A DNA stretch of 64,000 nt from Bacillus multifaciens (GTDB lineage Bacteria > Bacillota > Bacilli > Bacillales > Bacillaceae_G), in the NCBI RefSeq assembly GCF_030756675.1, contig NZ_JAVBXD010000020.1, positions 16,998-80,997 of the forward strand, in the 5' to 3' direction. The position numbers and the translations under genes are program-made. Below, piece after piece: positions 1-64,000 of the stretch (the first letter of the stretch is position 1; every line of letters begins with the position of its first letter). The notes beneath the pieces are model-generated. The model was not told the DNA's origin, searched no databases, and worked only from the letters and a program-made list of their open reading frames with translations.

Positions 1-41
1 AAATAAACAAGCTCTACGGAATTCTATAAAAGGTGATTAGC

Positions 42-1223
42 ATGAAAAAAGACATATTATTTGTTATTAATAATTTGAACTGCGGTGGAGCTGAGAAGTC
101 GTTAATTTCTCTATTGAATACGATTGATTACTCTCGTTATAATGTAGATTTATTTCTATTTAAGCACGAAGGTTTATTCTTTAATAAAATACCTACCCAA
201 GTAAATATATTAGAAGAACCTTCTGAGTATCGGTTGTTTGATATGTCCATAAAAGCAGCTACTATGCAATGCTTGCGGCAAGGGAAAATCAATATCGCCT
301 TATCGAGGGTTTGTGCAGGCTACATATTTAAAAGTGAGAAAAACAGTGCTCGTTGCGAACAAAGGGTCTGGCGTTATTTATCCCAATCTTTGCAAACTCT
401 TCATAAAACATATGATGTAGCAATTGGGTACTTAGAAAAGAACCCCGTTTACTTTTGTGTAGATAAGGTAAAGGCAAACAAAAAAATTGGCTTTATCCAT
501 ACCGACTATGATAAGTTCGGAATGGATTCTAACCTTGACATGCAGTATTTTCGTTCATTAGATCATATCGTAACAGTGTCAGAAGAATGCGCGAATGTTT
601 TAAAACAAAGATTTCCTATATACAAGGATAAGATTGGTGTTATTCATAACATAGTATCTCCAAGTATGATTTATAAAATGTCGCAAGAAAAAGCAGCTAT
701 AAAGCATAAGGGGATAAAACTTGTTTCTGTAGGGAGGTTAAGCAATGAAAAAGGATTCGATTTTGCTGTAAAGGCATGTAAGAATCTTGTTCAAAATGGA
801 TATGAAATAAAGTGGTATATCATTGGCGAAGGCGAGGAACGGAATAAGCTAGCAAGAATGATAGAAGAGAACCATCTCCAAGAGCATTTTTTTCTGTTAG
901 GAATGAAAGAAAATCCATATCCATATATAAAAGAAGCCGATATATATGTTCAATCATCTAGATTTGAAGGGAAATCGATTGCAATAGACGAAGCAAAAAT
1001 ACTACATAAACCAATAGTGGTAACAAACTTCAGTACAGCTAAAGATCAAATAAAACATGAAGAAAACGGGATTATAGTAGAGATGAACGGTAATGCAATT
1101 GCAGAAGGAATTCAAAAATTGATACATGATGAAAAGTTAAGGAATAAGTTAATACAGAATTTATCAAATGAAGAGCTGGGAACCGAGTCGGAGATAGAAA
1201 AATTATACACATTATTGAAGTAG
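42..1223 (+). CDS. Glycosyltransferase family 4 (polysaccharide locus)
   Basis: Predicted cytosolic GT-B glycosyltransferase that adds a sugar from a nucleotide-sugar donor to a growing lipid-linked glycan. The N-terminal Rossmann half has the acceptor-side GGAEKS loop (about residues 15-20). The C-terminal half has the family pattern VSVGRLSNEKG (about 228-238) and the donor-binding EGKSIAIDE motif (about 309-317), the E-x7-E signature of GT4. I chose ATG 42 because AAAGGTG lies 7 nt upstream; the in-frame GTG at 33 sits inside that ribosome binding site. Length (393 aa) is normal. It leads a run of plus-strand glycan genes that must start before the window. The sugar and linkage cannot be read from sequence. 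Confidence 0.9.
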   Translation: MKKDILFVINNLNCGGAEKSLISLLNTIDYSRYNVDLFLFKHEGLFFNKIPTQVNILEEPSEYRLFDMSIKAATMQCLRQGKINIALSRVCAGYIFKSEKNSARCEQRVWRYLSQSLQTLHKTYDVAIGYLEKNPVYFCVDKVKANKKIGFIHTDYDKFGMDSNLDMQYFRSLDHIVTVSEECANVLKQRFPIYKDKIGVIHNIVSPSMIYKMSQEKAAIKHKGIKLVSVGRLSNEKGFDFAVKACKNLVQNGYEIKWYIIGEGEERNKLARMIEENHLQEHFFLLGMKENPYPYIKEADIYVQSSRFEGKSIAIDEAKILHKPIVVTNFSTAKDQIKHEENGIIVEMNGNAIAEGIQKLIHDEKLRNKLIQNLSNEELGTESEIEKLYTLLK

Positions 1224-1243
1224 TATAGAAAGGGCATAATCAT

Positions 1244-2431
1244 ATGATTATACAAGCAGTAGCTTTTACATTACTTGTTGTAATAGCAATTATCATATTG
1301 ATTGATTTAGTTCCTATATGTAAAGCTTGGATAAGCAGAATAAAAATAGGAAGATATACGAATCAAAATGTATGGAATCAATCAATTACTAATATAGGTG
1401 TGAAATGGCTAAATAAAACGCCAAAAATTAAAGTAACGGATAATACGAGATTAATAGCCATTGATATGCTGAAAGGGAACTATACAGAACGTGCTATACA
1501 GCACTGGCAAGAAGCAGCTTTACTACTGGGATTGGCAGAATATTTGAAGTGTAACGACGATAAAGAAGTGAAGCATGAAATTACGAAATTTTTAGATTCG
1601 AAATTCGATCGTAATGGGCAATGGATAAATAAGCCTCAATATGTAGATGGTGCAATACTTGCCTATGCTGTTATGAAACTGAATTTTGTAGACATAGATA
1701 CATACAAACAAGCATTAGATACTGTTTGGGAAATGATCCAAGGCCATATAGGAGAAGACGGCACTGTACAATATAGAAAGTTCATGAAGCATTATAGATA
1801 TGTAGATACTATCGGTTTCATATGCCCGTTTTTAGTTTCTTATGGTGTCCGATATAAAAAAGCTGAATGTATAAACTTAGCAGTAAAGCAGATTAAGGAG
1901 TATGAACAGTACGGTATGTTGAAGCAATATAATATACCGTGTCATGCTTATGATCTGAAGAGTAAAACGCCTCTTGGATTATATGGGTGGGGAAGAGGGC
2001 TTGGTTGGTTTGCTATAGGTCTTATCGATGCTTGGAATGAACTTCCAGAAAATAGTGAGTACAAATACGAGCTAGAAGAAAGCGTCAAACGATTTGCCAA
2101 AGCTGCCCAGGGTTTTCAGCAAAATAACGGAAACTGGAACTGGATGGTAACGAGGGCAGAATGTACACCAGATTCTTCTACAACAGCAACATTATGCTGG
2201 TTTATGCTTCAGGCAGCAAAAATAGAAGAGATTTCAGAAGAATGCTTAAAAAGTGGAGAAAAGGCTATTCATTATTTAATGAAAGTGACGAGAAGGAATG
2301 GAGCAGTAGATTTTTCACAAGGCGACACAAAGGACATAGGTGTATATTCTATGCGGTTTGATATACTTCCCTTTACGCAAGGGTTCTGTATTAGAATGAT
2401 AAATTCATCTAACAATTCTAAGGTTGTGTGA
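1244..2431 (+). CDS. Membrane-anchored GH88/GH105-like glycoside hydrolase
   Basis: Resembles the alpha/alpha-barrel unsaturated glucuronyl / rhamnogalacturonyl hydrolases (YesR/YteR, GH88/GH105). Visible marks are YVDTIGF with the likely catalytic Asp (D188), the barrel motif GWGRGLGW (248-255), and DSSTTAT further on. Residues 3-22 form one hydrophobic helix, so the enzyme is probably anchored by an uncleaved N-terminal segment. Start ATG 1244 follows an AGAAAGGG site; the gene lies 20 nt after the GT4 and 6 nt before the acetyltransferase, so the three look co-transcribed. A hydrolase of this family is unexpected in a biosynthetic cluster; it could trim or edit the polymer. Substrate unknown. 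Confidence 0.78.
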   Translation: MIIQAVAFTLLVVIAIIILIDLVPICKAWISRIKIGRYTNQNVWNQSITNIGVKWLNKTPKIKVTDNTRLIAIDMLKGNYTERAIQHWQEAALLLGLAEYLKCNDDKEVKHEITKFLDSKFDRNGQWINKPQYVDGAILAYAVMKLNFVDIDTYKQALDTVWEMIQGHIGEDGTVQYRKFMKHYRYVDTIGFICPFLVSYGVRYKKAECINLAVKQIKEYEQYGMLKQYNIPCHAYDLKSKTPLGLYGWGRGLGWFAIGLIDAWNELPENSEYKYELEESVKRFAKAAQGFQQNNGNWNWMVTRAECTPDSSTTATLCWFMLQAAKIEEISEECLKSGEKAIHYLMKVTRRNGAVDFSQGDTKDIGVYSMRFDILPFTQGFCIRMINSSNNSKVV

Positions 2432-2437
2432 TTGAGT

Positions 2438-2998
2438 ATGATAAAAAGACTGGTCAATTTTTTAAAGGCTAGATTGAAAAAGTTTGTACTAGATGAAATA
2501 TGGTTAGAAGATTATATAAAGCTGGGAATGAAGATAGGAAATAATTGTTCTATCCAACCAGGAGTAATATTTGACTACTCTCATTGCTGGTTAATAAGGA
2601 TAGGTAACAATGTTACTATAGCACCACAAGCGTATTTATTAGCCCATGATGCTAGTACAAAAAGATTAAATGGTTATACGAAAGTCGCTAGTATTACTAT
2701 AGAAGATAATGTGTTTATTGGTGCAAGAGCTTTAATTATGCCAGGGGTTACTGTAGGTAAGAACTCAATAGTTGCAGCTGGAAGTATAGTAACAAAATCC
2801 GTACCAGAAGGAAGTATAGTAGCTGGCAATCCGGCAAAAGTCATATCTACGGTAGAGAGCTACATAGAAAAGAATAGAACATTAAGTAGTGTTGCTAAAA
2901 TTTATGATAGCAGCTTCACTATTCAAGGGAATATATCCCATTCTGATAAGGAAAAAATGTATGAAGAACTAGTGAATGGCATAGGCTTTATCGAATAA
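2438..2998 (+). CDS. Hexapeptide-repeat O-acetyltransferase
   Basis: Left-handed beta-helix acyltransferase of the maltose/galactoside O-acetyltransferase type, probably transferring acetyl from acetyl-CoA to a sugar of the polymer. Hexapeptide turns are clear ([54 protein letters not shown]), and H70 in LLAHDAS is the expected catalytic base. The first 30 residues are a basic amphipathic stretch. Start is ATG 2438 (an in-frame TTG at 2432 is the alternative); the gap to the hydrolase stop is only 6 nt, which suggests translational coupling. 186 aa is typical. The acceptor sugar is unknown. Confidence 0.85.
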
Positions 2999-3025
2999 GG
3001 ACCTTTCGCAAAAGGTTATTTTTAT
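2999..3025 (+). terminator. Weak hairpin after the acetyltransferase gene
   Basis: ACCTTT-CGCA-AAAGGT (3001-3016) is followed by TATTTTTAT. The stem is only 6 bp, so this is a weak terminator candidate. Confidence 0.35.
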
Positions 3026-3048
3026 AAGGAATTTTGGGATGGAAACGT

Positions 3049-3086
3049 GTAGCTTACTATGTGTATAGCAGAGCTACTCTTTTTTT
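3049..3086 (+). terminator. Hairpin with T-run
   Basis: GTAGCT (3049-3054) pairs with AGCTAC (3072-3077) and TCTTTTTTT follows. The loop, containing ACTATGTGTATAGCAG, resembles the core of the bcr-type repeats elsewhere in the window, so this could be a decayed repeat acting as terminator. Confidence 0.4.
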
Positions 3087-3199
3087 CGTCCTATTTTAAT
3101 ATACATGGTAGAGCAGGTGCAAGCGGAATGTATTAAGAATATGAATTTACAAAATAGATCTGATTTAGTGGAAAGTATTTTTTTAGAGAGGGAGAAATC

Positions 3200-3292
3200 A
3201 TGATAAAACGTTATAAAGAGCTAGACTCTCTTAGGGGCATTGCTGCAGCAAATAATAGAATTGTTATTCCATGGAGAAAAAAGGTCAGTTGA
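3200..3292 (+). pseudogene. Acyltransferase family 3 (OafA-like), N-terminal fragment
   Basis: A good ribosome binding site (GAGGGAG) precedes ATG 3200, which opens a 30-codon frame starting MIKRYKELDSLRGIAA. The K-E-L-D-S-L-R-G-I-A-A pattern is the conserved start of membrane acyltransferase-3 proteins (OafA/YrhL), normally 340-600 aa and followed by ten membrane segments. Here the homology stops after about 16 residues and a TGA ends the frame at 3292; no further OafA-like sequence is seen before the next gene at 3396. It is best read as the stub left by a deletion inside a polymer O-acetylation gene. The short match makes the family call likely rather than certain. Confidence 0.6.
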
Positions 3293-3395
3293 AGAATAGA
3301 AAATAATGAAGAGAACTACCTAACCTAAGGATAGCAGGAGAAAAATTATTTTATGGACTATCCAATTGAAGGAAATACTTAGAAGGGGGTTCGGT

Positions 3396-4322
3396 ATGGG
3401 ACAAATAAAGGTAAAAAGCACGTTGGTTTTTGTTTGGAACACATTGGTTGATATAAAAATTCAAGGCTTGAATAGAGCGCTTATTATGAAAGATTGGTTT
3501 ATGAAAAAATTGTTTAGACCGCCTATCATTCAGTCTATAGACGACACTCTAGCCAAAATAATTTATAATAAGGCTTCTATAGCTAGGTACGGTGATGGTG
3601 AGTTTAAATTAATTCAGAATCGAGATATAACATTTCAACAAGCTGATCATTTGTTGTCCAAAAGGTTAAGAGAAATATTGTTAAGCGAAGATCATCATTT
3701 CTTAGTTTGTTTGCCAGATGTCTTTCAAGACCTAACAAAATATGCAGATGAACCAAGGGATTATTGGAGTCTCCATATCGCGAAATTTAGATTAAAGTGG
3801 TACAAAAATTTTAAAAAAGGAAAAATATATTACAATTCTTTTATATCGAGAATTTATTATCCTTTCCGTGATAAATCAAAATGTAAAGATTGGTTTATGT
3901 TATTAAAATTAATATGGAAGGACAGAGATGTAGTTGTAATAGAAGGAAATAAGAGTAGATTAGGTGTTGGAAATAACTTGTTTGATAATGTTAAATCGCT
4001 TGAAAGAATTTTAGTACCAGAGGAACATGCATTTTCACATTATAATAAAATCTTAACAGCAGCTAAACAAACTGATCCATCTAAATTAATTCTATTAGCA
4101 GTTGGACCTACCGCCACTGTATTGGCATACGATTTATATAAGGCGGGATATCAAGCCGTCGATATAGGACATGTAGATATTGAATACGAATGGTTTTTAA
4201 GACAAGCAAAAACAAAAATTAAAATTGAAAATAAATACGTATGCGAAGCAGGGGCCGGACAAGGTGTAGGAGATATTCAAGATGAAAAATATTTGAGTGA
4301 AATTAAAGCTGTAATAAGATAA
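3396..4322 (+). CDS. GT-D fold glycosyltransferase (DUF1792)
   Basis: Resembles the C-terminal GT-D glycosyltransferase family first described in streptococcal serine-rich-protein glycosylation (DUF1792). The N-terminal signature ARYGDGEFKLI (RYGDGEF at about 64-70) and the following DITFQQADHLLSKRLREIL match the family start. In this fold the D-G-E residues bind the metal/nucleotide sugar. ATG 3396 has GAAGGGGG 6-7 nt upstream; the in-frame TTG 3366 lacks a site. The 309-aa length fits a stand-alone domain. It lies between the acyltransferase remnant and the GT2 gene, and likely adds one residue of the repeat unit. Donor and acceptor are not deducible. Confidence 0.8.
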   Translation: MGQIKVKSTLVFVWNTLVDIKIQGLNRALIMKDWFMKKLFRPPIIQSIDDTLAKIIYNKASIARYGDGEFKLIQNRDITFQQADHLLSKRLREILLSEDHHFLVCLPDVFQDLTKYADEPRDYWSLHIAKFRLKWYKNFKKGKIYYNSFISRIYYPFRDKSKCKDWFMLLKLIWKDRDVVVIEGNKSRLGVGNNLFDNVKSLERILVPEEHAFSHYNKILTAAKQTDPSKLILLAVGPTATVLAYDLYKAGYQAVDIGHVDIEYEWFLRQAKTKIKIENKYVCEAGAGQGVGDIQDEKYLSEIKAVIR

Positions 4323-4357
4323 GCATAAAGGATGTAGCAGATGGGAGTAATGTAGAG

Positions 4358-5374
4358 GTGAAAAGATTGTGCGAATTAATAAGTGTGATTGTTCCCATAT
4401 ACAATGTGGAAAAATGGCTACCTCGATGTATTGAAGGCATTTTAAATCAGCCGTTTACCAATATTGAATTAATTCTTGTTAATGATGGTTCGTCAGATAA
4501 ATGTGGTAAAATATGCGAGGAATATGCAAAAAAAGATAATAGAATTAAAGTAATACATAAAGAAAACAAAGGGGTGAGCAGCGCAAGAAATGCAGGGATT
4601 GAAGTTGCCACAGGAAAGTATATAGTGTTTATTGATCCTGACGATGAGATAAGTAAAAGCTATTTTACTAAATTATATAGCACTGCGGAAAATTATAACT
4701 GTGATGCGGTAATATGCGGATACGAAACAATTCCTAACCATAGTATAATCACTCCTAATTTTAAGTTAAATACTGTTATGAATGGGAGGGACTTTGTATT
4801 AAGTTCTTCAAATATTCATTCTAGTAATGATCTGTGTTTCTCATGGAGATATATGTATAATTTAAGCACTATAAAAGACAAAAACATCAGATTCAATGAA
4901 CAAGTGTTTATTGGAGAAGATGTTATTTTTAATTTGGAGTTTCTACTGAAGTCACAAAGAGTATGTGCGCTATCAGAAATTCTATATTTTTATAATGTAA
5001 ATAATGTAAATAGTTTAATGAGAGCTCCGTTTAAACCAAATTTAGAGGGAAGTTTAGTTTTACAATATAAAATAAGAAAACAGCTTTCCAAAGAATTTAG
5101 TTTATTACAAGAGAAACATTTTAGAAAAGATATGGCAAATTACTATATAAACAACATATATAGGCTATTAATTAATAATTTAAAAAGCGATCCTTATGCG
5201 AATGTGAATAGTGCGTTTCGTAGGATTGTAAATTATGAGATGTTCTCTGATAGTTTCAAGGAAATCGGCTTTTCATATCAATGTAATAATTTTAAAGAGT
5301 ATCTTTATTATTTAGCTTTAAAATTTAAGGTGTACCCATTAATTATTCAAGCATATAAAAGAGAAATGATATAA
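4358..5374 (+). CDS. Glycosyltransferase family 2
   Basis: GT-A inverting glycosyltransferase acting at the cytoplasmic face. It begins with the family hallmark ISVIVPIYNVEKWL, then LVNDGSSDKCGKICEEYA, the acceptor-region VSSARNAGIEVATGKYI, and FIDPDDEIS, where DPDD is the metal-binding DxD equivalent. A FNEQVFIGEDVIF segment supplies the catalytic-base ED. Start GTG 4358 is a compromise: upstream GGGAGT is about 10 nt away, and an in-frame TTG lies at 4367. The stop codon TAA (5372-5374) lies in the first bases of a bcr-type repeat, so the natural C-terminus may have been altered by the insertion. Sugar specificity unknown. Confidence 0.88.
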   Translation: MKRLCELISVIVPIYNVEKWLPRCIEGILNQPFTNIELILVNDGSSDKCGKICEEYAKKDNRIKVIHKENKGVSSARNAGIEVATGKYIVFIDPDDEISKSYFTKLYSTAENYNCDAVICGYETIPNHSIITPNFKLNTVMNGRDFVLSSSNIHSSNDLCFSWRYMYNLSTIKDKNIRFNEQVFIGEDVIFNLEFLLKSQRVCALSEILYFYNVNNVNSLMRAPFKPNLEGSLVLQYKIRKQLSKEFSLLQEKHFRKDMANYYINNIYRLLINNLKSDPYANVNSAFRRIVNYEMFSDSFKEIGFSYQCNNFKEYLYYLALKFKVYPLIIQAYKREMI

Positions 5375-5538
5375 ATCGCAATTAAAAACATGATATAAAG
5401 ATTTTGGAAGAAAAGCCTAGATAGCTGTGTATAGAGGCATTCAACTGTAATCCAAAAGGAGAGAGCGGGTGCAGGTCGTTATTTATTCTACATAGCAGCA
5501 GCGACTTGTATGTCGGAAAATTAAAATAGCTTTATAGA
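5369..5538 (-). repeat. bcr-type intergenic repeat, copy 1
   Basis: One of about ten related elements in this window. It begins ATATAAATCG and ends near GCTTTATAGAG, with the shared landmarks CTGTGTATAGAGG (core hairpin), GCGGGTGCAGG and CTACATAGCAGCAGCGACTTG. This copy is diverged and covers the stop codon of the preceding GT2 gene. Strand follows the convention that plus copies read CTGACCGCTTCTATGCATGG. Confidence 0.6.
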
Positions 5539-5591
5539 GATAGTATCTTTCAATGAAAAGTGGTTCTATATTTTTGGAAGCAGGGGGAAAA

Positions 5592-7139
5592 ATGAGAGTT
5601 AGAAATTCAATTATCAATATATCAGCCGGCATAGGTAGTCAAGTTATTATTACAATATTAAGTTTTGTCTCAAGAACAATGTTCATTACTTACTTAGGAG
5701 TTGAGTACTTAGGGGTAAATGGACTATTTACAAATGTATTAGGAATGTTATCTTTAGCTGAGGCAGGAATAGGATCTGCTATTATATATAATCTTTATAA
5801 ACCAGTAGCAGATAATGATGAAGAAAGAATCAATGTGCTAATGAAATTTTATAAAAAGGCATATATGGTAATCGCCTTAATCGTCTTACTGTTGGGATTA
5901 GCGCTTCTTCCTTTTCTTGGATATATTGCTAAAGATGCAAAAGTTGAAAATATTCATGTGATTTACATCATTTTTTTACTGAATACGGCTTCGTCGTATT
6001 TATTTTCTTATAAAAGCTCATTTTTAAATGTTTGTCAAAAGGGATATATTGTTACAGGAGTTTACTCTATTTCATCCATTGTGTCTACTTGTATTAAGCT
6101 GGGAATTTTATATTTTACACACAGTTATATTTTATATCTCATAATAGATATTGTGATAACAATTACTACCGCTGCAGGTTTGGCAGTGATGGTAGATAAA
6201 ATGTACCCATTCTTAAAAAACAAAACAGCAAGTAAATTAGATGATGAAACAAAAAGTAATATTGTAAAAAATGTAAAAGCCTTAATATTACATAATATAG
6301 GTGGATACGCTGTTTTTGGTACTGATAACATGTTGATTGCTTTTTTTGTCAGTGTGAAAGCTGTCGGTTTGTATTCTAATTATTATATGTTAATCAATAT
6401 TTGCAGGACGTTTATAAATCAAGTTTTTGATAATATGAATCATAGTGTAGGAAACTTAGTAGCAAAAGAAAGCGATGATAAAATTTATAGCGTATTTAAG
6501 GTTACTATGTTTTGTAACTTTTGGATCTACTCATTCTTTACGATATCTTTGTATGTTCTAATGGAACCATTCATTACCTTGTGGATTGGTTCAAAATTTA
6601 TAATGGATACAAGTGTATTGATAATATTGATAATTAATTTTTATGTGTCAGGAATGAGACGTTCTATATCTATGGTGAAAACAACATCCGGAATTTTTCA
6701 TGAAGACCGATACGCTCCCTTTTTAGAGGCTACTGTGAATCTTGGTATTTCTATTATTTTAGTTCAATATATGGGCATAACAGGTGTTTTCATCGGAACG
6801 CTTATAAGCACCTTGGCAGTTCCATTTTGGATTGCACCTTATTTAGTATATAAAAAGGTATTTCATCAACCAGTAAGGAATTACTTTTTAAAATATGCGT
6901 ATTATGCAGCAATAGGAATTGGAACCTGTCTGATAACAAGTTTTGTATGTAGTCTCATTTCATATGGGGGTTTTTTACAATTAATCGTAAGAGTGGTTGT
7001 TTGTTTAATTATTCCAAATATACTGTATACACTTATTTTTTATAAAACAGATGAGTTTAAATATTTATTTGGAATTGTAAAAAAAATAATAGGAATGCTT
7101 ATTGGTAAATTAGGAATAAACAAGAAAATCACCTTTTAA
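5592..7139 (+). CDS. Wzx-type polysaccharide flippase
   Basis: Oligosaccharide-lipid flippase of the MATE/PST superfamily, moving undecaprenyl-linked repeat units across the membrane. It opens with the family N-terminus (RNSIINISAGIGSQVIITILSFVSRTMFI), followed by LGVEYLGVNGLFTNVLGMLSLAEAGIGSAI, typical of TM1-2. Roughly 12-14 hydrophobic segments span the 515 residues. ATG 5592 has AGGGGGA just upstream; the in-frame ATG 5553 lacks a site. A cognate Wzy polymerase is not seen in the window and may lie upstream. A bcr repeat separates it from the GT2 gene. Confidence 0.88.
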   Translation: MRVRNSIINISAGIGSQVIITILSFVSRTMFITYLGVEYLGVNGLFTNVLGMLSLAEAGIGSAIIYNLYKPVADNDEERINVLMKFYKKAYMVIALIVLLLGLALLPFLGYIAKDAKVENIHVIYIIFLLNTASSYLFSYKSSFLNVCQKGYIVTGVYSISSIVSTCIKLGILYFTHSYILYLIIDIVITITTAAGLAVMVDKMYPFLKNKTASKLDDETKSNIVKNVKALILHNIGGYAVFGTDNMLIAFFVSVKAVGLYSNYYMLINICRTFINQVFDNMNHSVGNLVAKESDDKIYSVFKVTMFCNFWIYSFFTISLYVLMEPFITLWIGSKFIMDTSVLIILIINFYVSGMRRSISMVKTTSGIFHEDRYAPFLEATVNLGISIILVQYMGITGVFIGTLISTLAVPFWIAPYLVYKKVFHQPVRNYFLKYAYYAAIGIGTCLITSFVCSLISYGGFLQLIVRVVVCLIIPNILYTLIFYKTDEFKYLFGIVKKIIGMLIGKLGINKKITF

Positions 7140-7231
7140 CCTAGATAATATAATTTTACAATATCGTTAACATATCCAATCCCTTGCCTTTATATAGCAT
7201 AATATATAGAAAAATGAAAAGGTGTGATTGG

Positions 7232-10200
7232 ATGGAGACATATGTAATAGAGTTAGATAGGTGGAATATTAAAAACAATGGGACAAATTCCTTTGCTACT
7301 ACAAAGGGAATAAATGATGCGTTAGTGTGGGCTAAATCTGAAGGCTATAATCATATTATATTACCAGGCGGCACATATAAGTTAAAAATCGACAGTACAA
7401 CTTTTTCATGTATTGTTATGCAAAGTAATATGCATTTTGAAATGGCGGATGGATGTATATTGCAGTTAGAAGCGAATTCATCGCCTTGGTATAGGATATT
7501 TGAAGTCAAAGGAATTAAAAATACAAAGATTAGCGGTGGGAAAATAGCTGGAGATAAAAACATACACATATATGAATTAGGAGTAAAATTTGTAAGAGGA
7601 GGCGTCAATGCTGACGGTTCATTGAATAATCAATCAAACTTTATTCGCAGTGAAATAATAGATAGATATAAAGATCCAGGATTGTTGAAATCTTTTAGAC
7701 TATGGTCTATTTCGGGTTTGGCTGCCAAAGTATATAGTTTTTATCAGTATAAAGATACGGTTTCTGCTAGTACGCTGGCCGGTTTTAGAACAAATGTACA
7801 ATTTGCCCCGACGGAGTCAACAGGAAGAGGGTGGTTTGCACCAATAGCCAATGCTAATAAGATGGTTTTTGTGATTGACATTACCTCAACGCCGTTAAGT
7901 GATACTCAAATTGCTCAACTTACTGCTACAGTTACTAGTGAAAACTATACCCATGAGTGGGGACAAGGCATAGAAATAACTGGTTCAAATAATATTGAGA
8001 TAAATAATGTAGAGGTATGCGAATGTACTGGGGATGCTATTTCTACGGGATGGCTGCAATATAGAGTTAACCCGGATGAGTATACGCAAGAAGAAATGGG
8101 GTCACATATCTATATTAACGATTGTGATCTTCATCATTGCAGAAGACAAGGAATTACCCTTGGTGGCTCAAATGATATTTATATTTATAATAATAAAATA
8201 CATCATATCGGAAAAGCGAGTGATAATGTTTCATCGGATTTTCGTAATGGGACTGCTCCAATGTTCGGGATAGATATTGAGTCTCTGGTCAGTGAAAGCA
8301 ATATACCATATAAATCTCCTTACTACGGAAAAGATGGATTAGAATTAAATTTTAGAATCTATATTTACAAAAACTATATTTATAATAACGAAAGAGGACA
8401 TTTTGTAAACGCAGACGGTAACAATATAACAATAGAAGATAATACTTTTGAGAGTCGCAATGTTGGAGGCATTAGTTCGTATCCGACAAATATGTATGTA
8501 AAATATCTTAATAATATTTTTATTAGATGCGAGCTTTGGGTTGAGGGAGATAATTTTGTTAACGGGGTAATTGGAAACAATGCAAACGTAAAACTAGCCG
8601 ACATAAGAGGAGCCACAATACAAAATGTTCGCTTAAAAGACGGGATATTTTATGGCAATGGTAGTTATGGATACTTGGGAACACCTGCTGTAGATGTTGA
8701 AAACAGCACATTTTCTTTTAAAACGGCTCATGGTATGGGGAATTCTGCTCAAATATGTTTTGAAGAATGGGTAGGCAAAGTTCCTGCTGGAATTAGTGTA
8801 GATAAAGTATATTATGTAGTAAATCGAACGGACTATAGCTTCCGGGTTTCTGAAAAGATAAATGGTGAACCTGTAGCGATTTATGATTCAGGAGAATGGG
8901 GATTTAATGTAAGTAGATATAATTACGGGAGATGCTATATCTCAGATGTTGTAGTGGAAAGAGATTGGAATAATGACAGTTCACCAGGGTTTTCCCCTAT
9001 TCTGACAGGGGGGGTTATGAAGAATGTCGTAGTTAAGAATTACAATGTAGATATTAAGCCATTTGATAATTATGTGGGAAGACCGAATATAATAGACGGT
9101 TTAACTATAGTGGGAGCAGGCGGTAATATAAGTTCCTGCAATATAAGCGATAGTAAATTTATAACAGGAACGTATCGAGATATTACGCTAGGTTCTACGC
9201 AAAATCCTTATGTAGGTGTCTATGCAGAGAGTTGTTTATTTGAAAACATGGGTGTAAATCTTATTAACGCCGTCTTAAGTAATAGTAAGTTTATTAATAA
9301 TTGTACAGTTTATAAAAGCGATAATGTTCTACAGGCAATGTTAACTAATAGTTATTTAGAAAATAGTAAAATATTTCTTCACTGGCTGAGTTTACAAAAG
9401 GGAGTGCTCATAGCAAAATGTCTATTTAATAATGTAACTACGGACGTTAGTCCAAATACGATTATGATAGATAACTTAGATATAACTAACTCTTTAGCTG
9501 ACTTGAAAGCGCCTGTTGTTACAGCTACTCCAGGTGGAGGTGTATTTAGCGCTTCTCAAAAAGTAACACTAACTACGAATGAACCAGCTAACATGTATTA
9601 TACCCTTGATGGAACAACACCTACCACATCCAGTGCTTTATATACGGGAGGATTGACAATTTCACAATCCACTACATTAAAAGTTCTTGCAGTTGATAAC
9701 GCAGGAAATCAAAGTAAGGTAAAAGCATTTAGATATATAATTAAAACGGCTGCTCCGGCTGATGTCACAAATTTAATTGTTTCTGCTGTAAGGAATTCTA
9801 GTATTGATTTATCATGGACGAAAAGTACGTCTAAGGATGTTGTGATATACGATGTTTATAAAGGGGCAACTTTGTTAGGAAGTGTTACAGGAACAACATA
9901 TACTGCTACAGGGCTTGCTCCAGCAACTCTGTATACATTTACTGTAAAAGCGGTAGATAAGTTCGGGGTTGCTTCAAGCGGTGTATCAGTAACAGCTACT
10001 ACTACTAATGACAATACTCCGCCAAGTGATATAACAAATCTAGTTGCAAGCAGCATTTCAGTTAATACAGTTGGTTTAACTTGGACAAAGAGCGTATCCT
10101 CTAATGTTCAGTCATACGAGGTGTATCAAGGAGCTACTTTAATCAATTCTGTTACGACGCCTTACTATATTGTACCAGGATTGAAAGCTGCTACGGAATA

Positions 10201-10801
10201 TTCGTTCACTGTTAAAACAAAAGATCTAAATGGTAACCTTTCAAGCGGTGTAAATGTAAAGGTAATAACACAGACAACAGCAGCAAATTATGTAACAGAC
10301 GGACTTCTTTTATACCAAGAAAATCCTGTGAACAATTCAACTATTTTAAATCCGGACAGTTATTTTATAACAAATAAGCCATTTACAATTTCTCTCACAG
10401 TTCAATGTCCTATATCATCTTCTTTATTAAGAAGATTTGGCGGTTCAGATAATAAGTTTAAAATTGAACGAAATACGAATAACCAATTTGCAGCACAGTT
10501 TTGGGCTAAAAATATAAATACGGGCAGTAATGATTATCCTTCAGTTAGTTCAAGTGTTTATACTGATGAAACAGCCTATTATCAGGTGGTTGTCTTGCGA
10601 AATAGCGCAAATCTTATTATGTATGTTAATAATGTAGAAGCAGCTAGGTATATGATGGGAAGTGATAAGGTGATTAACGAATCCACACTGCCAATGCTTT
10701 TAGGTACAAGTGCAAAAACAATAGTATTTAAGAATATTGCTTATTATATCCGAGCGTTAACAACTGCTGAATTAACGCAAAATTATAATGCTTTAAAATA
10801 G
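7232..10801 (+). CDS. Large beta-helix surface/polysaccharide-active protein with FN3 and LamG-like tail
   Basis: A 1,189-residue multidomain protein. The N-terminus (TTKGINDALVWAKSEG then HIILPGGTYKLK) matches pectate-lyase-3/phage tailspike beta-helix entries. Right-handed parallel beta-helix repeats run to about residue 750 (many N-N-I-x-I-x-N turns). Next come a chitobiase C-terminal-like domain (about 758-834, MYYTLDGTTPTTSSALYTGG), two fibronectin-III domains (about 838-924 and 928-1013) and a concanavalin/LamG-like end. ATG 7232 follows AAAAGGTGTG; in-frame ATGs upstream lack sites. No signal peptide or membrane anchor is visible, odd for domains that usually work outside the cell. It could be a polymer lyase/modifier or adhesin with non-classical export. 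Enzymatic residues were not assigned. Confidence 0.75.
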   Translation: METYVIELDRWNIKNNGTNSFATTKGINDALVWAKSEGYNHIILPGGTYKLKIDSTTFSCIVMQSNMHFEMADGCILQLEANSSPWYRIFEVKGIKNTKISGGKIAGDKNIHIYELGVKFVRGGVNADGSLNNQSNFIRSEIIDRYKDPGLLKSFRLWSISGLAAKVYSFYQYKDTVSASTLAGFRTNVQFAPTESTGRGWFAPIANANKMVFVIDITSTPLSDTQIAQLTATVTSENYTHEWGQGIEITGSNNIEINNVEVCECTGDAISTGWLQYRVNPDEYTQEEMGSHIYINDCDLHHCRRQGITLGGSNDIYIYNNKIHHIGKASDNVSSDFRNGTAPMFGIDIESLVSESNIPYKSPYYGKDGLELNFRIYIYKNYIYNNERGHFVNADGNNITIEDNTFESRNVGGISSYPTNMYVKYLNNIFIRCELWVEGDNFVNGVIGNNANVKLADIRGATIQNVRLKDGIFYGNGSYGYLGTPAVDVENSTFSFKTAHGMGNSAQICFEEWVGKVPAGISVDKVYYVVNRTDYSFRVSEKINGEPVAIYDSGEWGFNVSRYNYGRCYISDVVVERDWNNDSSPGFSPILTGGVMKNVVVKNYNVDIKPFDNYVGRPNIIDGLTIVGAGGNISSCNISDSKFITGTYRDITLGSTQNPYVGVYAESCLFENMGVNLINAVLSNSKFINNCTVYKSDNVLQAMLTNSYLENSKIFLHWLSLQKGVLIAKCLFNNVTTDVSPNTIMIDNLDITNSLADLKAPVVTATPGGGVFSASQKVTLTTNEPANMYYTLDGTTPTTSSALYTGGLTISQSTTLKVLAVDNAGNQSKVKAFRYIIKTAAPADVTNLIVSAVRNSSIDLSWTKSTSKDVVIYDVYKGATLLGSVTGTTYTATGLAPATLYTFTVKAVDKFGVASSGVSVTATTTNDNTPPSDITNLVASSISVNTVGLTWTKSVSSNVQSYEVYQGATLINSVTTPYYIVPGLKAATEYSFTVKTKDLNGNLSSGVNVKVITQTTAANYVTDGLLLYQENPVNNSTILNPDSYFITNKPFTISLTVQCPISSSLLRRFGGSDNKFKIERNTNNQFAAQFWAKNINTGSNDYPSVSSSVYTDETAYYQVVVLRNSANLIMYVNNVEAARYMMGSDKVINESTLPMLLGTSAKTIVFKNIAYYIRALTTAELTQNYNALK

Positions 10802-10832
10802 GAACCAATCGTTAAATGGAATAAGGGAATAG

Positions 10833-10885
10833 AAAAAGCATCTCAATTTGTTATGTTAGAACAACGAACTGGTGTGCTTTTTTTT
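10833..10885 (+). terminator. Candidate terminator before galE
   Basis: AAAAAGCA (10833-10840) pairs with TGCTTTTT, with an inner TTGTT/AACAA pairing, and a run of eight T follows. It would separate galE from the upstream operon. Confidence 0.45.
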
Positions 10886-10930
10886 ATGTTTTGTGTAAAA
10901 AGACATATGATAACAAGGAGGAAAAAACAC

Positions 10931-11959
10931 ATGAAAATTTTAGTGACAGGCGGAGCAGGGTATATTGGAACTCATACGTGTGTAGAATTATTAAATGCCG
11001 GATATGAGATAATTGTCGTTGATAATTTTTCAAATAGTAAACCAGAAGCTTTAAAACGTGTTCGTGAAATCACAGGGAAAGATTTTACATTTTATCAGGC
11101 AGATATATTAGATAAAGAGATGTTAGATAGCATTTTTAATGAAAATCAGATTGATGCTGTTATTCATTTTGCAGGACTAAAGGCGGTGGGCGAGTCGGTT
11201 GCGTTACCACTTTGGTATTATCATAATAACATTACAGGTACACTTGTATTATGCGAAGTCATGAAAAAGCATGGTGTAAAGAAAATGGTCTTTAGTTCTT
11301 CAGCGACAGTATATGGAATGGCGGAACAAGTACCGATTTCCGAGAGTTTTGCACTTGGGGCAACGAATCCTTATGGACGCACAAAACAAATAATTGAAGA
11401 AATATTACGTGATTTGTATATGTCTGACCATGAGTGGAGCATTTCTCTTTTACGTTATTTTAATCCAATTGGAGCACATAAAAGCGGGCGAATTGGAGAG
11501 GATCCAAAAGGCATTCCAAATAATCTTATTCCGTACATTACGCAAGTAGCTGTTGGAAAGCTAAGTGAATTAAGCGTTTTTGGGAATGACTATCCAACAC
11601 AAGATGGTACAGCTATGAGAGATTATATACATGTTACAGATCTTGCGATGGGACATTTAAAAGCACTTGAAAAGATATCGAGATCTCAAGGGGTAGAAGC
11701 GTATAATTTAGGGACAGGATGTGGTTATAGCGTATTGGAAATGGCAGCCGCTTTTGAAAAAGCATCCGGTAGGAAAATTCCTTATAAAATTGTAAATCGT
11801 CGTCCGGGTGATGTAGCTATTTGTTATGCGAATGCAACAAAAGCTAAATTAGAGTTAGGATGGGTTGCTAAAAGAGGAATGAAAGAGATGTGTGAAGATT
11901 CATGGAGATGGCAGTTCAATAATCCAAATGGTTATGAGGAAAAAAATTATATATTATAA
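10931..11959 (+). CDS. galE: UDP-glucose 4-epimerase
   Basis: Interconverts UDP-Glc/UDP-Gal (or the GlcNAc forms) through a 4-keto intermediate with bound NAD. Short-chain dehydrogenase features are complete: GGAGYIGTH (7-15) for NAD binding, FSSSATVYG with Ser124, and YGRTK with catalytic Tyr148 and Lys152. It also has the galE-typical RYFNPIGAH and [13 protein letters not shown] segments. ATG 10931 follows AAGGAGGAAAAAACAC; the longer reading frame upstream runs through the terminator-like hairpin. 343 aa is slightly longer than the usual ~330. It supplies galactose-type donors for the polysaccharide locus; a Gne-like GlcNAc activity is equally possible. Confidence 0.93.
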
Positions 11960-12072
11960 GAGATGTAAGTGAGTAAAAAATTGTTGGTAATAGAGTAGAA
12001 AATAATACAAATTTTACTTAAAATAGCTAGAATTTGTATATGGAAACAGATTTCCTAAAAGAGGGTTTAAAC

Positions 12073-12228
12073 ATGAACATTTCTGAAAGAATAACTCAGC
12101 AGCAATTTAAAGAGATACTCCTATATATACACAGGAGAGGTCATGAATCAAAAAATGTGGAAGTAAACCATTTAATAGAGGAAATTAAACAATACCTCAT
12201 TTCGATTATGTATACATCTAAAAAATAA
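12073..12228 (+). CDS. Small protein of unknown function (51 aa)
   Basis: Frame beginning MNISERITQQQFKEIL. ATG 12073 has AGAGGG 7 nt upstream, which supports real translation. The protein is charged and helical, without membrane segment or cysteine; I do not recognise a family. It is isolated between galE and a bcr repeat, so a degenerate or orphan regulator is possible. Confidence 0.5.
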   Translation: MNISERITQQQFKEILLYIHRRGHESKNVEVNHLIEEIKQYLISIMYTSKK

Positions 12229-12272
12229 ATAGAGATAAAAAATTGATTCTAAGATTTATTGTGAAATGATAT

Positions 12273-12464
12273 TTATATAAATACGAATTGAAAATCGACA
12301 TAAAACCGTTCTTTATAATGAACTAGCACCTGTTCATGTGTAGATATGATCAGTACTTTTTCTGACACGTTCAAAGTGAAACAAAAGAGAGAAAACAAGT
12401 ATAGGTTCTTTTTTTCTGCATAACGGCAACTTATATGTTGAAAAATCAAAAAGATTTATATATA
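12273..12464 (-). repeat. bcr-type intergenic repeat, copy 2
   Basis: Terminal TATATAAATACG and GATTTATATATA form an imperfect inverted end pair. The internal landmarks are CGACATAAAACC, CATGTGTAGATATGATCAG, CTGACACGTTCAAAG and CTGCATAACGGCAACTTATATG. It fills most of the 307-bp gap between the small protein and the sugar transferase gene. Confidence 0.7.
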
Positions 12465-12535
12465 ACGAAAGCCTTTCATACTATCGTTCTGTGAAAAGGT
12501 ACTCACAAAAATCTTGGATAGGAGTATGATTATTA

Positions 12536-13126
12536 ATGAAAAGAACTTTTGATTTATTGATTTCTTTGTTTTTGTTATTGTGTTTATCTTTTGTCATCTT
12601 TGTAGTAGCCATTTTGGTTAGATTGAAGTTAGGATCACCTATCATATTTAAACAACAACGTCCAGGACTATATGGCAAACCATTTTATCTTTACAAATTT
12701 CGCACAATGACTGATGAAAAAGATAATAAGGGTAATCCTTTGTCTGATCAAGTAAGATTAACTACATTTGGTAAGTTTCTTAGGAAATATAGTTTAGATG
12801 AATTGCCACAACTAATAAATGTTGTGAAAGGTGATATAAGTTTAGTAGGACCGAGACCATTGTTAATGGAATACTTACCTTTATATACTAGTGAACAAGC
12901 TAAAAGACATCATGTAAAACCTGGAATTACTGGCTGGGCACAAGTGAATGGGAGGAACGCAATTACCTGGGAAGAAAAATTTGAATTAGATGTATGGTAT
13001 GTAAATAATCAATCTTTCTTAATTGATATGAAAATATTATTTCTTACACTAATAAAAGTGTTTAAATCAGAAGGAATAAATCAGGATGGTCATGTAACAA
13101 TGGAACGTTTTAGGGGGATAAGATAG
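12536..13126 (+). CDS. PglC-like monotopic phosphoglycosyltransferase
   Basis: Transfers a phospho-sugar from a UDP-sugar to undecaprenyl phosphate, the first membrane-committed step of glycan assembly. The 196-aa size equals the minimal catalytic (PglC/WcaJ C-terminal) unit. Visible are one N-terminal re-entrant helix (about 5-28), [11 protein letters not shown] (34-44), FRTM (55-58), the catalytic-dyad region SLDELPQL (86-93), [10 protein letters not shown] (99-108) and [11 protein letters not shown] (130-140). ATG 12536 follows GGATAGGAG at a slightly long spacing. With the next two genes it forms a PglC-D-E module, so the sugar is probably UDP-N,N'-diacetylbacillosamine or a close relative. 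Confidence 0.9.
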
Positions 13127-13146
13127 ACTGTGAGGGAAGGTAACAA

Positions 13147-13779
13147 ATGAAAATTATAATGATTGGACAAGGTGGTCACAGTAAAGTTATAAAGGATATT
13201 ATTTTGTCAAACAAGACATATGAAATTGTTGGATATTTAGATGATCAATATGAAGATATAACTATAGTAGATAATACTTATTTCGGCCCGATTTCAAGTG
13301 TAGATGAAATGATTAAAGATTTTAAGCAAGCAAAATTTGTTATTGCCATAGGAAATAATAAAGTTAGAAAAAAAATCGCCGAGAAATTGAATCTGCCTGA
13401 CAATTGTTATGTCACGCTAATACATAAAACAGCCGTTATAAGTCCGAATGCTAAGATAGGGAACGGTACAGTTGTTATGCCCCGTGCAGTGATTAATGCT
13501 GATACTCAAATTGGCAATCATTCTATTATCAATACAGGTTCTGTTGTTGAACATGACAATGTACTAGGTGATTTTGTCCATATTTCTCCACATGCCACAC
13601 TTACAGGTTCTATCATCATTGAAAAAGGGGCGCATATAGGGGCAGCGGCTACTCTGATTCCAAGTGTTAAAATTGGAGAATGGTCTGTTATTGGAGCGGG
13701 AGCGGTTGTGATAAAGGACATTCCCCCTAAGTGTACAGCCGTTGGAATTCCTGCCAAAGTAATTAATAAATTGAACTAA
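13147..13779 (+). CDS. PglD/NeuD-like sugar N-acetyltransferase
   Basis: Acetyl-CoA-dependent acetyltransferase of the NeuD/PglD family, expected to acetylate the 4-amino group of a UDP-4-amino-4,6-dideoxy-hexose. The N-terminal Rossmann-like part has GQGGHSK (7-13), which binds the UDP-sugar. The C-terminal left-handed beta-helix has the HDNVLGDFVHISPHATLTG run, with His136 as the likely catalytic base, and ends VGIPAKVI. It follows the PglC-like gene by 20 nt and precedes the aminotransferase by 14 nt, which supports one operon and the bacillosamine assignment. 210 aa is normal. Confidence 0.88.
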   Translation: MKIIMIGQGGHSKVIKDIILSNKTYEIVGYLDDQYEDITIVDNTYFGPISSVDEMIKDFKQAKFVIAIGNNKVRKKIAEKLNLPDNCYVTLIHKTAVISPNAKIGNGTVVMPRAVINADTQIGNHSIINTGSVVEHDNVLGDFVHISPHATLTGSIIIEKGAHIGAAATLIPSVKIGEWSVIGAGAVVIKDIPPKCTAVGIPAKVINKLN

Positions 13780-13793
13780 TAGGAGTGATAAAC

Positions 13794-14945
13794 ATGGTAA
13801 TAACACAACAGAAAAAACGAATCTATCTCTCTACTCCGCATATGAGTGGCAATGAGCAAAAATATATACAAGATGCATTTGATACAAACTGGATTGCTCC
13901 TCTTGGTCCAAATGTAGACGCTTTTGAAAAAGAACTCGCATCATTTGTTGGAGCTAGAGATGCTGCAGCAGTTAGTTCTGGTACTGCAGCTATTCACTTA
14001 GCTCTTCGGTTATTAGGGGTTCAAAAAGGGGATAAAGTGTTTTGTTCAAGTCTTACTTTTATAGCAAGTGCTAATCCAATTGTTTACCTAGGGGCTGAAC
14101 CAGTATTTATCGATTCAGAGCCAGAAACATGGAACATGTCGCCGCAGGCTTTAGAACGTGCGTTAATTAATGCTCATAAAAAAGATAAATTGCCAAAAGC
14201 TATTATCACTGTTAACTTATATGGACAGAGCGCAAAAATGGATGAGATCTGCTCTTTATCTAATCAATATAATGTTCCTATTATTGAGGATGCAGCAGAA
14301 TCTTTAGGTTCTACATATAAAGGAAAAGCTAGTGGTACATTTGGTAAATTTGGTATTTATTCATTTAATGGAAACAAAATTATTACAACTTCGGGTGGAG
14401 GAATGCTTATTTCTGATGACGTTGAGGCATTAGAGAAAGCACGTTTTTTTGCAACCCAAGCAAGGGATGTAGCACCTCATTATCAGCATAGCGAGACGGG
14501 ATATAATTATCGAATGAGTAATATATTAGCTGGTATTGGAAGAGCCCAATTAGAAGTGTTAGAAGGTAGAGTGAAGGCTAGAAGATTAATATTTGAACGG
14601 TATTATCAAGAATTATCTAGTATACCAGGGTTTTATTTTATGCCTGAATTAGAAAATACTCATTCAAATCGTTGGCTCACAACTTTAACAATTGATGAAA
14701 AAGAAACAGGCATATCTATTCAATCGTTATTGAAGGCTCTAGCTGAAGAAAATATTGAATCTCGTCCTGTGTGGAAGCCGCTTCATATGCAACCGGTTTT
14801 TGATGGAGTAGAATATTATTCTCATAGTGAAAATCACAATGTGTCTGAACAATTATTTAAAACAGGTATATGTCTTCCCTCTAGTTCAAATATGACAGAG
14901 ACGGATCAGCAAAAGGTTATTCAATGTATTAAAAATGCTTTTTAA
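13794..14945 (+). CDS. PglE-like sugar aminotransferase (DegT/DnrJ family)
   Basis: PLP-dependent aminotransferase that converts a UDP-4-keto-6-deoxy-sugar to the 4-amino sugar using glutamate. Family features: PHMSGNEQKYI start, SSGTAAIHLALRLLGV (cofactor phosphate binding), IIEDAAESLGSTYKG with the PLP-contacting Asp, and SFNGNKIITTSGGG with Schiff-base Lys195. AGGAGTG lies 6 nt before ATG 13794. 383 aa matches PglE/PseC size. The 4,6-dehydratase (PglF/CapD type) that should feed it is not in the window, so it must be upstream or elsewhere. A strong terminator follows. Confidence 0.92.
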   Translation: MVITQQKKRIYLSTPHMSGNEQKYIQDAFDTNWIAPLGPNVDAFEKELASFVGARDAAAVSSGTAAIHLALRLLGVQKGDKVFCSSLTFIASANPIVYLGAEPVFIDSEPETWNMSPQALERALINAHKKDKLPKAIITVNLYGQSAKMDEICSLSNQYNVPIIEDAAESLGSTYKGKASGTFGKFGIYSFNGNKIITTSGGGMLISDDVEALEKARFFATQARDVAPHYQHSETGYNYRMSNILAGIGRAQLEVLEGRVKARRLIFERYYQELSSIPGFYFMPELENTHSNRWLTTLTIDEKETGISIQSLLKALAEENIESRPVWKPLHMQPVFDGVEYYSHSENHNVSEQLFKTGICLPSSSNMTETDQQKVIQCIKNAF

Positions 14946-14951
14946 AATTAA

Positions 14952-14998
14952 AGAGCCTTCTGAATGAGACATGTAAATTCAGAAGGTTCTTTTTATTT
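14952..14998 (+). terminator. Rho-independent terminator of the polysaccharide operon
   Basis: AGAGCCTTCTGAAT pairs with ATTCAGAAGGTTCT (13-14 bp, one wobble) around an 11-12-nt loop, followed by TTTTATTT. Confidence 0.9.
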
Positions 14999-15319
14999 GT
15001 AAGGAGCTTAAATACAAGAAAAAGTAGATGAATCCATTTTATTTCGCAATATTTCCATTTTTTTGTAGAATTTTTCTTTTAATTGAATATCAAGGCAATC
15101 CCTATAGAGAATATAATTATATGTATATATAGTTTTGTAGAAATTATTCTTTGACTTTTTATATGCACGTGTTAAAAGTAAAAACATAATGCCAAACCGA
15201 CCCCCTAATTAAATTGTGTAGGTACAAAGAAGTGTATAATGATATGTAACGCATTATTTATTTTGCATGACTGAGACTTTGGAATTTTAACTATTATGAT
15301 TATACGATATTATGAGGAA
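14999..15319. other. AT-rich intergenic stretch without a recognised gene
   Basis: No open frame with a ribosome binding site and no recognisable gene remnant was found. It contains TATA-rich segments and a TTGACT at about 15161 that could be promoter parts, but no convincing paired -10. Function not determined. Confidence 0.4.
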
Positions 15320-15505
15320 TATATAAATACAAGTTGATAAATTGACATGAAACTTTCATTAAGGGGGAGAAAGTATCTGACTATGTATAGAATGAGAGCC
15401 TGTTTCTGTCACGTGCGTAGCTAAAACTAAGAAGAGCACGTGAGTGTAGATTGCTCATTTTTCTACATAATCTGCATGTTAAAAAATCAAAACGAATTTC
15501 TATCC
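15320..15505 (-). repeat. bcr-type intergenic repeat, copy 3
   Basis: Begins ATATAAATACAAG and contains CTGACTATGTATAGAATGAGAG (core), CTGTCACGTGCGTAGC and CTACATAATCTGCATG, ending near ACGAATTTCTATCC. It directly precedes the SinR-like gene and may lie in its leader. Confidence 0.65.
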
Positions 15506-15574
15506 CTGTATAGAGAAATATATGATATAGAAAATAGAACTAAGGAACATTTATAAAGGGAGGGCCATAAACGG

Positions 15575-15916
15575 GTGATTGGGAGAAATATTTATCAAAT
15601 TCGAAAGAAAAAGGGGTTTACTTTATCTGAATTAGCAGAGAGAGCCGGAATTTCAAAATCCTATTTAAGTAATATTGAAAGAAGTATAAATCAGAATCCG
15701 TCTATCCAAGTGCTAGAAAAGATAGCATCCGTATTAGAATCAGATCTCAATACGTTACTCGAAGCGAAAACAAATACAGGAACAAAACAGCAGATCGAAA
15801 AAGAGTGGATTGATTTTGTTTATGAATTAAAAAAGGCAGGTATACATACAGAAAAGCTTGGGGATTACAAAATATTAATTGATTTTATTAGGTGGCAGAA
15901 CTCTAGGACGAGATAA
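15575..15916 (+). CDS. SinR-like XRE transcriptional regulator
   Basis: DNA-binding repressor with the SinR layout: an N-terminal XRE helix-turn-helix (MIGRNIYQIRKKKGFTLSEL then GISKSYLSNIERSINQNPS, residues 1-61) and a C-terminal Sin dimerisation helix pair (EWIDFVYELKKAGIHTEKLGDY). The 113-aa length and the M-I-G start match B. subtilis SinR (111 aa). Start is GTG 15575 with AAAGGGAGGG about 10 nt upstream. No sinI-like antagonist gene is adjacent. It lies between a polysaccharide locus and the lasso cluster, and the DNA after it carries SinR-type boxes, so either or both may be its targets (inference). It is probably a paralogue of the core sinR. Confidence 0.88.
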   Translation: MIGRNIYQIRKKKGFTLSELAERAGISKSYLSNIERSINQNPSIQVLEKIASVLESDLNTLLEAKTNTGTKQQIEKEWIDFVYELKKAGIHTEKLGDYKILIDFIRWQNSRTR

Positions 15917-17034
15917 GTAAGAGAAAGTATGAAATGTGTTAAGTAGTTTATCCTTGTTTAGAAATTGTACATAAAAAGATTGATTCCTCTTCATTTTCTA
16001 ATGTGCTCACTTTATAGAGAAATCAAGACTACCACCATGATCACACAAATTTGTTGTTAGCGTACATTTTAATTATCTTTTCACCTCCATCATTCAGATT
16101 AACTATAATATATTTTATTTCATTTCATCTAGAATTGTAAGCGTTTTTACAAAACGTAACAGTAATACCCTACATCTTGAAGTTCGACAAAAAATAAAAA
16201 GTTATGCAAGAGATAAACTTCTGGTACATTTTTATATAGATATCATTAAGATCCTGTTGAAAAAAGCTTCAGTGCATATTTATCACTCAATACTGTAAAA
16301 TAGGGAATTTATTTATGGTATTGAATCTATAATAAAAAATGAAGGAACTAAAGATAAAATTCTAAAAATTATATATAGAAAGTAAAGATTCTCAACATTC
16401 AAATTACAAAGAGGAAGAATATATCTCTATCCATAAATATTTCAAATTATATAAAAAAACATTTACAAACTGAATATCATTATATAAAATGAAAGCAAGT
16501 TCGTTATACAGAACGTTAATAAACTTAAATGTTTACTTTAAGGGAATATGTTTATTTGAATAGTGAAATGTATAATCTTAATTCAATGTAGATTCATTAG
16601 GTTTGGAAATGGATAAAATATACTTTTTCCATTAAAATTCTCTATAAAGAACTTCAAGGGGAAAACTTTTAAAGTTGAAAATACGCGATATTATATTGAC
16701 ATAATAAAATAAGGATGCTAATTTATATTTTGCGTTTGTTCTATTTATAGAACAAAATAGTGATATAAGAAATTATATGTATACAATGATTCGTAGATTT
16801 TATCTGTTATTTTTGTCAAACAATACAGATTCGTTCTTTAAAGAGAATGGATAGAATGAATAGTATAGAGAGTTTATTACATATTAGCGGTTATTTATCC
16901 TGTATTAACGATTAGTAACCCTTACTTTCAGATTCTGAGGAATTAAGAGAAAATAGGTGAAGAAAACCTCTTTGATAATCGTGTCACTTTATCTGATTGG
17001 ATATGACTTATTTGCTGCAAAACGGGAGGGAAAA
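15917..17034 (+). promoter_or_regulatory. Long regulatory leader upstream of the lasso cluster
   Basis: A 1.1-kb very AT-rich region without a supportable gene. It holds two exact copies of the SinR half-site GTTCTYT (16646-16652 on minus, 16833-16839 on plus), a palindrome with GTTCTAT arms (16735-16756) and GTTC-N8-GAAC at 16499-16514. A candidate promoter is TTGACA (16696-16701), 17 nt, TAATTT (16719-16724), lying between the boxes. On the minus strand, GGAGGTG at about 16082-16088 precedes only an 8-codon frame, perhaps a gene remnant. Site matches are by eye. Confidence 0.5.
16735..16756. promoter_or_regulatory. Palindromic operator candidate (SinR-like)
   Basis: TTTGTTCTAT-TT-ATAGAACAAA: perfect 10-bp arms around a 2-nt centre, just downstream of the candidate lasso promoter. 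Each arm contains GTTCTAT, one base off the SinR half-site GTTCTYT. Confidence 0.5.
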
Positions 17035-18975
17035 ATGAGTGCTATAACTGGAATTTTACATTTTAACAATGAGTCAATACCGATTGAATACGGTATTAGA
17101 TTAATGAATGATTTGCAAAAATATCCTGCTAATGATATTCAAATATGGCACAAAGAGAACGTTTTCCTCGGCTGTCACGCGCAATGGGTCACACCTGAGT
17201 CTGTTGGTGAACAATTACCTTTTTATGATAACGAAAGAAAATTGGCGATTACAGCAGATGCTATTATCGATAATCGTGAAGAGTTATTTGAGAGGTTGCA
17301 AGTCGATTATGCTGATAGGAAAAGGATAACAGATAGTCAGTTAATTTTGCTCTCCTATCAAAAATGGGGTGAAGAAAGCCCTAAATATTTGGTAGGCGAT
17401 TTTACCTTTATGATTTGGGATGAAAAAAACCAAAAATTATTTGGAGCAAGGGACTTTTCTGGGAGTCGAACTCTATATTATTGTTGTAATCAACAGCAAT
17501 TAGCTTTTTGTACGACAATACAACCATTGCTGTCATTACCTTATGTTCGAAAGCAATTAAATGAACAGTGGCTTGCTGAATACTTAGCGATATGTGGAAT
17601 GGTTGATGTAGCCGATACCACTATAACGCCTTATAAAAATATAGAACAAGTACCACCATCTCATAGCATTAGGGTAGTTGGGAATAAAGTAACGCTTTCT
17701 AGATATTGTACGTTAGTTCCAGAAAGAAAGCTTCGCTTAAAGTCAAATGAAGAATATGTAGAAGCATTTCAAGAGGTTTTTCAAGAGGCTGTTACATCTC
17801 GAGTACGAACTTACCGACAAGTTGGAGCACAGCTAAGTGGAGGATTGGATTCGGGTTCTATTGTGAGCTTTGCTGCCAAAGTTTTACGTGAAGAAAACAA
17901 ACCATTACATACATTTAGCTACATACCAACAAATGATTTCGAGGATTTTACACCTAAACATTTAATGCCGAATGAGCGACCGCTTATTAAAGAAACGGTA
18001 CGACATGTAGGAGGTATAGAAGACAATTATTTAGATTTTAAGGGAAGGGATTCCTTTTCTGAAATAACGGATTTCCTCGAAATTATGGAAATACCATATA
18101 AATTCTTTGAAAATTCTTTTTGGATGAAAGGAATGTTTGAGGAAGGGTACAAGGAAGACGTTGGAGTCCTTTTAAATGGTGGAAGAGGAAATCTATCTAT
18201 ATCATGGGGATCAGCTCTGGATTATTATGCTCTTCTTTTAAAAAGGCTAAAGTGGATTCGCCTAGCCCAAGAATTGCATCAATATAGTAAAAATGTAGGT
18301 GGAGCCAGGTTGCGGAGGTTACCATTCATTGCGAGGTTGGCATTTCCGTCTATTGATCGAGCGTTCTCATCAGGTACGCCGTATATATTTCCGATGGTAA
18401 TTAATCCGGATTTTGCAAAAAAGATGGATGTGTTTAATAAACTTAGGGAATATGGAATTGATGAAACGGGATGGTTTTCTGCAGCGAACATATATGAACA
18501 AAGAAAAAGTCACTTTGAAGAGTTGTTTCACTGGAATGCAAGTAATACAGTGGCAACAAAATTATCATTGCACTACTCATTGTGGAAACGCGATCCAAGT
18601 AATGACATACGTGTGATTCGTTATTGTTTATCTGTACCAGAAGAGCAATATGTACAAAAAGGTGTGGATCGTGCGTTGATTCGTAGATCTACCGAAAAGT
18701 ATTTGCCTGATAAAGTACGATTAAATCAACATATTCAAGGTGTACAAGGAGCGGATTGGGTTCATCGAATGAGTCCACACTGGAATATGTTTATAGAAGA
18801 GTTAGAGCAAATGAGTATAGACCAAAGAGCTTTAGAGTTTTTAGATGGTGAAGTAATAAAGCGAGCTCTTCTAAAAGCGAAAGAGGGGCCTCTTTCAGAA
18901 CGTGCAATCGATCCTGATTATAAGATTTTAATGCGTAGCTTAATTGTTTATCGATTTATTCAACAATTTAATTGA
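17035..18975 (+). CDS. Lasso peptide macrolactam synthetase (asparagine synthetase B-like, C protein)
   Basis: Adenylates the side-chain carboxylate of an Asp/Glu in the core peptide and closes the ring with the core N-terminus. It is an AsnB homologue: an N-terminal amidotransferase-like domain starting MSAITGI, then a synthetase domain with the ATP-binding PP-loop SGGLDSGS (268-275). Residue 2 is Ser instead of the Cys needed for glutamine hydrolysis, as expected for lasso cyclases, which do not use ammonia. ATG 17035 has GGGAGGGA upstream; the longer GTG frame (16957) would add residues before the usual M-S-A-I start. 646 aa is typical. First gene of a seven-gene set. Confidence 0.93.
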   Translation: MSAITGILHFNNESIPIEYGIRLMNDLQKYPANDIQIWHKENVFLGCHAQWVTPESVGEQLPFYDNERKLAITADAIIDNREELFERLQVDYADRKRITDSQLILLSYQKWGEESPKYLVGDFTFMIWDEKNQKLFGARDFSGSRTLYYCCNQQQLAFCTTIQPLLSLPYVRKQLNEQWLAEYLAICGMVDVADTTITPYKNIEQVPPSHSIRVVGNKVTLSRYCTLVPERKLRLKSNEEYVEAFQEVFQEAVTSRVRTYRQVGAQLSGGLDSGSIVSFAAKVLREENKPLHTFSYIPTNDFEDFTPKHLMPNERPLIKETVRHVGGIEDNYLDFKGRDSFSEITDFLEIMEIPYKFFENSFWMKGMFEEGYKEDVGVLLNGGRGNLSISWGSALDYYALLLKRLKWIRLAQELHQYSKNVGGARLRRLPFIARLAFPSIDRAFSSGTPYIFPMVINPDFAKKMDVFNKLREYGIDETGWFSAANIYEQRKSHFEELFHWNASNTVATKLSLHYSLWKRDPSNDIRVIRYCLSVPEEQYVQKGVDRALIRRSTEKYLPDKVRLNQHIQGVQGADWVHRMSPHWNMFIEELEQMSIDQRALEFLDGEVIKRALLKAKEGPLSERAIDPDYKILMRSLIVYRFIQQFN

Positions 18976-18989
18976 AAGGAGGTGAGAAC

Positions 18990-19145
18990 ATGAAAAAGGA
19001 ATGGCAACAACCTGTATTAGAAGTACTTGATGTTAACATGACAATGGCTTCAACAGTTTATGGTCCATATACTGACGAAGCATATAATCCTGGTACACCT
19101 GTTGATCCAAATAATCCAAATACTTGGGACCGTTTTACTAGCTGA
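18990..19145 (+). CDS. Lasso peptide precursor (A protein), 51 aa
   Basis: Short frame with the best ribosome binding site in the region (AAAGGAGGTG, 6 nt before ATG 18990). Residues 1-19 form a paeninodin-type leader: W5-x-x-P8 then LEVLDV (10-15) and T18-M19, with Thr at the usual -2 position. The core would be A20-S51: ASTVYGPYTDE, then AYNPGTPVDPNNPNTWDRFTS. Acceptor candidates D29 and E30 are residues 10 and 11 counted from A20; rings are normally 7-9 residues, so cleavage at S21 (D29 = 9) or T22 (D29 = 8, E30 = 9) is also possible. Bulky Tyr/Trp/Phe residues could act as plugs. The C-terminal Ser51 is the expected kinase target. Confidence 0.92.
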   Translation: MKKEWQQPVLEVLDVNMTMASTVYGPYTDEAYNPGTPVDPNNPNTWDRFTS

Positions 19146-19234
19146 TTGCGAAGTAGCATATACAATTTTTCTTGCTGAATGTATATCTATGAAGCTATGT
19201 AAGATGTTCTTATTTTTAAGTTTGTATATGCTAA

Positions 19235-19271
19235 AAAGACCTTTATACTTTTTTATTGTATAAAGGTCTTT
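19235..19271. terminator. Strong intercistronic stem-loop after the precursor gene
   Basis: AAAGACCTTTATAC (19235-19248) pairs perfectly with GTATAAAGGTCTTT (19258-19271) over a 9-nt loop. The plus strand has only TTTCATTT after it, so it may act as a partial terminator or mRNA-stabilising element that raises precursor over downstream enzymes. Confidence 0.7.
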
Positions 19272-19303
19272 CATTTAATCATGGATATATTGGAGTGAAA
19301 ATA

Positions 19304-20230
19304 ATGCTAGAAACTGAAAAAAAGGTTATGTATAAAGCCTTTGATTTCAAAATTTCAAGTGAAATTCCTTTGCCGGAATTAAATCGAATAAATGAGCAAG
19401 AGGTTTCGATAGACATTGAAATTGAAATTGATAATATGTTAAGTTTTTCCTCTGAATTAGTAGATACACCATTTAAACATGTTGTTAAAGATGATCAAGT
19501 GATGTTTTATGTTCCTGATGTGGGCTTTTTTTCCGCTCAAGCGGGAAAAAGGATAGCAGTTTGCCCACTCGATGGTGCAGATGATAGTTTGGTCAGGCTA
19601 TATATTCTTGGAACATGTATGGGTGTAGTATTGATGCAAAAAAAAATACTTCCTTTGCATGGTAGTGCTGTAGTAATTGATGGGAAAGCATATGCTTTTG
19701 TAGGTGATTCAGGTGCTGGAAAGTCGACGTTAGCTTCAGCGTTTTTGAAGAGAGGATATAAACTTGTAAGTGATGATGTAATAGCTGTATCACTTTCTAA
19801 CGATAATGTTCCTATTGTAACACCATCATATCCGCAGCAAAAGTTATGGCAAGAGAGTCTTGAGAATTTTGGTATGGATAAAAGCCAATATAAATCAATA
19901 TATGGTAGAGAAAATAAATACAGTGTGCCAGTTTCTTCTCATTATTTTTCTAAGCCAGTACCACTTGCGGGTGTATTTGAACTAGTAAAGACAGAGAATG
20001 AAATGATTGAATTACAACAAGTTGAAAAACTTGAGCGTTTACATACCCTCTTCCGTCAAACTTATCGTAATTTTCTCATTCCACGCTTAGGATTAATGGA
20101 CTGGCACTTTCACATTTCTACAAATATGATAAACAACCTTGCTGTTTATCGATTATGTCGACCGTTGTCTGGATTTAGTGCTCCGCAACTAGTAGACCTA
20201 GTAATAAACACTATAAATAAAGGAGAATAA
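19304..20230 (+). CDS. Lasso peptide C-terminal serine kinase (HprK-like, K protein)
   Basis: ATP-dependent kinase homologous to the HPr kinase/phosphorylase core, of the type shown in paeninodin clusters to phosphorylate the last serine of the precursor. Visible: LHGSAV (His119 region), Walker A GDSGAGKS (134-141) and SDDVIAVS (156 onward) with the metal-binding Asp pair. ATG 19304 has TTGGAGTG 6-7 nt upstream; the longer frame from 19256 would start inside the hairpin. 308 aa is typical. It lies right after the precursor, whose C-terminus is Ser, consistent with its job. Confidence 0.88.
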   Translation: MLETEKKVMYKAFDFKISSEIPLPELNRINEQEVSIDIEIEIDNMLSFSSELVDTPFKHVVKDDQVMFYVPDVGFFSAQAGKRIAVCPLDGADDSLVRLYILGTCMGVVLMQKKILPLHGSAVVIDGKAYAFVGDSGAGKSTLASAFLKRGYKLVSDDVIAVSLSNDNVPIVTPSYPQQKLWQESLENFGMDKSQYKSIYGRENKYSVPVSSHYFSKPVPLAGVFELVKTENEMIELQQVEKLERLHTLFRQTYRNFLIPRLGLMDWHFHISTNMINNLAVYRLCRPLSGFSAPQLVDLVINTINKGE

Positions 20231-20233
20231 GTG

Positions 20234-20539
20234 ATGTCGAAAAAGCAGGATATTTCATTAAATCAATTTATTGCACAAGTCCCAGGAAATATCGTAAGTG
20301 ATATGGATGGAGAAAAAGTAATGTTAAGTATTTCTAATGGGAAATACTACAATCTAGGTGCAGTAGGTGGAATTATTTGGGCGCTTATAGAGAAACCAAT
20401 ATCGGTTACCAAAGTAGTTACTGAACTAATGCAAGAATATGACATTGATCAGTCTACATGTGAAAAGCAAGTTATTTCTTTTTTGGAGCTTTTGTTAGAT
20501 GAAGCTTTGATTGAAATCGTAGAAGAGGCAGCCGAGTAA
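20234..20539 (+). CDS. Lasso leader-binding protein (PqqD-like RRE, B1)
   Basis: A 101-aa PqqD-family protein that acts as RiPP recognition element, binding the leader and delivering the precursor to the B2 peptidase. It has the fold-typical pattern of beta strands with GEKVMLSISNGKYYNLGAVGG, then IWALIEKPISVTKVVTELMQEY, a winged-helix segment. AGGAG is 8 nt before ATG 20234; the frame also allows GTG 20231 directly after the kinase stop. Split B1/B2 organisation is usual in Firmicutes lasso clusters. Confidence 0.9.
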   Translation: MSKKQDISLNQFIAQVPGNIVSDMDGEKVMLSISNGKYYNLGAVGGIIWALIEKPISVTKVVTELMQEYDIDQSTCEKQVISFLELLLDEALIEIVEEAAE

Positions 20540-20578
20540 TCTAGTATTTTATTCTAGATAAGAAGTAGGGAAGTGTGT

Positions 20579-21031
20579 ATGAATATACTAAAAAAGATAC
20601 GAACGTTTCTTTCATTAGATATGAAAACAATGTTTTTATTAATAGAGGCTTATATTTATTTGGGATGGGCTCGTATTCTTAAAGGTAGGCCATTCTCTAA
20701 GGTTGCTCCTACATTAGGTGTTCCAATGAATGAAACATCTTTAAGTTATAATGAGTCTAATAAATTTGTATTGAGAGATATTTCCGAAGCAATACATATT
20801 ATGAGCCGTCATACCTTTTGGGAAAGTAAGTGTCTTGTAAGGGCAATAGCTGGAATGAAAATGCTAGAGAGACGACAAATGGAGAGTACACTATATTTAG
20901 GAACTGCGAAGGATGAGAACGGAAATATGATTGCTCATGCATGGTTGCGTAGCGGCCCTTTTTATATTACTGGAGCAGAAGAAATGAAGAGGTTCACTGT
21001 AGTTAGTAAATTTGCTAGAAAAATTGGTTAA
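20579..21031 (+). CDS. Lasso leader peptidase (transglutaminase-like, B2)
   Basis: Cysteine protease of the McjB C-terminal type that removes the leader so the new core N-terminus can be cyclised. The catalytic residues are visible as SKCLVRA (Cys85) and AHAWLRSG (His120). The N-terminus carries a short hydrophobic region typical of these 140-150-residue stand-alone proteins. ATG 20579 has AGTAGGG upstream; an in-frame GTG 20573 is the alternative. It follows B1 by 39 nt. Confidence 0.9.
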   Translation: MNILKKIRTFLSLDMKTMFLLIEAYIYLGWARILKGRPFSKVAPTLGVPMNETSLSYNESNKFVLRDISEAIHIMSRHTFWESKCLVRAIAGMKMLERRQMESTLYLGTAKDENGNMIAHAWLRSGPFYITGAEEMKRFTVVSKFARKIG

Positions 21032-21052
21032 AAAATCTTGAAGGAGAATATC

Positions 21053-22240
21053 ATGCATAATAGTTTTGGGCTTGATTTAAGATGTGTGCCTAAGGAGCTC
21101 AAATTGCAGCTTGAAATCATGAAAAGAGAGACTGCTGCGGAGCTACAAGAAATCGATAAGGCTTGGTTTGAAAACATTGATTGGGATAAGTTTCTCGAAC
21201 TAACAATTCATCACCGTGTGTATTCGTTTATTTATCCAAAGATGAAAGTGTTGGATGGGAATTTGGTTCCTGTACATGTCATGCAAACTTTACATCAATA
21301 TTTTAAGATGAATACATTTCAAATGCTGCATTTAAGTGCAGAAATGGAACATGTGAGTAAATTGTTTGCTGAAAACGAAATTCGTCTCCTTGTATTAAAA
21401 GGTCCTGTACTTGCTGATGATCTTTATGGTGATATTTCTCTACGTACTTCGAGTGATTTGGATGTTCTCATTCCCTTACATAATCTCGATAGAGCGGAAG
21501 AACTTTTATTGAACCTTGGCTATGTTAAAGATGATTATATTGTTAGCGTTTTAAATGATTGGAAATGGAGACATCATCATATAACATATATTCATCCTCA
21601 GAAGAACATTAAGATCGAAATTCATTGGAGACTAAATCCTGGTCCAGGAAAGGAACCAAACTTTGAAGAACTATGGAAACGAAAGAGAATAAGTTCACTT
21701 ACTAGTAACCCTGTTTACATTTTAGGTAGGGAAGATCTATTTTTATTTCTTGTTTCTCATGGTGCACGTCATGGTTGGTCAAGGCTGCGTTGGTTAGTAG
21801 ACATTAATCAAATTGTAAAGCAACAACTTGATTGGGAAAAAATTATTAAGTTATTGAAGAAATATCATTACCTTCAAATAGGTAGTCAAGCATTGTTTTT
21901 AACTTCGCAGTTACTAAAAACTCCATTAATTGAAGAAGTGGAACCATTGTTATCTGGAAACCGTCCGAAGATGTTAGCACAAGAAGCAGTATTTTATTTA
22001 GAAAAAATGGTGAACTTACATACAGATCCTGTTCCAGATGACGTAGCGATGTACCATAGTCGTCACTTATTTTCATTAATGTCTTATCAGCAAAAGTTTT
22101 TATATCTTGTAAGCTGTCTTTATCCTTATCCAATTGATGCTGAAACATTGCCGTTACCTAAGCAACTTCATATGTTGTACTTTCCTTTACGTCCTATTTT
22201 ATGCATCTGGAGAAAAGTAAGAAAGCACGAATTATCATGA
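21053..22240 (+). CDS. Lasso cluster nucleotidyltransferase (NTP_transf_5 family, N protein)
   Basis: Member of the uncharacterised nucleotidyltransferase family PF14907. The polymerase-beta-like metal site is seen as KGPVLADDLYGD (116-127) and SSDLDVLI (133-140), whose two Asp should bind Mg. Such genes recur next to kinase-type lasso clusters of Bacillus. From memory, the homologue in the pseudomycoidin cluster further modifies the phosphorylated C-terminus; the exact group added is not something I can confirm here. ATG 21053 follows AAGGAGAAT. 395 aa, typical. It stands 21 nt after B2 and 13 nt before the transporter. Confidence 0.82.
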   Translation: MHNSFGLDLRCVPKELKLQLEIMKRETAAELQEIDKAWFENIDWDKFLELTIHHRVYSFIYPKMKVLDGNLVPVHVMQTLHQYFKMNTFQMLHLSAEMEHVSKLFAENEIRLLVLKGPVLADDLYGDISLRTSSDLDVLIPLHNLDRAEELLLNLGYVKDDYIVSVLNDWKWRHHHITYIHPQKNIKIEIHWRLNPGPGKEPNFEELWKRKRISSLTSNPVYILGREDLFLFLVSHGARHGWSRLRWLVDINQIVKQQLDWEKIIKLLKKYHYLQIGSQALFLTSQLLKTPLIEEVEPLLSGNRPKMLAQEAVFYLEKMVNLHTDPVPDDVAMYHSRHLFSLMSYQQKFLYLVSCLYPYPIDAETLPLPKQLHMLYFPLRPILCIWRKVRKHELS

Positions 22241-22253
22241 GGAGGACAAAATA

Positions 22254-24056
22254 GTGGAACATCTCTTATATTTTGCAAAGAAGTTACATTCTTTTTCTGG
22301 GAAAATATTGTATATAAATCTATTAGGGATGGCCTTAGTCAGTCTTTTGGAGGGAATAGGAATTCTTTTATTAATTCCTACGATAAGTATCAGTGGAGTT
22401 GTAAAGGTAGATAATGGTTCAACCCCAGTTCCAGAGATGTTAAAATTTCTGCACAATATTCCTGAAACAATAAGTTTGTTGCTTATCTTAGGCATTTATA
22501 TCTTTTTGGTAATAGCTCAGTCCCTCTTACAGCAAAATCTTACCCTTCGCAATACAAAAATTCTTATGAATTTTACAAACCATATAAGATTGGAAATTTA
22601 TCGTGCTTTATTACAGGCGAATTGGGCTTTTTTTGTGAAAAAGAGGAAGTCTGATCTTATCAATGCGATGACTGAAGAATTAGGACGCGTTATAAATGGA
22701 ACAAACTTATTTTTTCAGATGTTAACTGCCCTTATTTTTACACTAATACAGCTTGGAATCGCCTTATGGCTATCTGTAAAAATAACAATTTTTGTACTAT
22801 TCGCTGGTTTAGTACTTGCCTATTTTTCTAGACATTTTATAAAAAAGTCAAGAGCGCTAGGAAATCAAACATCTGAGATAGCTAAAAGTTATCTAGGGGG
22901 TATAACAGACCATTTTAATGGAGTTAAAGATATTAAAAGTAATATGTTGGAAGAATCTAGATATACATGGTTGCACAATTGGTGCCAAAAGATAGAGCGA
23001 GAGCAATTGGCATTTATAAAATTGAAAAATGGCTCACAACTTTTTTATAAAGTTACATCGTCTATTCTAATTGCATTTCTTATTTTTACATCTGTAAAAC
23101 TATTCCAAGCCCAGCCGGGACAATTAATATTAATTATCCTAATTTTTTCTAGGTTATGGCCGCGATTTACAAGTATTCAGTCTAACCTGGAACAACTTGC
23201 TGCAAGTGTTCCTGCTTTTAAGTCTTTAATCGAATTGCAGGAAGACTGTCACAAAGCCGCGGAACTGCAGGATATAGAACGACAATATAAAAATGTAAAG
23301 CCAATGTCTATAGAAAAGGGGATTGAATGTCGAAATATTTATTTTCGATACAATTCGAAGGAATCCTTATATGCTCTTCAAAATATCAATTTCCAGATAC
23401 CTTCCAACTGTATGACAGCTATTGTCGGTCGTTCGGGAGCTGGAAAAAGTACCTTAATTGATATTTTAATGGGACTTATGCAACCAGAAAAAGGACATGT
23501 ATTAATAGATGGTACTCCGCTCACAAGTGATAATTTATTGTCATTAAGAAAATCTATTAGCTATGTTCCACAAGATCCATTTTTATTTAATGCAAGCATA
23601 AGAGAAAATTTGTTGATGATTGAACCAAATGCAAGTGAAGAACAAATTTGGGAGGCATTGGAATTTTCGGCAGCTGCTGAATTTGTACGAAGACTTCCGC
23701 AAGGACTTGATACATTCATTGGAGATCGCGGAGTTAGGCTTTCTGGAGGAGAGCGACAACGGCTTGTACTAGCACGAGCTATTTTAAGAAAACCTTCGAT
23801 TCTAGTGCTAGATGAAGCGACAAGTGCGTTAGATACGGAAAATGAAGCGAAAATTCAAACTGCTCTAGAAAGATTAAAAGGAAAGATGACCATTATCGTG
23901 ATTGCCCATCGTTTATCAACGATACGTAATGCTGATCAAGTAATTGTATTAGATAAGGGAGAAATCGTTCAAAAAGGAGCCTTTGTCCAGTTGGCAAAAG
24001 AAAAAAGAGGTATGTTTAGTAAGCTGTTAGGAAATCAGGTAGAAGTTAGCGTATAG
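22254..24056 (+). CDS. Lasso peptide ABC exporter (D protein)
   Basis: Half-transporter with fused membrane and ATPase domains; works as a homodimer that exports, and gives immunity to, the mature lasso peptide. Six transmembrane helices lie within residues 15-320. The nucleotide-binding domain has Walker A GRSGAGKST (392-400), Q-loop VPQDPF, signature LSGGERQ, Walker B LVLDEATSALD and the H-loop AHR. There is no N-terminal C39 peptidase domain, consistent with a separate B2 peptidase. Start GTG 22254 has GAGGAGG upstream. Last gene of the cluster; a long terminator follows. Confidence 0.93.
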   Translation: MEHLLYFAKKLHSFSGKILYINLLGMALVSLLEGIGILLLIPTISISGVVKVDNGSTPVPEMLKFLHNIPETISLLLILGIYIFLVIAQSLLQQNLTLRNTKILMNFTNHIRLEIYRALLQANWAFFVKKRKSDLINAMTEELGRVINGTNLFFQMLTALIFTLIQLGIALWLSVKITIFVLFAGLVLAYFSRHFIKKSRALGNQTSEIAKSYLGGITDHFNGVKDIKSNMLEESRYTWLHNWCQKIEREQLAFIKLKNGSQLFYKVTSSILIAFLIFTSVKLFQAQPGQLILIILIFSRLWPRFTSIQSNLEQLAASVPAFKSLIELQEDCHKAAELQDIERQYKNVKPMSIEKGIECRNIYFRYNSKESLYALQNINFQIPSNCMTAIVGRSGAGKSTLIDILMGLMQPEKGHVLIDGTPLTSDNLLSLRKSISYVPQDPFLFNASIRENLLMIEPNASEEQIWEALEFSAAAEFVRRLPQGLDTFIGDRGVRLSGGERQRLVLARAILRKPSILVLDEATSALDTENEAKIQTALERLKGKMTIIVIAHRLSTIRNADQVIVLDKGEIVQKGAFVQLAKEKRGMFSKLLGNQVEVSV

Positions 24057-24088
24057 AGATAGTAGTGATTTGGAAACCTGCTGGCGGG

Positions 24089-24133
24089 ATTTTCATCAGT
24101 AGAGAATGTTCTCTGCTGATGAAAATCTTCACT
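24089..24133. terminator. Bidirectional terminator between the lasso exporter and deacetylase genes
   Basis: GATTTTCATCAG (24089-24100) pairs with CTGATGAAAATC (24117-24128), and AGAGAA/TTCTCT extends the stem inward. It lies between convergent genes. Confidence 0.85.
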
Positions 24134-24964
24134 TTATTGTCTTTGCTTTGTAGTATTAAACATTTTCGGAAGAGTTACGAACCGTGCTCCATTAGATGTA
24201 AGATCAGGAATAAATCGGTCAAGAGCGTCTACGGAACCTTGTAATTTCCCTCCTGGTGCAGTGTGTTGTAAGAGGATACTTCCAGGAAAAGCATTCCCTA
24301 ATACTTTGTTAGTAATTTCCTGGGCATTTAAGCCTTTCCAATCTAATGTATCTACACTCCATTGAATAATCATAAAGTTCTGTTCAGCAGCCCATTTCAT
24401 TTGATTTTCATTTATAATCCCATAAGGAGGACGGAAGAATTTAGGGGAGTATCCGGTTAGTTTTTGTAATATTTTTTCTGTTTTTAACATCTGCTCATGA
24501 TATTGCTTATCATCTATTTTATTTAAATTAGGATGATTATAAGTATGATTTCCTACGATATGTCCTTCGCTAACAATCCGTTTTACAACTTCAGGATATC
24601 TTTCAGCATTTTCTCCTAATAGAAAAAAAGTCGCCTTTACACCATGTTTTTTCAATTTATTTAATACTTGAGGGGTGTAAACGGGATCTGGACCATCATC
24701 GAATGTGAGAGCGACTTCGGCCTTATTATAAGGTCCTGCAAACGCATATGCGTATTTTTCTACCCATGAAAAAGGAGTCCATGAGCCTCTAAATGCCGGA
24801 CTCGTTTGTAAGATAGGAAAGGTCTCCGCGTAATGTGCAGGATAAAATGTATTATGAACAAGCGGATAAGGAGTCTTAAAAGAGGAAATATCGCGTGGAA
24901 TATTATAATAAGGAACATATTGAAAAGGAACTACTATTTGGGTTGGGTAAAAATCGTATATCAT
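24134..24964 (-). CDS. Polysaccharide deacetylase (NodB family)
   Basis: Carbohydrate esterase 4 enzyme removing N-acetyl groups from peptidoglycan or another GlcNAc polymer. NodB motifs in order: TFDDGPD (catalytic Asp and metal Asp), GNHTYNHPN (metal His pair), RPPYG, QWSVDTLDW and LLQHT. The N-terminal ~90 residues are Pro/Tyr-rich without a classic signal peptide. AAGGGGG lies 7-8 nt before the ATG at 24964. Many cereus-group NodB proteins exist; which one this is cannot be told. It is convergent to the lasso cluster and may mark the right border of the inserted block. Confidence 0.88.
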   Translation of the reverse strand: MIYDFYPTQIVVPFQYVPYYNIPRDISSFKTPYPLVHNTFYPAHYAETFPILQTSPAFRGSWTPFSWVEKYAYAFAGPYNKAEVALTFDDGPDPVYTPQVLNKLKKHGVKATFFLLGENAERYPEVVKRIVSEGHIVGNHTYNHPNLNKIDDKQYHEQMLKTEKILQKLTGYSPKFFRPPYGIINENQMKWAAEQNFMIIQWSVDTLDWKGLNAQEITNKVLGNAFPGSILLQHTAPGGKLQGSVDALDRFIPDLTSNGARFVTLPKMFNTTKQRQ

Positions 24965-25094
24965 TAAAATACCCCCTTAGAAAAGATAACACTCTCTTTA
25001 AAACTTTTATATGTTAGTAATTGTAGTTTGGTTAGGAGAGAATGAAGAAGTCCTCAATGAGAAAAATTTTGTTTTAATTTGTAAAAATTGGAAC

Positions 25095-25163
25095 AGTACC
25101 TTGTAATATTCAATACTGAATGATATATTATAATTAATAAGGTACCTTGTATTGAATAGTACT
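25095..25163 (+). promoter_or_regulatory. PadR-operon promoter with two repeated operator candidates
   Basis: GTACCTTGTA occurs at 25096-25105 and 25142-25151, each followed by an ATTCAATACT or ATTGAATAGTACT half, on both sides of a TATAAT (25129-25134). This is the layout expected for autorepression by the downstream PadR protein. Confidence 0.55.
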
Positions 25164-25184
25164 GGATAGAGAGGAGGATTGCCT

Positions 25185-25496
25185 TTGAATGTTCAATTTA
25201 AAAAAGGGGTATTGGAGCTTTGTGTTCTTGCGCTTGTAAAGAAACGAGATTGCTATGGCTATGAATTAGTTCAGCAAATTTCAAATAAATTTTTAATATC
25301 TGAGGGTTCAGTATATCCTTTGTTACGCCGTTTAACGAAAGAAGGGTACTTCCAGACGTATTTAAAAGAATCTTCGGAAGGGCCTCCGCGTAAATATTAT
25401 CAGTTAACAAATCAAGGCGCGGAACAGCTCTATACACTTGTGACAGAGTGGCGTGATTTTGCAAGAGGCGTACAAGAAATTATTGAAGAGGTGTAG
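25185..25496 (+). CDS. PadR-family transcriptional regulator
   Basis: Winged-helix repressor, 103 aa. The start [18 protein letters not shown], then [27 protein letters not shown] (recognition helix) and [13 protein letters not shown] (wing), are the classic PadR segments. The start is TTG 25185 (7 nt after GAGGAGG); the in-frame TTG at 25179 is too close. It heads an operon with a DUF1700 and a DUF4097 gene, an arrangement seen for PadR-controlled envelope-stress modules. Ligand unknown. Confidence 0.9.
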
Positions 25497-25499
25497 AGA

Positions 25500-26045
25500 A
25501 TGACTAAAGAGAAATTTTTTCAAGAATTATCAGAACACCTTAGGAAACTACCAGAAGAAGAACGAAACGACATTTTATATGATTACGAGGAACATTTTCA
25601 ATTCGGAATAGAAGAGGGAAAAACGGAGGAAGAAATTATAAAAGCGCTCGGTTCTCCGAAAGCAATAGCTAAGGAAACGTTAGCGTCTCATCACTTAGAG
25701 CTGGTGAAGCATAATCCAACTCCTTCTAACATAGCAAGAGCAATTGTAGCAATTATTGGACTTAGTTTTTTTAACTTAGTTGTTGTGCTAGGACCGCTCA
25801 TAGCAATTGCGAGTCTTATTTTATCACTTTGGATAGTAAGTGCTGTATGTGTTTTCTCACCAATCCTTCTGTTAACAAAAATTGTTTTTGCCCAAATTTT
25901 TATTTTATCCGATGTATTTGTCGCTATTATACTCTTTGGTATTGGTTTACTTTTAGGGATTGCCGCGTATTATTGTACGATTTGGTTTAAAACGCTTTTT
26001 GTTAAGTACGCCATTTGGAATTTAAAAGTAATTAAAGGGGAGTAG
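25500..26045 (+). CDS. DUF1700 (HAAS-domain) membrane protein
   Basis: The first ~60 residues form the HAAS domain (FFQELSEHLRKLPEEERNDI, then YEEHFQFGIEEGKTEEEII, then LGSPKAIAKE), a helical signalling domain paired with PadR regulators. Residues about 75-165 contain three to four hydrophobic segments. ATG 25500 starts 3 nt after the PadR stop, indicating coupling. Probably a membrane partner that senses or transmits envelope state to PadR (inference from family context). 181 aa. Confidence 0.85.
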   Translation: MTKEKFFQELSEHLRKLPEEERNDILYDYEEHFQFGIEEGKTEEEIIKALGSPKAIAKETLASHHLELVKHNPTPSNIARAIVAIIGLSFFNLVVVLGPLIAIASLILSLWIVSAVCVFSPILLLTKIVFAQIFILSDVFVAIILFGIGLLLGIAAYYCTIWFKTLFVKYAIWNLKVIKGE

Positions 26046-26050
26046 AGAAG

Positions 26051-26869
26051 ATGAGAAAAATGGTGTTGCTAGCAATTATTTGTATTGCAATTGGAGGAAT
26101 CGGTTTATTTTTTACAAGTTCAGTCTTTTTTATGAAAACTGCAAATGGATCAGCAGAAACAAAGAAATTGGAACAGAAACAATTTAAAAATGAGCAAATT
26201 AAAAACATTCATGTTGACACAGATGTTGGAGATGTTGTGATTGAAAAAGGTAAGACTGATTTATTTGAAGTTCGGTATAGCGGCAATCAGGAAAAGCGAA
26301 AGTTAGATATAAATGAGAACGGTGAAATGCTACAAGTGGAAGTGAAATCAAAAAAGAAACATATATTTGACTTTTCTTTTTCACCATTTGACTTGAAAGA
26401 TGAGAGCTTAACAGTTGTTGTGCCTGAACGTGTATACAATAAAATTGAAGCAGAGACGGCAGCAGGAACGATTCACGTGCAAAATATTCAAAGTGGAGAT
26501 ATACTTGCGCATTCAGCAGCGGGCGATGTTGAAATGAAGGAAATGAAAGCGCAGAATGTAAAAGTGTCATCTAGTGCGGGAAATATTGTTCTTTATAAAG
26601 TAGAAGGGAAAGTGCATGCAGAGGTGGCGGCAGGAAGTGTAGAGGTAACGCAGCATAATCCAGAGTATAGTATTGAGGCGGATTCGGCAGCAGGCGATGT
26701 TAGTATTCAGTTGCAGGAAATGCCGAAAGATGCTGTTGTGAAAGGATCTTCTCATGCAGGAGAGGTAAAGATTTTTGGAAAAGAAAATAAAGAAATTACG
26801 ATAGGTAACGGAAAGGTGCAGATTAGCGGGGAAACAGCAGCAGGCTCTGTAAAAATCGAGGCGAATTAA
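26051..26869 (+). CDS. DUF4097 beta-strand repeat envelope protein
   Basis: N-terminal membrane segment (about residues 4-27), then a right-handed beta-rich DUF4097 domain with recurring A-A-G-x-V/I motifs (AETAAGTIHVQNI, HSAAGDVEMKEM, SSAGNIVLYKVEG, EVAAGSVEV, DSAAGDVSIQL). The same fold occurs in LiaG-type proteins of cell-envelope stress systems. ATG 26051 has AAAGGGGAG upstream and follows the DUF1700 gene by 5 nt. Exported side likely faces the wall. Function unknown. Confidence 0.85.
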   Translation: MRKMVLLAIICIAIGGIGLFFTSSVFFMKTANGSAETKKLEQKQFKNEQIKNIHVDTDVGDVVIEKGKTDLFEVRYSGNQEKRKLDINENGEMLQVEVKSKKKHIFDFSFSPFDLKDESLTVVVPERVYNKIEAETAAGTIHVQNIQSGDILAHSAAGDVEMKEMKAQNVKVSSSAGNIVLYKVEGKVHAEVAAGSVEVTQHNPEYSIEADSAAGDVSIQLQEMPKDAVVKGSSHAGEVKIFGKENKEITIGNGKVQISGETAAGSVKIEAN

Positions 26870-26899
26870 AAAAACAGACCAAATTTGGTCTGTTTTTTT
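26868..26899. terminator. Bidirectional terminator, DUF4097 gene / lexA
   Basis: AAAAAACAGACC-AAATTT-GGTCTGTTTTTTT, T-runs on both strands; serves both convergent transcripts. Confidence 0.9.
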
Positions 26900-27518
26900 A
26901 ATGTAAATGGCGATATACACCAATTACTTTTCCAATAACAGAAACGTTATCCAAAATAATAGGTTCTAAAGAAGAGTTTTCTGGCTGTAAGCGGAAATGA
27001 TCTTTTTCTTTGTAAAAACGTTTTACCGTAGCTTCATTATCTTCTGTTAAAGCAACAACGATTTCACCATTGTATGCAGATTGCTGCTGGCGAACAACAA
27101 CTAAGTCCCCGTCAAAAATACCTGCTTCAATCATACTGTCTCCAGAAATGCGTAACATAAATACTTGATCTGAACCTGAAACGAGATTCGCTGGAAGTGG
27201 AAAATGTTCTTCTACACTTTCAACTGCTGTAATTGGTAAGCCCGCTGTAACTTTTCCGACAATCGGTACGTGAACGACTGGTTGCGTATCACCTTGGATA
27301 CTGTCGTCTCCTAAAATTTCAATTGCTCTCGGTTTTGTAGGATCGCGGCGAATGTATCCTTTTTCCTCTAAGCGAGATAAATGTCCGTGCACAGTAGAGC
27401 TAGAAGCAAGGCCGACTGCTTGACCGATTTCACGTACGGAAGGTGGATAACCTTTTTCTTGTACTTTTTGTTTAATGAAGTCGAGAATGTCTTGTTGTCG
27501 TTTCGTTAACTTCTCCAT
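26898..27518 (-). CDS. lexA: SOS repressor LexA
   Basis: Represses DNA-damage genes and self-cleaves with RecA filaments. N-terminal winged helix: [20 protein letters not shown], then [19 protein letters not shown]-terminal S24 latent protease: cleavage bond Ala92-Gly93 (VTAGLPI), catalytic Ser128 ([10 protein letters not shown]) and Lys166 (ATVKRF). 206 aa, one residue longer than B. subtilis LexA. Divergent from yneB, with an SOS box in the shared promoter, so it is autoregulated. Confidence 0.97.
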
Positions 27519-27558
27519 ATTTTTTCACACCTCGTTTTCTACAAAATTTCTTGTTTTT

Positions 27559-27598
27559 ATTATAACATGCAAGAATCTATTCTACAAACGTAAGTTCG
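27559..27598 (-). promoter_or_regulatory. lexA promoter with SOS box
   Basis: Minus strand: TTGTAG (27587-27582), 17 nt, TATAAT (27564-27559). CGAACTTACGTTTG (27598-27585 on minus) fits the Bacillus SOS consensus CGAAC-N4-GTTYG and overlaps the -35, so LexA binding should block lexA and probably the divergent yneB promoter. Confidence 0.85.
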
Positions 27599-27645
27599 AA
27601 CAAAAGCTGGAATTATGTTACACTAAGATGTAAAAAGTGAGATAG

Positions 27646-28317
<672 letters not shown>

Positions 28318-28362
28318 CTATTGTATGATAATAATCAGTTTTTAGTAGAAAGGGGATTCGAG

Positions 28363-28602
28363 ATGCTAAGTCACGAACTCATAGAACGCATTAATTTCTT
28401 AGCGAAAAAAGCAAAAACAGAAGGTTTAACAGAAGAAGAGCAACGTGAGCGTCAATCGCTCCGTGAACAATATTTAAAAGGTTTTCGTCAAAATATGTTA
28501 AACGAATTGAAATCAATCAAAGTCGTTAACGAAGAAGGTAAGGACGTTACGCCGAAGAAGTTAAAAGAATTAAAAAAGCAAGAGCAAGCAAAGTTAAATT
28601 AA
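28363..28602 (+). CDS. ynzC: DUF896 family protein YnzC
   Basis: 79-aa two-helix protein of the YnzC/YozI family: [20 protein letters not shown], then [22 protein letters not shown] 28363 has AAGGGGATTC upstream; an upstream in-frame start lacks a site. It follows yneB as in the B. subtilis SOS operon, so co-transcription is likely. Molecular role unknown. Confidence 0.9.
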
Positions 28603-28628
28603 AAGATGGGCGCAGCCCATCTTTTTCT
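28601..28628 (+). terminator. Terminator of yneB-ynzC
   Basis: AAAAGATGGGC-GCA-GCCCATCTTTTT, perfect 11-bp stem with a T-run. Confidence 0.92.
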
Positions 28629-28647
28629 AGTTTGTTAGGAAAATGCG

Positions 28648-30231
28648 TTATTTAACAACTTTCCAATTATAATTAGTCGTCGCTTTGATCGTTTTTCGTT
28701 CTAATATGTAATTTGCAATGAGCTCAGATATATCAATTTGTATATCTTTTATTATGGGCTTATTTTGAAACATAACATAATTTCCACCGCCACTTGCCCG
28801 ATAATTGTTCATGACAACGTCGTACTCTTGATCCAAGTGAAGAGGAGCTTCTTCGTATTGCAAGGAAACAACTCTTTCCCCAACTGGTTTTGAAATGTTT
28901 AATATGTATGAAATTCCTTCCCACATATCGTAATGATAATGTTGCGGTTTTGGTTCGATATATGCAGGGTTTACAATGATATTTCCATCTGGATCTAACG
29001 AGAAATATTCAGCAGTTAACTCAAGTGCCTCTTTTATATCTTTTCCTGTAACACGAACAACTTTTAATGTATTTGGATAAATATAATTTGAAACAATATC
29101 CCTCATTGTAATTTCATTTGGAAAGCCGGAAGATTCATTATGAAACAAACTTGTACAAGAAATGTTGGCTCCAGTTACATCCGTCTGTACTTTGTTTATA
29201 AATTCAATAAAGGCGCAATCTCGCAAGCGAGTCTCCATCGCATCGTGAATCAGCATATCACCGGCAATGGTGCCGATTGGTTTATCTAACCATTCTTGCG
29301 TTTGTTGTTCATATGCTGATACGAGTGAAAGTACTGCCCTATCTGCTGGAATGCCTTCGATAGGCAGTAGTTCAGAATAACATTCTTTTATCATCCATTG
29401 ATTTTGTTTCTTTATTAAAGTAACATGAACTTTCCCTAATGAACGGCCGTTGGATCCAGTTTGTAAAACTGTTACACTATTTACCTTTTCATGAGCAATA
29501 TAGCGATGTTGATGCCCAGTTAATAATATATCAATTCCTTCAATTTCTTGACACATTGCATATCCTTGATTTTCCCCTGTTAAAATCTCTGTTGGTTCTC
29601 CAGTTTGTAAATCGCATTCAAAACCGCCGTGGTAGGCTACGATTAAAACATGTGGTTGTTCCTGTTCATGAATATAGGTTACCCATTGCCTTGTCGCTTC
29701 TAATGCATTTTCAAATAGTAAATCTTTAATATGATGCGGCTGTTCCCAATTCGGAATGTAGTGCGTTGTTACTCCTAAAACAGCAATTTTTATATCTGGA
29801 TGTATATGTTTAATTATATATGGCTTCCCAAAGTAAGGTTTCTTAGTTTGTTTATTCATAATATTAGCAGCTAGATAAGGCATATTTGCATAAGCTACAG
29901 CTTTGTTTAATACGTCCATTCCGTAGTTAAATTCGTGATTTCCAATAATCGCTGCATCATAACCGATATGATTGGCGATAATCGACATTGGATTTTCTTC
30001 ATTTCGCATATATTTGGCGTAGTAATAAGTAAACGGGGTTCCTTGTATGAAGTCACCGTTATCAATTACGAGTACATGGTCATTATTGGCACGTTCCTGT
30101 GCAATTTGCGTTGCAACCTTTGCTAGTCCTAGTTCTGCCTTTTCGTTATTTTGATAATGTATCGGATAAACCGCACCATGAATATCACTCGTTAATAAAA
30201 TATTTACATTTACAATGTTATTTTGATTCAA
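28648..30231 (-). CDS. Metallophosphatase / 5'-nucleotidase family protein
   Basis: Bifunctional-UDP-sugar-hydrolase/5'-nucleotidase-type enzyme. The N-terminal dimetal phosphoesterase domain has LLTSDIHG, DNGDFIQGTP, GNHEFN, YHGGFE and LLTGHQHR. The C-terminal 5'-nucleotidase domain includes MRDIVSNYIYPN and the substrate-stacking NNYRASGGGNY. I place the start at TTG 30231 (AGAAGG 9 nt upstream); in-frame ATGs at 30261 and 30318 have no visible site. With this start there is no signal peptide, suggesting a cytosolic enzyme like YunD. The reading frame can be extended to 30318. Physiological substrate unknown. Confidence 0.85.
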   Translation of the reverse strand: MNQNNIVNVNILLTSDIHGAVYPIHYQNNEKAELGLAKVATQIAQERANNDHVLVIDNGDFIQGTPFTYYYAKYMRNEENPMSIIANHIGYDAAIIGNHEFNYGMDVLNKAVAYANMPYLAANIMNKQTKKPYFGKPYIIKHIHPDIKIAVLGVTTHYIPNWEQPHHIKDLLFENALEATRQWVTYIHEQEQPHVLIVAYHGGFECDLQTGEPTEILTGENQGYAMCQEIEGIDILLTGHQHRYIAHEKVNSVTVLQTGSNGRSLGKVHVTLIKKQNQWMIKECYSELLPIEGIPADRAVLSLVSAYEQQTQEWLDKPIGTIAGDMLIHDAMETRLRDCAFIEFINKVQTDVTGANISCTSLFHNESSGFPNEITMRDIVSNYIYPNTLKVVRVTGKDIKEALELTAEYFSLDPDGNIIVNPAYIEPKPQHYHYDMWEGISYILNISKPVGERVVSLQYEEAPLHLDQEYDVVMNNYRASGGGNYVMFQNKPIIKDIQIDISELIANYILERKTIKATTNYNWKVVK

Positions 30232-30357
30232 TGTTATCAACCTTCTTTTTATATAATCCATTCGTAAGTCATAGCACAGTTTGTTTACATATGTATTATC
30301 TACATTTGAATTAAACATATATGCAACTGCTGCTTTAGAAATTTTTTTCTTTTCATG

Positions 30358-30388
30358 TTGACTCTCACGTTACGTTATACTTTATTGT
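30358..30388 (+). promoter_or_regulatory. MerR-type promoter and operator
   Basis: TTGACT (30358-30363), 19-nt spacer, TATTGT (30383-30388). The over-long 19-nt spacer holds the dyad TCACGT-T-ACGTTA (one mismatch). Both are hallmarks of MerR-activated promoters, so the regulator below probably controls itself. Confidence 0.7.
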
Positions 30389-30411
30389 ATGAACTAAGGG
30401 AGGGCGAAACA

Positions 30412-31146
30412 ATGACAATGAAAGTGAAAGAAGTAGCAGATTTAGTCGGTATTAGTGTGCGTACGCTGCATCATTATGATGAAATTGGGTTATTAACCCC
30501 AGAGGAGACAACCGAATCTGGTTATCGCCTTTATTCTGATGATAATCTGGAGACTTTGCAACAAATTCTATTTTTTAAAGAACTTGGCTTCCCTTTAAAG
30601 AAAATTAAAGAAATTATCAATAAACCGTCATTTGATCGAAAAGAGGCGCTTGTTTTACATCGTAAAATGTTGCTTGAGAAGCGTTCTAGATTAGATAAAG
30701 TGATTGCGACAATTGATAAGACGATTCAATACTCGAAAGGGGAAATTCAAATGACAAACAAAGAAAAATTTGAGGGTTTTGATTTTAGTAAAAATCCGTA
30801 TGAGCAAGAAGCGCGTGAAAGATGGGGAAATGAAGCGGTCGATAAGGCTAATAAAACAGCAGCAAACATGACGAAAGAAAAACAAGAAGAATATAATGCG
30901 ATTTATAGAAAACTTGCAACACTTCGTCATGATTCTCCTGAATCAGAACAGGCTCAAGAAGCAATTCAAGAATGGTATCGCTATTTACAGAACTTTGGTC
31001 ATTACTCATTAGATGCGTTCAAAGGTCTAGGACAAATGTATGTCGATGATGAGCGATTTACAAAAAATATTGATCAATTCGGTGAAGGATTAGCGAAGTT
31101 TATGCAGGTTACAATGGCTGTGTATGCTGATCGTAATAAGAAGTAA
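30412..31146 (+). CDS. MerR regulator with TipAS ligand-binding domain
   Basis: 244 aa. The N-terminal MerR DNA-binding domain ([27 protein letters not shown]) is followed by a coiled coil and a C-terminal TipAS-type domain ([22 protein letters not shown], then [17 protein letters not shown]), which in TipA-like proteins binds thiopeptides and other amphipathic drugs. ATG 30412 has AAGGGAGGG 7 nt upstream; the longer frame runs through the promoter. Autoregulation is likely; the real effector is unknown. Confidence 0.92.
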
Positions 31147-31164
31147 AATGAACGCTTGTAATTT

Positions 31165-31204
31165 AAAAGGCTCTATTCTTCATTTGGAGAATAGGGCCTT
31201 TTTC
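31165..31204 (+). terminator. Terminator after the MerR gene
   Basis: AAAAGGCTCTATTCT pairs with AGAATAGGGCCTTTTT (one wobble) over an 8-9-nt loop. Confidence 0.9.
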
Positions 31205-31327
31205 GTATTTCACGAAAAAGGTGGAGTGTGTAGTTGTGAGGCTGTTAATTATTACACAAATATTGTGTTCTAAACCATGAGCGAAGAAAGAGAGTATAAT
31301 AAAATAAGAAGAGAAAGGGGGGTTATT

Positions 31328-31813
31328 ATGGCGTTACAACATGAATTTGTATTTGTTTCACATGAAAAAGGAGAGTTAAGTTCTAAAGATTTTTCTTGGA
31401 ATGACATGGAGTTTTCTTATAAAGACGGTACAGCTGTTGAAGAATACGTCATTTTAAGTGATGAGTTTATTTTATATATACTAGATTTCTTGCGTTGGAT
31501 TCCAACTTATAACCCTTCTAGAAGAGAGAATGGATTTGGTCTTCATTATCATGGCATCACTAAAATTGAGAAAGAAGGAGCAAATATAGCAGTAAATTTA
31601 TTTCGTTCACTAATTAATTTGTTTTCATTAGCACCTGAAACGATTGAACTTACAGGGGCATTTCAATGGACTTATAGTACAGATGATCCGAATGGTGAAT
31701 ATGAAAAACTCTCTTTCAATCGAGATATTCTTTGCGCGCAATTACAATCTTTAGTCACGTTATTTTATAAAGTGAGAAGTGAAAAAGGATATATTTTACA
31801 TTTCGGAATTTAA
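31328..31813 (+). CDS. Conserved-looking hypothetical protein (161 aa)
   Basis: ATG 31328 follows GAAAGGGGGG, a strong site. The protein is soluble, aromatic-rich and mixed alpha/beta (LSDEFILYILDFLRWIPTYN, then GLHYHGITKIEKEG). No motif, signal or membrane segment is recognised. Stand-alone between the MerR gene and tkt. Codon use looks like its neighbours, so it is probably a genuine gene of the host lineage. Function unknown. Confidence 0.75.
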   Translation: MALQHEFVFVSHEKGELSSKDFSWNDMEFSYKDGTAVEEYVILSDEFILYILDFLRWIPTYNPSRRENGFGLHYHGITKIEKEGANIAVNLFRSLINLFSLAPETIELTGAFQWTYSTDDPNGEYEKLSFNRDILCAQLQSLVTLFYKVRSEKGYILHFGI

Positions 31814-32057
31814 ATTATCTAAAATATTTGTATCATTTCAGACAGAATGTTTAAAGCTAATGAGGAATTATCAATGGCAAGTAATAAAGAAAGGTATAAG
31901 ATAAACTTTGGAATGTAAAAAATGAAAAAAGTATAGCGGATTGAAACCCTATACATTGTGGAAAATAGTACGTTTTTTTGAACAAATACGAAAAAACATC
32001 AACATATTTGTCGATACATGTTGTATAATCTTGCAAGGAAAGCTATCATATAAAGGT

Positions 32058-32070
32058 GTAAAACGTTTAC
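32058..32070. promoter_or_regulatory. Dyad GTAAA-ACG-TTTAC upstream of tkt
   Basis: Perfect 5-bp arms, 28 nt before the tkt start and downstream of a TATAAT at about 32024. It resembles a catabolite-control site but is off by one base in spacing, so the regulator is uncertain. Confidence 0.35.
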
Positions 32071-32097
32071 TTTAATATAAGCGAAGGGAAGAATAGC

Positions 32098-34098
32098 ATG
32101 ACACATTCAATCGAACAACTTTCTATCAACACGATTCGCACATTATCCATTGATGCGATTGAAAAATCAAACTCTGGTCATCCAGGAATGCCGATGGGCG
32201 CAGCACCAATGGCGTATACATTATGGACGAAATTTATGAAACATAATCCAAAGAACCCAACGTGGTTTAACCGTGATCGTTTCGTATTATCTGCAGGTCA
32301 TGGTTCAATGTTACTATATAGCTTACTGCATTTAGCTGGTTATGATGTAACAATGGATGATTTAAAGAACTTCCGTCAATGGGGAAGTAAAACACCAGGT
32401 CACCCTGAGTTCGGTCATACACCAGGTGTAGACGCAACAACAGGTCCACTTGGACAAGGTATTGCAACAGCTGTAGGTATGGCGATGGCTGAAAGACACT
32501 TAGCAGCGAAATACAATCGTGATGAGTATAATCTTATTGATCACAATACATACGCAATTTGCGGTGACGGAGACTTAATGGAAGGCGTTTCTGCTGAAGC
32601 ATCTTCATTAGCAGCTCATTTAGGATTAGGTCGTCTAGTTGTGCTTTATGATTCTAATGATATTTCATTAGATGGCGATTTAAATCGTTCTTTCTCTGAA
32701 AGTGTAGAAGATCGTTATAAAGCATATGGCTGGCAAGTAATCCGTGTTGAAGATGGAAACGATATCGAGGCAATCGCGAAAGCGCTTGAAGAAGCAAAAG
32801 CTGACGAAAAACGTCCAACATTAATCGAAGTAAGAACAACAATCGGATTTGGTTCACCAAACAAATCTGGAAAATCAGCTTCACATGGTTCTCCGCTTGG
32901 CGTAGAAGAAACGAAGTTAACAAAAGAAACATATGCTTGGGCATTTGAGCAAGACTTCCATGTACCAGAAGAAGTGTATGAAAACTTCCGTAAAACAGTA
33001 CAAGATGCTGGTGAATCAGCACAAGCAGAGTGGAACAACATGCTTGATGCGTATGCGAAAGCGTATCCAGAATTAGCGGCTGAACTGCAAGCAGCAATGA
33101 AAGGTCTTCTTCCAGAAGGTTGGGATAAGAGCTTACCAACATACGAAATCGGTTCAAAAACAGCAACTCGTTCATCTTCTGGACAAATTATTAATGCAAT
33201 TGCTGAATCTGTACCGTCATTCTTTGGTGGGTCTGCAGACCTTGCTGGTTCTAACAAAACATATATGAACAAAGAAAAAGACTTCACAAGAGAAGACTAT
33301 AGCGGTAAAAATATTTGGTACGGTGTACGTGAGTTCGCAATGGGTGCAGCAATGAACGGTATCGCACTTCATGGCGGTTTAAAAACTTACGGTGGTACGT
33401 TCTTCGTATTCTCTGACTACTTACGTCCAGCAATTCGTCTTGCTGCGTTAATGCAACTGCCAGTAACATATGTATTCACGCATGATAGTATCGCAGTTGG
33501 AGAAGATGGACCAACGCATGAGCCAATCGAACAGCTTGCAGCTCTTCGTGCAATGCCAAATGTAGATGTTATTCGTCCTGCTGACGGTAACGAATCTGTT
33601 GCAGCTTGGAAGTTAGCGTTAGAATCTACAAAAACACCAACTGCATTAATCTTAACTCGTCAAGATCTTCCAACATTAGAAGGTGCAAAAGACGATACGT
33701 ATGAAAAAGTTGCTAAAGGTGCATATGTAATTTCTCCAAGTAAGAAAACTACTTCTGATGTAATCTTACTTGCAGCTGGATCTGAAGTAAGCTTAGCAAT
33801 TGAAGCGCAAACAGCATTAGCTAAAGATGGTATTGATGCATCTGTTGTAAGTATGCCGTCTATGGATCGCTATGAAGCGCAATCAGCTGAATATAAAGAA
33901 TCTGTATTACCAAAAGCAGTAACGAAACGTTTCGCGATTGAAATGGGTGCTTCTTTCGGATGGCATCGTTACGTTGGTCTTGAAGGAGATGTATTAGGTA
34001 TCGATACATTCGGTGCTTCTGCTCCTGGTGAAAAGATTATGGAAGAATACGGATTCACTGTAGAAAACGTTGTTCGCAAAGTAAAAGAAATGCTATAA
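32098..34098 (+). CDS. tkt: Transketolase
   Basis: Thiamine-diphosphate enzyme of the pentose phosphate pathway, moving two-carbon units between sugar phosphates. Hallmarks: [18 protein letters not shown] (N-terminal signature), [16 protein letters not shown]/metal motif [23 protein letters not shown], and second-domain [19 protein letters not shown], then [19 protein letters not shown]. 666 aa, full length. AAGGGAAG precedes ATG 32098. The neighbourhood lexA-yneB-ynzC-tkt-sirA-yneF follows the Bacillus order, with a MerR and a metallophosphatase inserted. Confidence 0.97.
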
Positions 34099-34107
34099 TG
34101 ATTTTAG

Positions 34108-34137
34108 AAAAATCTCTCCAGCATGGAGGGATTTTTC
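34108..34137 (+). terminator. Terminator of tkt
   Basis: AAAAATCTCTCCA-GCA-TGGAGGGATTTTT; strong stem (one mismatch/wobble) with T-run. Confidence 0.92.
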
Positions 34138-34205
34138 TATGTAAATGAAATGATCCCGTTAGTTTGAGATAGTAAAATCTTACTGATGATGGAAGTTTCA
34201 CTTTA

Positions 34206-34212
34206 TTCGACA
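34206..34212 (-). promoter_or_regulatory. Spo0A box upstream of sirA
   Basis: TTCGACA is the exact complement of the 0A box TGTCGAA. It lies about 100 nt before the sirA start and 54 nt before a TATAAT (34266-34271), consistent with Spo0A activation known for sirA in B. subtilis. Confidence 0.65.
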
Positions 34213-34307
34213 GAAAAAGTTTTTTCTTTCTCCGCAGTCAGACAATCATTGCGTATTTATTTCTATATAATGAAAGGAATAAAGTTGTCCAATGCGGGAG
34301 GGAAAAT

Positions 34308-34748
34308 ATGAGAACGTATGAACTATACTTAATTCGAGAAGATATTACGAAGGCGTATTTCGGTCGTGAGTTTTTATTGTTTGATTTGTTTGCTCGTTTT
34401 GCACAGTCTCGTTCCCTTTCAGAAAAGAAAGTGTTGTATAAACAAATGAAGTATATCACGTTGCCCTTACAAGTAATGAAATTACATCATAAAATGGAAC
34501 AAGCGCTGCGGACATATGGGAAATACGAAAGAAATGGGTATATGCACATGGTGTCTAATGAAAATGCGTACGGAGAAGTGCGTATGAAATCACAGTATAT
34601 CCGGATGCATACTTCTGAAAATGTTGAACTAGAAACAGCTATTTTTGAAGTGCTTAGAAGATGTGAATTGACATTTCTTGCGATGGATTATGAGAGTAAG
34701 CAGTATGGATGGTTAAATCCTCTCAAACAAGTGCGTACTTATATATAA
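34308..34748 (+). CDS. sirA: Sporulation inhibitor of replication SirA
   Basis: SirA (YneE) binds domain I of DnaA and blocks new replication rounds in cells entering sporulation. The sequence aligns by eye with B. subtilis SirA: YELYLIREDITKAYFGRE at the start and FLAMDYESKQYGWLNPLKQ near the end. 146 aa is the family size. It lies directly after tkt as in B. subtilis, with a Spo0A box in its upstream region. ATG 34308 follows GCGGGAGGG. Confidence 0.92.
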   Translation: MRTYELYLIREDITKAYFGREFLLFDLFARFAQSRSLSEKKVLYKQMKYITLPLQVMKLHHKMEQALRTYGKYERNGYMHMVSNENAYGEVRMKSQYIRMHTSENVELETAIFEVLRRCELTFLAMDYESKQYGWLNPLKQVRTYI

Positions 34749-34826
34749 AAAATGTCGAATACAATCTTGTCTTCTTGAAAATGTTTTAGTACACTGTAAG
34801 GTAGACAACATGAAGGAGGAAAATAT

Positions 34827-35048
34827 ATGTCAATTTGGGTAGTTGTTCTAGTGGGCGTATTAGCACTAGTAGCAGGCGTGGCATTAGGATTTTTTATCGC
34901 ACGCAAATATATGATGAACTATTTACAAAAAAATCCACCAATTAACGAACAAATGTTAAAAATGATGATGATGCAAATGGGACAGAAACCATCCCAAAAG
35001 AAAATCAATCAAATGATGAGCGCAATGAATAAACAACAACTGAAATAA
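34827..35048 (+). CDS. yneF: UPF0154 membrane protein YneF
   Basis: 73 aa with one N-terminal transmembrane helix (residues about 3-25), then a cytoplasmic tail with the family motif [36 protein letters not shown] precedes ATG 34827. Placement after sirA matches B. subtilis. Function not established. Confidence 0.95.
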
Positions 35049-35055
35049 GCGCTAG

Positions 35056-35089
35056 AAAGGGCACTCCTATACGAGTGCCCTTTCATTTT
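35056..35089 (+). terminator. Terminator of yneF
   Basis: AAAGGGCACTC (35056-35066) pairs perfectly with GAGTGCCCTTT (35073-35083), followed by CATTTTG. Confidence 0.85.
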
Positions 35090-35174
35090 GCTTCCTTTAA
35101 ATGTTTTAAACTTTAAAAAATTCAGTAATTTTGATAAACTGAAAACATCGCTCATTTGGGATAGGAGGTATAAA

Positions 35175-36926
35175 ATGAAAGTTTTTTTAGACTTAGCATG
35201 GTTTTTTAAACAAGAGAAGCGAGCATACATAATGGGGAGTTTTTTATTGTTAGGCGTTGCTCTTCTTGAACTCGTCCCACCTAAAATAATTGGGATCATT
35301 GTTGATGAAATTAGTAATCATTCTTTAACGACTCAGAAGTTATTACAATGGGTAGCAATTTTAGTTGGTGCCGGAGTATTCGTGTATATTTTGCGTTATG
35401 CATGGCGAATGATGATTTTTGGATCTTCTTTAAAGTTAGCTCGTCAATTACGCAGAAGACTGTATGAACACTTTACGAATATGAGTCCATCATTTTATCA
35501 AAAACATCGGACTGGTGATTTAATGGCTCACGCAACGAATGATATTCAAGCGGTACAGCAAACAGCTGGTTCTGGAGTATTAACGCTTGTTGATTCGTTA
35601 ACAGTTGGCGGATGTGTTCTTTTGGCAATGGGATTTACAATTAGTTGGAAATTAACGCTGATCAGTTTAATTCCAATGCCAATCGTAGCAATCTCGACAA
35701 ATTATTATGGGACTTTATTACATCGTCGCTTTCATAAAGCGCAGCAGGCTTTTTCAGAAATCAATGATAAAGTTCAGGAAAGTATGAGTGGAATGAAGGT
35801 AATTCGTTCACTTGGTCAAGAAAAGGAAGATTTACAATCATTTCGTAATAAATCGGAAGAAGTGGTACAGAAAAATATTCTCGTTGCCCGCATTGATTCG
35901 TTATTTGATCCAACAATTTCTTTAATTGTAGGTTTTTCTTTTTTAATTGCAGTATGTTACGGCTCTGTATTGGTTGTTCGGGGAGAGCTTACGATAGGAG
36001 AACTTATAACATTTACTACTTATTTAGGTACGCTCGTATGGCCGATGTTAGCGTTTGGATGGCTATTTAATATTATGGAGCGTGGCCGCGCGTCTTACGA
36101 TCGTATTCAAAATTTATTTATGCAAGTGTCTGATGTGGTGAATAGAGAAGGGGCAAGTGAAGAAGTAGCAAGTGGTGACATCGAGTTTGATATTGACGCA
36201 TTCTCATATAAGAAAAATGAAGTAGTAAATCTACAAGACATTCATTTTTCTTTAGGGAAAGGAGAAACTTTAGGGATTGTCGGACGTACGGGAGCAGGGA
36301 AAACGACATTATTAAAATGTTTAATTCGAGAATATGATCATTTTGATGGGAACATACGAGTTGGGGGAAATGATATTCGGGATTTGACATTACACGCTAT
36401 TCGTTCCTCCATTTCATATGTACCACAAGATCATTTCTTATTTTCTGCAAGTATTGGTGAAAATATCGCATTTGGAAAACCTAGTGCTACATATAAAAAT
36501 ATTGCACATGCAGCTACTATTGCATGTATCCATGAAGATATTACTAAATTTCCAGAAGGATATGAAACGGTAGTTGGTGAACGCGGCGTTTCTTTATCTG
36601 GTGGTCAAAAGCAGCGGATTTCGATTGCACGTGCATTATTAACAAATGCTGAAATTTTAATTTTAGATGACTGCTTATCAGCGGTAGATGCAAAGACAGA
36701 AGAAACGATTTTGACATCATTAAAACGTGAACGTCAAAATAAAACGACTATTATCACAGCTCATCGCTTAAGTGCGATTCAACATGCAAATTTAATTCTT
36801 GTTATTGATGATGGAAAGATTGTGCAGCGTGGTACGCATGAAAGTTTAATGCAACAAGATGGTTGGTATAAGGACATGTTCGAAAGTCAGCAATTAGAAG
36901 CACTAGTTGAGAAAGGAGGAGTATGA
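35175..36926 (+). CDS. Heterodimeric ABC multidrug exporter, subunit with degenerate Walker B (YheI/BmrC-like)
   Basis: 583 aa. Six transmembrane helices, then an ATPase domain with Walker A GRTGAGKTT, Q-loop VPQDHF, signature LSGGQKQ and Walker B LILDDCLSAVD. The catalytic Glu after Walker B is Asp here (DD instead of DE), the mark of the non-catalytic half-site in heterodimers such as BmrC/BmrD. ATG 35175 has ATAGGAGG 7-8 nt upstream. It overlaps the next subunit by 4 nt. Substrates probably amphipathic drugs. Confidence 0.92.
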   Translation: MKVFLDLAWFFKQEKRAYIMGSFLLLGVALLELVPPKIIGIIVDEISNHSLTTQKLLQWVAILVGAGVFVYILRYAWRMMIFGSSLKLARQLRRRLYEHFTNMSPSFYQKHRTGDLMAHATNDIQAVQQTAGSGVLTLVDSLTVGGCVLLAMGFTISWKLTLISLIPMPIVAISTNYYGTLLHRRFHKAQQAFSEINDKVQESMSGMKVIRSLGQEKEDLQSFRNKSEEVVQKNILVARIDSLFDPTISLIVGFSFLIAVCYGSVLVVRGELTIGELITFTTYLGTLVWPMLAFGWLFNIMERGRASYDRIQNLFMQVSDVVNREGASEEVASGDIEFDIDAFSYKKNEVVNLQDIHFSLGKGETLGIVGRTGAGKTTLLKCLIREYDHFDGNIRVGGNDIRDLTLHAIRSSISYVPQDHFLFSASIGENIAFGKPSATYKNIAHAATIACIHEDITKFPEGYETVVGERGVSLSGGQKQRISIARALLTNAEILILDDCLSAVDAKTEETILTSLKRERQNKTTIITAHRLSAIQHANLILVIDDGKIVQRGTHESLMQQDGWYKDMFESQQLEALVEKGGV

Positions 36927-38689
36927 TGCAAGGGAAAAAGAAAAGTGATTTATGGCGTCTATTATCATATTTGAAGCCTTATAAAAAACTGCTCACTTTT
37001 GCATTTTTATTTTTAGTTGGTGCAACGGTTGCAGAAATGATGGGGCCTTTTTTAATTAAGGTATTTATCGATGAGCACTTAGTCCCAAAAAATTTTGAAC
37101 AAAATGTGTTAGTAACGTTATTTATTGTTTATGTCGTGTTTCATTTATTAAAGGTGTTATTTACGTATTTAAATTTATTGTATTTCCAAAATATAGCCTT
37201 CAAAATTGTGCAAGATCTGCGCATAGAAGTATACGAACATGTACAAAGTTTATCGCTTAGCTTCTTTGATCGTACACCGATTGGAACGCTTGTTTCGCGA
37301 ATAACGAACGACACAGAAGCAATTAAAGATTTCTTTGTAAGTGTACTATCTACCTTTGTAAAGAATATTGTATTTTTAATCGGTATTTTAATATCTATGT
37401 TTTTATTAGATGTGAAGCTTGCACTGTTTTCATTACTCCTTATTCCAATTATGATTGCCATCATGGCTCTTTATCGCCGGAAAAGCTCGGTTTTTTATTT
37501 AGAACTTCGCAATCAATTAAGTATTTTAAACGCAAAATTGAATGAATCGATTCAAGGGATGAACATTATTCAAGTATTCCGACAAGAGAGACGGATGCGT
37601 AAAGAATTTGAAGAAGTGAATAAAAAACATTATGGAGCGGGGCGCCGCAATTTGAAGTTAGATGCTTTGTTATTGCGGCCAGCAACCGATCTGGTTCATA
37701 CTTTAGCAATTGTATTGGTGGTCACGTTGTTTGGGATTGATGCAATGCATAGCCCTGTTGAAGTGGGGGTATTATATGCATTTGTGAACTACATTCATCG
37801 TTTCTTTGAACCAGTAAATGAAATGATGATGAAATTGTCTTTCTTTCAGCAAGCGCTTGTATCTTCATCACGTGTGTTTCATTTAATGGATGAAAAGGAT
37901 TTAGCACCAGTGCAACAAGGTAATGCAGCCCCAATAATGACGGAAGGGGAAATTGAGTTTAAAGATGTTACCTTTTCTTATGATGGAAAACGTGATGTGC
38001 TAAAAAATGTGTCTTTCCATGTGAAACCTGGGCAAAACGTTGCTTTCGTTGGGCATACAGGTAGTGGGAAAAGTACAATTATGAACTTATTGATGCGCTT
38101 TTACCATGTCAATAAAGGGGAAATTGTAATTGATGGGGCACGGTTAGAAAACTTTCAAGAGACGGAGATACGAAAACGTATCGGTCTTGTATTACAAGAT
38201 GCTTTTTTATTTGCTGGAACAGTGAAGCAAAACATACGCATGTATGATGAAAGTATTACAGATAAAGAAGTAGAAGAGGCTGCAAAATTTGTGCAGGCAA
38301 ATACATTTATTGAACAGCTACCAAATCAATACGATACAGAAGTAGTTGAGAGAGGAGCGGCGTTTTCAAGTGGTCAAAGACAGCTTGTAGCGTTTGCAAG
38401 AACGATTGCAACAAATCCGAAAGTATTAGTGTTAGATGAAGCAACGGCAAATATCGATACAGAAACAGAAGAAGCAATTCAAACAGCACTGCAGCATATG
38501 CGAAAAGGAAGAACAACTATCGCAATTGCACACCGCTTATCTACAATTCAAGATGCGGATCAAATCTTTGTAATGCATGACGGACAAATTGTTGAAAGGG
38601 GAACACATCAAGAATTACTGACTCAACAAGGGCTATATTACAATATGTATTTGTTGCAGAATAAAGGAAGCCTTCAACAAGCCTTGTGA
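36923..38689 (+). CDS. Heterodimeric ABC multidrug exporter, catalytic subunit (YheH/BmrD-like)
   Basis: 588 aa. Six transmembrane helices, then Walker A GHTGSGKST, Q-loop VLQDAF, signature FSSGQRQ (altered from LSGGQ) and Walker B VLVLDEATANID with the catalytic Glu. The changed signature together with the partner's altered Walker B gives one consensus and one degenerate ATP site. Start ATG 36923 overlaps the upstream stop (ATGATG; 36926 is equally possible), with AAAGGAGG in the upstream gene, so the two are translationally coupled. Confidence 0.92.
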   Translation: MMQGKKKSDLWRLLSYLKPYKKLLTFAFLFLVGATVAEMMGPFLIKVFIDEHLVPKNFEQNVLVTLFIVYVVFHLLKVLFTYLNLLYFQNIAFKIVQDLRIEVYEHVQSLSLSFFDRTPIGTLVSRITNDTEAIKDFFVSVLSTFVKNIVFLIGILISMFLLDVKLALFSLLLIPIMIAIMALYRRKSSVFYLELRNQLSILNAKLNESIQGMNIIQVFRQERRMRKEFEEVNKKHYGAGRRNLKLDALLLRPATDLVHTLAIVLVVTLFGIDAMHSPVEVGVLYAFVNYIHRFFEPVNEMMMKLSFFQQALVSSSRVFHLMDEKDLAPVQQGNAAPIMTEGEIEFKDVTFSYDGKRDVLKNVSFHVKPGQNVAFVGHTGSGKSTIMNLLMRFYHVNKGEIVIDGARLENFQETEIRKRIGLVLQDAFLFAGTVKQNIRMYDESITDKEVEEAAKFVQANTFIEQLPNQYDTEVVERGAAFSSGQRQLVAFARTIATNPKVLVLDEATANIDTETEEAIQTALQHMRKGRTTIAIAHRLSTIQDADQIFVMHDGQIVERGTHQELLTQQGLYYNMYLLQNKGSLQQAL

Positions 38690-38715
38690 GAACAAAGTTT
38701 GGAAGGCTTTTTCTT
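38679..38715 (+). terminator. Terminator of the ABC exporter pair
   Basis: AAGCCTT (38679-38685, at the stop codon) pairs with AAGGCTT (38703-38709), followed by TTTCTT. Confidence 0.65.
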
Positions 38716-38737
38716 AAAAAAGTATAAATAACATGGT

Positions 38738-38915
38738 TATATGTAAATCCATTTTTATCTCTAGACATATAAATGGCTGCTATGCAGAATAAAACAGGGC
38801 CTGCACTTGCTCGCTCCCTTTGGTTTAAACCTAGCACATGGCAGGAAAAGGCTCTGACCACTTCTATGCATGGTCAGATGCTCTCGTCTTCCGCTAAAAG
38901 GAGAGGGTTTTTAAT
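38738..38915 (+). repeat. bcr-type intergenic repeat, copy 4
   Basis: Starts TATATGTAAATCC and has ATATAAATGGCTGCTATGCAG, CATGGCAGGAAAAGGCT and the core CTGACCACTTCTATGCATGG then TCAG. The right terminal segment is missing or diverged after GGAGAGGGTTTTT. In this copy the core stem CTGACC/GGTCAG pairs perfectly. Confidence 0.8.
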
Positions 38916-38932
38916 CTTAGGAATAAGAGATT

Positions 38933-39041
38933 AATATGTATTACATATTAATTATATATGTAATACATATTTCCGATATGAAGAAGATTAGTATATTATA
39001 ATAGATGTAATGTTCGAATGTTTGATGTATTACCGGTAATA
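38933..39041. promoter_or_regulatory. Cluster of dyad operators around a promoter-like TATAAT, no gene behind it
   Basis: AATATGTATTACATAT (38933-38948) and its exact reverse complement ATATGTAATACATATT (38956-38971) flank a 7-nt spacer. Each arm is itself a dyad (ATGTA-W-TACAT). TATAAT follows at 38997-39002 and another perfect dyad TATTACCGGTAATA at 39028-39041. The rest up to 39245 holds no supportable gene; a 75-codon minus frame (38941-39168) lacks convincing support. Confidence 0.55.
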
Positions 39042-39245
39042 TCCCTATCCCTTTTCTAAAAATGCGAACTAAACTTCCCTTTTTCTGGATGGTTTGTTGT
39101 AGATTATACAGAAAATATTGTTCGATATCCATTATGGAACGTACATAATGGAAAGATTCCGATCTCATAGAGGATGCCCCTAATCTTCATGTGATATATG
39201 TACGGAAAGAAAACGAAAATGTTTTCCCTGTGTATGATCGGAAAA

Positions 39246-39276
39246 CAAAAAGCTGACCATTTTGGTCAGCTTTTTG
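39246..39276 (-). terminator. Terminator overlapping the stop of the 68-aa gene
   Basis: CAAAAAGCTGACC (39246-39258) pairs perfectly with GGTCAGCTTTTTG (39264-39276); the minus-strand stop codon lies in the stem. Confidence 0.85.
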
Positions 39277-39472
39277 TTGTTTCTGCTATAAACTCTTCTT
39301 TTATAACTTCTGTCTTTAATAATAATGCTTTCCCAAAACGTCGCTGACATTCTTCTGTTATTTTTTGAATTGCCAATGTGTTAGAAGAAGCAGCAATAGT
39401 TACAGTTGCTTGTCTTATTCCTCGATTTTTCTCACAAAATACACAATCCACAACATACTTAGAAATTTTCAC
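39266..39472 (-). CDS. Small hypothetical protein (68 aa)
   Basis: GTG start at 39472 with AAGGA about 6 nt upstream and a strong terminator at its end, which together support a real gene. MKISKYVVDCVFCEKNRGIR begins with a CxxC pair, followed by a helical basic segment. I do not recognise a family. Its mRNA would end within the stop-codon hairpin. Confidence 0.65.
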   Translation of the reverse strand: MKISKYVVDCVFCEKNRGIRQATVTIAASSNTLAIQKITEECQRRFGKALLLKTEVIKEEFIAETTKS

Positions 39473-39610
39473 AGAATCCTTCCTTTCTGTTTTTAGGAAT
39501 GCGCTGTCAATGAAGTTGCTGGATATATTCGATAGATTATAAGTTTTTTCCTCTTTTTTCGAGGGAAAAGTAAGTGAAATACAGAATAGTATGTATGGGA
39601 GGGGAAAGTA

Positions 39611-40012
39611 GTGAAACGTTGGATTGGAGCAGCTGCAATTTGTATTAATGATAATAATGAAGTATTAATGGTACTACAAGGAAAGCCAGAAGAAGAAAAA
39701 TTTTGGTCTGTACCTTCAGGTGGATTAGAATATGGAGAAACCCTAGAAGAGTGCTGCATCCGTGAAGTATGGGAAGAAACTGGCTATCGCATTGAAATTA
39801 TTGAAAAGGTACATGAAAAAATAGGTGTTACGTTTAATGTCCCTGTGCAAGTACACTATTATGTTGTGAAAATAGTAGGGGGAGAACGGAAAATTCAAGA
39901 TCCAGACGGATTAATTTATAAAATTGAGTGGAAACGACTGGATGAACTTCAACACCTTCCGCTCTCATTTCCGGAAGATTATGAGTTGTTGCATCGATGT
40001 GTGACTATTTAG
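39611..40012 (+). CDS. Nudix hydrolase
   Basis: Hydrolase of a nucleoside-diphosphate linked to another moiety (NDP-X). The complete Nudix box GX5EX7REUXEEXGU is seen as GGLEYGETLEECCIREVWEE followed by TGY. 133 aa, single domain. Start GTG 39611 follows AGGGGAAAG. Stand-alone gene; substrate unknown (MutT-like sanitising or coenzyme turnover). Confidence 0.9.
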   Translation: MKRWIGAAAICINDNNEVLMVLQGKPEEEKFWSVPSGGLEYGETLEECCIREVWEETGYRIEIIEKVHEKIGVTFNVPVQVHYYVVKIVGGERKIQDPDGLIYKIEWKRLDELQHLPLSFPEDYELLHRCVTI

Positions 40013-40082
40013 TGTTCACTAGGAAATGATTGAGACGAGAAATGTGAAAATGTACATAAACGAATTGAATAGCGAATGAAAT

Positions 40083-40118
40083 AAGAGAAAACGCTTTTTG
40101 TATGCGTTTTCTTTTGTT
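40083..40118 (+). terminator. Terminator after the Nudix gene
   Basis: AGAGAAAACGC / GCGTTTTCTTTT hairpin with T-rich tail (GTTTT). Confidence 0.8.
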
Positions 40119-40215
40119 TTAAATCTGGCATGTAGTAGGAAAAGGCTCTGACCGTTTCTATGCGCGGCCAGTTGCTCTCGTCCTTGGGGTTATGTCGTTT
40201 TTTTACTTATAATTA
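40110..40215 (+). repeat. bcr-type repeat, copy 5 (right half only)
   Basis: TTTTAAATCTGGCATGTAG, GGAAAAGGCTCTGACCG, TTTCTATGCGCGGCCAG and TGCTCTCGTCC match the right part of the full copies at 46845 and 50211. The left ~90 bp are missing, the truncation falling at the Nudix terminator. The remaining gap to 40353 holds nothing recognisable beyond the LysR gene's leader. Confidence 0.7.
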
Positions 40216-40353
40216 GACCCACTGTAATTGTTAATACCATCAATAAAAATATTTAGGGATATTACCGTAGGAATTCATTAAAAACATTTGTCTAATATAT
40301 AATTCTTATGTTATTAATTTATTATACATATTAATAAAAAAAGGGGGTTCTAT

Positions 40354-41250
40354 ATGGAATTACGGCATTTACAATATTTTATTGTTGTAGCAGAAGAACT
40401 TCACTTTGGTAGGGCAGCCGCTCGTTTACAGATGACACAGCCACCGCTAAGTCAACAAATTCAACAATTAGAACAAGAGATGGGAGTAACATTATTTTCA
40501 AGAACGAAACGAAGAGTAGAATTAACAGAAGCAGGGGAATTGTTTTTAAAAGAAGCGAAAAAAGCTTTTATACAAATTGATAAGGCAGTCGAAGTTGCCC
40601 AGAGAGCGCAAAGAGGAGAAATTGGAGAGCTGTCTATTGGGTTTGTTGGTTCAGCGATGTATGATATTTTGCCGCCAATTGTTCGGGAATATCGCAAGAA
40701 ATTTCCCAATGTATCTGTTGTATTACATGAATTGTCTACACCAGAACAAGTAGATGCGCTTCATGATAGTCGAATTGATGTCGGGATGTTGCGTCCACCA
40801 ATTACAAGTCAATTATTACAGTTAGAAACAATGCAACATCTTCCTTGTACACTTTGTTTACCGAAAGCACATCCACTTGCGAATAAACAAGCAATATATA
40901 TTGAAGACTTGCAAAATGAATCTTTTGTTTTCATAACTCGAAATGTATGGCCGACTTTATATGATAATATTCTTTCTTTATGCCGTGATGCAGGGTTTAG
41001 TCCGCAAATTGTACAAGAGGCGACAGAATATCAAACAGTTATAGGACTTGTTGCTGCTGGAATTGGGCTAACGGTAATACCAGTGTCTGCAAATAAATTA
41101 TATCAATCAGAAGTTGTCTACAAAGAAATACGTGATTCTAAAATTGTTGCGGAACTAGCCGTTGCATACCGAAAAGCAAATATTAACCCAGAATTACAAG
41201 AGTTTTTGAGAATAGCAAGAAGCAATGAAATGAGCAAATTTACAAAATGA
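40354..41250 (+). CDS. LysR-family transcriptional regulator
   Basis: 298 aa. N-terminal winged HTH: MELRHLQYFIVVAEELHFGR, then AAARLQMTQPPLSQQIQQLE. C-terminal periplasmic-binding-like effector domain (IGFVGSAMYDILPPIVREYR, then GIGLTVIPVSA). ATG 40354 has AAGGGGG upstream. LysR genes are usually divergent from their target; here the upstream gene points the same way, so the target cannot be guessed. Confidence 0.93.
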   Translation: MELRHLQYFIVVAEELHFGRAAARLQMTQPPLSQQIQQLEQEMGVTLFSRTKRRVELTEAGELFLKEAKKAFIQIDKAVEVAQRAQRGEIGELSIGFVGSAMYDILPPIVREYRKKFPNVSVVLHELSTPEQVDALHDSRIDVGMLRPPITSQLLQLETMQHLPCTLCLPKAHPLANKQAIYIEDLQNESFVFITRNVWPTLYDNILSLCRDAGFSPQIVQEATEYQTVIGLVAAGIGLTVIPVSANKLYQSEVVYKEIRDSKIVAELAVAYRKANINPELQEFLRIARSNEMSKFTK

Positions 41251-41268
41251 CGAGAAAAATGACAAAAC

Positions 41269-41296
41269 TGTAAGAATGCACCTATGTATGTAAGAA
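41269..41296 (+). promoter_or_regulatory. Direct-repeat operator candidate upstream of ABC permease
   Basis: TGTAAGAA occurs at 41269-41276 and 41289-41296, exactly 20 bp apart (two helix turns), upstream of a TATAGT at about 41325. The layout fits an OmpR-type response regulator such as those controlling Bce-like transporters. Confidence 0.5.
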
Positions 41297-41418
41297 AGTT
41301 CGATGTTTTCCTTTTTCTTTTTTTATTATAGTGAAAAATAAGAAAGAAGAAGGAGATGTCATACTCATGATGATACCTATTTTTATGAAAGTACAAAAAA
41401 CGTGGGAGGGGGAGGAAG

Positions 41419-43305
41419 ATGACATTTTCTCAACTCGCGTTTAAAAATGTTAGTCGAAATATACGTGCGTATGCCGCTTATTTTTTAAGTAGTGCATTTT
41501 CAGTTATGATTTTCTTTTTATATGCTTTATTTATTTATCATCCTGATATAGATGGACAGGGTGCTATTCGGCAAGGAATGCTTGTTGCGGAGTATATTAT
41601 TTATTTCTTTTCTTTTTTCTTTATTTTCTACTCTGTTAGTTCATTTTTAAAGATGAGGAATAAAGAGTTTGGGATTTTTGTTATTCACGGTATTACAAAT
41701 TGGCAATTAATACGGATGATTTTCTTTGAAAATATGATAGTTGGCATAAGTGCTCTTATTAGCGGTATTGCTTGCGGATTTTTATTTGGAAAGCTATTTT
41801 TTCTGTTAGCAAGTACAGTAATGGGATTGGGAAGTTTGCCATTTTATATGCCATGGCAAGCAATGAAATTAACAGCCGTTGTGTTTTTAGCATTGTTTTT
41901 CTTTGTTGCTTTTACAACAAGTTTATTTGTGAAAAGTAAAAAAGTAATCGCGTTATTAAAAGGGAATAAGAAGCCAAAACCTGAACCGAAAGCTTCTATT
42001 CTTTTATCTATAGTAGCCGCAACTTTAATAGCTATTGGATATACGTTATCTTTAACAGCAAAGCCTGGCGCTGTCGCATTTTTATTGCTTCCTGTTGCAA
42101 CCATTGTAATTATTGGCACGTATTTTTTATATTCGCAGCTTAGTGTATTTATCATAAAGTTTTTTGAAAAATCGAAGTCTATCTATTGGAAGAAAACGAA
42201 TTTATTATCATTTTCTATGTTAGCATATCGTATGAAAGATAATGCACGTATGTTTTTTATGGTAACGATTGTATCGACAGTTTCTTTTTGTGCCATTGGA
42301 ACGTTTGCTGCTTTTATAGAAACGCAAAAGGGCGAGTCGATGAAGAACATTCCATTTGCATTTAGTTTGATTACATATAATGAACACCAAGGCCAGAAAG
42401 CACAATTTGAAAAGGAGATTGAGGATACTTTTCAAAAGGAAAATGTTATTTTCAAAAAGGTAAGTGCACAGTTGAAAATTCAATCTATTTCTAACGATTC
42501 GCAAGCAGTAATCATAAGTCAGGATCATTATAATAAATTTGCAAAGCGGCTCGGATATGAAACGGTGGTATTAGAGGGAAATAAAGCGATTCGCGTTCCT
42601 TCTTTTGGAATGGAAAGTAGTGTTGTGGATTCTTCTAAAGAATCAGATGTAACATTTCAAGAAAGTGGAAAACAAATTCATGTTTCTTCTATGTTAAAAC
42701 AGAATATTTTTTCAGGCGGTGTATTTCCTGGAAAGATTTTTATTGTTTCCAATGAAATGGACCAGCTGATTACAGGTGGGCAGAAAACAGCGAGTTATAC
42801 AGGATATACAGTAAAGAGTTGGGAAGGGACGACGCAAATAGCAGAGCGGTTAGAAAACCAACTGAATCAAAAAGGGCAGTATGAATTTTCATCACGTGTG
42901 ATCACTTATAATCAGATTAAAAAATTGACGAGCATCATTTTGTTTGTTGGATTGTTTGTCGGAGTTATTTTTTATTTATCTGCTGTAAGCTTTTTGTATT
43001 TCCGATTGTTTACCGATTTGGAAACAGATAAACAATATTATCAATCACTACTGAAACTCGGTATGGATGAAGAGGAAATGAAACAAATTGTAACGGTGCA
43101 AATGGGCGCGTTATTCTTTGTCCCGATCATTATAGCTGTTTTGCATACGAGTGTTGCCTTGACAACATTACAAACACAATTTACAACACCGATTCTTCGG
43201 TCTTCACTGATTGTCATCGGGTTATTTTTACTCGTTCATATAGGTTACTTTTTATTATTAAGAAGACGATATTTTAAACAATTGAAAAAGCAAATTATGC
43301 GATGA
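41419..43305 (+). CDS. FtsX-like ABC permease (BceB type)
   Basis: 628-aa permease of bacitracin-resistance-type transporters. Start MTFSQLAFKNVSRNIRAYAAYFLSS is the family signature. There are ten transmembrane helices with a large extracellular domain (about residues 295-500) that senses peptide antibiotics. GGGAGGAAG precedes ATG 41419. The matching BceA-type ATPase, normally just upstream, is missing; only a 26-codon frame (41367) with its own site occupies that place. It may use an ATPase encoded elsewhere or be an orphan. Confidence 0.9.
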   Translation: MTFSQLAFKNVSRNIRAYAAYFLSSAFSVMIFFLYALFIYHPDIDGQGAIRQGMLVAEYIIYFFSFFFIFYSVSSFLKMRNKEFGIFVIHGITNWQLIRMIFFENMIVGISALISGIACGFLFGKLFFLLASTVMGLGSLPFYMPWQAMKLTAVVFLALFFFVAFTTSLFVKSKKVIALLKGNKKPKPEPKASILLSIVAATLIAIGYTLSLTAKPGAVAFLLLPVATIVIIGTYFLYSQLSVFIIKFFEKSKSIYWKKTNLLSFSMLAYRMKDNARMFFMVTIVSTVSFCAIGTFAAFIETQKGESMKNIPFAFSLITYNEHQGQKAQFEKEIEDTFQKENVIFKKVSAQLKIQSISNDSQAVIISQDHYNKFAKRLGYETVVLEGNKAIRVPSFGMESSVVDSSKESDVTFQESGKQIHVSSMLKQNIFSGGVFPGKIFIVSNEMDQLITGGQKTASYTGYTVKSWEGTTQIAERLENQLNQKGQYEFSSRVITYNQIKKLTSIILFVGLFVGVIFYLSAVSFLYFRLFTDLETDKQYYQSLLKLGMDEEEMKQIVTVQMGALFFVPIIIAVLHTSVALTTLQTQFTTPILRSSLIVIGLFLLVHIGYFLLLRRRYFKQLKKQIMR

Positions 43306-43341
43306 AAACGGCGATGTTACGTCGAAAGGTAACAGAAAATG

Positions 43342-43373
43342 AAAACCGGACTTCTCTAAGAAGTCCGGTTTGT
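43342..43373. terminator. Bidirectional terminator, permease / DMT transporter
   Basis: AACCGGACTTCT-CTA-AGAAGTCCGGTT between convergent genes; A/T tracts on both sides. Confidence 0.9.
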
Positions 43374-44281
43374 TATGCTGCCACTTTTTTATGTGTATGT
43401 TGCCTTCTGTATCGTCCGCGCATTTTATAAGCAATTTGTGGAATGGTAATCCCGATAAGAATAAGAGCAACTCCAAGCCATTGTGAAGTCAGTACGGCTT
43501 CTTTTAAAAGAAGCACTGACATGATTGTTGTAACTGGAAGTTCAGCAGCACCTAAAATTGTTGCTAAACCAGAACCAATCTTAGGAATTCCGATTGTAAA
43601 AGTAATAGTAGGAATGACAATACTAAATGTTCCTAATGCTAATCCATATTTCCATAGTCCACTAGTAAGTGTGCCGTTAAATATAAATGTTGGTGGAAAA
43701 GCAATCATTACTAATGTTAATGCACCTGCCATGAGCGTTACACCACGAGGCAATGGCGGGACTTCTACTGCTACTCTTCCGCTCACAAAAATATAAAAAG
43801 CAAATGCTACCGCTGATAATAATCCGAAGAAAATTCCTTTCATGTCAATTGCTCCTGCTGGTTGTTCAAGTAAACCACTTGAAAGAAACGTTCCAACAAG
43901 CAAGAAAAGTACAGAAATCAATTTTTCTCTAGAAGGTAATGTTTTCGTTGCAACTGCTTCAATGATAATGCCGATCCAAACGAATTGAAATAGTAAAACA
44001 ATACCGATTGAAGCAGGTACCGTTTGTAATGAAGCGTAATAAAAAATACCAGTTAAACTAGCTGATGTTCCTGCAATAAATAAAATAATCATTTGTTTAA
44101 ATGGTACACGATGTCTAGAAAATAATAATGTAATCGCAAGTAAAATGATCCATCCGAACAAATATTGACTTCCGATTACTTCTCCAAGCGAATATCCTTC
44201 GCTGTATGCAAATTTAACAAAGATTGCTAAAATACCGTAACTACATGCTCCTAATAAAACGAGTAATGAATAACGAAGCAT
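43373..44281 (-). CDS. EamA-family (DMT) transporter
   Basis: 302 aa, ten transmembrane helices as two EamA repeats (first about 5-135, second about 150-285, the latter with GIPKIGSGLATILGAAELPV). The basic C-terminus is cytoplasmic. Members export or import small metabolites (amino acids, riboflavin, nucleosides). GGAGGG precedes the ATG at 44281. Substrate unknown. Confidence 0.9.
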   Translation of the reverse strand: MLRYSLLVLLGACSYGILAIFVKFAYSEGYSLGEVIGSQYLFGWIILLAITLLFSRHRVPFKQMIILFIAGTSASLTGIFYYASLQTVPASIGIVLLFQFVWIGIIIEAVATKTLPSREKLISVLFLLVGTFLSSGLLEQPAGAIDMKGIFFGLLSAVAFAFYIFVSGRVAVEVPPLPRGVTLMAGALTLVMIAFPPTFIFNGTLTSGLWKYGLALGTFSIVIPTITFTIGIPKIGSGLATILGAAELPVTTIMSVLLLKEAVLTSQWLGVALILIGITIPQIAYKMRGRYRRQHTHKKVAA

Positions 44282-44302
44282 CTATATCCCTCCGATCTTA
44301 TC

Positions 44303-44504
44303 TATATAAATCCAAATTAAAAACCTGACATAAACCCCTTTTCTTTTTAGATGGCCCTGAGCGTCTGGCTATGCGTAGAAGCGGTCAGGGTCTCTTTCTG
44401 CCACATGCGATGTTCAAACAAAGAGAAGAAGAAAGTATTAGGTTACTTTTTGTTCAGTATGGCGGCGACTTGTATATTAGAAAGTCGAGTTGGATTTATA
44501 TATA
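44303..44504 (-). repeat. bcr-type intergenic repeat, copy 6
   Basis: Ends TATATAAATCC and GGATTTATATATA form inverted termini. Core CTGGCTATGCGTAGAAGCGG then TCAG; also CTGCCACATGCGATG and CAGTATGGCGGCGACTTGTAT. Confidence 0.8.
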
Positions 44505-44745
44505 TGGTAATCCTGTTCAAAAACGAACAAACTTAGCTAGATGGAAGTATACAAAATTAAAAATGGAGGGTCAACTGAAAGAAAAGTGTGACATTTTATA
44601 GAATAATAATAAAATGATGATATTTATGCATAATGATGAAAAAAGAGAACGAATTCCATGAGAATATAAGGTAAATATGAATATAACTTTCATAATAAAA
44701 AAATATTTTCTAATAGTAAATGAAGTGAAATATAAACAAAGTAAC
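44505..44745. other. AT-rich spacer between two bcr repeats
   Basis: About 240 bp without a supportable gene or clear promoter; it separates two repeats in the same orientation. Confidence 0.4.
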
Positions 44746-44946
44746 TATATAAATACAGATTGAAGAAACGACAAAAAAACCATCTTTTTTTAGGGTGGTC
44801 GAGAGAATCTGGCCATGTATAGAAGCGGTCAAGGCCTTTTTCTGCCACGTGCAAAGCTAAAACAAAGGGAAAAAGCCAGTAGCTGTAGTGTTTTGTTCTG
44901 AATGACAGCAGTTTATATGTTTGAACATCAAAAAGGACTTATATGT
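44746..44946 (-). repeat. bcr-type intergenic repeat, copy 7
   Basis: TATATAAATACAG at one end and GGACTTATATGTA at the other. Core CTGGCCATGTATAGAAGCGG then TCAAGG; also CTGCCACGTGCAAAGC and GAATGACAGCAGTTTATATG. It lies 240 bp from copy 6 in the same orientation. Confidence 0.8.
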
Positions 44947-45061
44947 AAACACGAAGAATAAGATTTCGATATATTCATAGTGATAATAGTAAGTTCACGA
45001 ATTATTCATGGTATTCGCCTTGAATTTTGTTACAATAAGTTGAGAAGAAAGGAGGCATAAT

Positions 45062-45769
45062 ATGCAAGACATTAATATCTTTTTAGCATTTGGAGCAGGT
45101 TTTTTATCGTTCATTTCCCCTTGTTGTTTACCACTTTATCCAGCATTTTTATCGTATATAACAGGAATGTCTATATCTGATTTGAAGGAAGAGAATGCAA
45201 TGCTTCGGAAACGGAGTATGTTACATACTGCATTTTTCTTAATTGGATTTTCAATAATTTTTATTGCAATCGGTTTTGGAACAAGCTATATAGGTAAGTT
45301 TTTTGTAGATTATCAAAATTTAATTCGTCAATTAGGAGCGATTTTTATCGTTGCTTTTGGTCTCGTTATAACGGGGGTATTTAAACCAACATTTTTAATG
45401 CAAGATCGCAAAATTACATTTAAAAGCAGACCGAGTGGTTATTTTGGCTCTACACTAATTGGAATTGCATTTGCTGCCGGATGGACTCCTTGTACAGGAC
45501 CGATTTTAGTATCGGTTATTGCGCTTGCTGCAACAAATCCGCAATCGGCAATGTTATATATGATTGCTTACATACTTGGTTTTGCAATTCCATTCTTTAT
45601 TCTATCGTTCTTTATTACAAAAATGACGTGGATTAAAAAACATAGTGCAATGTTCGTTACAATCGGTGGTTATATTATGATTGCGATGGGTGTATTACTA
45701 TATTTTAATGGCCTTACAAAAATTACAATCTTCTTCTCAGATTTATTTGGTGGATTTAAAGGGTTTTAG
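45062..45769 (+). CDS. ccdA: Cytochrome c biogenesis / thiol-disulfide transporter CcdA
   Basis: Six-helix membrane protein (DsbD-beta/CcdA family) that passes reducing equivalents across the membrane for cytochrome c maturation and spore thiol proteins. The redox Cys pair is in [13 protein letters not shown] (helix 1) and [10 protein letters not shown] (helix 4). 235 aa. GAAAGGAGG precedes ATG 45062. ccdC follows by 88 nt, as in Bacillus, although the B. subtilis CheY-like gene between them is absent. Confidence 0.95.
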
Positions 45770-45857
45770 TTTTTTTGTTGAAAAGTTGGAAATACTAACA
45801 GAAATACATATAATGATACTACATTTTTGATATTTCCAAAACAAAGGGTGAGTACGA

Positions 45858-46364
45858 ATGAATTTAGCTCTTTTATCAAGTATTATGGCAGTTTGTATGG
45901 CTGTTGGAGTCATGTTTATTCGTTTGAAAGCAGCAAAGAAACCAGCAACTTTGAAAAAAATTGTCCTTCCACCAATCTTTATGAGTACAGGAGCATGTAT
46001 GTATCTGCTTCCTGAATTTCGCTTAACAACATCAGAAATATTAGAAGCAATTGCTGTAGGGTTAATTTTTTCTATCTTTCTTATTAAAACATCAAAATTT
46101 GAGATACGTGGACATGAGGTTTACTTAATACGTTCGAAAGCGTTTATCTTTATTTTAATCGGTTTACTTGTTGTACGTATTGCATTTAAATCATATTTAA
46201 GTCAGTCACTTGAAGTAGGACAATTAAGTGGTATGTTCTTCTTACTTGCGTTTGCAATGATTGTATCTTGGCGCATTGCTATGTATCGTTCCTTTACGAA
46301 ATTGCAAAAGGAAATGAAAAAACAAGAAGATTTTTATAATGAAAAAGATATGAAGTTAACGTAA
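45858..46364 (+). CDS. ccdC: Cytochrome c biogenesis protein CcdC
   Basis: 168-aa membrane protein with about five hydrophobic segments. Recognisable CcdC features are MFIRLKAAKKPATLKKIVLPP, FMSTGACMYLLPEFR and AFIFILIGLLVVRIAFKSYL. AAAGGGTGAG precedes ATG 45858. Located after ccdA and converging on yneK, which matches the Bacillus neighbourhood. Role in cytochrome c maturation not strictly established. Confidence 0.88.
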   Translation: MNLALLSSIMAVCMAVGVMFIRLKAAKKPATLKKIVLPPIFMSTGACMYLLPEFRLTTSEILEAIAVGLIFSIFLIKTSKFEIRGHEVYLIRSKAFIFILIGLLVVRIAFKSYLSQSLEVGQLSGMFFLLAFAMIVSWRIAMYRSFTKLQKEMKKQEDFYNEKDMKLT

Positions 46365-46395
46365 AAAACCTCAAAATGTTTTTGAGGTTTTTTAT
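46363..46395. terminator. Bidirectional terminator, ccdC / yneK
   Basis: AAAAAACCTCAAAA-TG-TTTTTGAGGTTTTTT between convergent genes. Confidence 0.9.
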
Positions 46396-46823
46396 TTTGC
46401 TAATAACGATTGATAACGTGTGTAATCAATTTGCTTTTCTTTTAACTTTTTAATTAAAAATTTATGATCTCGCTTTGGAGTTGCTACAATATACCCTTTA
46501 ATAATTAAATCTTCAGTTATTTCGGATGCTTTCTCTTCTAAAGCTAACTCTCCGATTTTACCGGCAATTTTTGATTTTGCAACATCGCGGAAAAGTTCAG
46601 GGACTGGACTGACAAGTTCCTCTAATAATTGTTTTTGCTCTTCATCCCATAAGTGTCGTGTCTTATTAATGTAATGTTCTTCCCAATCTAAAATAGACAT
46701 GCCATCTTCTTTTGGTAATCGTTTTAAGAATTTTCGGAACATAAAATATCCACCAATGGACATCAGCCCTAGTAAAATGACAGTCCAAGTAACAATAAAC
46801 CAACTGAACCACCCTTCGAGCAA
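46392..46823 (-). CDS. yneK: DUF2621 membrane protein YneK
   Basis: 143 aa. One N-terminal transmembrane helix (about 5-28), then a soluble helical domain with ILDWEEHYINKTRHLWDEEQ and PKRDHKFLIKKLKEKQIDY. Start is TTG 46823 with AAAGGAGGGGG 6 nt upstream. Family and position next to ccdC agree with YneK. Function unknown. Confidence 0.85.
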   Translation of the reverse strand: MLEGWFSWFIVTWTVILLGLMSIGGYFMFRKFLKRLPKEDGMSILDWEEHYINKTRHLWDEEQKQLLEELVSPVPELFRDVAKSKIAGKIGELALEEKASEITEDLIIKGYIVATPKRDHKFLIKKLKEKQIDYTRYQSLLAK

Positions 46824-46844
46824 ATAGATCCCCCTCCTTTATGT

Positions 46845-47047
46845 TATATAAATCCATTTTTATTTCTCGACATATAAATCGCTGTTATACAGAACATAAC
46901 AGGACCGCTACTAGCTTTCTCCCTTTGCTTTTAAATTTCGCATGTGGCAGGAAAGGGCACTGACCGTTTCTATGCATGGCCAGATGCTCTCGTCCTCCCT
47001 AAAAAGAAAGGGGGCTTTATGCCGGTTTTTCAATTTGTATTTATATA
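46845..47047 (+). repeat. bcr-type intergenic repeat, copy 8
   Basis: Full-length copy: TATATAAATCC start, ATATAAATCGCTGTTATACAG, CATGTGGCAGGAAAGGG, core CTGACCGTTTCTATGCATGG then CCAGATGCTCTCGTCC, and TTTGTATTTATATA end. It fills the gap between yneK and the 99-aa gene. Confidence 0.85.
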
Positions 47048-47129
47048 GCAGTTTTCCTTTACTAGTATTATAAGCAGTGAGATTGATAGAAATCAAGAAC
47101 GCTTGGCCATTATGGCCAAGCGCCCTGAG

Positions 47130-47429
47130 CTAAACGAAGTATAATTGTTCAACAGATAATATATCATTATCATCTTCTATATATTCAATGATAAGCGTGC
47201 CAACTTTGCGATCTTTGTCTTCATTAGTGAAAATAGAGTAAGAAGTAAAGCGTGCTGCTGATAAGCCGCTAATGTGTGTAGGAAGGGCAATATATTCGTT
47301 GTCTTGAAAGAAAGTCATAAGTTCAATGTCTTCAAAGTGCTTGCGATTTTCAACTGCTAATCCAGTATAACGCTTTTGTAATTGTTTCAATGTTTCATTC
47401 CATGATCGTACCTTTGTGTCGTATACCAT
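47130..47429 (-). CDS. Hypothetical protein under a LexA box (99 aa)
   Basis: Soluble 99-aa protein (start MVYDTKVRSWNETLKQLQKR; end DILSVEQLYFV), no recognised domain. ATG 47429 has AAGGAG 7-8 nt upstream. A canonical SOS operator core GAACGTATGTTC lies 32-43 nt before the start, and a TATACT lies just beyond it, so expression is probably induced by DNA damage. A GCTTGGCC/GGCCAAGC hairpin (47101-47121) may end the transcript. Function unknown. Confidence 0.75.
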   Translation of the reverse strand: MVYDTKVRSWNETLKQLQKRYTGLAVENRKHFEDIELMTFFQDNEYIALPTHISGLSAARFTSYSIFTNEDKDRKVGTLIIEYIEDDNDILSVEQLYFV

Positions 47430-47460
47430 TGTTCAAACTCCTTACTGTATGTATTGAAAA

Positions 47461-47472
47461 GAACGTATGTTC
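47461..47472. promoter_or_regulatory. LexA (SOS) box
   Basis: GAACGTATGTTC is a perfect dyad and fits the inner part of the Bacillus SOS consensus GAAC-RNRY-GTTC. It lies in the promoter region of the minus-strand 99-aa gene. Confidence 0.75.
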
Positions 47473-47518
47473 CTGTATAGTATACTCCTTTTAAAAGAAA
47501 AGGAAAAGCAAAAAATAA

Positions 47519-47544
47519 TGTAAGCTTGGACATCCAAGCTTACA
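47519..47544. repeat. Perfect 12-bp inverted repeat, 2-nt centre
   Basis: TGTAAGCTTGGA-CA-TCCAAGCTTACA between divergent genes. No T-run follows, so it is either an operator or a hairpin in the racemase leader. Confidence 0.6.
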
Positions 47545-47686
47545 TAGCGGAAAAATAAGTTCAAATTAATCTCTGTTTTTTATTATAAGACAGATAGAAA
47601 CAGGAAACAAGGTAATAAGTATCTTGCTTATAATTTTGAAAATTCTATATAATTATTTAGGAAGATTTTTTGTAGGGAGGAAAATG

Positions 47687-48379
47687 ATGAAAACGATTGG
47701 CTTTATTGGTGGAATGAGCTGGGAATCAACTGTAGAGTACTATCGGATTATTAACGAAGAAGTAAAAAGAAAATTAGGAGGATTGCATTCAGCAAAGTGT
47801 CTTTTATATAGTGTTGACTTTGAAGAAATTGAACGTTATCAATCAAAGGATAACTGGAAACAAGCTGGTGAAGTATTGGGTGAAGCTGCTTGTTTATTAG
47901 AAAAAGGTGGCGCTGATTTCATTGTCATATGCACAAATACAATGCATAAGGTTGTAGATGACATAAAAGAAAAAATCAATATTCCTATTTTGCATATTGC
48001 TAATGCTACAGCTAATCAAGTAAAAAAAGAAGGAATTAGCACAGTAGGTTTACTTGGAACAAAATATACAATGGAGCAAGAATTTTATAAATCTAGATTA
48101 GAGTCAAATGGTATAAACGTGATTGTTCCAAATGAAAATGATAGAGAAATTGTAAATAAAGTGATTTATGAAGAACTTTGTTTAGGGAAAGTGTATCAAC
48201 AATCAAGAGATTACTACAAAAAAGTAATTGAACGTTTAGTTTATAACGGAGCTGAGGGAATTATATTAGGCTGCACAGAAATTGGGTTATTAATAAAACA
48301 AGAGGATTCTAGTGTTCCTCTATTTGATACGACTTTCATACATGCTATTGAAGCTGTTAATAAATCTTTAGAAGGTTGA
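47687..48379 (+). CDS. Aspartate/glutamate racemase family protein
   Basis: Cofactor-independent two-cysteine racemase. Start MKTIGFIGGMSWESTVEYYR is the family signature. The two catalytic cysteines are in FIVICTNTMHK and IILGCTEIGLL. 230 aa. AGGGAGG lies 6 nt before ATG 47687 (ATG 47684 also possible). It may make D-Asp or other D-amino acids; RacX/YgeA-like broad specificity is possible. It is followed closely by a 33-aa frame and a DJ-1 gene, so an operon is likely. Confidence 0.9.
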   Translation: MKTIGFIGGMSWESTVEYYRIINEEVKRKLGGLHSAKCLLYSVDFEEIERYQSKDNWKQAGEVLGEAACLLEKGGADFIVICTNTMHKVVDDIKEKINIPILHIANATANQVKKEGISTVGLLGTKYTMEQEFYKSRLESNGINVIVPNENDREIVNKVIYEELCLGKVYQQSRDYYKKVIERLVYNGAEGIILGCTEIGLLIKQEDSSVPLFDTTFIHAIEAVNKSLEG

Positions 48380-48416
48380 GTTCATGAAACTCAAATGAAA
48401 GAGGGCGAATGGTTCA

Positions 48417-48518
48417 ATGTATGAACAATTTCCAGTTACGTATTTGAATGTAGATGAAAAGTCAGTAGAGGAAGTAGCATCCTATTTTGTAAAATGGTTG
48501 GAGGAGACTGGGGAATGA
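48417..48518 (+). CDS. 33-aa frame translationally coupled to the DJ-1 gene
   Basis: ATG 48417 opens MYEQFPVTYLNVDEKSVEEV and ends TGA 48516-48518, overlapping the next start as ATGA. GAGGG lies about 12 nt upstream. Acidic and soluble; family not recognised. It may be a leader peptide or the remnant of a larger gene. Confidence 0.45.
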   Translation: MYEQFPVTYLNVDEKSVEEVASYFVKWLEETGE

Positions 48519-49084
48519 AGAAGAAAATATTAGTTTTAATTTATCCTACTTTTGCGGAATTTGAAATTACAGTTGCTACTGCTGTTTTGAAAGATTCATA
48601 TGTAGTTGAAACAGTTGGATTAACAAAGGAGATTGTTGTAAGTGAAACAGGGTTACAAGTACAACCACATTATGAGTTAAGTGAGATATGTGTAGATGAT
48701 TATGAAGGAATTATTATTCCAGGTGGCGATTTAGTACACGTAAAAGATTCGGAAGTATTATTTGAACTTGTACGTCAATTGTATAAAAAAGAAAAGTTAA
48801 TTGCAGCAATATGCGGAGGGCCGTTTGTATTAGCAGCTGCGGGTATTCTACAACATGTACCGTATACAGTCACATTAGATTATAGAAAGTTAGATTGTTT
48901 TTCTAAAACTCATTTTACATACGAAGGTATAGTTCATCATAAAAATATTATTACAGCGCAAGGACACGCATTTGTTGACTTTGGACTTGCCGTAGCTAAA
49001 TATTGCGGGGGATATACAGAACATAAATGTGATTTTTATCGTGGACAAAGAAACGTGATGATGGAAAGTATGTTGAAAGAATAA
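48515..49084 (+). CDS. DJ-1/PfpI family protein
   Basis: 189 aa of the glutamine-amidotransferase-like DJ-1/PfpI superfamily. Start KKKILVLIYPTFAEFEITVA, YEGIIIPGGD and the nucleophile elbow AAICGGPFVLAAAGIL with the reactive Cys, then ITAQGHAFVDFGLAVAKY. ATG 48515 overlaps the 33-aa frame (ATGA), with TTGGAGGAG upstream. Possible deglycase, chaperone or amidohydrolase role; not decidable. Confidence 0.9.
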   Translation: MKKKILVLIYPTFAEFEITVATAVLKDSYVVETVGLTKEIVVSETGLQVQPHYELSEICVDDYEGIIIPGGDLVHVKDSEVLFELVRQLYKKEKLIAAICGGPFVLAAAGILQHVPYTVTLDYRKLDCFSKTHFTYEGIVHHKNIITAQGHAFVDFGLAVAKYCGGYTEHKCDFYRGQRNVMMESMLKE

Positions 49085-49099
49085 TAATATGATTGAAAA

Positions 49100-49133
49100 A
49101 GAAAGCTGTCTTTGTCTAGAAAAGACAGCTTTG
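49100..49133. terminator. Terminator after the DJ-1 gene
   Basis: AAAGCTGTCTTT (49102-49113) pairs with AAAGACAGCTTT (49121-49132); lies between convergent genes. Confidence 0.85.
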
Positions 49134-49153
49134 CTAGTGAAGAACACATTTAA

Positions 49154-50101
49154 TTATTTTCTACAACGATAAATTGCTACAGCCTTCGGATCGCGCCATA
49201 TACCGTTATGATGTAATAAATCCTGTTCTATTTCAACTTGTAACCATTTTTTTATTTCTGTATGTAAGTTTAAATCATCTGGTATATTTAATGACGGGAA
49301 CATACTTGCTATATAATTTACAATAGGTAGAGCTTCATAGAAAAGTAGTGAATTGTGAATAACGGTTTCCTCAACAACGGGAAAAACTGAACTTAATATT
49401 TCTTTACCGTTTTCTAAACAAAATGGACTAGCTGCATTTGACGTTTCAGGTAATTCAAATGCAAGTAACATTCGGTTACACATGTCTTCTATGCGCGGTA
49501 ATGATGCATTGGAATTTGTTGTAGCTAGAAATCTACCATTTGTCCGGATAATGTTTTTAAACCCTTGAAGTGTTTTTTCGATATTAGGCACATGATAGAG
49601 CATGTGACGGGCAACAATCCAGTCATAAAAATTATCGGGAAAAGGTAGTTTTGTTGCGTTTCCAACTACCCATTCAATAGGTTTCTTTGTGTTTTTGCTG
49701 TTCTTTTTGGCTTCTTGAATCATAGCCGGGGACTGATCTAGTCCTGTAAGCGGACCTTGGTGTCCTTGTCGTTGTAATGTTATAAGAAATTTTCCAGTCG
49801 CGCAGCCAATATCTAATATTTTCTCAGTTCCAGTTAATTGTAAGTGAGAGATTACACTTTGGTCTAAATCTACTTGTTTTTCTTCATATCTCCGATGTGT
49901 ATCGATTCGCACTTGTAAATGGTCATTCACTGTATATTGACGTTTTACATCATTCAATTTTTGAGATTCCACTTGTATGCAAAAATTTCGAATGGCATGC
50001 GTTAATACTTCTGTTTTGTTAAGATCTTCATATGTTAAGGCTGCATCAAATCTTTCTAACAATTCTTCACATATTCTAAAATGGATATCTTTTCTCTTCA
50101 T
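49154..50101 (-). CDS. Ribbon-helix-helix / SAM-dependent methyltransferase fusion
   Basis: 315 aa. Residues 1-45 (KRKDIHFRICEELLERFDAA, then LNKTEVLTHAIRNFC) have the beta-alpha-alpha pattern of a CopG/Arc-type DNA-binding domain. After a linker a class I methyltransferase domain follows: ILDIGCATGKF (95-105, SAM loop), GLDQSPAMIQEA with the acidic ribose binder, and YDWIVARHMLYHVPN. ATG 50101 has AAGGAGGAG 8 nt upstream; the longer frame lacks a site. The methyl acceptor is unknown; the head suggests DNA binding or autoregulation (inference). Confidence 0.85.
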   Translation of the reverse strand: MKRKDIHFRICEELLERFDAALTYEDLNKTEVLTHAIRNFCIQVESQKLNDVKRQYTVNDHLQVRIDTHRRYEEKQVDLDQSVISHLQLTGTEKILDIGCATGKFLITLQRQGHQGPLTGLDQSPAMIQEAKKNSKNTKKPIEWVVGNATKLPFPDNFYDWIVARHMLYHVPNIEKTLQGFKNIIRTNGRFLATTNSNASLPRIEDMCNRMLLAFELPETSNAASPFCLENGKEILSSVFPVVEETVIHNSLLFYEALPIVNYIASMFPSLNIPDDLNLHTEIKKWLQVEIEQDLLHHNGIWRDPKAVAIYRCRK

Positions 50102-50210
50102 CCTATGTCTCCTCCTTAAAACTGTTAGTGTGACTATAGCACGCTTGAAATTTTTCTGTAAATAAATTGTGTACACAGTTGATAATGTTACGAGTCAAAT
50201 TTTATTTAAC

Positions 50211-50405
50211 AATATAAAGCTATTTTTATATTTTGATATATAGATTTTTGCTATGCAGAAAAAGGAGCCTGCTACTTTCCTTCTCCCTTTGTTTGAACTT
50301 CGCCCGTGGCAGAAAAAGGACCTGACCGCTTCTATGCATGGCCAGATGCACTCGCCCACCTAAGAAGAATGGTTTGATGTCGTTTTTTAATTTCGATTTA
50401 TCTAA
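50211..50405 (+). repeat. bcr-type intergenic repeat, copy 9
   Basis: TATTTTGATATATAGATTTTTGC then TATGCAG, CCGTGGCAGAAAAAGGA, core CTGACCGCTTCTATGCATGG then CCAGATGCACTCGCC, ending TTTCGATTTATC. Lies just upstream of the hut promoter. Confidence 0.82.
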
Positions 50406-50423
50406 ATCATTATAATTTAACCA

Positions 50424-50452
50424 TTGACGATTTAAGCGTTTTCATATATTCT
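50424..50452 (+). promoter_or_regulatory. hut promoter with cre-like site
   Basis: TTGACG (50424-50429), 17 nt, TATTCT (50447-50452). Within the spacer, the minus strand reads ATGAAAACGCTTAAA (50446-50432), one mismatch from the CcpA cre consensus, so carbon catabolite repression is likely. Confidence 0.65.
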
Positions 50453-50498
50453 TAAATTAAGAAATATTTAAACTATTCAAAAGAAAAGAGAGAGTCAC

Positions 50499-50939
50499 AT
50501 GCTTCTTCATGGAACACAACGAATTGGTCGCATGGCGATGCTGCTTGCACTTGCGGAGGGACACGAGAGTCCCATTTTATCTATTCCAAAAGGATGGAAA
50601 TATTGTACGGGCAAAGTCGGTTCAATGAATTCGCAAAAAGTTGTTGCTGCAATGGAAACAGCTGCACGTAGTAACCATGTTATTGAAACAGATGTTTACA
50701 GAGAAACACATGCGCTTTACCATGCAATTATGGAAGCGTTGTACGGAGTAACGAGAGGTCAAATTCAGTTAGCAGACGTTCTTCGTACAGTAGGGCTTCG
50801 ATTTGCGATTGTGCGCGGTACACCATACGACGGTGAGAAAGAAGGCGAATGGGTTGCTGTTGCGCTATATGGTACGATAGGTGCGCCTGTGAAAGGATCA
50901 GAGCATGAGGCGATTGGATTAGGTATTAATCACATATAA
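50499..50939 (+). CDS. hutP: Hut operon antiterminator HutP
   Basis: RNA-binding protein that, with L-histidine and Mg2+, binds NAG-repeat RNA and prevents termination before hutH. 146 aa, family length. Recognisable segments: [40 protein letters not shown], and [20 protein letters not shown] with the metal-binding His pair. Start ATG 50499 follows AAAAGAGAGAG. First gene of hutPHUIG. Confidence 0.96.
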
Positions 50940-50949
50940 TAAACTGCCC

Positions 50950-51025
50950 ATAGTTAATTAGTTAAGAGGGGGCCTTACTACTTTTTAGGACATTCGTCTG
51001 TCTTAAAAAGGTAAGGCCCCCTTGT
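50950..51025 (+). promoter_or_regulatory. HutP-controlled terminator/antiterminator
   Basis: AGGGGGCCTTAC (from 50966) pairs with GTAAGGCCCCCTT (to 51023), extended by CTTTTTAGGACA/TGTCTTAAAAAG. Just before the stem lie UAG, UAG and GAG triplets (from about 50952), 5 and 4 nt apart, the kind of NAG series HutP binds. Confidence 0.8.
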
Positions 51026-51046
51026 GCTGTTTAAAGGAGGAAAATC

Positions 51047-56473
<5,427 letters not shown>

Positions 56474-56478
56474 GAAAA

Positions 56479-56531
56479 AGGAGCTAATTTAAAGTTTCGT
56501 TTTGACGGAATGGGGAATTAGCTCTTTTCTT
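56479..56531 (+). terminator. Terminator of the hut operon
   Basis: GAGCTAATT (from 56481) pairs with AATTAGCTC (to about 56525), followed by TTTTCTTT; the loop is long (~27 nt). Confidence 0.75.
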
Positions 56532-56584
56532 TCTAGTTATTTCATATCTCTTATTTTAATACATAATTTCTTTTTTATAATCAT

Positions 56585-56797
56585 TTGTTGGGATGGCTTA
56601 TGTGGCTATTAGCATTTTTAACAGGATTTTCTCGTATTTGGAGCGGGCAGCATTATCCATCTGATATTGTAGGAAGCGCATTAATTGGTAGTATAACTAG
56701 TATGGCTGTGAACATTATTTTCTGGTTATGGAATTGTTTTGTTTCATGTGTTATGCAAAGCTACAATCGTGTTTGTGCTTTCGTAAAGATGCGCTAA
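56585..56797 (+). pseudogene. PAP2-family phosphatase, C-terminal remnant
   Basis: The frame contains FSRIWSGQHYPSDIVGSALIG, the third PAP2 signature motif (SR-x5-H-x3-D) with catalytic His and Asp, followed by a last membrane helix. The first two motifs and about two thirds of a normal 180-220-aa protein are missing. The only possible start (TTG 56585) has no ribosome binding site. It is therefore a 5'-deleted gene of an undecaprenyl-pyrophosphate phosphatase or lipid phosphatase type. Confidence 0.8.
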
Positions 56798-56900
56798 TTA
56801 TGATCAAGTAAAGCAGATTCCAATTATCGAAAGTTAGTGAAGCATTGTTTATATAAAGAAGAGCAAACAGGAAAGTGAATTTTCTGTTTGTTCTTCTTTT

Positions 56901-58439
56901 TCATTTCGTTTCCGGGAATATAGGTAACCGAATATCTACAGTTGTTCCTTTGTTTACGTCACTTGTAATTTGTAATTTTCCATTATGCTCTTCAATGATT
57001 TTATAACACATCATTAAACCTAATCCAGTTCCTTTTTCCTTCAAACTATAGAAAGGTTCGCCTAAATGTGAAATACGATCTTGTGGAATTCCACAGCCTT
57101 CATCGCTAATGCTGATTACTATAGACTGATTTTCAATTTTCATTGTTTGAATGGAAACAGTCCCTCCGTGAGGCATTGCTTCTATTGCGTTTTTTATTAT
57201 GTTAATGAATACTTGTTTTAGCTGATTTCCATCACATTGAATTTTTGGTAAAGAGAATGTGTGATTCATGGTGATATGTGTACCATGCATCATTGCTGTT
57301 GGTGAAATGAATGTTACCACTTCCTCAATTAATGTTTGAATTTGATAGGATTTTATAGACATGGCTTGTGGTTTAGACATTGCCATAAATTGATTCGTAA
57401 TCGATTCCATTTGAGCGATTTCGCTTAACATGATATCAATATACCGTTTGTTATTTTTATTCATATCAGGTTCTAGTAATTTTAAAAATCCTTTTAAAGA
57501 AGTTAAGGGGTTTCGTATTTCATGGGCAATACCAGCAGTTAGCTGTCCAACAACTGCGAGCTTTTCGGATTTTTTTAATAATTCTTCTGTTTTCTTTAAA
57601 TTTGTAATATCTTGTCCCATAATGACAATCCCTTTTCGCGATCCATCAGGATGAAAAAGTGGAACTTTTATAATGTTAAGTATGATAGGTGTAGAGTCAG
57701 CGTGAATAATAATTTCCTCACGACACATGCTTTCTTTGTTTTGCCATGTATATTGATCGGACTTTTCACAGTATAAGAAGGAATTACGATAAGACTCATT
57801 ATATTGGATGAGCTCACTATCTTTTTTACCGCGATACGGTACATTTTCAAAATTCAAACTAGAAATTGCATAATCGTTAGCTTCAAGCCATCTTCCTTCT
57901 TCATCTTTCAAAAGAATAAACGCTGGCATCGCATTTATAAGAGTTCGTAAGCGTTTTTCACTTTCTTTTAATGCAAGTTCCATTTTTTTTCGTTCGGTAA
58001 TATCTCTTAAGCTACTTACAAACGCTACTACTTCTCCGTTTGTATTTACAATAGGGGAGATAAAATTAGTGACATGTATTAAACTTCCATTTTTTTGTTG
58101 TCTAAGTGTTTCTTTTGACGTAAATAGTTTATTATGTGCAAGATCTTGATATAGTTTGTTGTATTTATCTTTTGAGAAATCTGGGATAGTAGGTATTATT
58201 TTTCCATGTATTTCTTGTTCGGTCCAGCCGAAAAGAGTTTCAAAGGCCTTGTTTACTTTCATTACACGAAGCTCTAAATCAAGGACAACGATAGCATCTA
58301 CTGTGTCTTTAAGCAGAGAATCTAATTGTTGTTTTGTTAATGTGAAATTTTCTTTCACCTTCATTTTATTTTTTGTAAAAGTAGCACGTCTTTTTGGATT
58401 TGTATGTTTTTTGAAAGACGAAAATCTTTTCCTTCGCAT
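56901..58439 (-). CDS. PAS-domain sensor histidine kinase (sporulation-kinase type)
   Basis: 512 aa, no membrane segment. Two PAS domains (about 35-150 and 160-285, each ending in the D-I-T linker) precede a HisKA domain with GQLTAGIAHEIRNPLTSLKG (phosphoacceptor His306) and an HATPase domain (N box INIIKNAIEAM, G1 DEGCGIP, G2 GTGLGLMMCYKIIEEH). This layout and H-box match the orphan KinA/KinE-type kinases feeding the Spo0 phosphorelay. No response regulator gene is adjacent. ATG 58439 has GGAGG 8 nt upstream. Signal unknown. Confidence 0.9.
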   Translation of the reverse strand: MRRKRFSSFKKHTNPKRRATFTKNKMKVKENFTLTKQQLDSLLKDTVDAIVVLDLELRVMKVNKAFETLFGWTEQEIHGKIIPTIPDFSKDKYNKLYQDLAHNKLFTSKETLRQQKNGSLIHVTNFISPIVNTNGEVVAFVSSLRDITERKKMELALKESEKRLRTLINAMPAFILLKDEEGRWLEANDYAISSLNFENVPYRGKKDSELIQYNESYRNSFLYCEKSDQYTWQNKESMCREEIIIHADSTPIILNIIKVPLFHPDGSRKGIVIMGQDITNLKKTEELLKKSEKLAVVGQLTAGIAHEIRNPLTSLKGFLKLLEPDMNKNNKRYIDIMLSEIAQMESITNQFMAMSKPQAMSIKSYQIQTLIEEVVTFISPTAMMHGTHITMNHTFSLPKIQCDGNQLKQVFINIIKNAIEAMPHGGTVSIQTMKIENQSIVISISDEGCGIPQDRISHLGEPFYSLKEKGTGLGLMMCYKIIEEHNGKLQITSDVNKGTTVDIRLPIFPETK

Positions 58440-58521
58440 TGATAATTCCTCCAAATATATATATGTATATATGTATTAAGATTTTAAAATAAATAAAGCT
58501 ACTTATGTTATATCCTCTAAG

Positions 58522-58551
58522 AGTATAGACGTGATATGGATAAATAGTCAA
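58522..58551 (-). promoter_or_regulatory. Promoter of the PAS kinase gene
   Basis: Minus strand TTGACT (58551-58546), 18 nt, TATACT (58527-58522); a good sigma-A promoter 83 nt before the start. Confidence 0.65.
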
Positions 58552-58706
58552 TTTCTCATTAAATATTTTTGAATTGTAAGTTTTATTTCTCTGTTGAAAA
58601 TACGAGAAGTTTTTTCGTTTTTCTTATACATCTTCATAATTTGTATGAAAGTTATAGTTAAAGTCATCTCTGATATAATAATGATAGTAAAGAGGAGGGG
58701 ATTGTG

Positions 58707-59097
58707 ATGACGTTTAAGATTCAAGGGATTGATCACGTACAATTTGCAGCACCAGTGGGTGTGAAGCAAAAGCACATGCATTTTATGAAAATATACTTGG
58801 ATTAGAAGAAATTCCAAAGCCTGCAGAATTAAGAAAGCGAGGCGGGTGTTGGTTTATTTATGGGAGTCAAGAGATTCACATTGGGGTAGAGAAAGATTTT
58901 TCTCCTGCAAAAAAAGCTCATCCAGCGTTTTATGACAGCATATTAAAGATTTTCAAGAAAATTTAATGCAAAAAGGAGTTGCAGTTACAGTCGATACAGC
59001 CCGTCCTGATGTTACGAGATTTTATGTATTAGATCCATTTGGGAATCGAATTGAATTTATGGAACGTGAAAATAGTAAAAAAACGAGGTGGTTATAG
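58707..59097 (+). pseudogene. VOC/glyoxalase family protein with two frameshifts
   Basis: AGGAGGGG precedes ATG 58707. Three pieces in different frames together give a complete VOC protein of about 128 aa: IQGIDHVQFAAPVG, then (shift near 58760) EAKAHAFYENILGLEEIPKP ... HIGVEKDFSPAKKAHPAFY, then (shift near 58940) QENLMQKGVAVTVDTARPDV ... VLDPFGNRIEFMER. Metal-ligand His/Glu positions of the family are present in the joined sequence. Two independent single-base changes make this a dead gene unless the raw sequence has errors. Confidence 0.85.
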
Positions 59098-59113
59098 TGC
59101 CACCTCGTTTTTT
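59077..59113. terminator. Bidirectional terminator, VOC pseudogene / YitT gene
   Basis: AAAAAACGAGGTGG pairs perfectly with CCACCTCGTTTTTT over an 8-nt loop. Confidence 0.92.
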
Positions 59114-59921
59114 ATCCTCTTCTAAATAATCCTAATACTTCCACTGTTTCTGTAATGTTCACGAATGCTTGCGGATCAACTTCAGAAATTATAGATTTCA
59201 TTCCAGCTAGTTCTTCTCGAGAAATTACGGTCATTAATACGTGTTTTTTCTCATTTGAGTATGCACCTTCTCCGTCGAGTAAGGTAATCCCGCGCACAAG
59301 ACTGGAAAGAAGTTTTTCTTTCATTTTTTCTGCGTGACTTGTTACAATCATTAGAGTAATTTTTCGATGTTTTGTGTGAACCGCATCAATTACTTTTCCT
59401 GTAACAAAAATAGATAATAAGCTGTTTAAGGCAGTATCCCAATCGAAGAAAAATCCAGAAATAATGATTACAATAGTATTAAGTGCGATTAAGAATCCGC
59501 CAAGCTGAATATCTTTTTTACGTGAAAGTAACATACCGATAACATCAAACCCGCCTGTTGAACCATAGCAGTTGAAAACAAGTCCAATACCTGCCCCGGC
59601 AATTACACCACCAAATAACGAAGAAAGTAGCGCATCGGTTGCCACTGCATGTACAGGAATAGCGTATAATGCTGCCGAAAGTGTAATAACAGATACGATT
59701 GTATAACCAATAAATCGTTTTCCGAGACCAATATACCCTAAAATAAGAATTGGTAAGTTTAGTAAAAAGTTCACTAATCCGGTATTAAAGGGAGTTAAGA
59801 TTCCAATGATAATTGCGATTCCACTAATCCCACTGCTTAAAATCTTGTGGGGGATAAGGAAAAGATTAAAAGAAAGTCCTACAATTAAAGACCCTAAAAT
59901 CACTCCGAGTAATCGATACAT
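59112..59921 (-). CDS. YitT-family membrane protein (DUF161/DUF2179)
   Basis: 269 aa. Five to six transmembrane helices (YitT_membrane, with HKILSSGISGIAIIIG and NCYGSTGGFDVIGMLLSRKK), then a C-terminal cytoplasmic DUF2179 domain (RGITLLDGEGAYSNEKKHVL, then REELAGMKSIISEVDPQAF). I start at ATG 59921 with AAGGACGGG upstream; an in-frame extension to 59957 is possible. Function unknown; several paralogues are usual per Bacillus genome. Confidence 0.9.
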   Translation of the reverse strand: MYRLLGVILGSLIVGLSFNLFLIPHKILSSGISGIAIIIGILTPFNTGLVNFLLNLPILILGYIGLGKRFIGYTIVSVITLSAALYAIPVHAVATDALLSSLFGGVIAGAGIGLVFNCYGSTGGFDVIGMLLSRKKDIQLGGFLIALNTIVIIISGFFFDWDTALNSLLSIFVTGKVIDAVHTKHRKITLMIVTSHAEKMKEKLLSSLVRGITLLDGEGAYSNEKKHVLMTVISREELAGMKSIISEVDPQAFVNITETVEVLGLFRRG

Positions 59922-60073
59922 ATCTTTCCCGTCCTTCACTAAAGATGCTATATACAAATTGATAATAATTCAAAATTATATATGAGATTGTAAGATTTGC
60001 GGAAAAACAGTTTATTTCGGTAAATTAGATTAGTTTGAAAAATGAAAGCGATTTTTAGAAAGGGGAGAGGGAT

Positions 60074-60877
60074 ATGAAGATTCAGGTTTTTCAACAAAAA
60101 AGTCCATTCAAACAAGAATGCGAAGATGCACTAATTTGTAATGAAGCTTTACAGCTATATGGTGTGTGTGACGGAGCGACGCCGCTAATTGATTTTCAAG
60201 ATGAGAATGGGCATAACGGAGCATACTTGGCTTCCCACCTGTTTCAGCGACACTTTGAATCGCTTTTCAATGTGGATTCATTACAAACTGAAGTTGCTAC
60301 AGCTAATCAGTTACTGCAAGAAAAAATGCAATTCTATCATATTGATACGACAAAAAAGGAGCAACTATGGTGCACTTGTATTGCTGCTATTCATATTACA
60401 GATAAAACAATAGAATATGCGCAGCTTGGAGATTGTGTGATTGTTGCTAAATGTATTGATGGATCCGTAAAAGTGCTTACGAAAGACACAGTGAAAGGCA
60501 TTAGTAAACGGGCAAAACAAAAACGTGAGAAAGAACGTAAAAAGGGACTTTTTGTTCCAGATGAAGTAATATTTACTGATAAAAAAGAACAATTACGCTA
60601 CAATCGTTACATGGCAAATACTTTAAACGGATATTCTGTTGCAAATGGGATGAATGAAGCAATATCTTTTATTCAGCAAGGAAAATTGTTACGACAAGAA
60701 ATTACCAATCTATTGATTTGTTCAGATGGTTTGTTTCATCTCGATTGGACGCTAGAAACAAGTGCACAATTTGTGTGGGAACATGGTATTAAGAAATACA
60801 TAAAAATAATAGAAGAATTAGAAGCGAAACAGCTTATTCATCCAGATGATAAAACGGCAATTATCATTCATTTGTAA
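60074..60877 (+). CDS. PP2C-family Ser/Thr phosphatase-like protein
   Basis: 267 aa single-domain PPM/PP2C protein. Metal-binding and core motifs: CEDAL (Asp18), VCDGATPL (32 onward), AQLGDCV, ICSDGLFHLD and HPDDKTAIIIHL (final Asp). An unusual basic insert KGISKRAKQKREKERKKG sits mid-domain. ATG 60074 follows AAAGGGGAGAGG. It is 11 nt upstream of an amidase gene and likely co-transcribed. The phosphoprotein target and cognate kinase are not in the window. Confidence 0.88.
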   Translation: MKIQVFQQKSPFKQECEDALICNEALQLYGVCDGATPLIDFQDENGHNGAYLASHLFQRHFESLFNVDSLQTEVATANQLLQEKMQFYHIDTTKKEQLWCTCIAAIHITDKTIEYAQLGDCVIVAKCIDGSVKVLTKDTVKGISKRAKQKREKERKKGLFVPDEVIFTDKKEQLRYNRYMANTLNGYSVANGMNEAISFIQQGKLLRQEITNLLICSDGLFHLDWTLETSAQFVWEHGIKKYIKIIEELEAKQLIHPDDKTAIIIHL

Positions 60878-60888
60878 AGGGTGAGACT

Positions 60889-61359
60889 ATGCACATTCAG
60901 AAAGCGCATGTATCTTTTCGTGATCCGCTGCAGCCATTACAAGTTGTTACACATCTTATCATTCATCACACAGCCGAAGATGGCTGGGACGTGTATAAAA
61001 CACATGAATTTCATCAAAATAGTCGAGGGTGGAGCGGAATAGGATATAATTATTTTATTGAAGAAAATGGCACCATTTACGAAGGAAGAGGACTGCATAT
61101 AGGAGCTCATGTGAAAGGTTATAATACGAATAGTATTGGGATTTGTATATCTGGAAATTTTGACGACTATGATCCAACACCACTACAAATGATTTCTTTG
61201 CATTGGCTATGTAAACAGTTCATGCATCAATTTTCTTTAAATAGTGAGCATGTTCTCGGTCATCGTGAATTAAATGGTGTAACAAAAACTTGCCCTGGAA
61301 CGCGTTTTTCAATGGAAACACTACGCCATATTTTATCAAATAAAAAAGGAGCTTTATAA
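60889..61359 (+). CDS. N-acetylmuramoyl-L-alanine amidase (Amidase_2), no signal peptide
   Basis: 156-aa zinc amidase of the T7-lysozyme/PGRP type. Zn ligands: LIIHHTAED (His26/27), LGHRELNG (His125) and KTCPGTRF (Cys135), with Lys133 as the assisting residue. Tyr of YNYFIEENGTIYEGRG supports the family. No signal peptide, wall-binding domain or holin gene nearby, so it may recycle cytosolic muropeptides or be a domesticated phage enzyme. GTG-rich RBS AAAGGGTGAG precedes ATG 60889. Between PP2C and DUF2164 genes. Confidence 0.9.
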   Translation: MHIQKAHVSFRDPLQPLQVVTHLIIHHTAEDGWDVYKTHEFHQNSRGWSGIGYNYFIEENGTIYEGRGLHIGAHVKGYNTNSIGICISGNFDDYDPTPLQMISLHWLCKQFMHQFSLNSEHVLGHRELNGVTKTCPGTRFSMETLRHILSNKKGAL

Positions 61360-61360
61360 T

Positions 61361-61606
61361 ATGATGTTTATGAAATTACCAAATGAGAAAAAAGAAACAC
61401 TTGTAGAACATATTCAACAATTTTTTGAAGAAGAAGATCTAGGAGAAATTGGCCGATTTCAAGCAGAGCGCTTAATTGAAGAAATGATAAAAGAACTAGG
61501 GCCGCATATATATAACCAAGCAATAGGTGATGCTACAAAGCTTGTCGCAGATAAACTTACAAATTTAGAAGAAGACTTATATGTGCTAGAAAAGCCAATT
61601 AAATAG
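61361..61606 (+). CDS. DUF2164 family protein
   Basis: 81 aa, helical and acidic. Family features: KLPNEKKETLVEHIQQFFEE, then LGEIGRFQAERLIEEMIKEL, GPHIYNQAIGDA. AGGAG precedes ATG 61361, 1 nt after the amidase stop, so translation is coupled. Function unknown. Last gene of the three-gene operon. Confidence 0.9.
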   Translation: MMFMKLPNEKKETLVEHIQQFFEEEDLGEIGRFQAERLIEEMIKELGPHIYNQAIGDATKLVADKLTNLEEDLYVLEKPIK

Positions 61607-61617
61607 AAGAAATGTAC

Positions 61618-61661
61618 AAAAAATACTCCTCGTTTCATTTGATTCACGAGGAGTGTTTTTG
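61618..61661. terminator. Terminator of the PP2C-amidase-DUF2164 operon
   Basis: ACTCCTCGT (61625-61633) pairs with ACGAGGAGT (61646-61654), followed by GTTTTTG; it also faces the convergent lipoprotein gene. Confidence 0.88.
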
Positions 61662-61681
61662 TCTATTGACTAGATTGTTTT

Positions 61682-62404
61682 TCACTTTGTAAGCTGTAAA
61701 GCTTTCATATAATCACCTCTTTTCTCAAGAGCCTTTTTTGCTTCTTCAGCTGTTACTACATAATCTACTATAATATTTTGTAATAAACTCTTATTAGCAT
61801 TTGGCAGCTGAATTGTTATATCGTCCACACTAACCTTATTATTTTCAATTGTTTTGTTAAATTCTTGAATACTTCTTGCAACCTCCGCTAAATTTTCCAT
61901 ATGTGCAGGATTGTTTACATCTAAAAAGATATTACTTCTAAAAACTGCCGTAACATAATGCTTCAAATTTTTCTGTGCTATTTCTTTCTCAGTCTTCTTG
62001 TTAAAAACAGTATCCCCCGTCTGCATTTGATGGAACGTAAATATAGTATTATTCCCTTTTTTTTCATAATATGTATTAAATTTTTCTTGTAAATCATACG
62101 CTTCTTTTTTTATTTTATAGTTATCATTATTTACTTTTGGAGAGATTTGTCCATCGAAATATAGTTGGAATTGCAAATGTGGTTCATCTACTTGCTGCAC
62201 ATAAGCTGTTCGCTCTTTTGGACAAGGTAAAGATAAAATCTTTCCGGTCCCATATGTTTCAACTTGATTTAGTTTAACAGAAATACCATACTCCGATTTT
62301 GTATAATTTTGTGCTTTTTGTTCAATTTCTTTGTTCGATATATCACATGATGTTAATAGTAATAAACTAAACATTATGCTATATGTTATTTTTGTTCTTT
62401 TCAT
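61682..62404 (-). CDS. Predicted lipoprotein (240 aa)
   Basis: Signal peptide MKRTKITYSIMFSLLLLTSC with lipobox L-T-S-C (Cys20), so it is exported and lipid-anchored. The mature part is hydrophilic, mixed alpha/beta, without recognised domain; cereus-group genomes carry many such DUF-type lipoproteins. A purine-rich AAAAGGAGATG lies before the ATG at 62404. The XRE regulator gene is 52 nt upstream on the same strand, suggesting one operon. Function unknown. Confidence 0.88.
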   Translation of the reverse strand: MKRTKITYSIMFSLLLLTSCDISNKEIEQKAQNYTKSEYGISVKLNQVETYGTGKILSLPCPKERTAYVQQVDEPHLQFQLYFDGQISPKVNNDNYKIKKEAYDLQEKFNTYYEKKGNNTIFTFHQMQTGDTVFNKKTEKEIAQKNLKHYVTAVFRSNIFLDVNNPAHMENLAEVARSIQEFNKTIENNKVSVDDITIQLPNANKSLLQNIIVDYVVTAEEAKKALEKRGDYMKALQLTK

Positions 62405-62456
62405 ATTTCATCTCCTTTTATTTCTACTTCATTGTAATTTCTCTTCTAAAATTTAA

Positions 62457-62909
62457 TTACTCGTTAGTTAATTCGTGAAAACGATTTATAACATCTTCCT
62501 CTTCAAACGTGCTATACCACCTATAATCACTATCATCTAAAATACGAAAATGTTGACTAATCACATTTTGTTGTACTCGAAATTTTCCTTTTTTCGCAAT
62601 CTCATTCCAAAACATTTTTCCGCCTAATGTTTTTACTTTTGGCGTATTCATACCATCGTGGGCCAGTGTTTCGATTACTTCAAAAGGTTCTTCTCCTAAA
62701 ATGTGTTTTAAGATTTGACTATCCTTAAATAAGGCACAAACTGCGACAGCATTCGTCCAACTAATTAATGTTCTTTCTTTTTCAACTTGAACCAGTGTCT
62801 TTTTCGAAATTCCTAGAACAGTAGCCATTTTTTCTTGAGAATATACTTTTTCAAGACGAATCAGACGAACATTCTTAGAAATCAAATCAATTACAGTTTC
62901 TTTATTCAA
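62457..62909 (-). CDS. XRE-family transcriptional regulator with C-terminal extension
   Basis: 150 aa. N-terminal helix-turn-helix (NVRLIRLEKVYSQEKMATVL, then GISKKTLVQVEKERTLISW). The C-terminal ~70 residues (LGGKMFWNEIAKKGKFRVQQ, then HFRILDDSDYRWYSTFEEE) form an unidentified domain common in cereus-group regulators. Start is TTG 62909 with AGGAG 9 nt upstream. A 32-bp palindrome lies 33 bp before the start, so autoregulation is likely. It probably controls the lipoprotein gene downstream. Confidence 0.85.
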   Translation of the reverse strand: MNKETVIDLISKNVRLIRLEKVYSQEKMATVLGISKKTLVQVEKERTLISWTNAVAVCALFKDSQILKHILGEEPFEVIETLAHDGMNTPKVKTLGGKMFWNEIAKKGKFRVQQNVISQHFRILDDSDYRWYSTFEEEDVINRFHELTNE

Positions 62910-62941
62910 ATAACATCACTCCTATGGATTAGTGTTCAATT

Positions 62942-62973
62942 TAACTTATAGTGTAATATTACACTATAAGTTA
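62942..62973. promoter_or_regulatory. 32-bp perfect palindrome, operator candidate
   Basis: Left half TAACTTATAGTGTAAT is followed directly by its exact reverse complement. It overlaps the region expected for the XRE gene promoter. Confidence 0.75.
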
Positions 62974-63302
62974 TCTTTTGTGAATAGAAAGCATATTGGG
63001 GGGAATTTACAAAAGGTAACTGGTAGTTGCTTATGTCTCAAAGAGTGTGATTTTTAACCGTTCTAATGTCCACTAATGCTTATTTCGTTCCTTTACTACA
63101 CAGACACTATTTATCATTTAAAAGCTACGCAAATTATTTCCTATATTAAAGAATTTGTAATAAAGATTGCTAGTTTATCAGGTAATAATCCGGAAACATT
63201 TGGCCATGACTTTAAATTGGAACAATGGGGATTAGTGATATATATTCGTTTTATAATGAAGTGGCTGGTAACATTTATCGTTTACCTTTGAATTAAAAAA
63301 GG
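62974..63302. other. Region without a confident gene
   Basis: A 71-codon plus frame (63076-63291) has no ribosome binding site and no recognised motif; it may be decayed coding DNA. No other feature seen. Confidence 0.4.
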
Positions 63303-63338
63303 AAATAAAAAAATCCCCTTCATATATTTGAAGGGGAT
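63303..63338 (-). terminator. Terminator of the GNAT pseudogene
   Basis: ATCCCCTTCA (63313-63322) pairs with TGAAGGGGAT (63329-63338); on the minus strand seven T follow. Confidence 0.85.
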
Positions 63339-63345
63339 GAAAATA

Positions 63346-63770
63346 TTATAGCATCTTTGTCCAAATCGCCTTTGTATAAGCAATGTTCATTCCAGCTCGC
63401 TCCATATTATTTTGGCTAACATCATCTATAGTGAAAGCAGGCATGCCAAAGCTTTTTACATAAATATCTCCAAAGAGATGAAATTCATCTTCCCCTAAAT
63501 CTCGAATAATAATCTCATTAGAATCAGTCGTATCAATTACACGTGGACTTCCATATAAAGTTGTATGAAAGTCTGTTTGATAAAACACTTTTTTAGCTAA
63601 ATAATAAAATAACTCAGGGGTTGAGTGAGCAGGAGTTATTCCAAATCGAAAAGGAATCCTTTGTTTTTCATAATAAGAAATTATTTCATCTATATAAGTT
63701 GAACTTATTTTTTACAATTTCAAATTCAGTAGCAAAATCATCATTCAAATTGCTTTCATAAGGCAATTTG
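63346..63770 (-). pseudogene. GNAT acetyltransferase with frameshift and internal deletion
   Basis: Minus-strand pieces read NDDFATEFEIVKNKFNLY, then after a frameshift near 63695 IDEIISYYEKQRIPFRFGIT ... STPELFYYLAKKVFYQTDFH, then DEFHLFGDIYVKSFGMPAFT, which joins directly to VSQNNMERAGMNIAYTKAIW. The last piece is the C-terminal GNAT helix; the acetyl-CoA-binding core that should separate it from FGMPAF is missing, so about 80-100 codons were deleted in frame. The terminator downstream is intact. Family call rests on these segments from memory of cereus-group GNAT proteins. Confidence 0.65.
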
Positions 63771-63778
63771 AATGATGA
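63738..63778. repeat. 16-bp inverted repeat at the 5' end of the GNAT pseudogene
   Basis: TCATCATTCAAATTGC (63738-63753) and its exact reverse complement (63763-63778) flank a 9-nt loop. One arm is coding sequence of the broken gene, so it looks like an inverted duplication scar. Confidence 0.65.
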
Positions 63779-63879
63779 AAATTTTCGATAAAAGAGGATT
63801 GTAAGAAAATATTTAATTCAACTTATATATTTCCTTTGTGCCAGTGAATGTTATCCCTTTTACGGTATTGAAAGAAGGA

Positions 63880-63918
63880 CCAGGGATTCCTTTTGCTGAA
63901 AAGGCCCCGACCGCTTTA
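63880..63918 (+). repeat. Fragment of a bcr-type repeat, copy 10
   Basis: CCTTTTGCTGAAAAGGCCC then CGACCGCTT matches the middle of the full copies up to the core, where similarity stops abruptly and the hairpin at 63919 begins. Confidence 0.4.
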
Positions 63919-63972
63919 AAATGTACCCTATAGAGTAGACACTAAAAAAGTCTCTCTCTGTATGGTACATTT
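63919..63972. mobile_element. Fold-back element, possibly abutted IS3-family ends
   Basis: AATGTACC at one end and GGTACATT at the other, with partly complementary ATAGAGTAGACACT and AGTCTCTCTCTGTAT inside. TGTACC with GTAGACAC resembles ends of IS3-family elements; no transposase is present. Confidence 0.35.
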
Positions 63973-64000
63973 TTGTATAATTAAGAAATACAAAACTTGA

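Follow-up and report, generated by a model that had tools for sequence, protein, structure and literature searches.

The window analyzed here, a 64,000-nucleotide stretch of Bacillus multifaciens DNA, contains at positions 17035-24056 a complete operon for a lasso peptide of a known family. The seven consecutive plus-strand genes proposed for this interval by the first-pass annotation are all open and make up an intact C-A-K-B1-B2-N-D lasso operon. New relative to that annotation are the SinR-type sites upstream of the operon, the adjoining SinR homologue, and a conflict between a nine-residue ring and a Thr at position -2 of the leader. The features are as follows:

15575-15916, plus strand: SinR-family helix-turn-helix (HTH) repressor, proposed regulator of the operon (113 aa, GTG start)
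16499-16514, no strand: SinR-type inverted repeat with one mismatch, GTTCGTTATACAGAAC
16637-16652, no strand: SinR-type inverted repeat with one mismatch, ATTCTCTATAAAGAAC
16738-16753, no strand: perfect SinR-type inverted repeat (GTTCT-N6-AGAAC), GTTCTATTTATAGAAC, within TTTGTTCTATTTATAGAACAAA at 16735-16756
16833-16848, no strand: SinR-type inverted repeat with one mismatch, GTTCTTTAAAGAGAAT
17035-18975, plus strand: C, AsnB-like lasso cyclase (646 aa; Asn_synthase PF00733, E = 3.5e-23; GATase_7)
18990-19145, plus strand: A, precursor (51 aa; paeninodin family NF033524, E = 5.7e-16, 58 bits against a cut-off of 27)
19235-19271, plus strand: 14-bp hairpin between A and K (fold of 19146-19303, z = -4.28; 0 of 200 shuffles equally stable)
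19304-20230, plus strand: K, HprK-like kinase (Hpr_kinase_C PF07475, 33.8 bits against 33.3, barely over the cut-off)
20234-20539, plus strand: B1, PqqD-like RiPP recognition element (PF05402; NF033536, 136 bits against a cut-off of 80)
20579-21031, plus strand: B2, transglutaminase-like leader peptidase (PF13471; NF033537, 105 bits against a cut-off of 33)
21053-22240, plus strand: N, PF14907 nucleotidyltransferase-like protein (E = 9.8e-59)
22254-24056, plus strand: D, ABC exporter (600 aa; PF00005, PF00664)

Sequence motifs are preserved along the operon. Specifically, C has SGGLDS, B2 has Cys85 and HAW, N has LRTSSDLD, and D has Walker A, LSGGE, and Walker B, while LHGSA, GDSGAGKS, and SDD give K its His, its P-loop Lys, and both Asp residues. 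Membership in the paeninodin family is indicated by a precursor that fits NF033524 and carries the WxxP leader motif (WQQP), together with separate B1, B2, and AsnB-like C proteins and an HprK-like kinase paired with a precursor that ends in Ser; the lasso cyclase model NF033535 is the top NCBIfam match of C (E = 3.6e-114), albeit at 383 bits, under the cut-off of 525. Relatives of C elsewhere in the Bacillota are 44-69% identical. Chance can be excluded as the source of the gene grouping because 31 of 33 Bacillota loci share the order C-A-K-B1-B2-D, the exceptions being one locus cut by a contig end (L002) and one that is rearranged (L025), and a Priestia plasmid has it as well. N adjoins this set in 26 of the 33 loci. 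The closest plasmid cluster, on Priestia pB2.3, shows 70% identity across 70% of the query. When transketolase DNA was compared with 19 genomes of the Ectobacillus family, the top match reached 78%; the window may resemble the B. cereus group. Between A and K, the strong hairpin may serve in partial termination or in protection of the A transcript, although a simple terminator scan found none in that gap; an Rfam search of the window returned no RNA element at the gathering level.

The product of the operon is probably both phosphorylated and sugar-tagged. The C-terminal Ser of the precursor is the predicted target of (poly)phosphorylation by K. By gene position and annotation, N would be the counterpart of PsmN and is predicted to be required for attaching sugar to the phospho-Ser, a function that comes from work on pseudomycoidin as told in PMC9266682. 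The precursor itself has a WxxP leader ending in TM and a C-terminal Ser, with a core region of either ASTVYGPYTDEAYNPGTPVDPNNPNTWDRFTS or ASTVYGPYTDEAYNPGTPVDPNNPNTWDRFTS minus its first A. C-terminal Ser is present on 43 of 44 distinct precursors of the class with Asp at residue 9 (Asp9) and on all 30 distinct precursors of the class with Asp at residue 10 (Asp10).

The two possible cores reflect a question of register. If numbering starts from Thr(-2), the Asp that closes the ring comes tenth rather than ninth in the window core, as it does in 32 of 77 other precursors, a count that leaves out the 5 of 83 clusters giving no precursor by motif (L005, L103, L137, L138, and L141). Under Thr(-2) numbering, no acidic residue appears at position 7 or later of the window core before Asp10, whereas a cut one residue later gives a nine-residue ring; since Asp falls at 10, Thr(-2) and a ring of seven to nine residues cannot both hold for this peptide. 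The Asp10 class may therefore make ten-residue rings, or its leader cut may be shifted by one. The computed mass of the unmodified window product is 3527.55 Da with a ten-residue ring versus 3456.52 Da with a nine-residue ring. A literature search for lasso rings of ten residues, covering few subscription papers, turned up nothing pertinent in its listings.

A shifted cut, leaving Thr at -3 and an ordinary nine-residue ring starting from Ser1, Asp1, or Asn1, is a serious contender that we judge somewhat less probable than the alternative. Structurally characterized rings have seven, eight, or nine residues (PMC13352647), Ser1 is known in other lasso peptides, and Asn1 is known in metanodin (PMC12670498). 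Yet, the composition around the junction speaks for a common cut. The residue that follows Thr-x is Ala or Leu in nearly all distinct Asp10 precursors (29 of 30) and in most distinct Asp9 ones (31 of 44). Ser or Asp is absent from +1 in the Asp9 class, yet occupies +2 in 25 of 30 distinct Asp10 precursors. Furthermore, the class tracks the cyclase tree, on which it needs only two changes versus five on the B2 tree with the same 33 rows, and five tandem clusters have two cyclases and one precursor per class but a single B2 in the stretch read. Finally, Thr(-2) has been described as invariant (PMC10885120), although precursors with Ile or Val there are known.

The gene at 15575-15916 encodes a protein that matches B. 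subtilis SinR (PDB 1b0n/3zkc; phmmer E = 2e-25, residues 1-111) over its full length, covering both the HTH and the C-terminal region. Such homologues are linked to lasso clusters: for 29 of 33 genomes, a lasso cyclase is found no more than 40 kb from the top SinR match, compared with 0.68 expected. Upstream of the Priestia plasmid cluster are two annotated SinI genes. The association is not exclusive. Within one family surveyed at E <= 1e-28, 18 of 64 cyclase-bearing genomes are without a SinR homologue and 27 genomes have a homologue without a cyclase, so the homologue does not belong solely with the lasso operon.

In a tree of 10 distal rows picked from among the weaker matches and 28 lasso-linked homologues, which is all 29 except the one in G014, the window protein falls in a 26-row clade with 100/100 support. 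This clade is made up mostly of lasso-linked homologues and stands apart from the B. subtilis SinR set, with which the window protein does not group as an ortholog. Given this separate clade, and given that SlrR is the top-ranking NCBIfam model for the window protein (at a score far under its cut-off), the operator-like sites could be bound chiefly by an SlrR-like protein whose action differs from that of SinR, such as one that partners SinR or works as an activator. We regard this as unlikely: the recognition region of the window protein, ISKSYLSNIER, resembles the VAKSYLSSIER of SinR, and five genomes have a homologue of the B. subtilis SinR type near their lasso genes.

The SinR operator pattern, inverted GTTCT half-sites with a 6-bp spacer, is matched by positions 16738-16753. 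This site and its downstream neighbor lie at -297 and -202 from the window cyclase, more distal than usual; in many clusters, sites are found near -150 and -65. Because the operator-like sites are located at 16738-16848, the operon transcript probably starts well upstream of 17035. A scan of the window gap near the sites for sigma-70-like promoters found no more than in shuffles.

SinR-type sites recur before lasso operons from several genera. Among 83 clusters, many of which come from related species so that counts are not independent, 66 have a perfect site within 600 bp upstream of the cyclase, 74 have a site with at most one mismatch, and 50 have at least two sites. No site with at most one mismatch was found in the other nine (L005, L006, L007, L010, L026, L116, L117, L124, and L131). 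A distant Octadecabacter locus (L034, 28% identity) was left out of these operator counts. The first set contributed 23 of 35 clusters with a perfect site and 28 of 35 with at most one mismatch, amounting to 31 perfect sites versus 0.8 expected from the remainder of the same loci, or 54 versus 2.3 with one mismatch allowed; these first-set figures took two loci (L022 and L023) from an upstream cyclase fragment, which the 83-cluster count corrects. The second set, unused for site discovery, consisted of 48 clusters (the best 30 of 48 places and the best 30 of 76, minus 14 loci from already-used genomes, plus 2 loci). Of these, 41 had a perfect site and 44 had one with at most one mismatch, for a total of 57 perfect sites. 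In the same set, each of 19 permuted half-sites yielded 0 or 1 perfect site in total, spacers of 0-14 other than 6 yielded none, and gene bodies plus downstream sequence held 4 in 164,775 bases. It is the perfect-site counts that carry the case because the one-mismatch controls were not empty: permuted TCGTT was found in 21 of 48 clusters and TGCTT in 9, compared with 44 for GTTCT. Genome-wide, the perfect palindrome was no commoner than its reversed control (2-14 versus 2-17 per genome in 11 genomes). What is special about it is position only.

That this is an ordinary paeninodin-family cluster, perhaps antagonistic, whose palindromes belong to a surrounding exopolysaccharide locus and precede the cyclase by accident is very improbable: family clusters have been reported within capsular polysaccharide loci (PMC13381572), and some of these loci also have SinR-type sites ahead of polysaccharide genes (Wzz in L002, L016, L017, L024, and L033; CpsB/CapC in L008), but the recurrent positions near -150 and -65 argue against it, as does genome G030, where each of two separate lasso cyclases has a perfect site of its own roughly 200 bp upstream (these make up 2 of the 7 in that genome).

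Taken together, our results make it very probable that the window holds a complete paeninodin-family lasso operon under a SinR-type repressor, with the lasso genes switched on along with matrix production. From its sites, their occurrence before polysaccharide genes in some relatives, and the linkage to SinR homologues, the operon would belong to the SinR/exopolysaccharide (biofilm) regulon. In planktonic cells, a SinR-family tetramer, either chromosomal SinR, the adjoining homologue at 15575-15916, or both, would silence the operon by occupying the inverted-repeat operators that precede the cyclase gene. Upon the switch to matrix production, removal of the repressor, a task that SinI performs in B. 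subtilis, would allow the lasso genes to be expressed along with the exopolysaccharide genes. B1 would then bind the WxxP leader, K would phosphorylate the C-terminal Ser, N would lead to a sugar on the phosphate, B2 would cleave after the Thr-Met leader end, C would close the ring on Asp, and D would export the product.

A SinR-type site before most of the operons examined provides a concrete candidate regulator and a testable clue to the purpose of these peptides. It also points to conditions for their production, including sinR mutants and matrix-inducing media. If the Asp10 class makes ten-residue rings, ring sizes would extend past the range characterized so far (PMC13352647), and its cyclases would serve for larger threaded scaffolds. 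A broader proposal, on which we are nearly evenly divided but lean slightly toward doubt, is that the whole Bacillota cyclase branch that includes the window's makes natural ten-residue rings and that paeninodin-type peptides generally are SinR-controlled, matrix-phase products acting in biofilms. As for the role of paeninodins, one report calls it unknown and mentions involvement in biofilms as an untested speculation (PMC13381572, Nat Commun 2026); in that report, no product masses were detected in a native-host test. In favor of joint expression, the lasso gene pbaB1 and an exopolysaccharide gene rise in stationary phase together in Paenibacillus alginolyticus (PMC13381572). A point against the proposed control is that the eps operon of B. 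thuringiensis is not under SinR (PMC3909190). A literature search for SinR together with lasso peptides returned only a paper that is unrelated, judging by its title, and the portion consulted of an account of the B. subtilis SinR regulon does not mention a lasso operon (PMC3163267).

Known systems place the window operon among kinase-type clusters. The first-pass annotation had assigned it to the paeninodin/pseudomycoidin class with a kinase and a PF14907 gene, which is borne out by a precursor that exceeds the curated paeninodin-family cut-off; its suggestion that the peptide may be new is likewise upheld by a core unlike all 62 peptides in one published table (PMC12427821). The psm cluster of Bacillus pseudomycoides DSM 12442, like the window, has a kinase (PsmK) and a nucleotidyltransferase-like protein (PsmN), and its product, pseudomycoidin, has a phosphorylated C-terminal Ser bearing hexoses (PMC9266682). 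Identity with pseudomycoidin is ruled out by comparison of the cores: that of pseudomycoidin (AGPGKRLVDQVFEDEDEQGALHHS; PMC12427821) has Asp at 9, while the window's has Asp at 10. Paeninodin from Paenibacillus dendritiformis C454 is also of the kinase type with an NF033524 precursor and is phosphorylated on its C-terminal Ser (PMC9266682), but its core (AGPGTSTPDAFQPDPDEDVHYDS; PMC12427821) again has Asp at 9. Clusters for linear polyphosphorylated peptides (LPP) share with the window a kinase, a discrete recognition element, an NTP transferase, and an exporter, as well as a setting in polysaccharide loci; unlike the window, with its C, B2, and WxxP leader, they have no cyclase, a SipW-like peptidase, and YxxP leaders (PMC13381572). 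On the regulatory side, promoters of the B. subtilis SinR regulon (eps and yqxM) have several GTTCTYT motifs each, of which inverted pairs are bound best (PMC3163267). There, SinR binds TTTGTTCTCTAAAGAGAACTTA with a Kd of 300 nM, and in the duplex tested 6 bp separate GTTCT from AGAAC, the same half-sites and spacer length as at 16738-16753 (PMC3163267).

The lasso cluster of B. multifaciens merits attention for its putative SinR-type control, which is directly testable, and for its precursor class, Asp10, in which the ring-closing acid falls at residue 10 counted after the Thr-x pair. The features concerned are these:

33-14945, exopolysaccharide locus
7184-10801, large open reading frame, 1205 aa
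15575-15916, SinR homologue, 113 aa (E 2e-25 to B. subtilis SinR over residues 1-111)
16735-16756, candidate SinR-type site TTTGTTCTATTTATAGAACAAA
17035-24056, plus strand, lasso operon
19235-19271, 14-bp hairpin between the precursor and kinase genes

The cluster is a member of a known family. As the first-pass annotation had proposed, it is complete, with all seven genes intact on the plus strand. Profile searches named each gene in line with its claimed function (AsnB-like cyclase, paeninodin-family precursor, HprK-like kinase, PqqD-like RRE [B1], transglutaminase-like leader peptidase [B2], PF14907 protein [N], and ABC exporter), and the catalytic motifs are in place. The suggestion that the peptide may be new also held, in that its core matches none of the 62 lasso peptides tabulated in PMC12427821, which include paeninodin and pseudomycoidin. 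According to a review (PMC9266682), the kinase phosphorylates the C-terminal Ser, and attachment of one or two hexoses to that phosphate depends on psmN, though the pathway has yet to be settled; by analogy, we infer similar chemistry for the window product.

One scan of species genomes yielded 34 loci, of which 33 were from Bacillota, with cyclases 50-69% identical; the remaining locus, a distant Octadecabacter match, was left out. The set C-A-K-B1-B2-D (cyclase, precursor, kinase, B1, B2, exporter) was present in 31 of the 33, and N lay beside the cluster in 26. Loci L001, L008, L015, L024, L027, L028, and L143-L146 carry tandem clusters, in which one kinase/B1/B2 set accompanies two cyclase-precursor pairs. 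Their second precursor often carries NGPGNANADCFDV... and further Cys in the tail, which suggests a disulfide-bearing partner peptide. Locus L147 (genome G250) has two cyclase-precursor pairs, a kinase gene after each, and a SinR homologue in between.

Thr at position -2 of lasso leaders has been described as invariant (PMC10885120), with Ile or Val as exceptions (PMC10368454), and characterized rings span 7-9 residues (PMC13352647). A precursor could be read in 78 clusters: residue 9 after the Thr-x pair is Asp or Glu in 45 (Asp9), and 33, including the window, have an acid at 10 and none at 9. Positions 7-9 of the window precursor are all non-acidic. In five distinct Asp10 sequences, an acid is present at 7 in addition to the one at 10, so that a 7-residue ring is formally open for them. 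No natural ten-residue lasso ring was found in our literature search, and it is plausible, though we lean against it, that the leader of Asp10 precursors is instead cut one residue later, giving a 9-residue ring from Ser1. However, the Asp10 class retains the preference for Ala or Leu at residue +1, and the Asp9/Asp10 class requires 2 changes on the cyclase phylogeny versus 25.3 in shuffles. For one set of 33 rows placed on both trees, 5 changes are needed on the B2 tree compared to 2 on the cyclase tree, the B2 tree being noisier because B2 is short. Furthermore, in 5 of 12 multi-cyclase loci (L001, L008, L143-L145), a single B2 accompanies two cyclases, with an Asp10 precursor downstream of one and an Asp9 precursor downstream of the other; the remaining seven loci have no Asp10 precursor. 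Because of these four lines of sequence evidence, we favor a true ten-residue ring for the Asp10 class. Such a ring is chemically possible, since the fusilassin enzymes accept rings engineered to 7-10 residues (PMC13352647). Asp10 and Asp9 cyclases are separated at residues 383, 387, 436, 452, 493, 499, 503, and 504 (window numbering); Ala436, His493, and Asn504 are invariant in all 33 Asp10 cyclases, which is a lead only.

The region upstream of the operon is an exopolysaccharide locus, given its sugar-related genes, which include glycosyltransferases, a bacterial sugar transferase (PF02397), an epimerase, PglD-like and hexapeptide acetyltransferases, and a LegC-like aminotransferase. The 1205-aa reading frame, with apparent parallel-beta-helix and fibronectin-III-like stretches by eye, perhaps encodes a surface or matrix protein. 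The locus ends in the PglD-like acetyltransferase and LegC-like aminotransferase, and the SinR homologue sits between it and the lasso operon; in Ectobacillus locus L012, aminotransferase, SinR homologue, and lasso operon follow one another in the same order. Paeninodin and LPP clusters often colocalize with capsular polysaccharide loci, and lasso pbaB1 rises in stationary phase alongside an exopolysaccharide gene, with a biofilm role given as untested (PMC13381572).

The best match to the window SinR homologue shared a contig with a lasso cyclase, no more than 40 kb away, in 29 of 33 genomes (0.68 expected). Among the four exceptions, G020 and one of two G002 cyclases lie close to the end of a contig; G007 and G026 lack a strong match (their best E-values are 1e-6 and 2.5e-8) and have only weaker SinR-like reading frames in the locus. 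The homologue tree split into 26 and 16 rows with 100/100 support, the former holding 23 lasso-near rows, the window, and two rows whose linkage was not visible, the latter B. subtilis SinR, all 10 distal rows, and five lasso-near rows. Across 193 genomes of one family, cyclase and homologue occurred together in 46, cyclase only in 18, homologue only in 27, and neither in 102 (odds ratio 9.7, kinship uncorrected); 43 of the 46 pairs were within 40 kb. Given this linkage, tree, and co-occurrence, the homologue probably regulates the polysaccharide locus, to which the lasso operon is frequently linked. On Priestia aryabhattai plasmid pB2.3 (L035, 1197-1514), two annotated SinI-family anti-repressor genes lie upstream of a paeninodin-type cluster.

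The site TTTGTTCTATTTATAGAACAAA lies within the 1.1-kb gap before the cyclase; allowing up to three mismatches, it had no other copy in the window and none in 100 shuffles. We counted perfect sites (GTTCT-N6-AGAAC) within 600 bp upstream of cyclase genes, a stretch that in the window holds three further copies, each with one mismatch. The first set comprised 35 clusters: the window, the Priestia plasmid, and 33 genome loci. A perfect site was present in 23 of them and a site with at most one mismatch in 28; the perfect sites numbered 31, where the remaining sequence of these loci would predict 0.8. A second set of 48 clusters, all from new genomes, comprised two others and 46 of 60 loci from two further scans (the best 30 of 48 and best 30 of 76 places), 14 being excluded because their genomes had been used before. 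Here, 41 had a perfect site and 44 at most one mismatch. None of 19 other arrangements of the half-site letters gave more than one perfect site, and spacers of 0-14 other than 6 gave none; with one mismatch allowed, two arrangement controls reached 21 and 9 of the 48 clusters. Combined, with L022 and L023 re-anchored, the counts were 66 and 74 of 83. Two or more sites occurred in 50 of the 83, the nearest two being 88-108 bp apart in 25 of these 50, a spacing that would fit one tetramer spanning two operators; looping is discussed in PMC3163267.

Elsewhere in the first loci, 23 of 27 perfect sites were intergenic. Several precede polysaccharide genes (Wzz in L002, L016, L017, L024, and L033; CpsB/CapC in L008), and one of eight neighbors tested, in L011, had no Pfam match. 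In 11 whole genomes, the perfect palindrome had 2-14 copies each, not above the reversed control; three without a cyclase match (G034, G035, and G049) had 2, 9, and 7. In G030, a perfect copy precedes each of the two lasso cyclases by about 200 bp, and of the three copies in the G021 genome, two are immediately upstream of the cyclase.

In a literature search covering few subscription journals, we found no report that lasso operons are under SinR control. The one paper that turned up for both subjects was, by title and abstract, unrelated; the word SinR is absent from the main text of PMC13381572, and the passages covered of PMC11705953, on Neobacillus lasso clusters, predict promoters with no mention of SinR. 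From sequence, SinR-type control of the lasso operon is well supported. SinR binds the duplex TTTGTTCTCTAAAGAGAACTTA at 300 nM (PMC3163267), and the site at 16735-16756 has the same half-sites and the same 6-bp spacer as that duplex.
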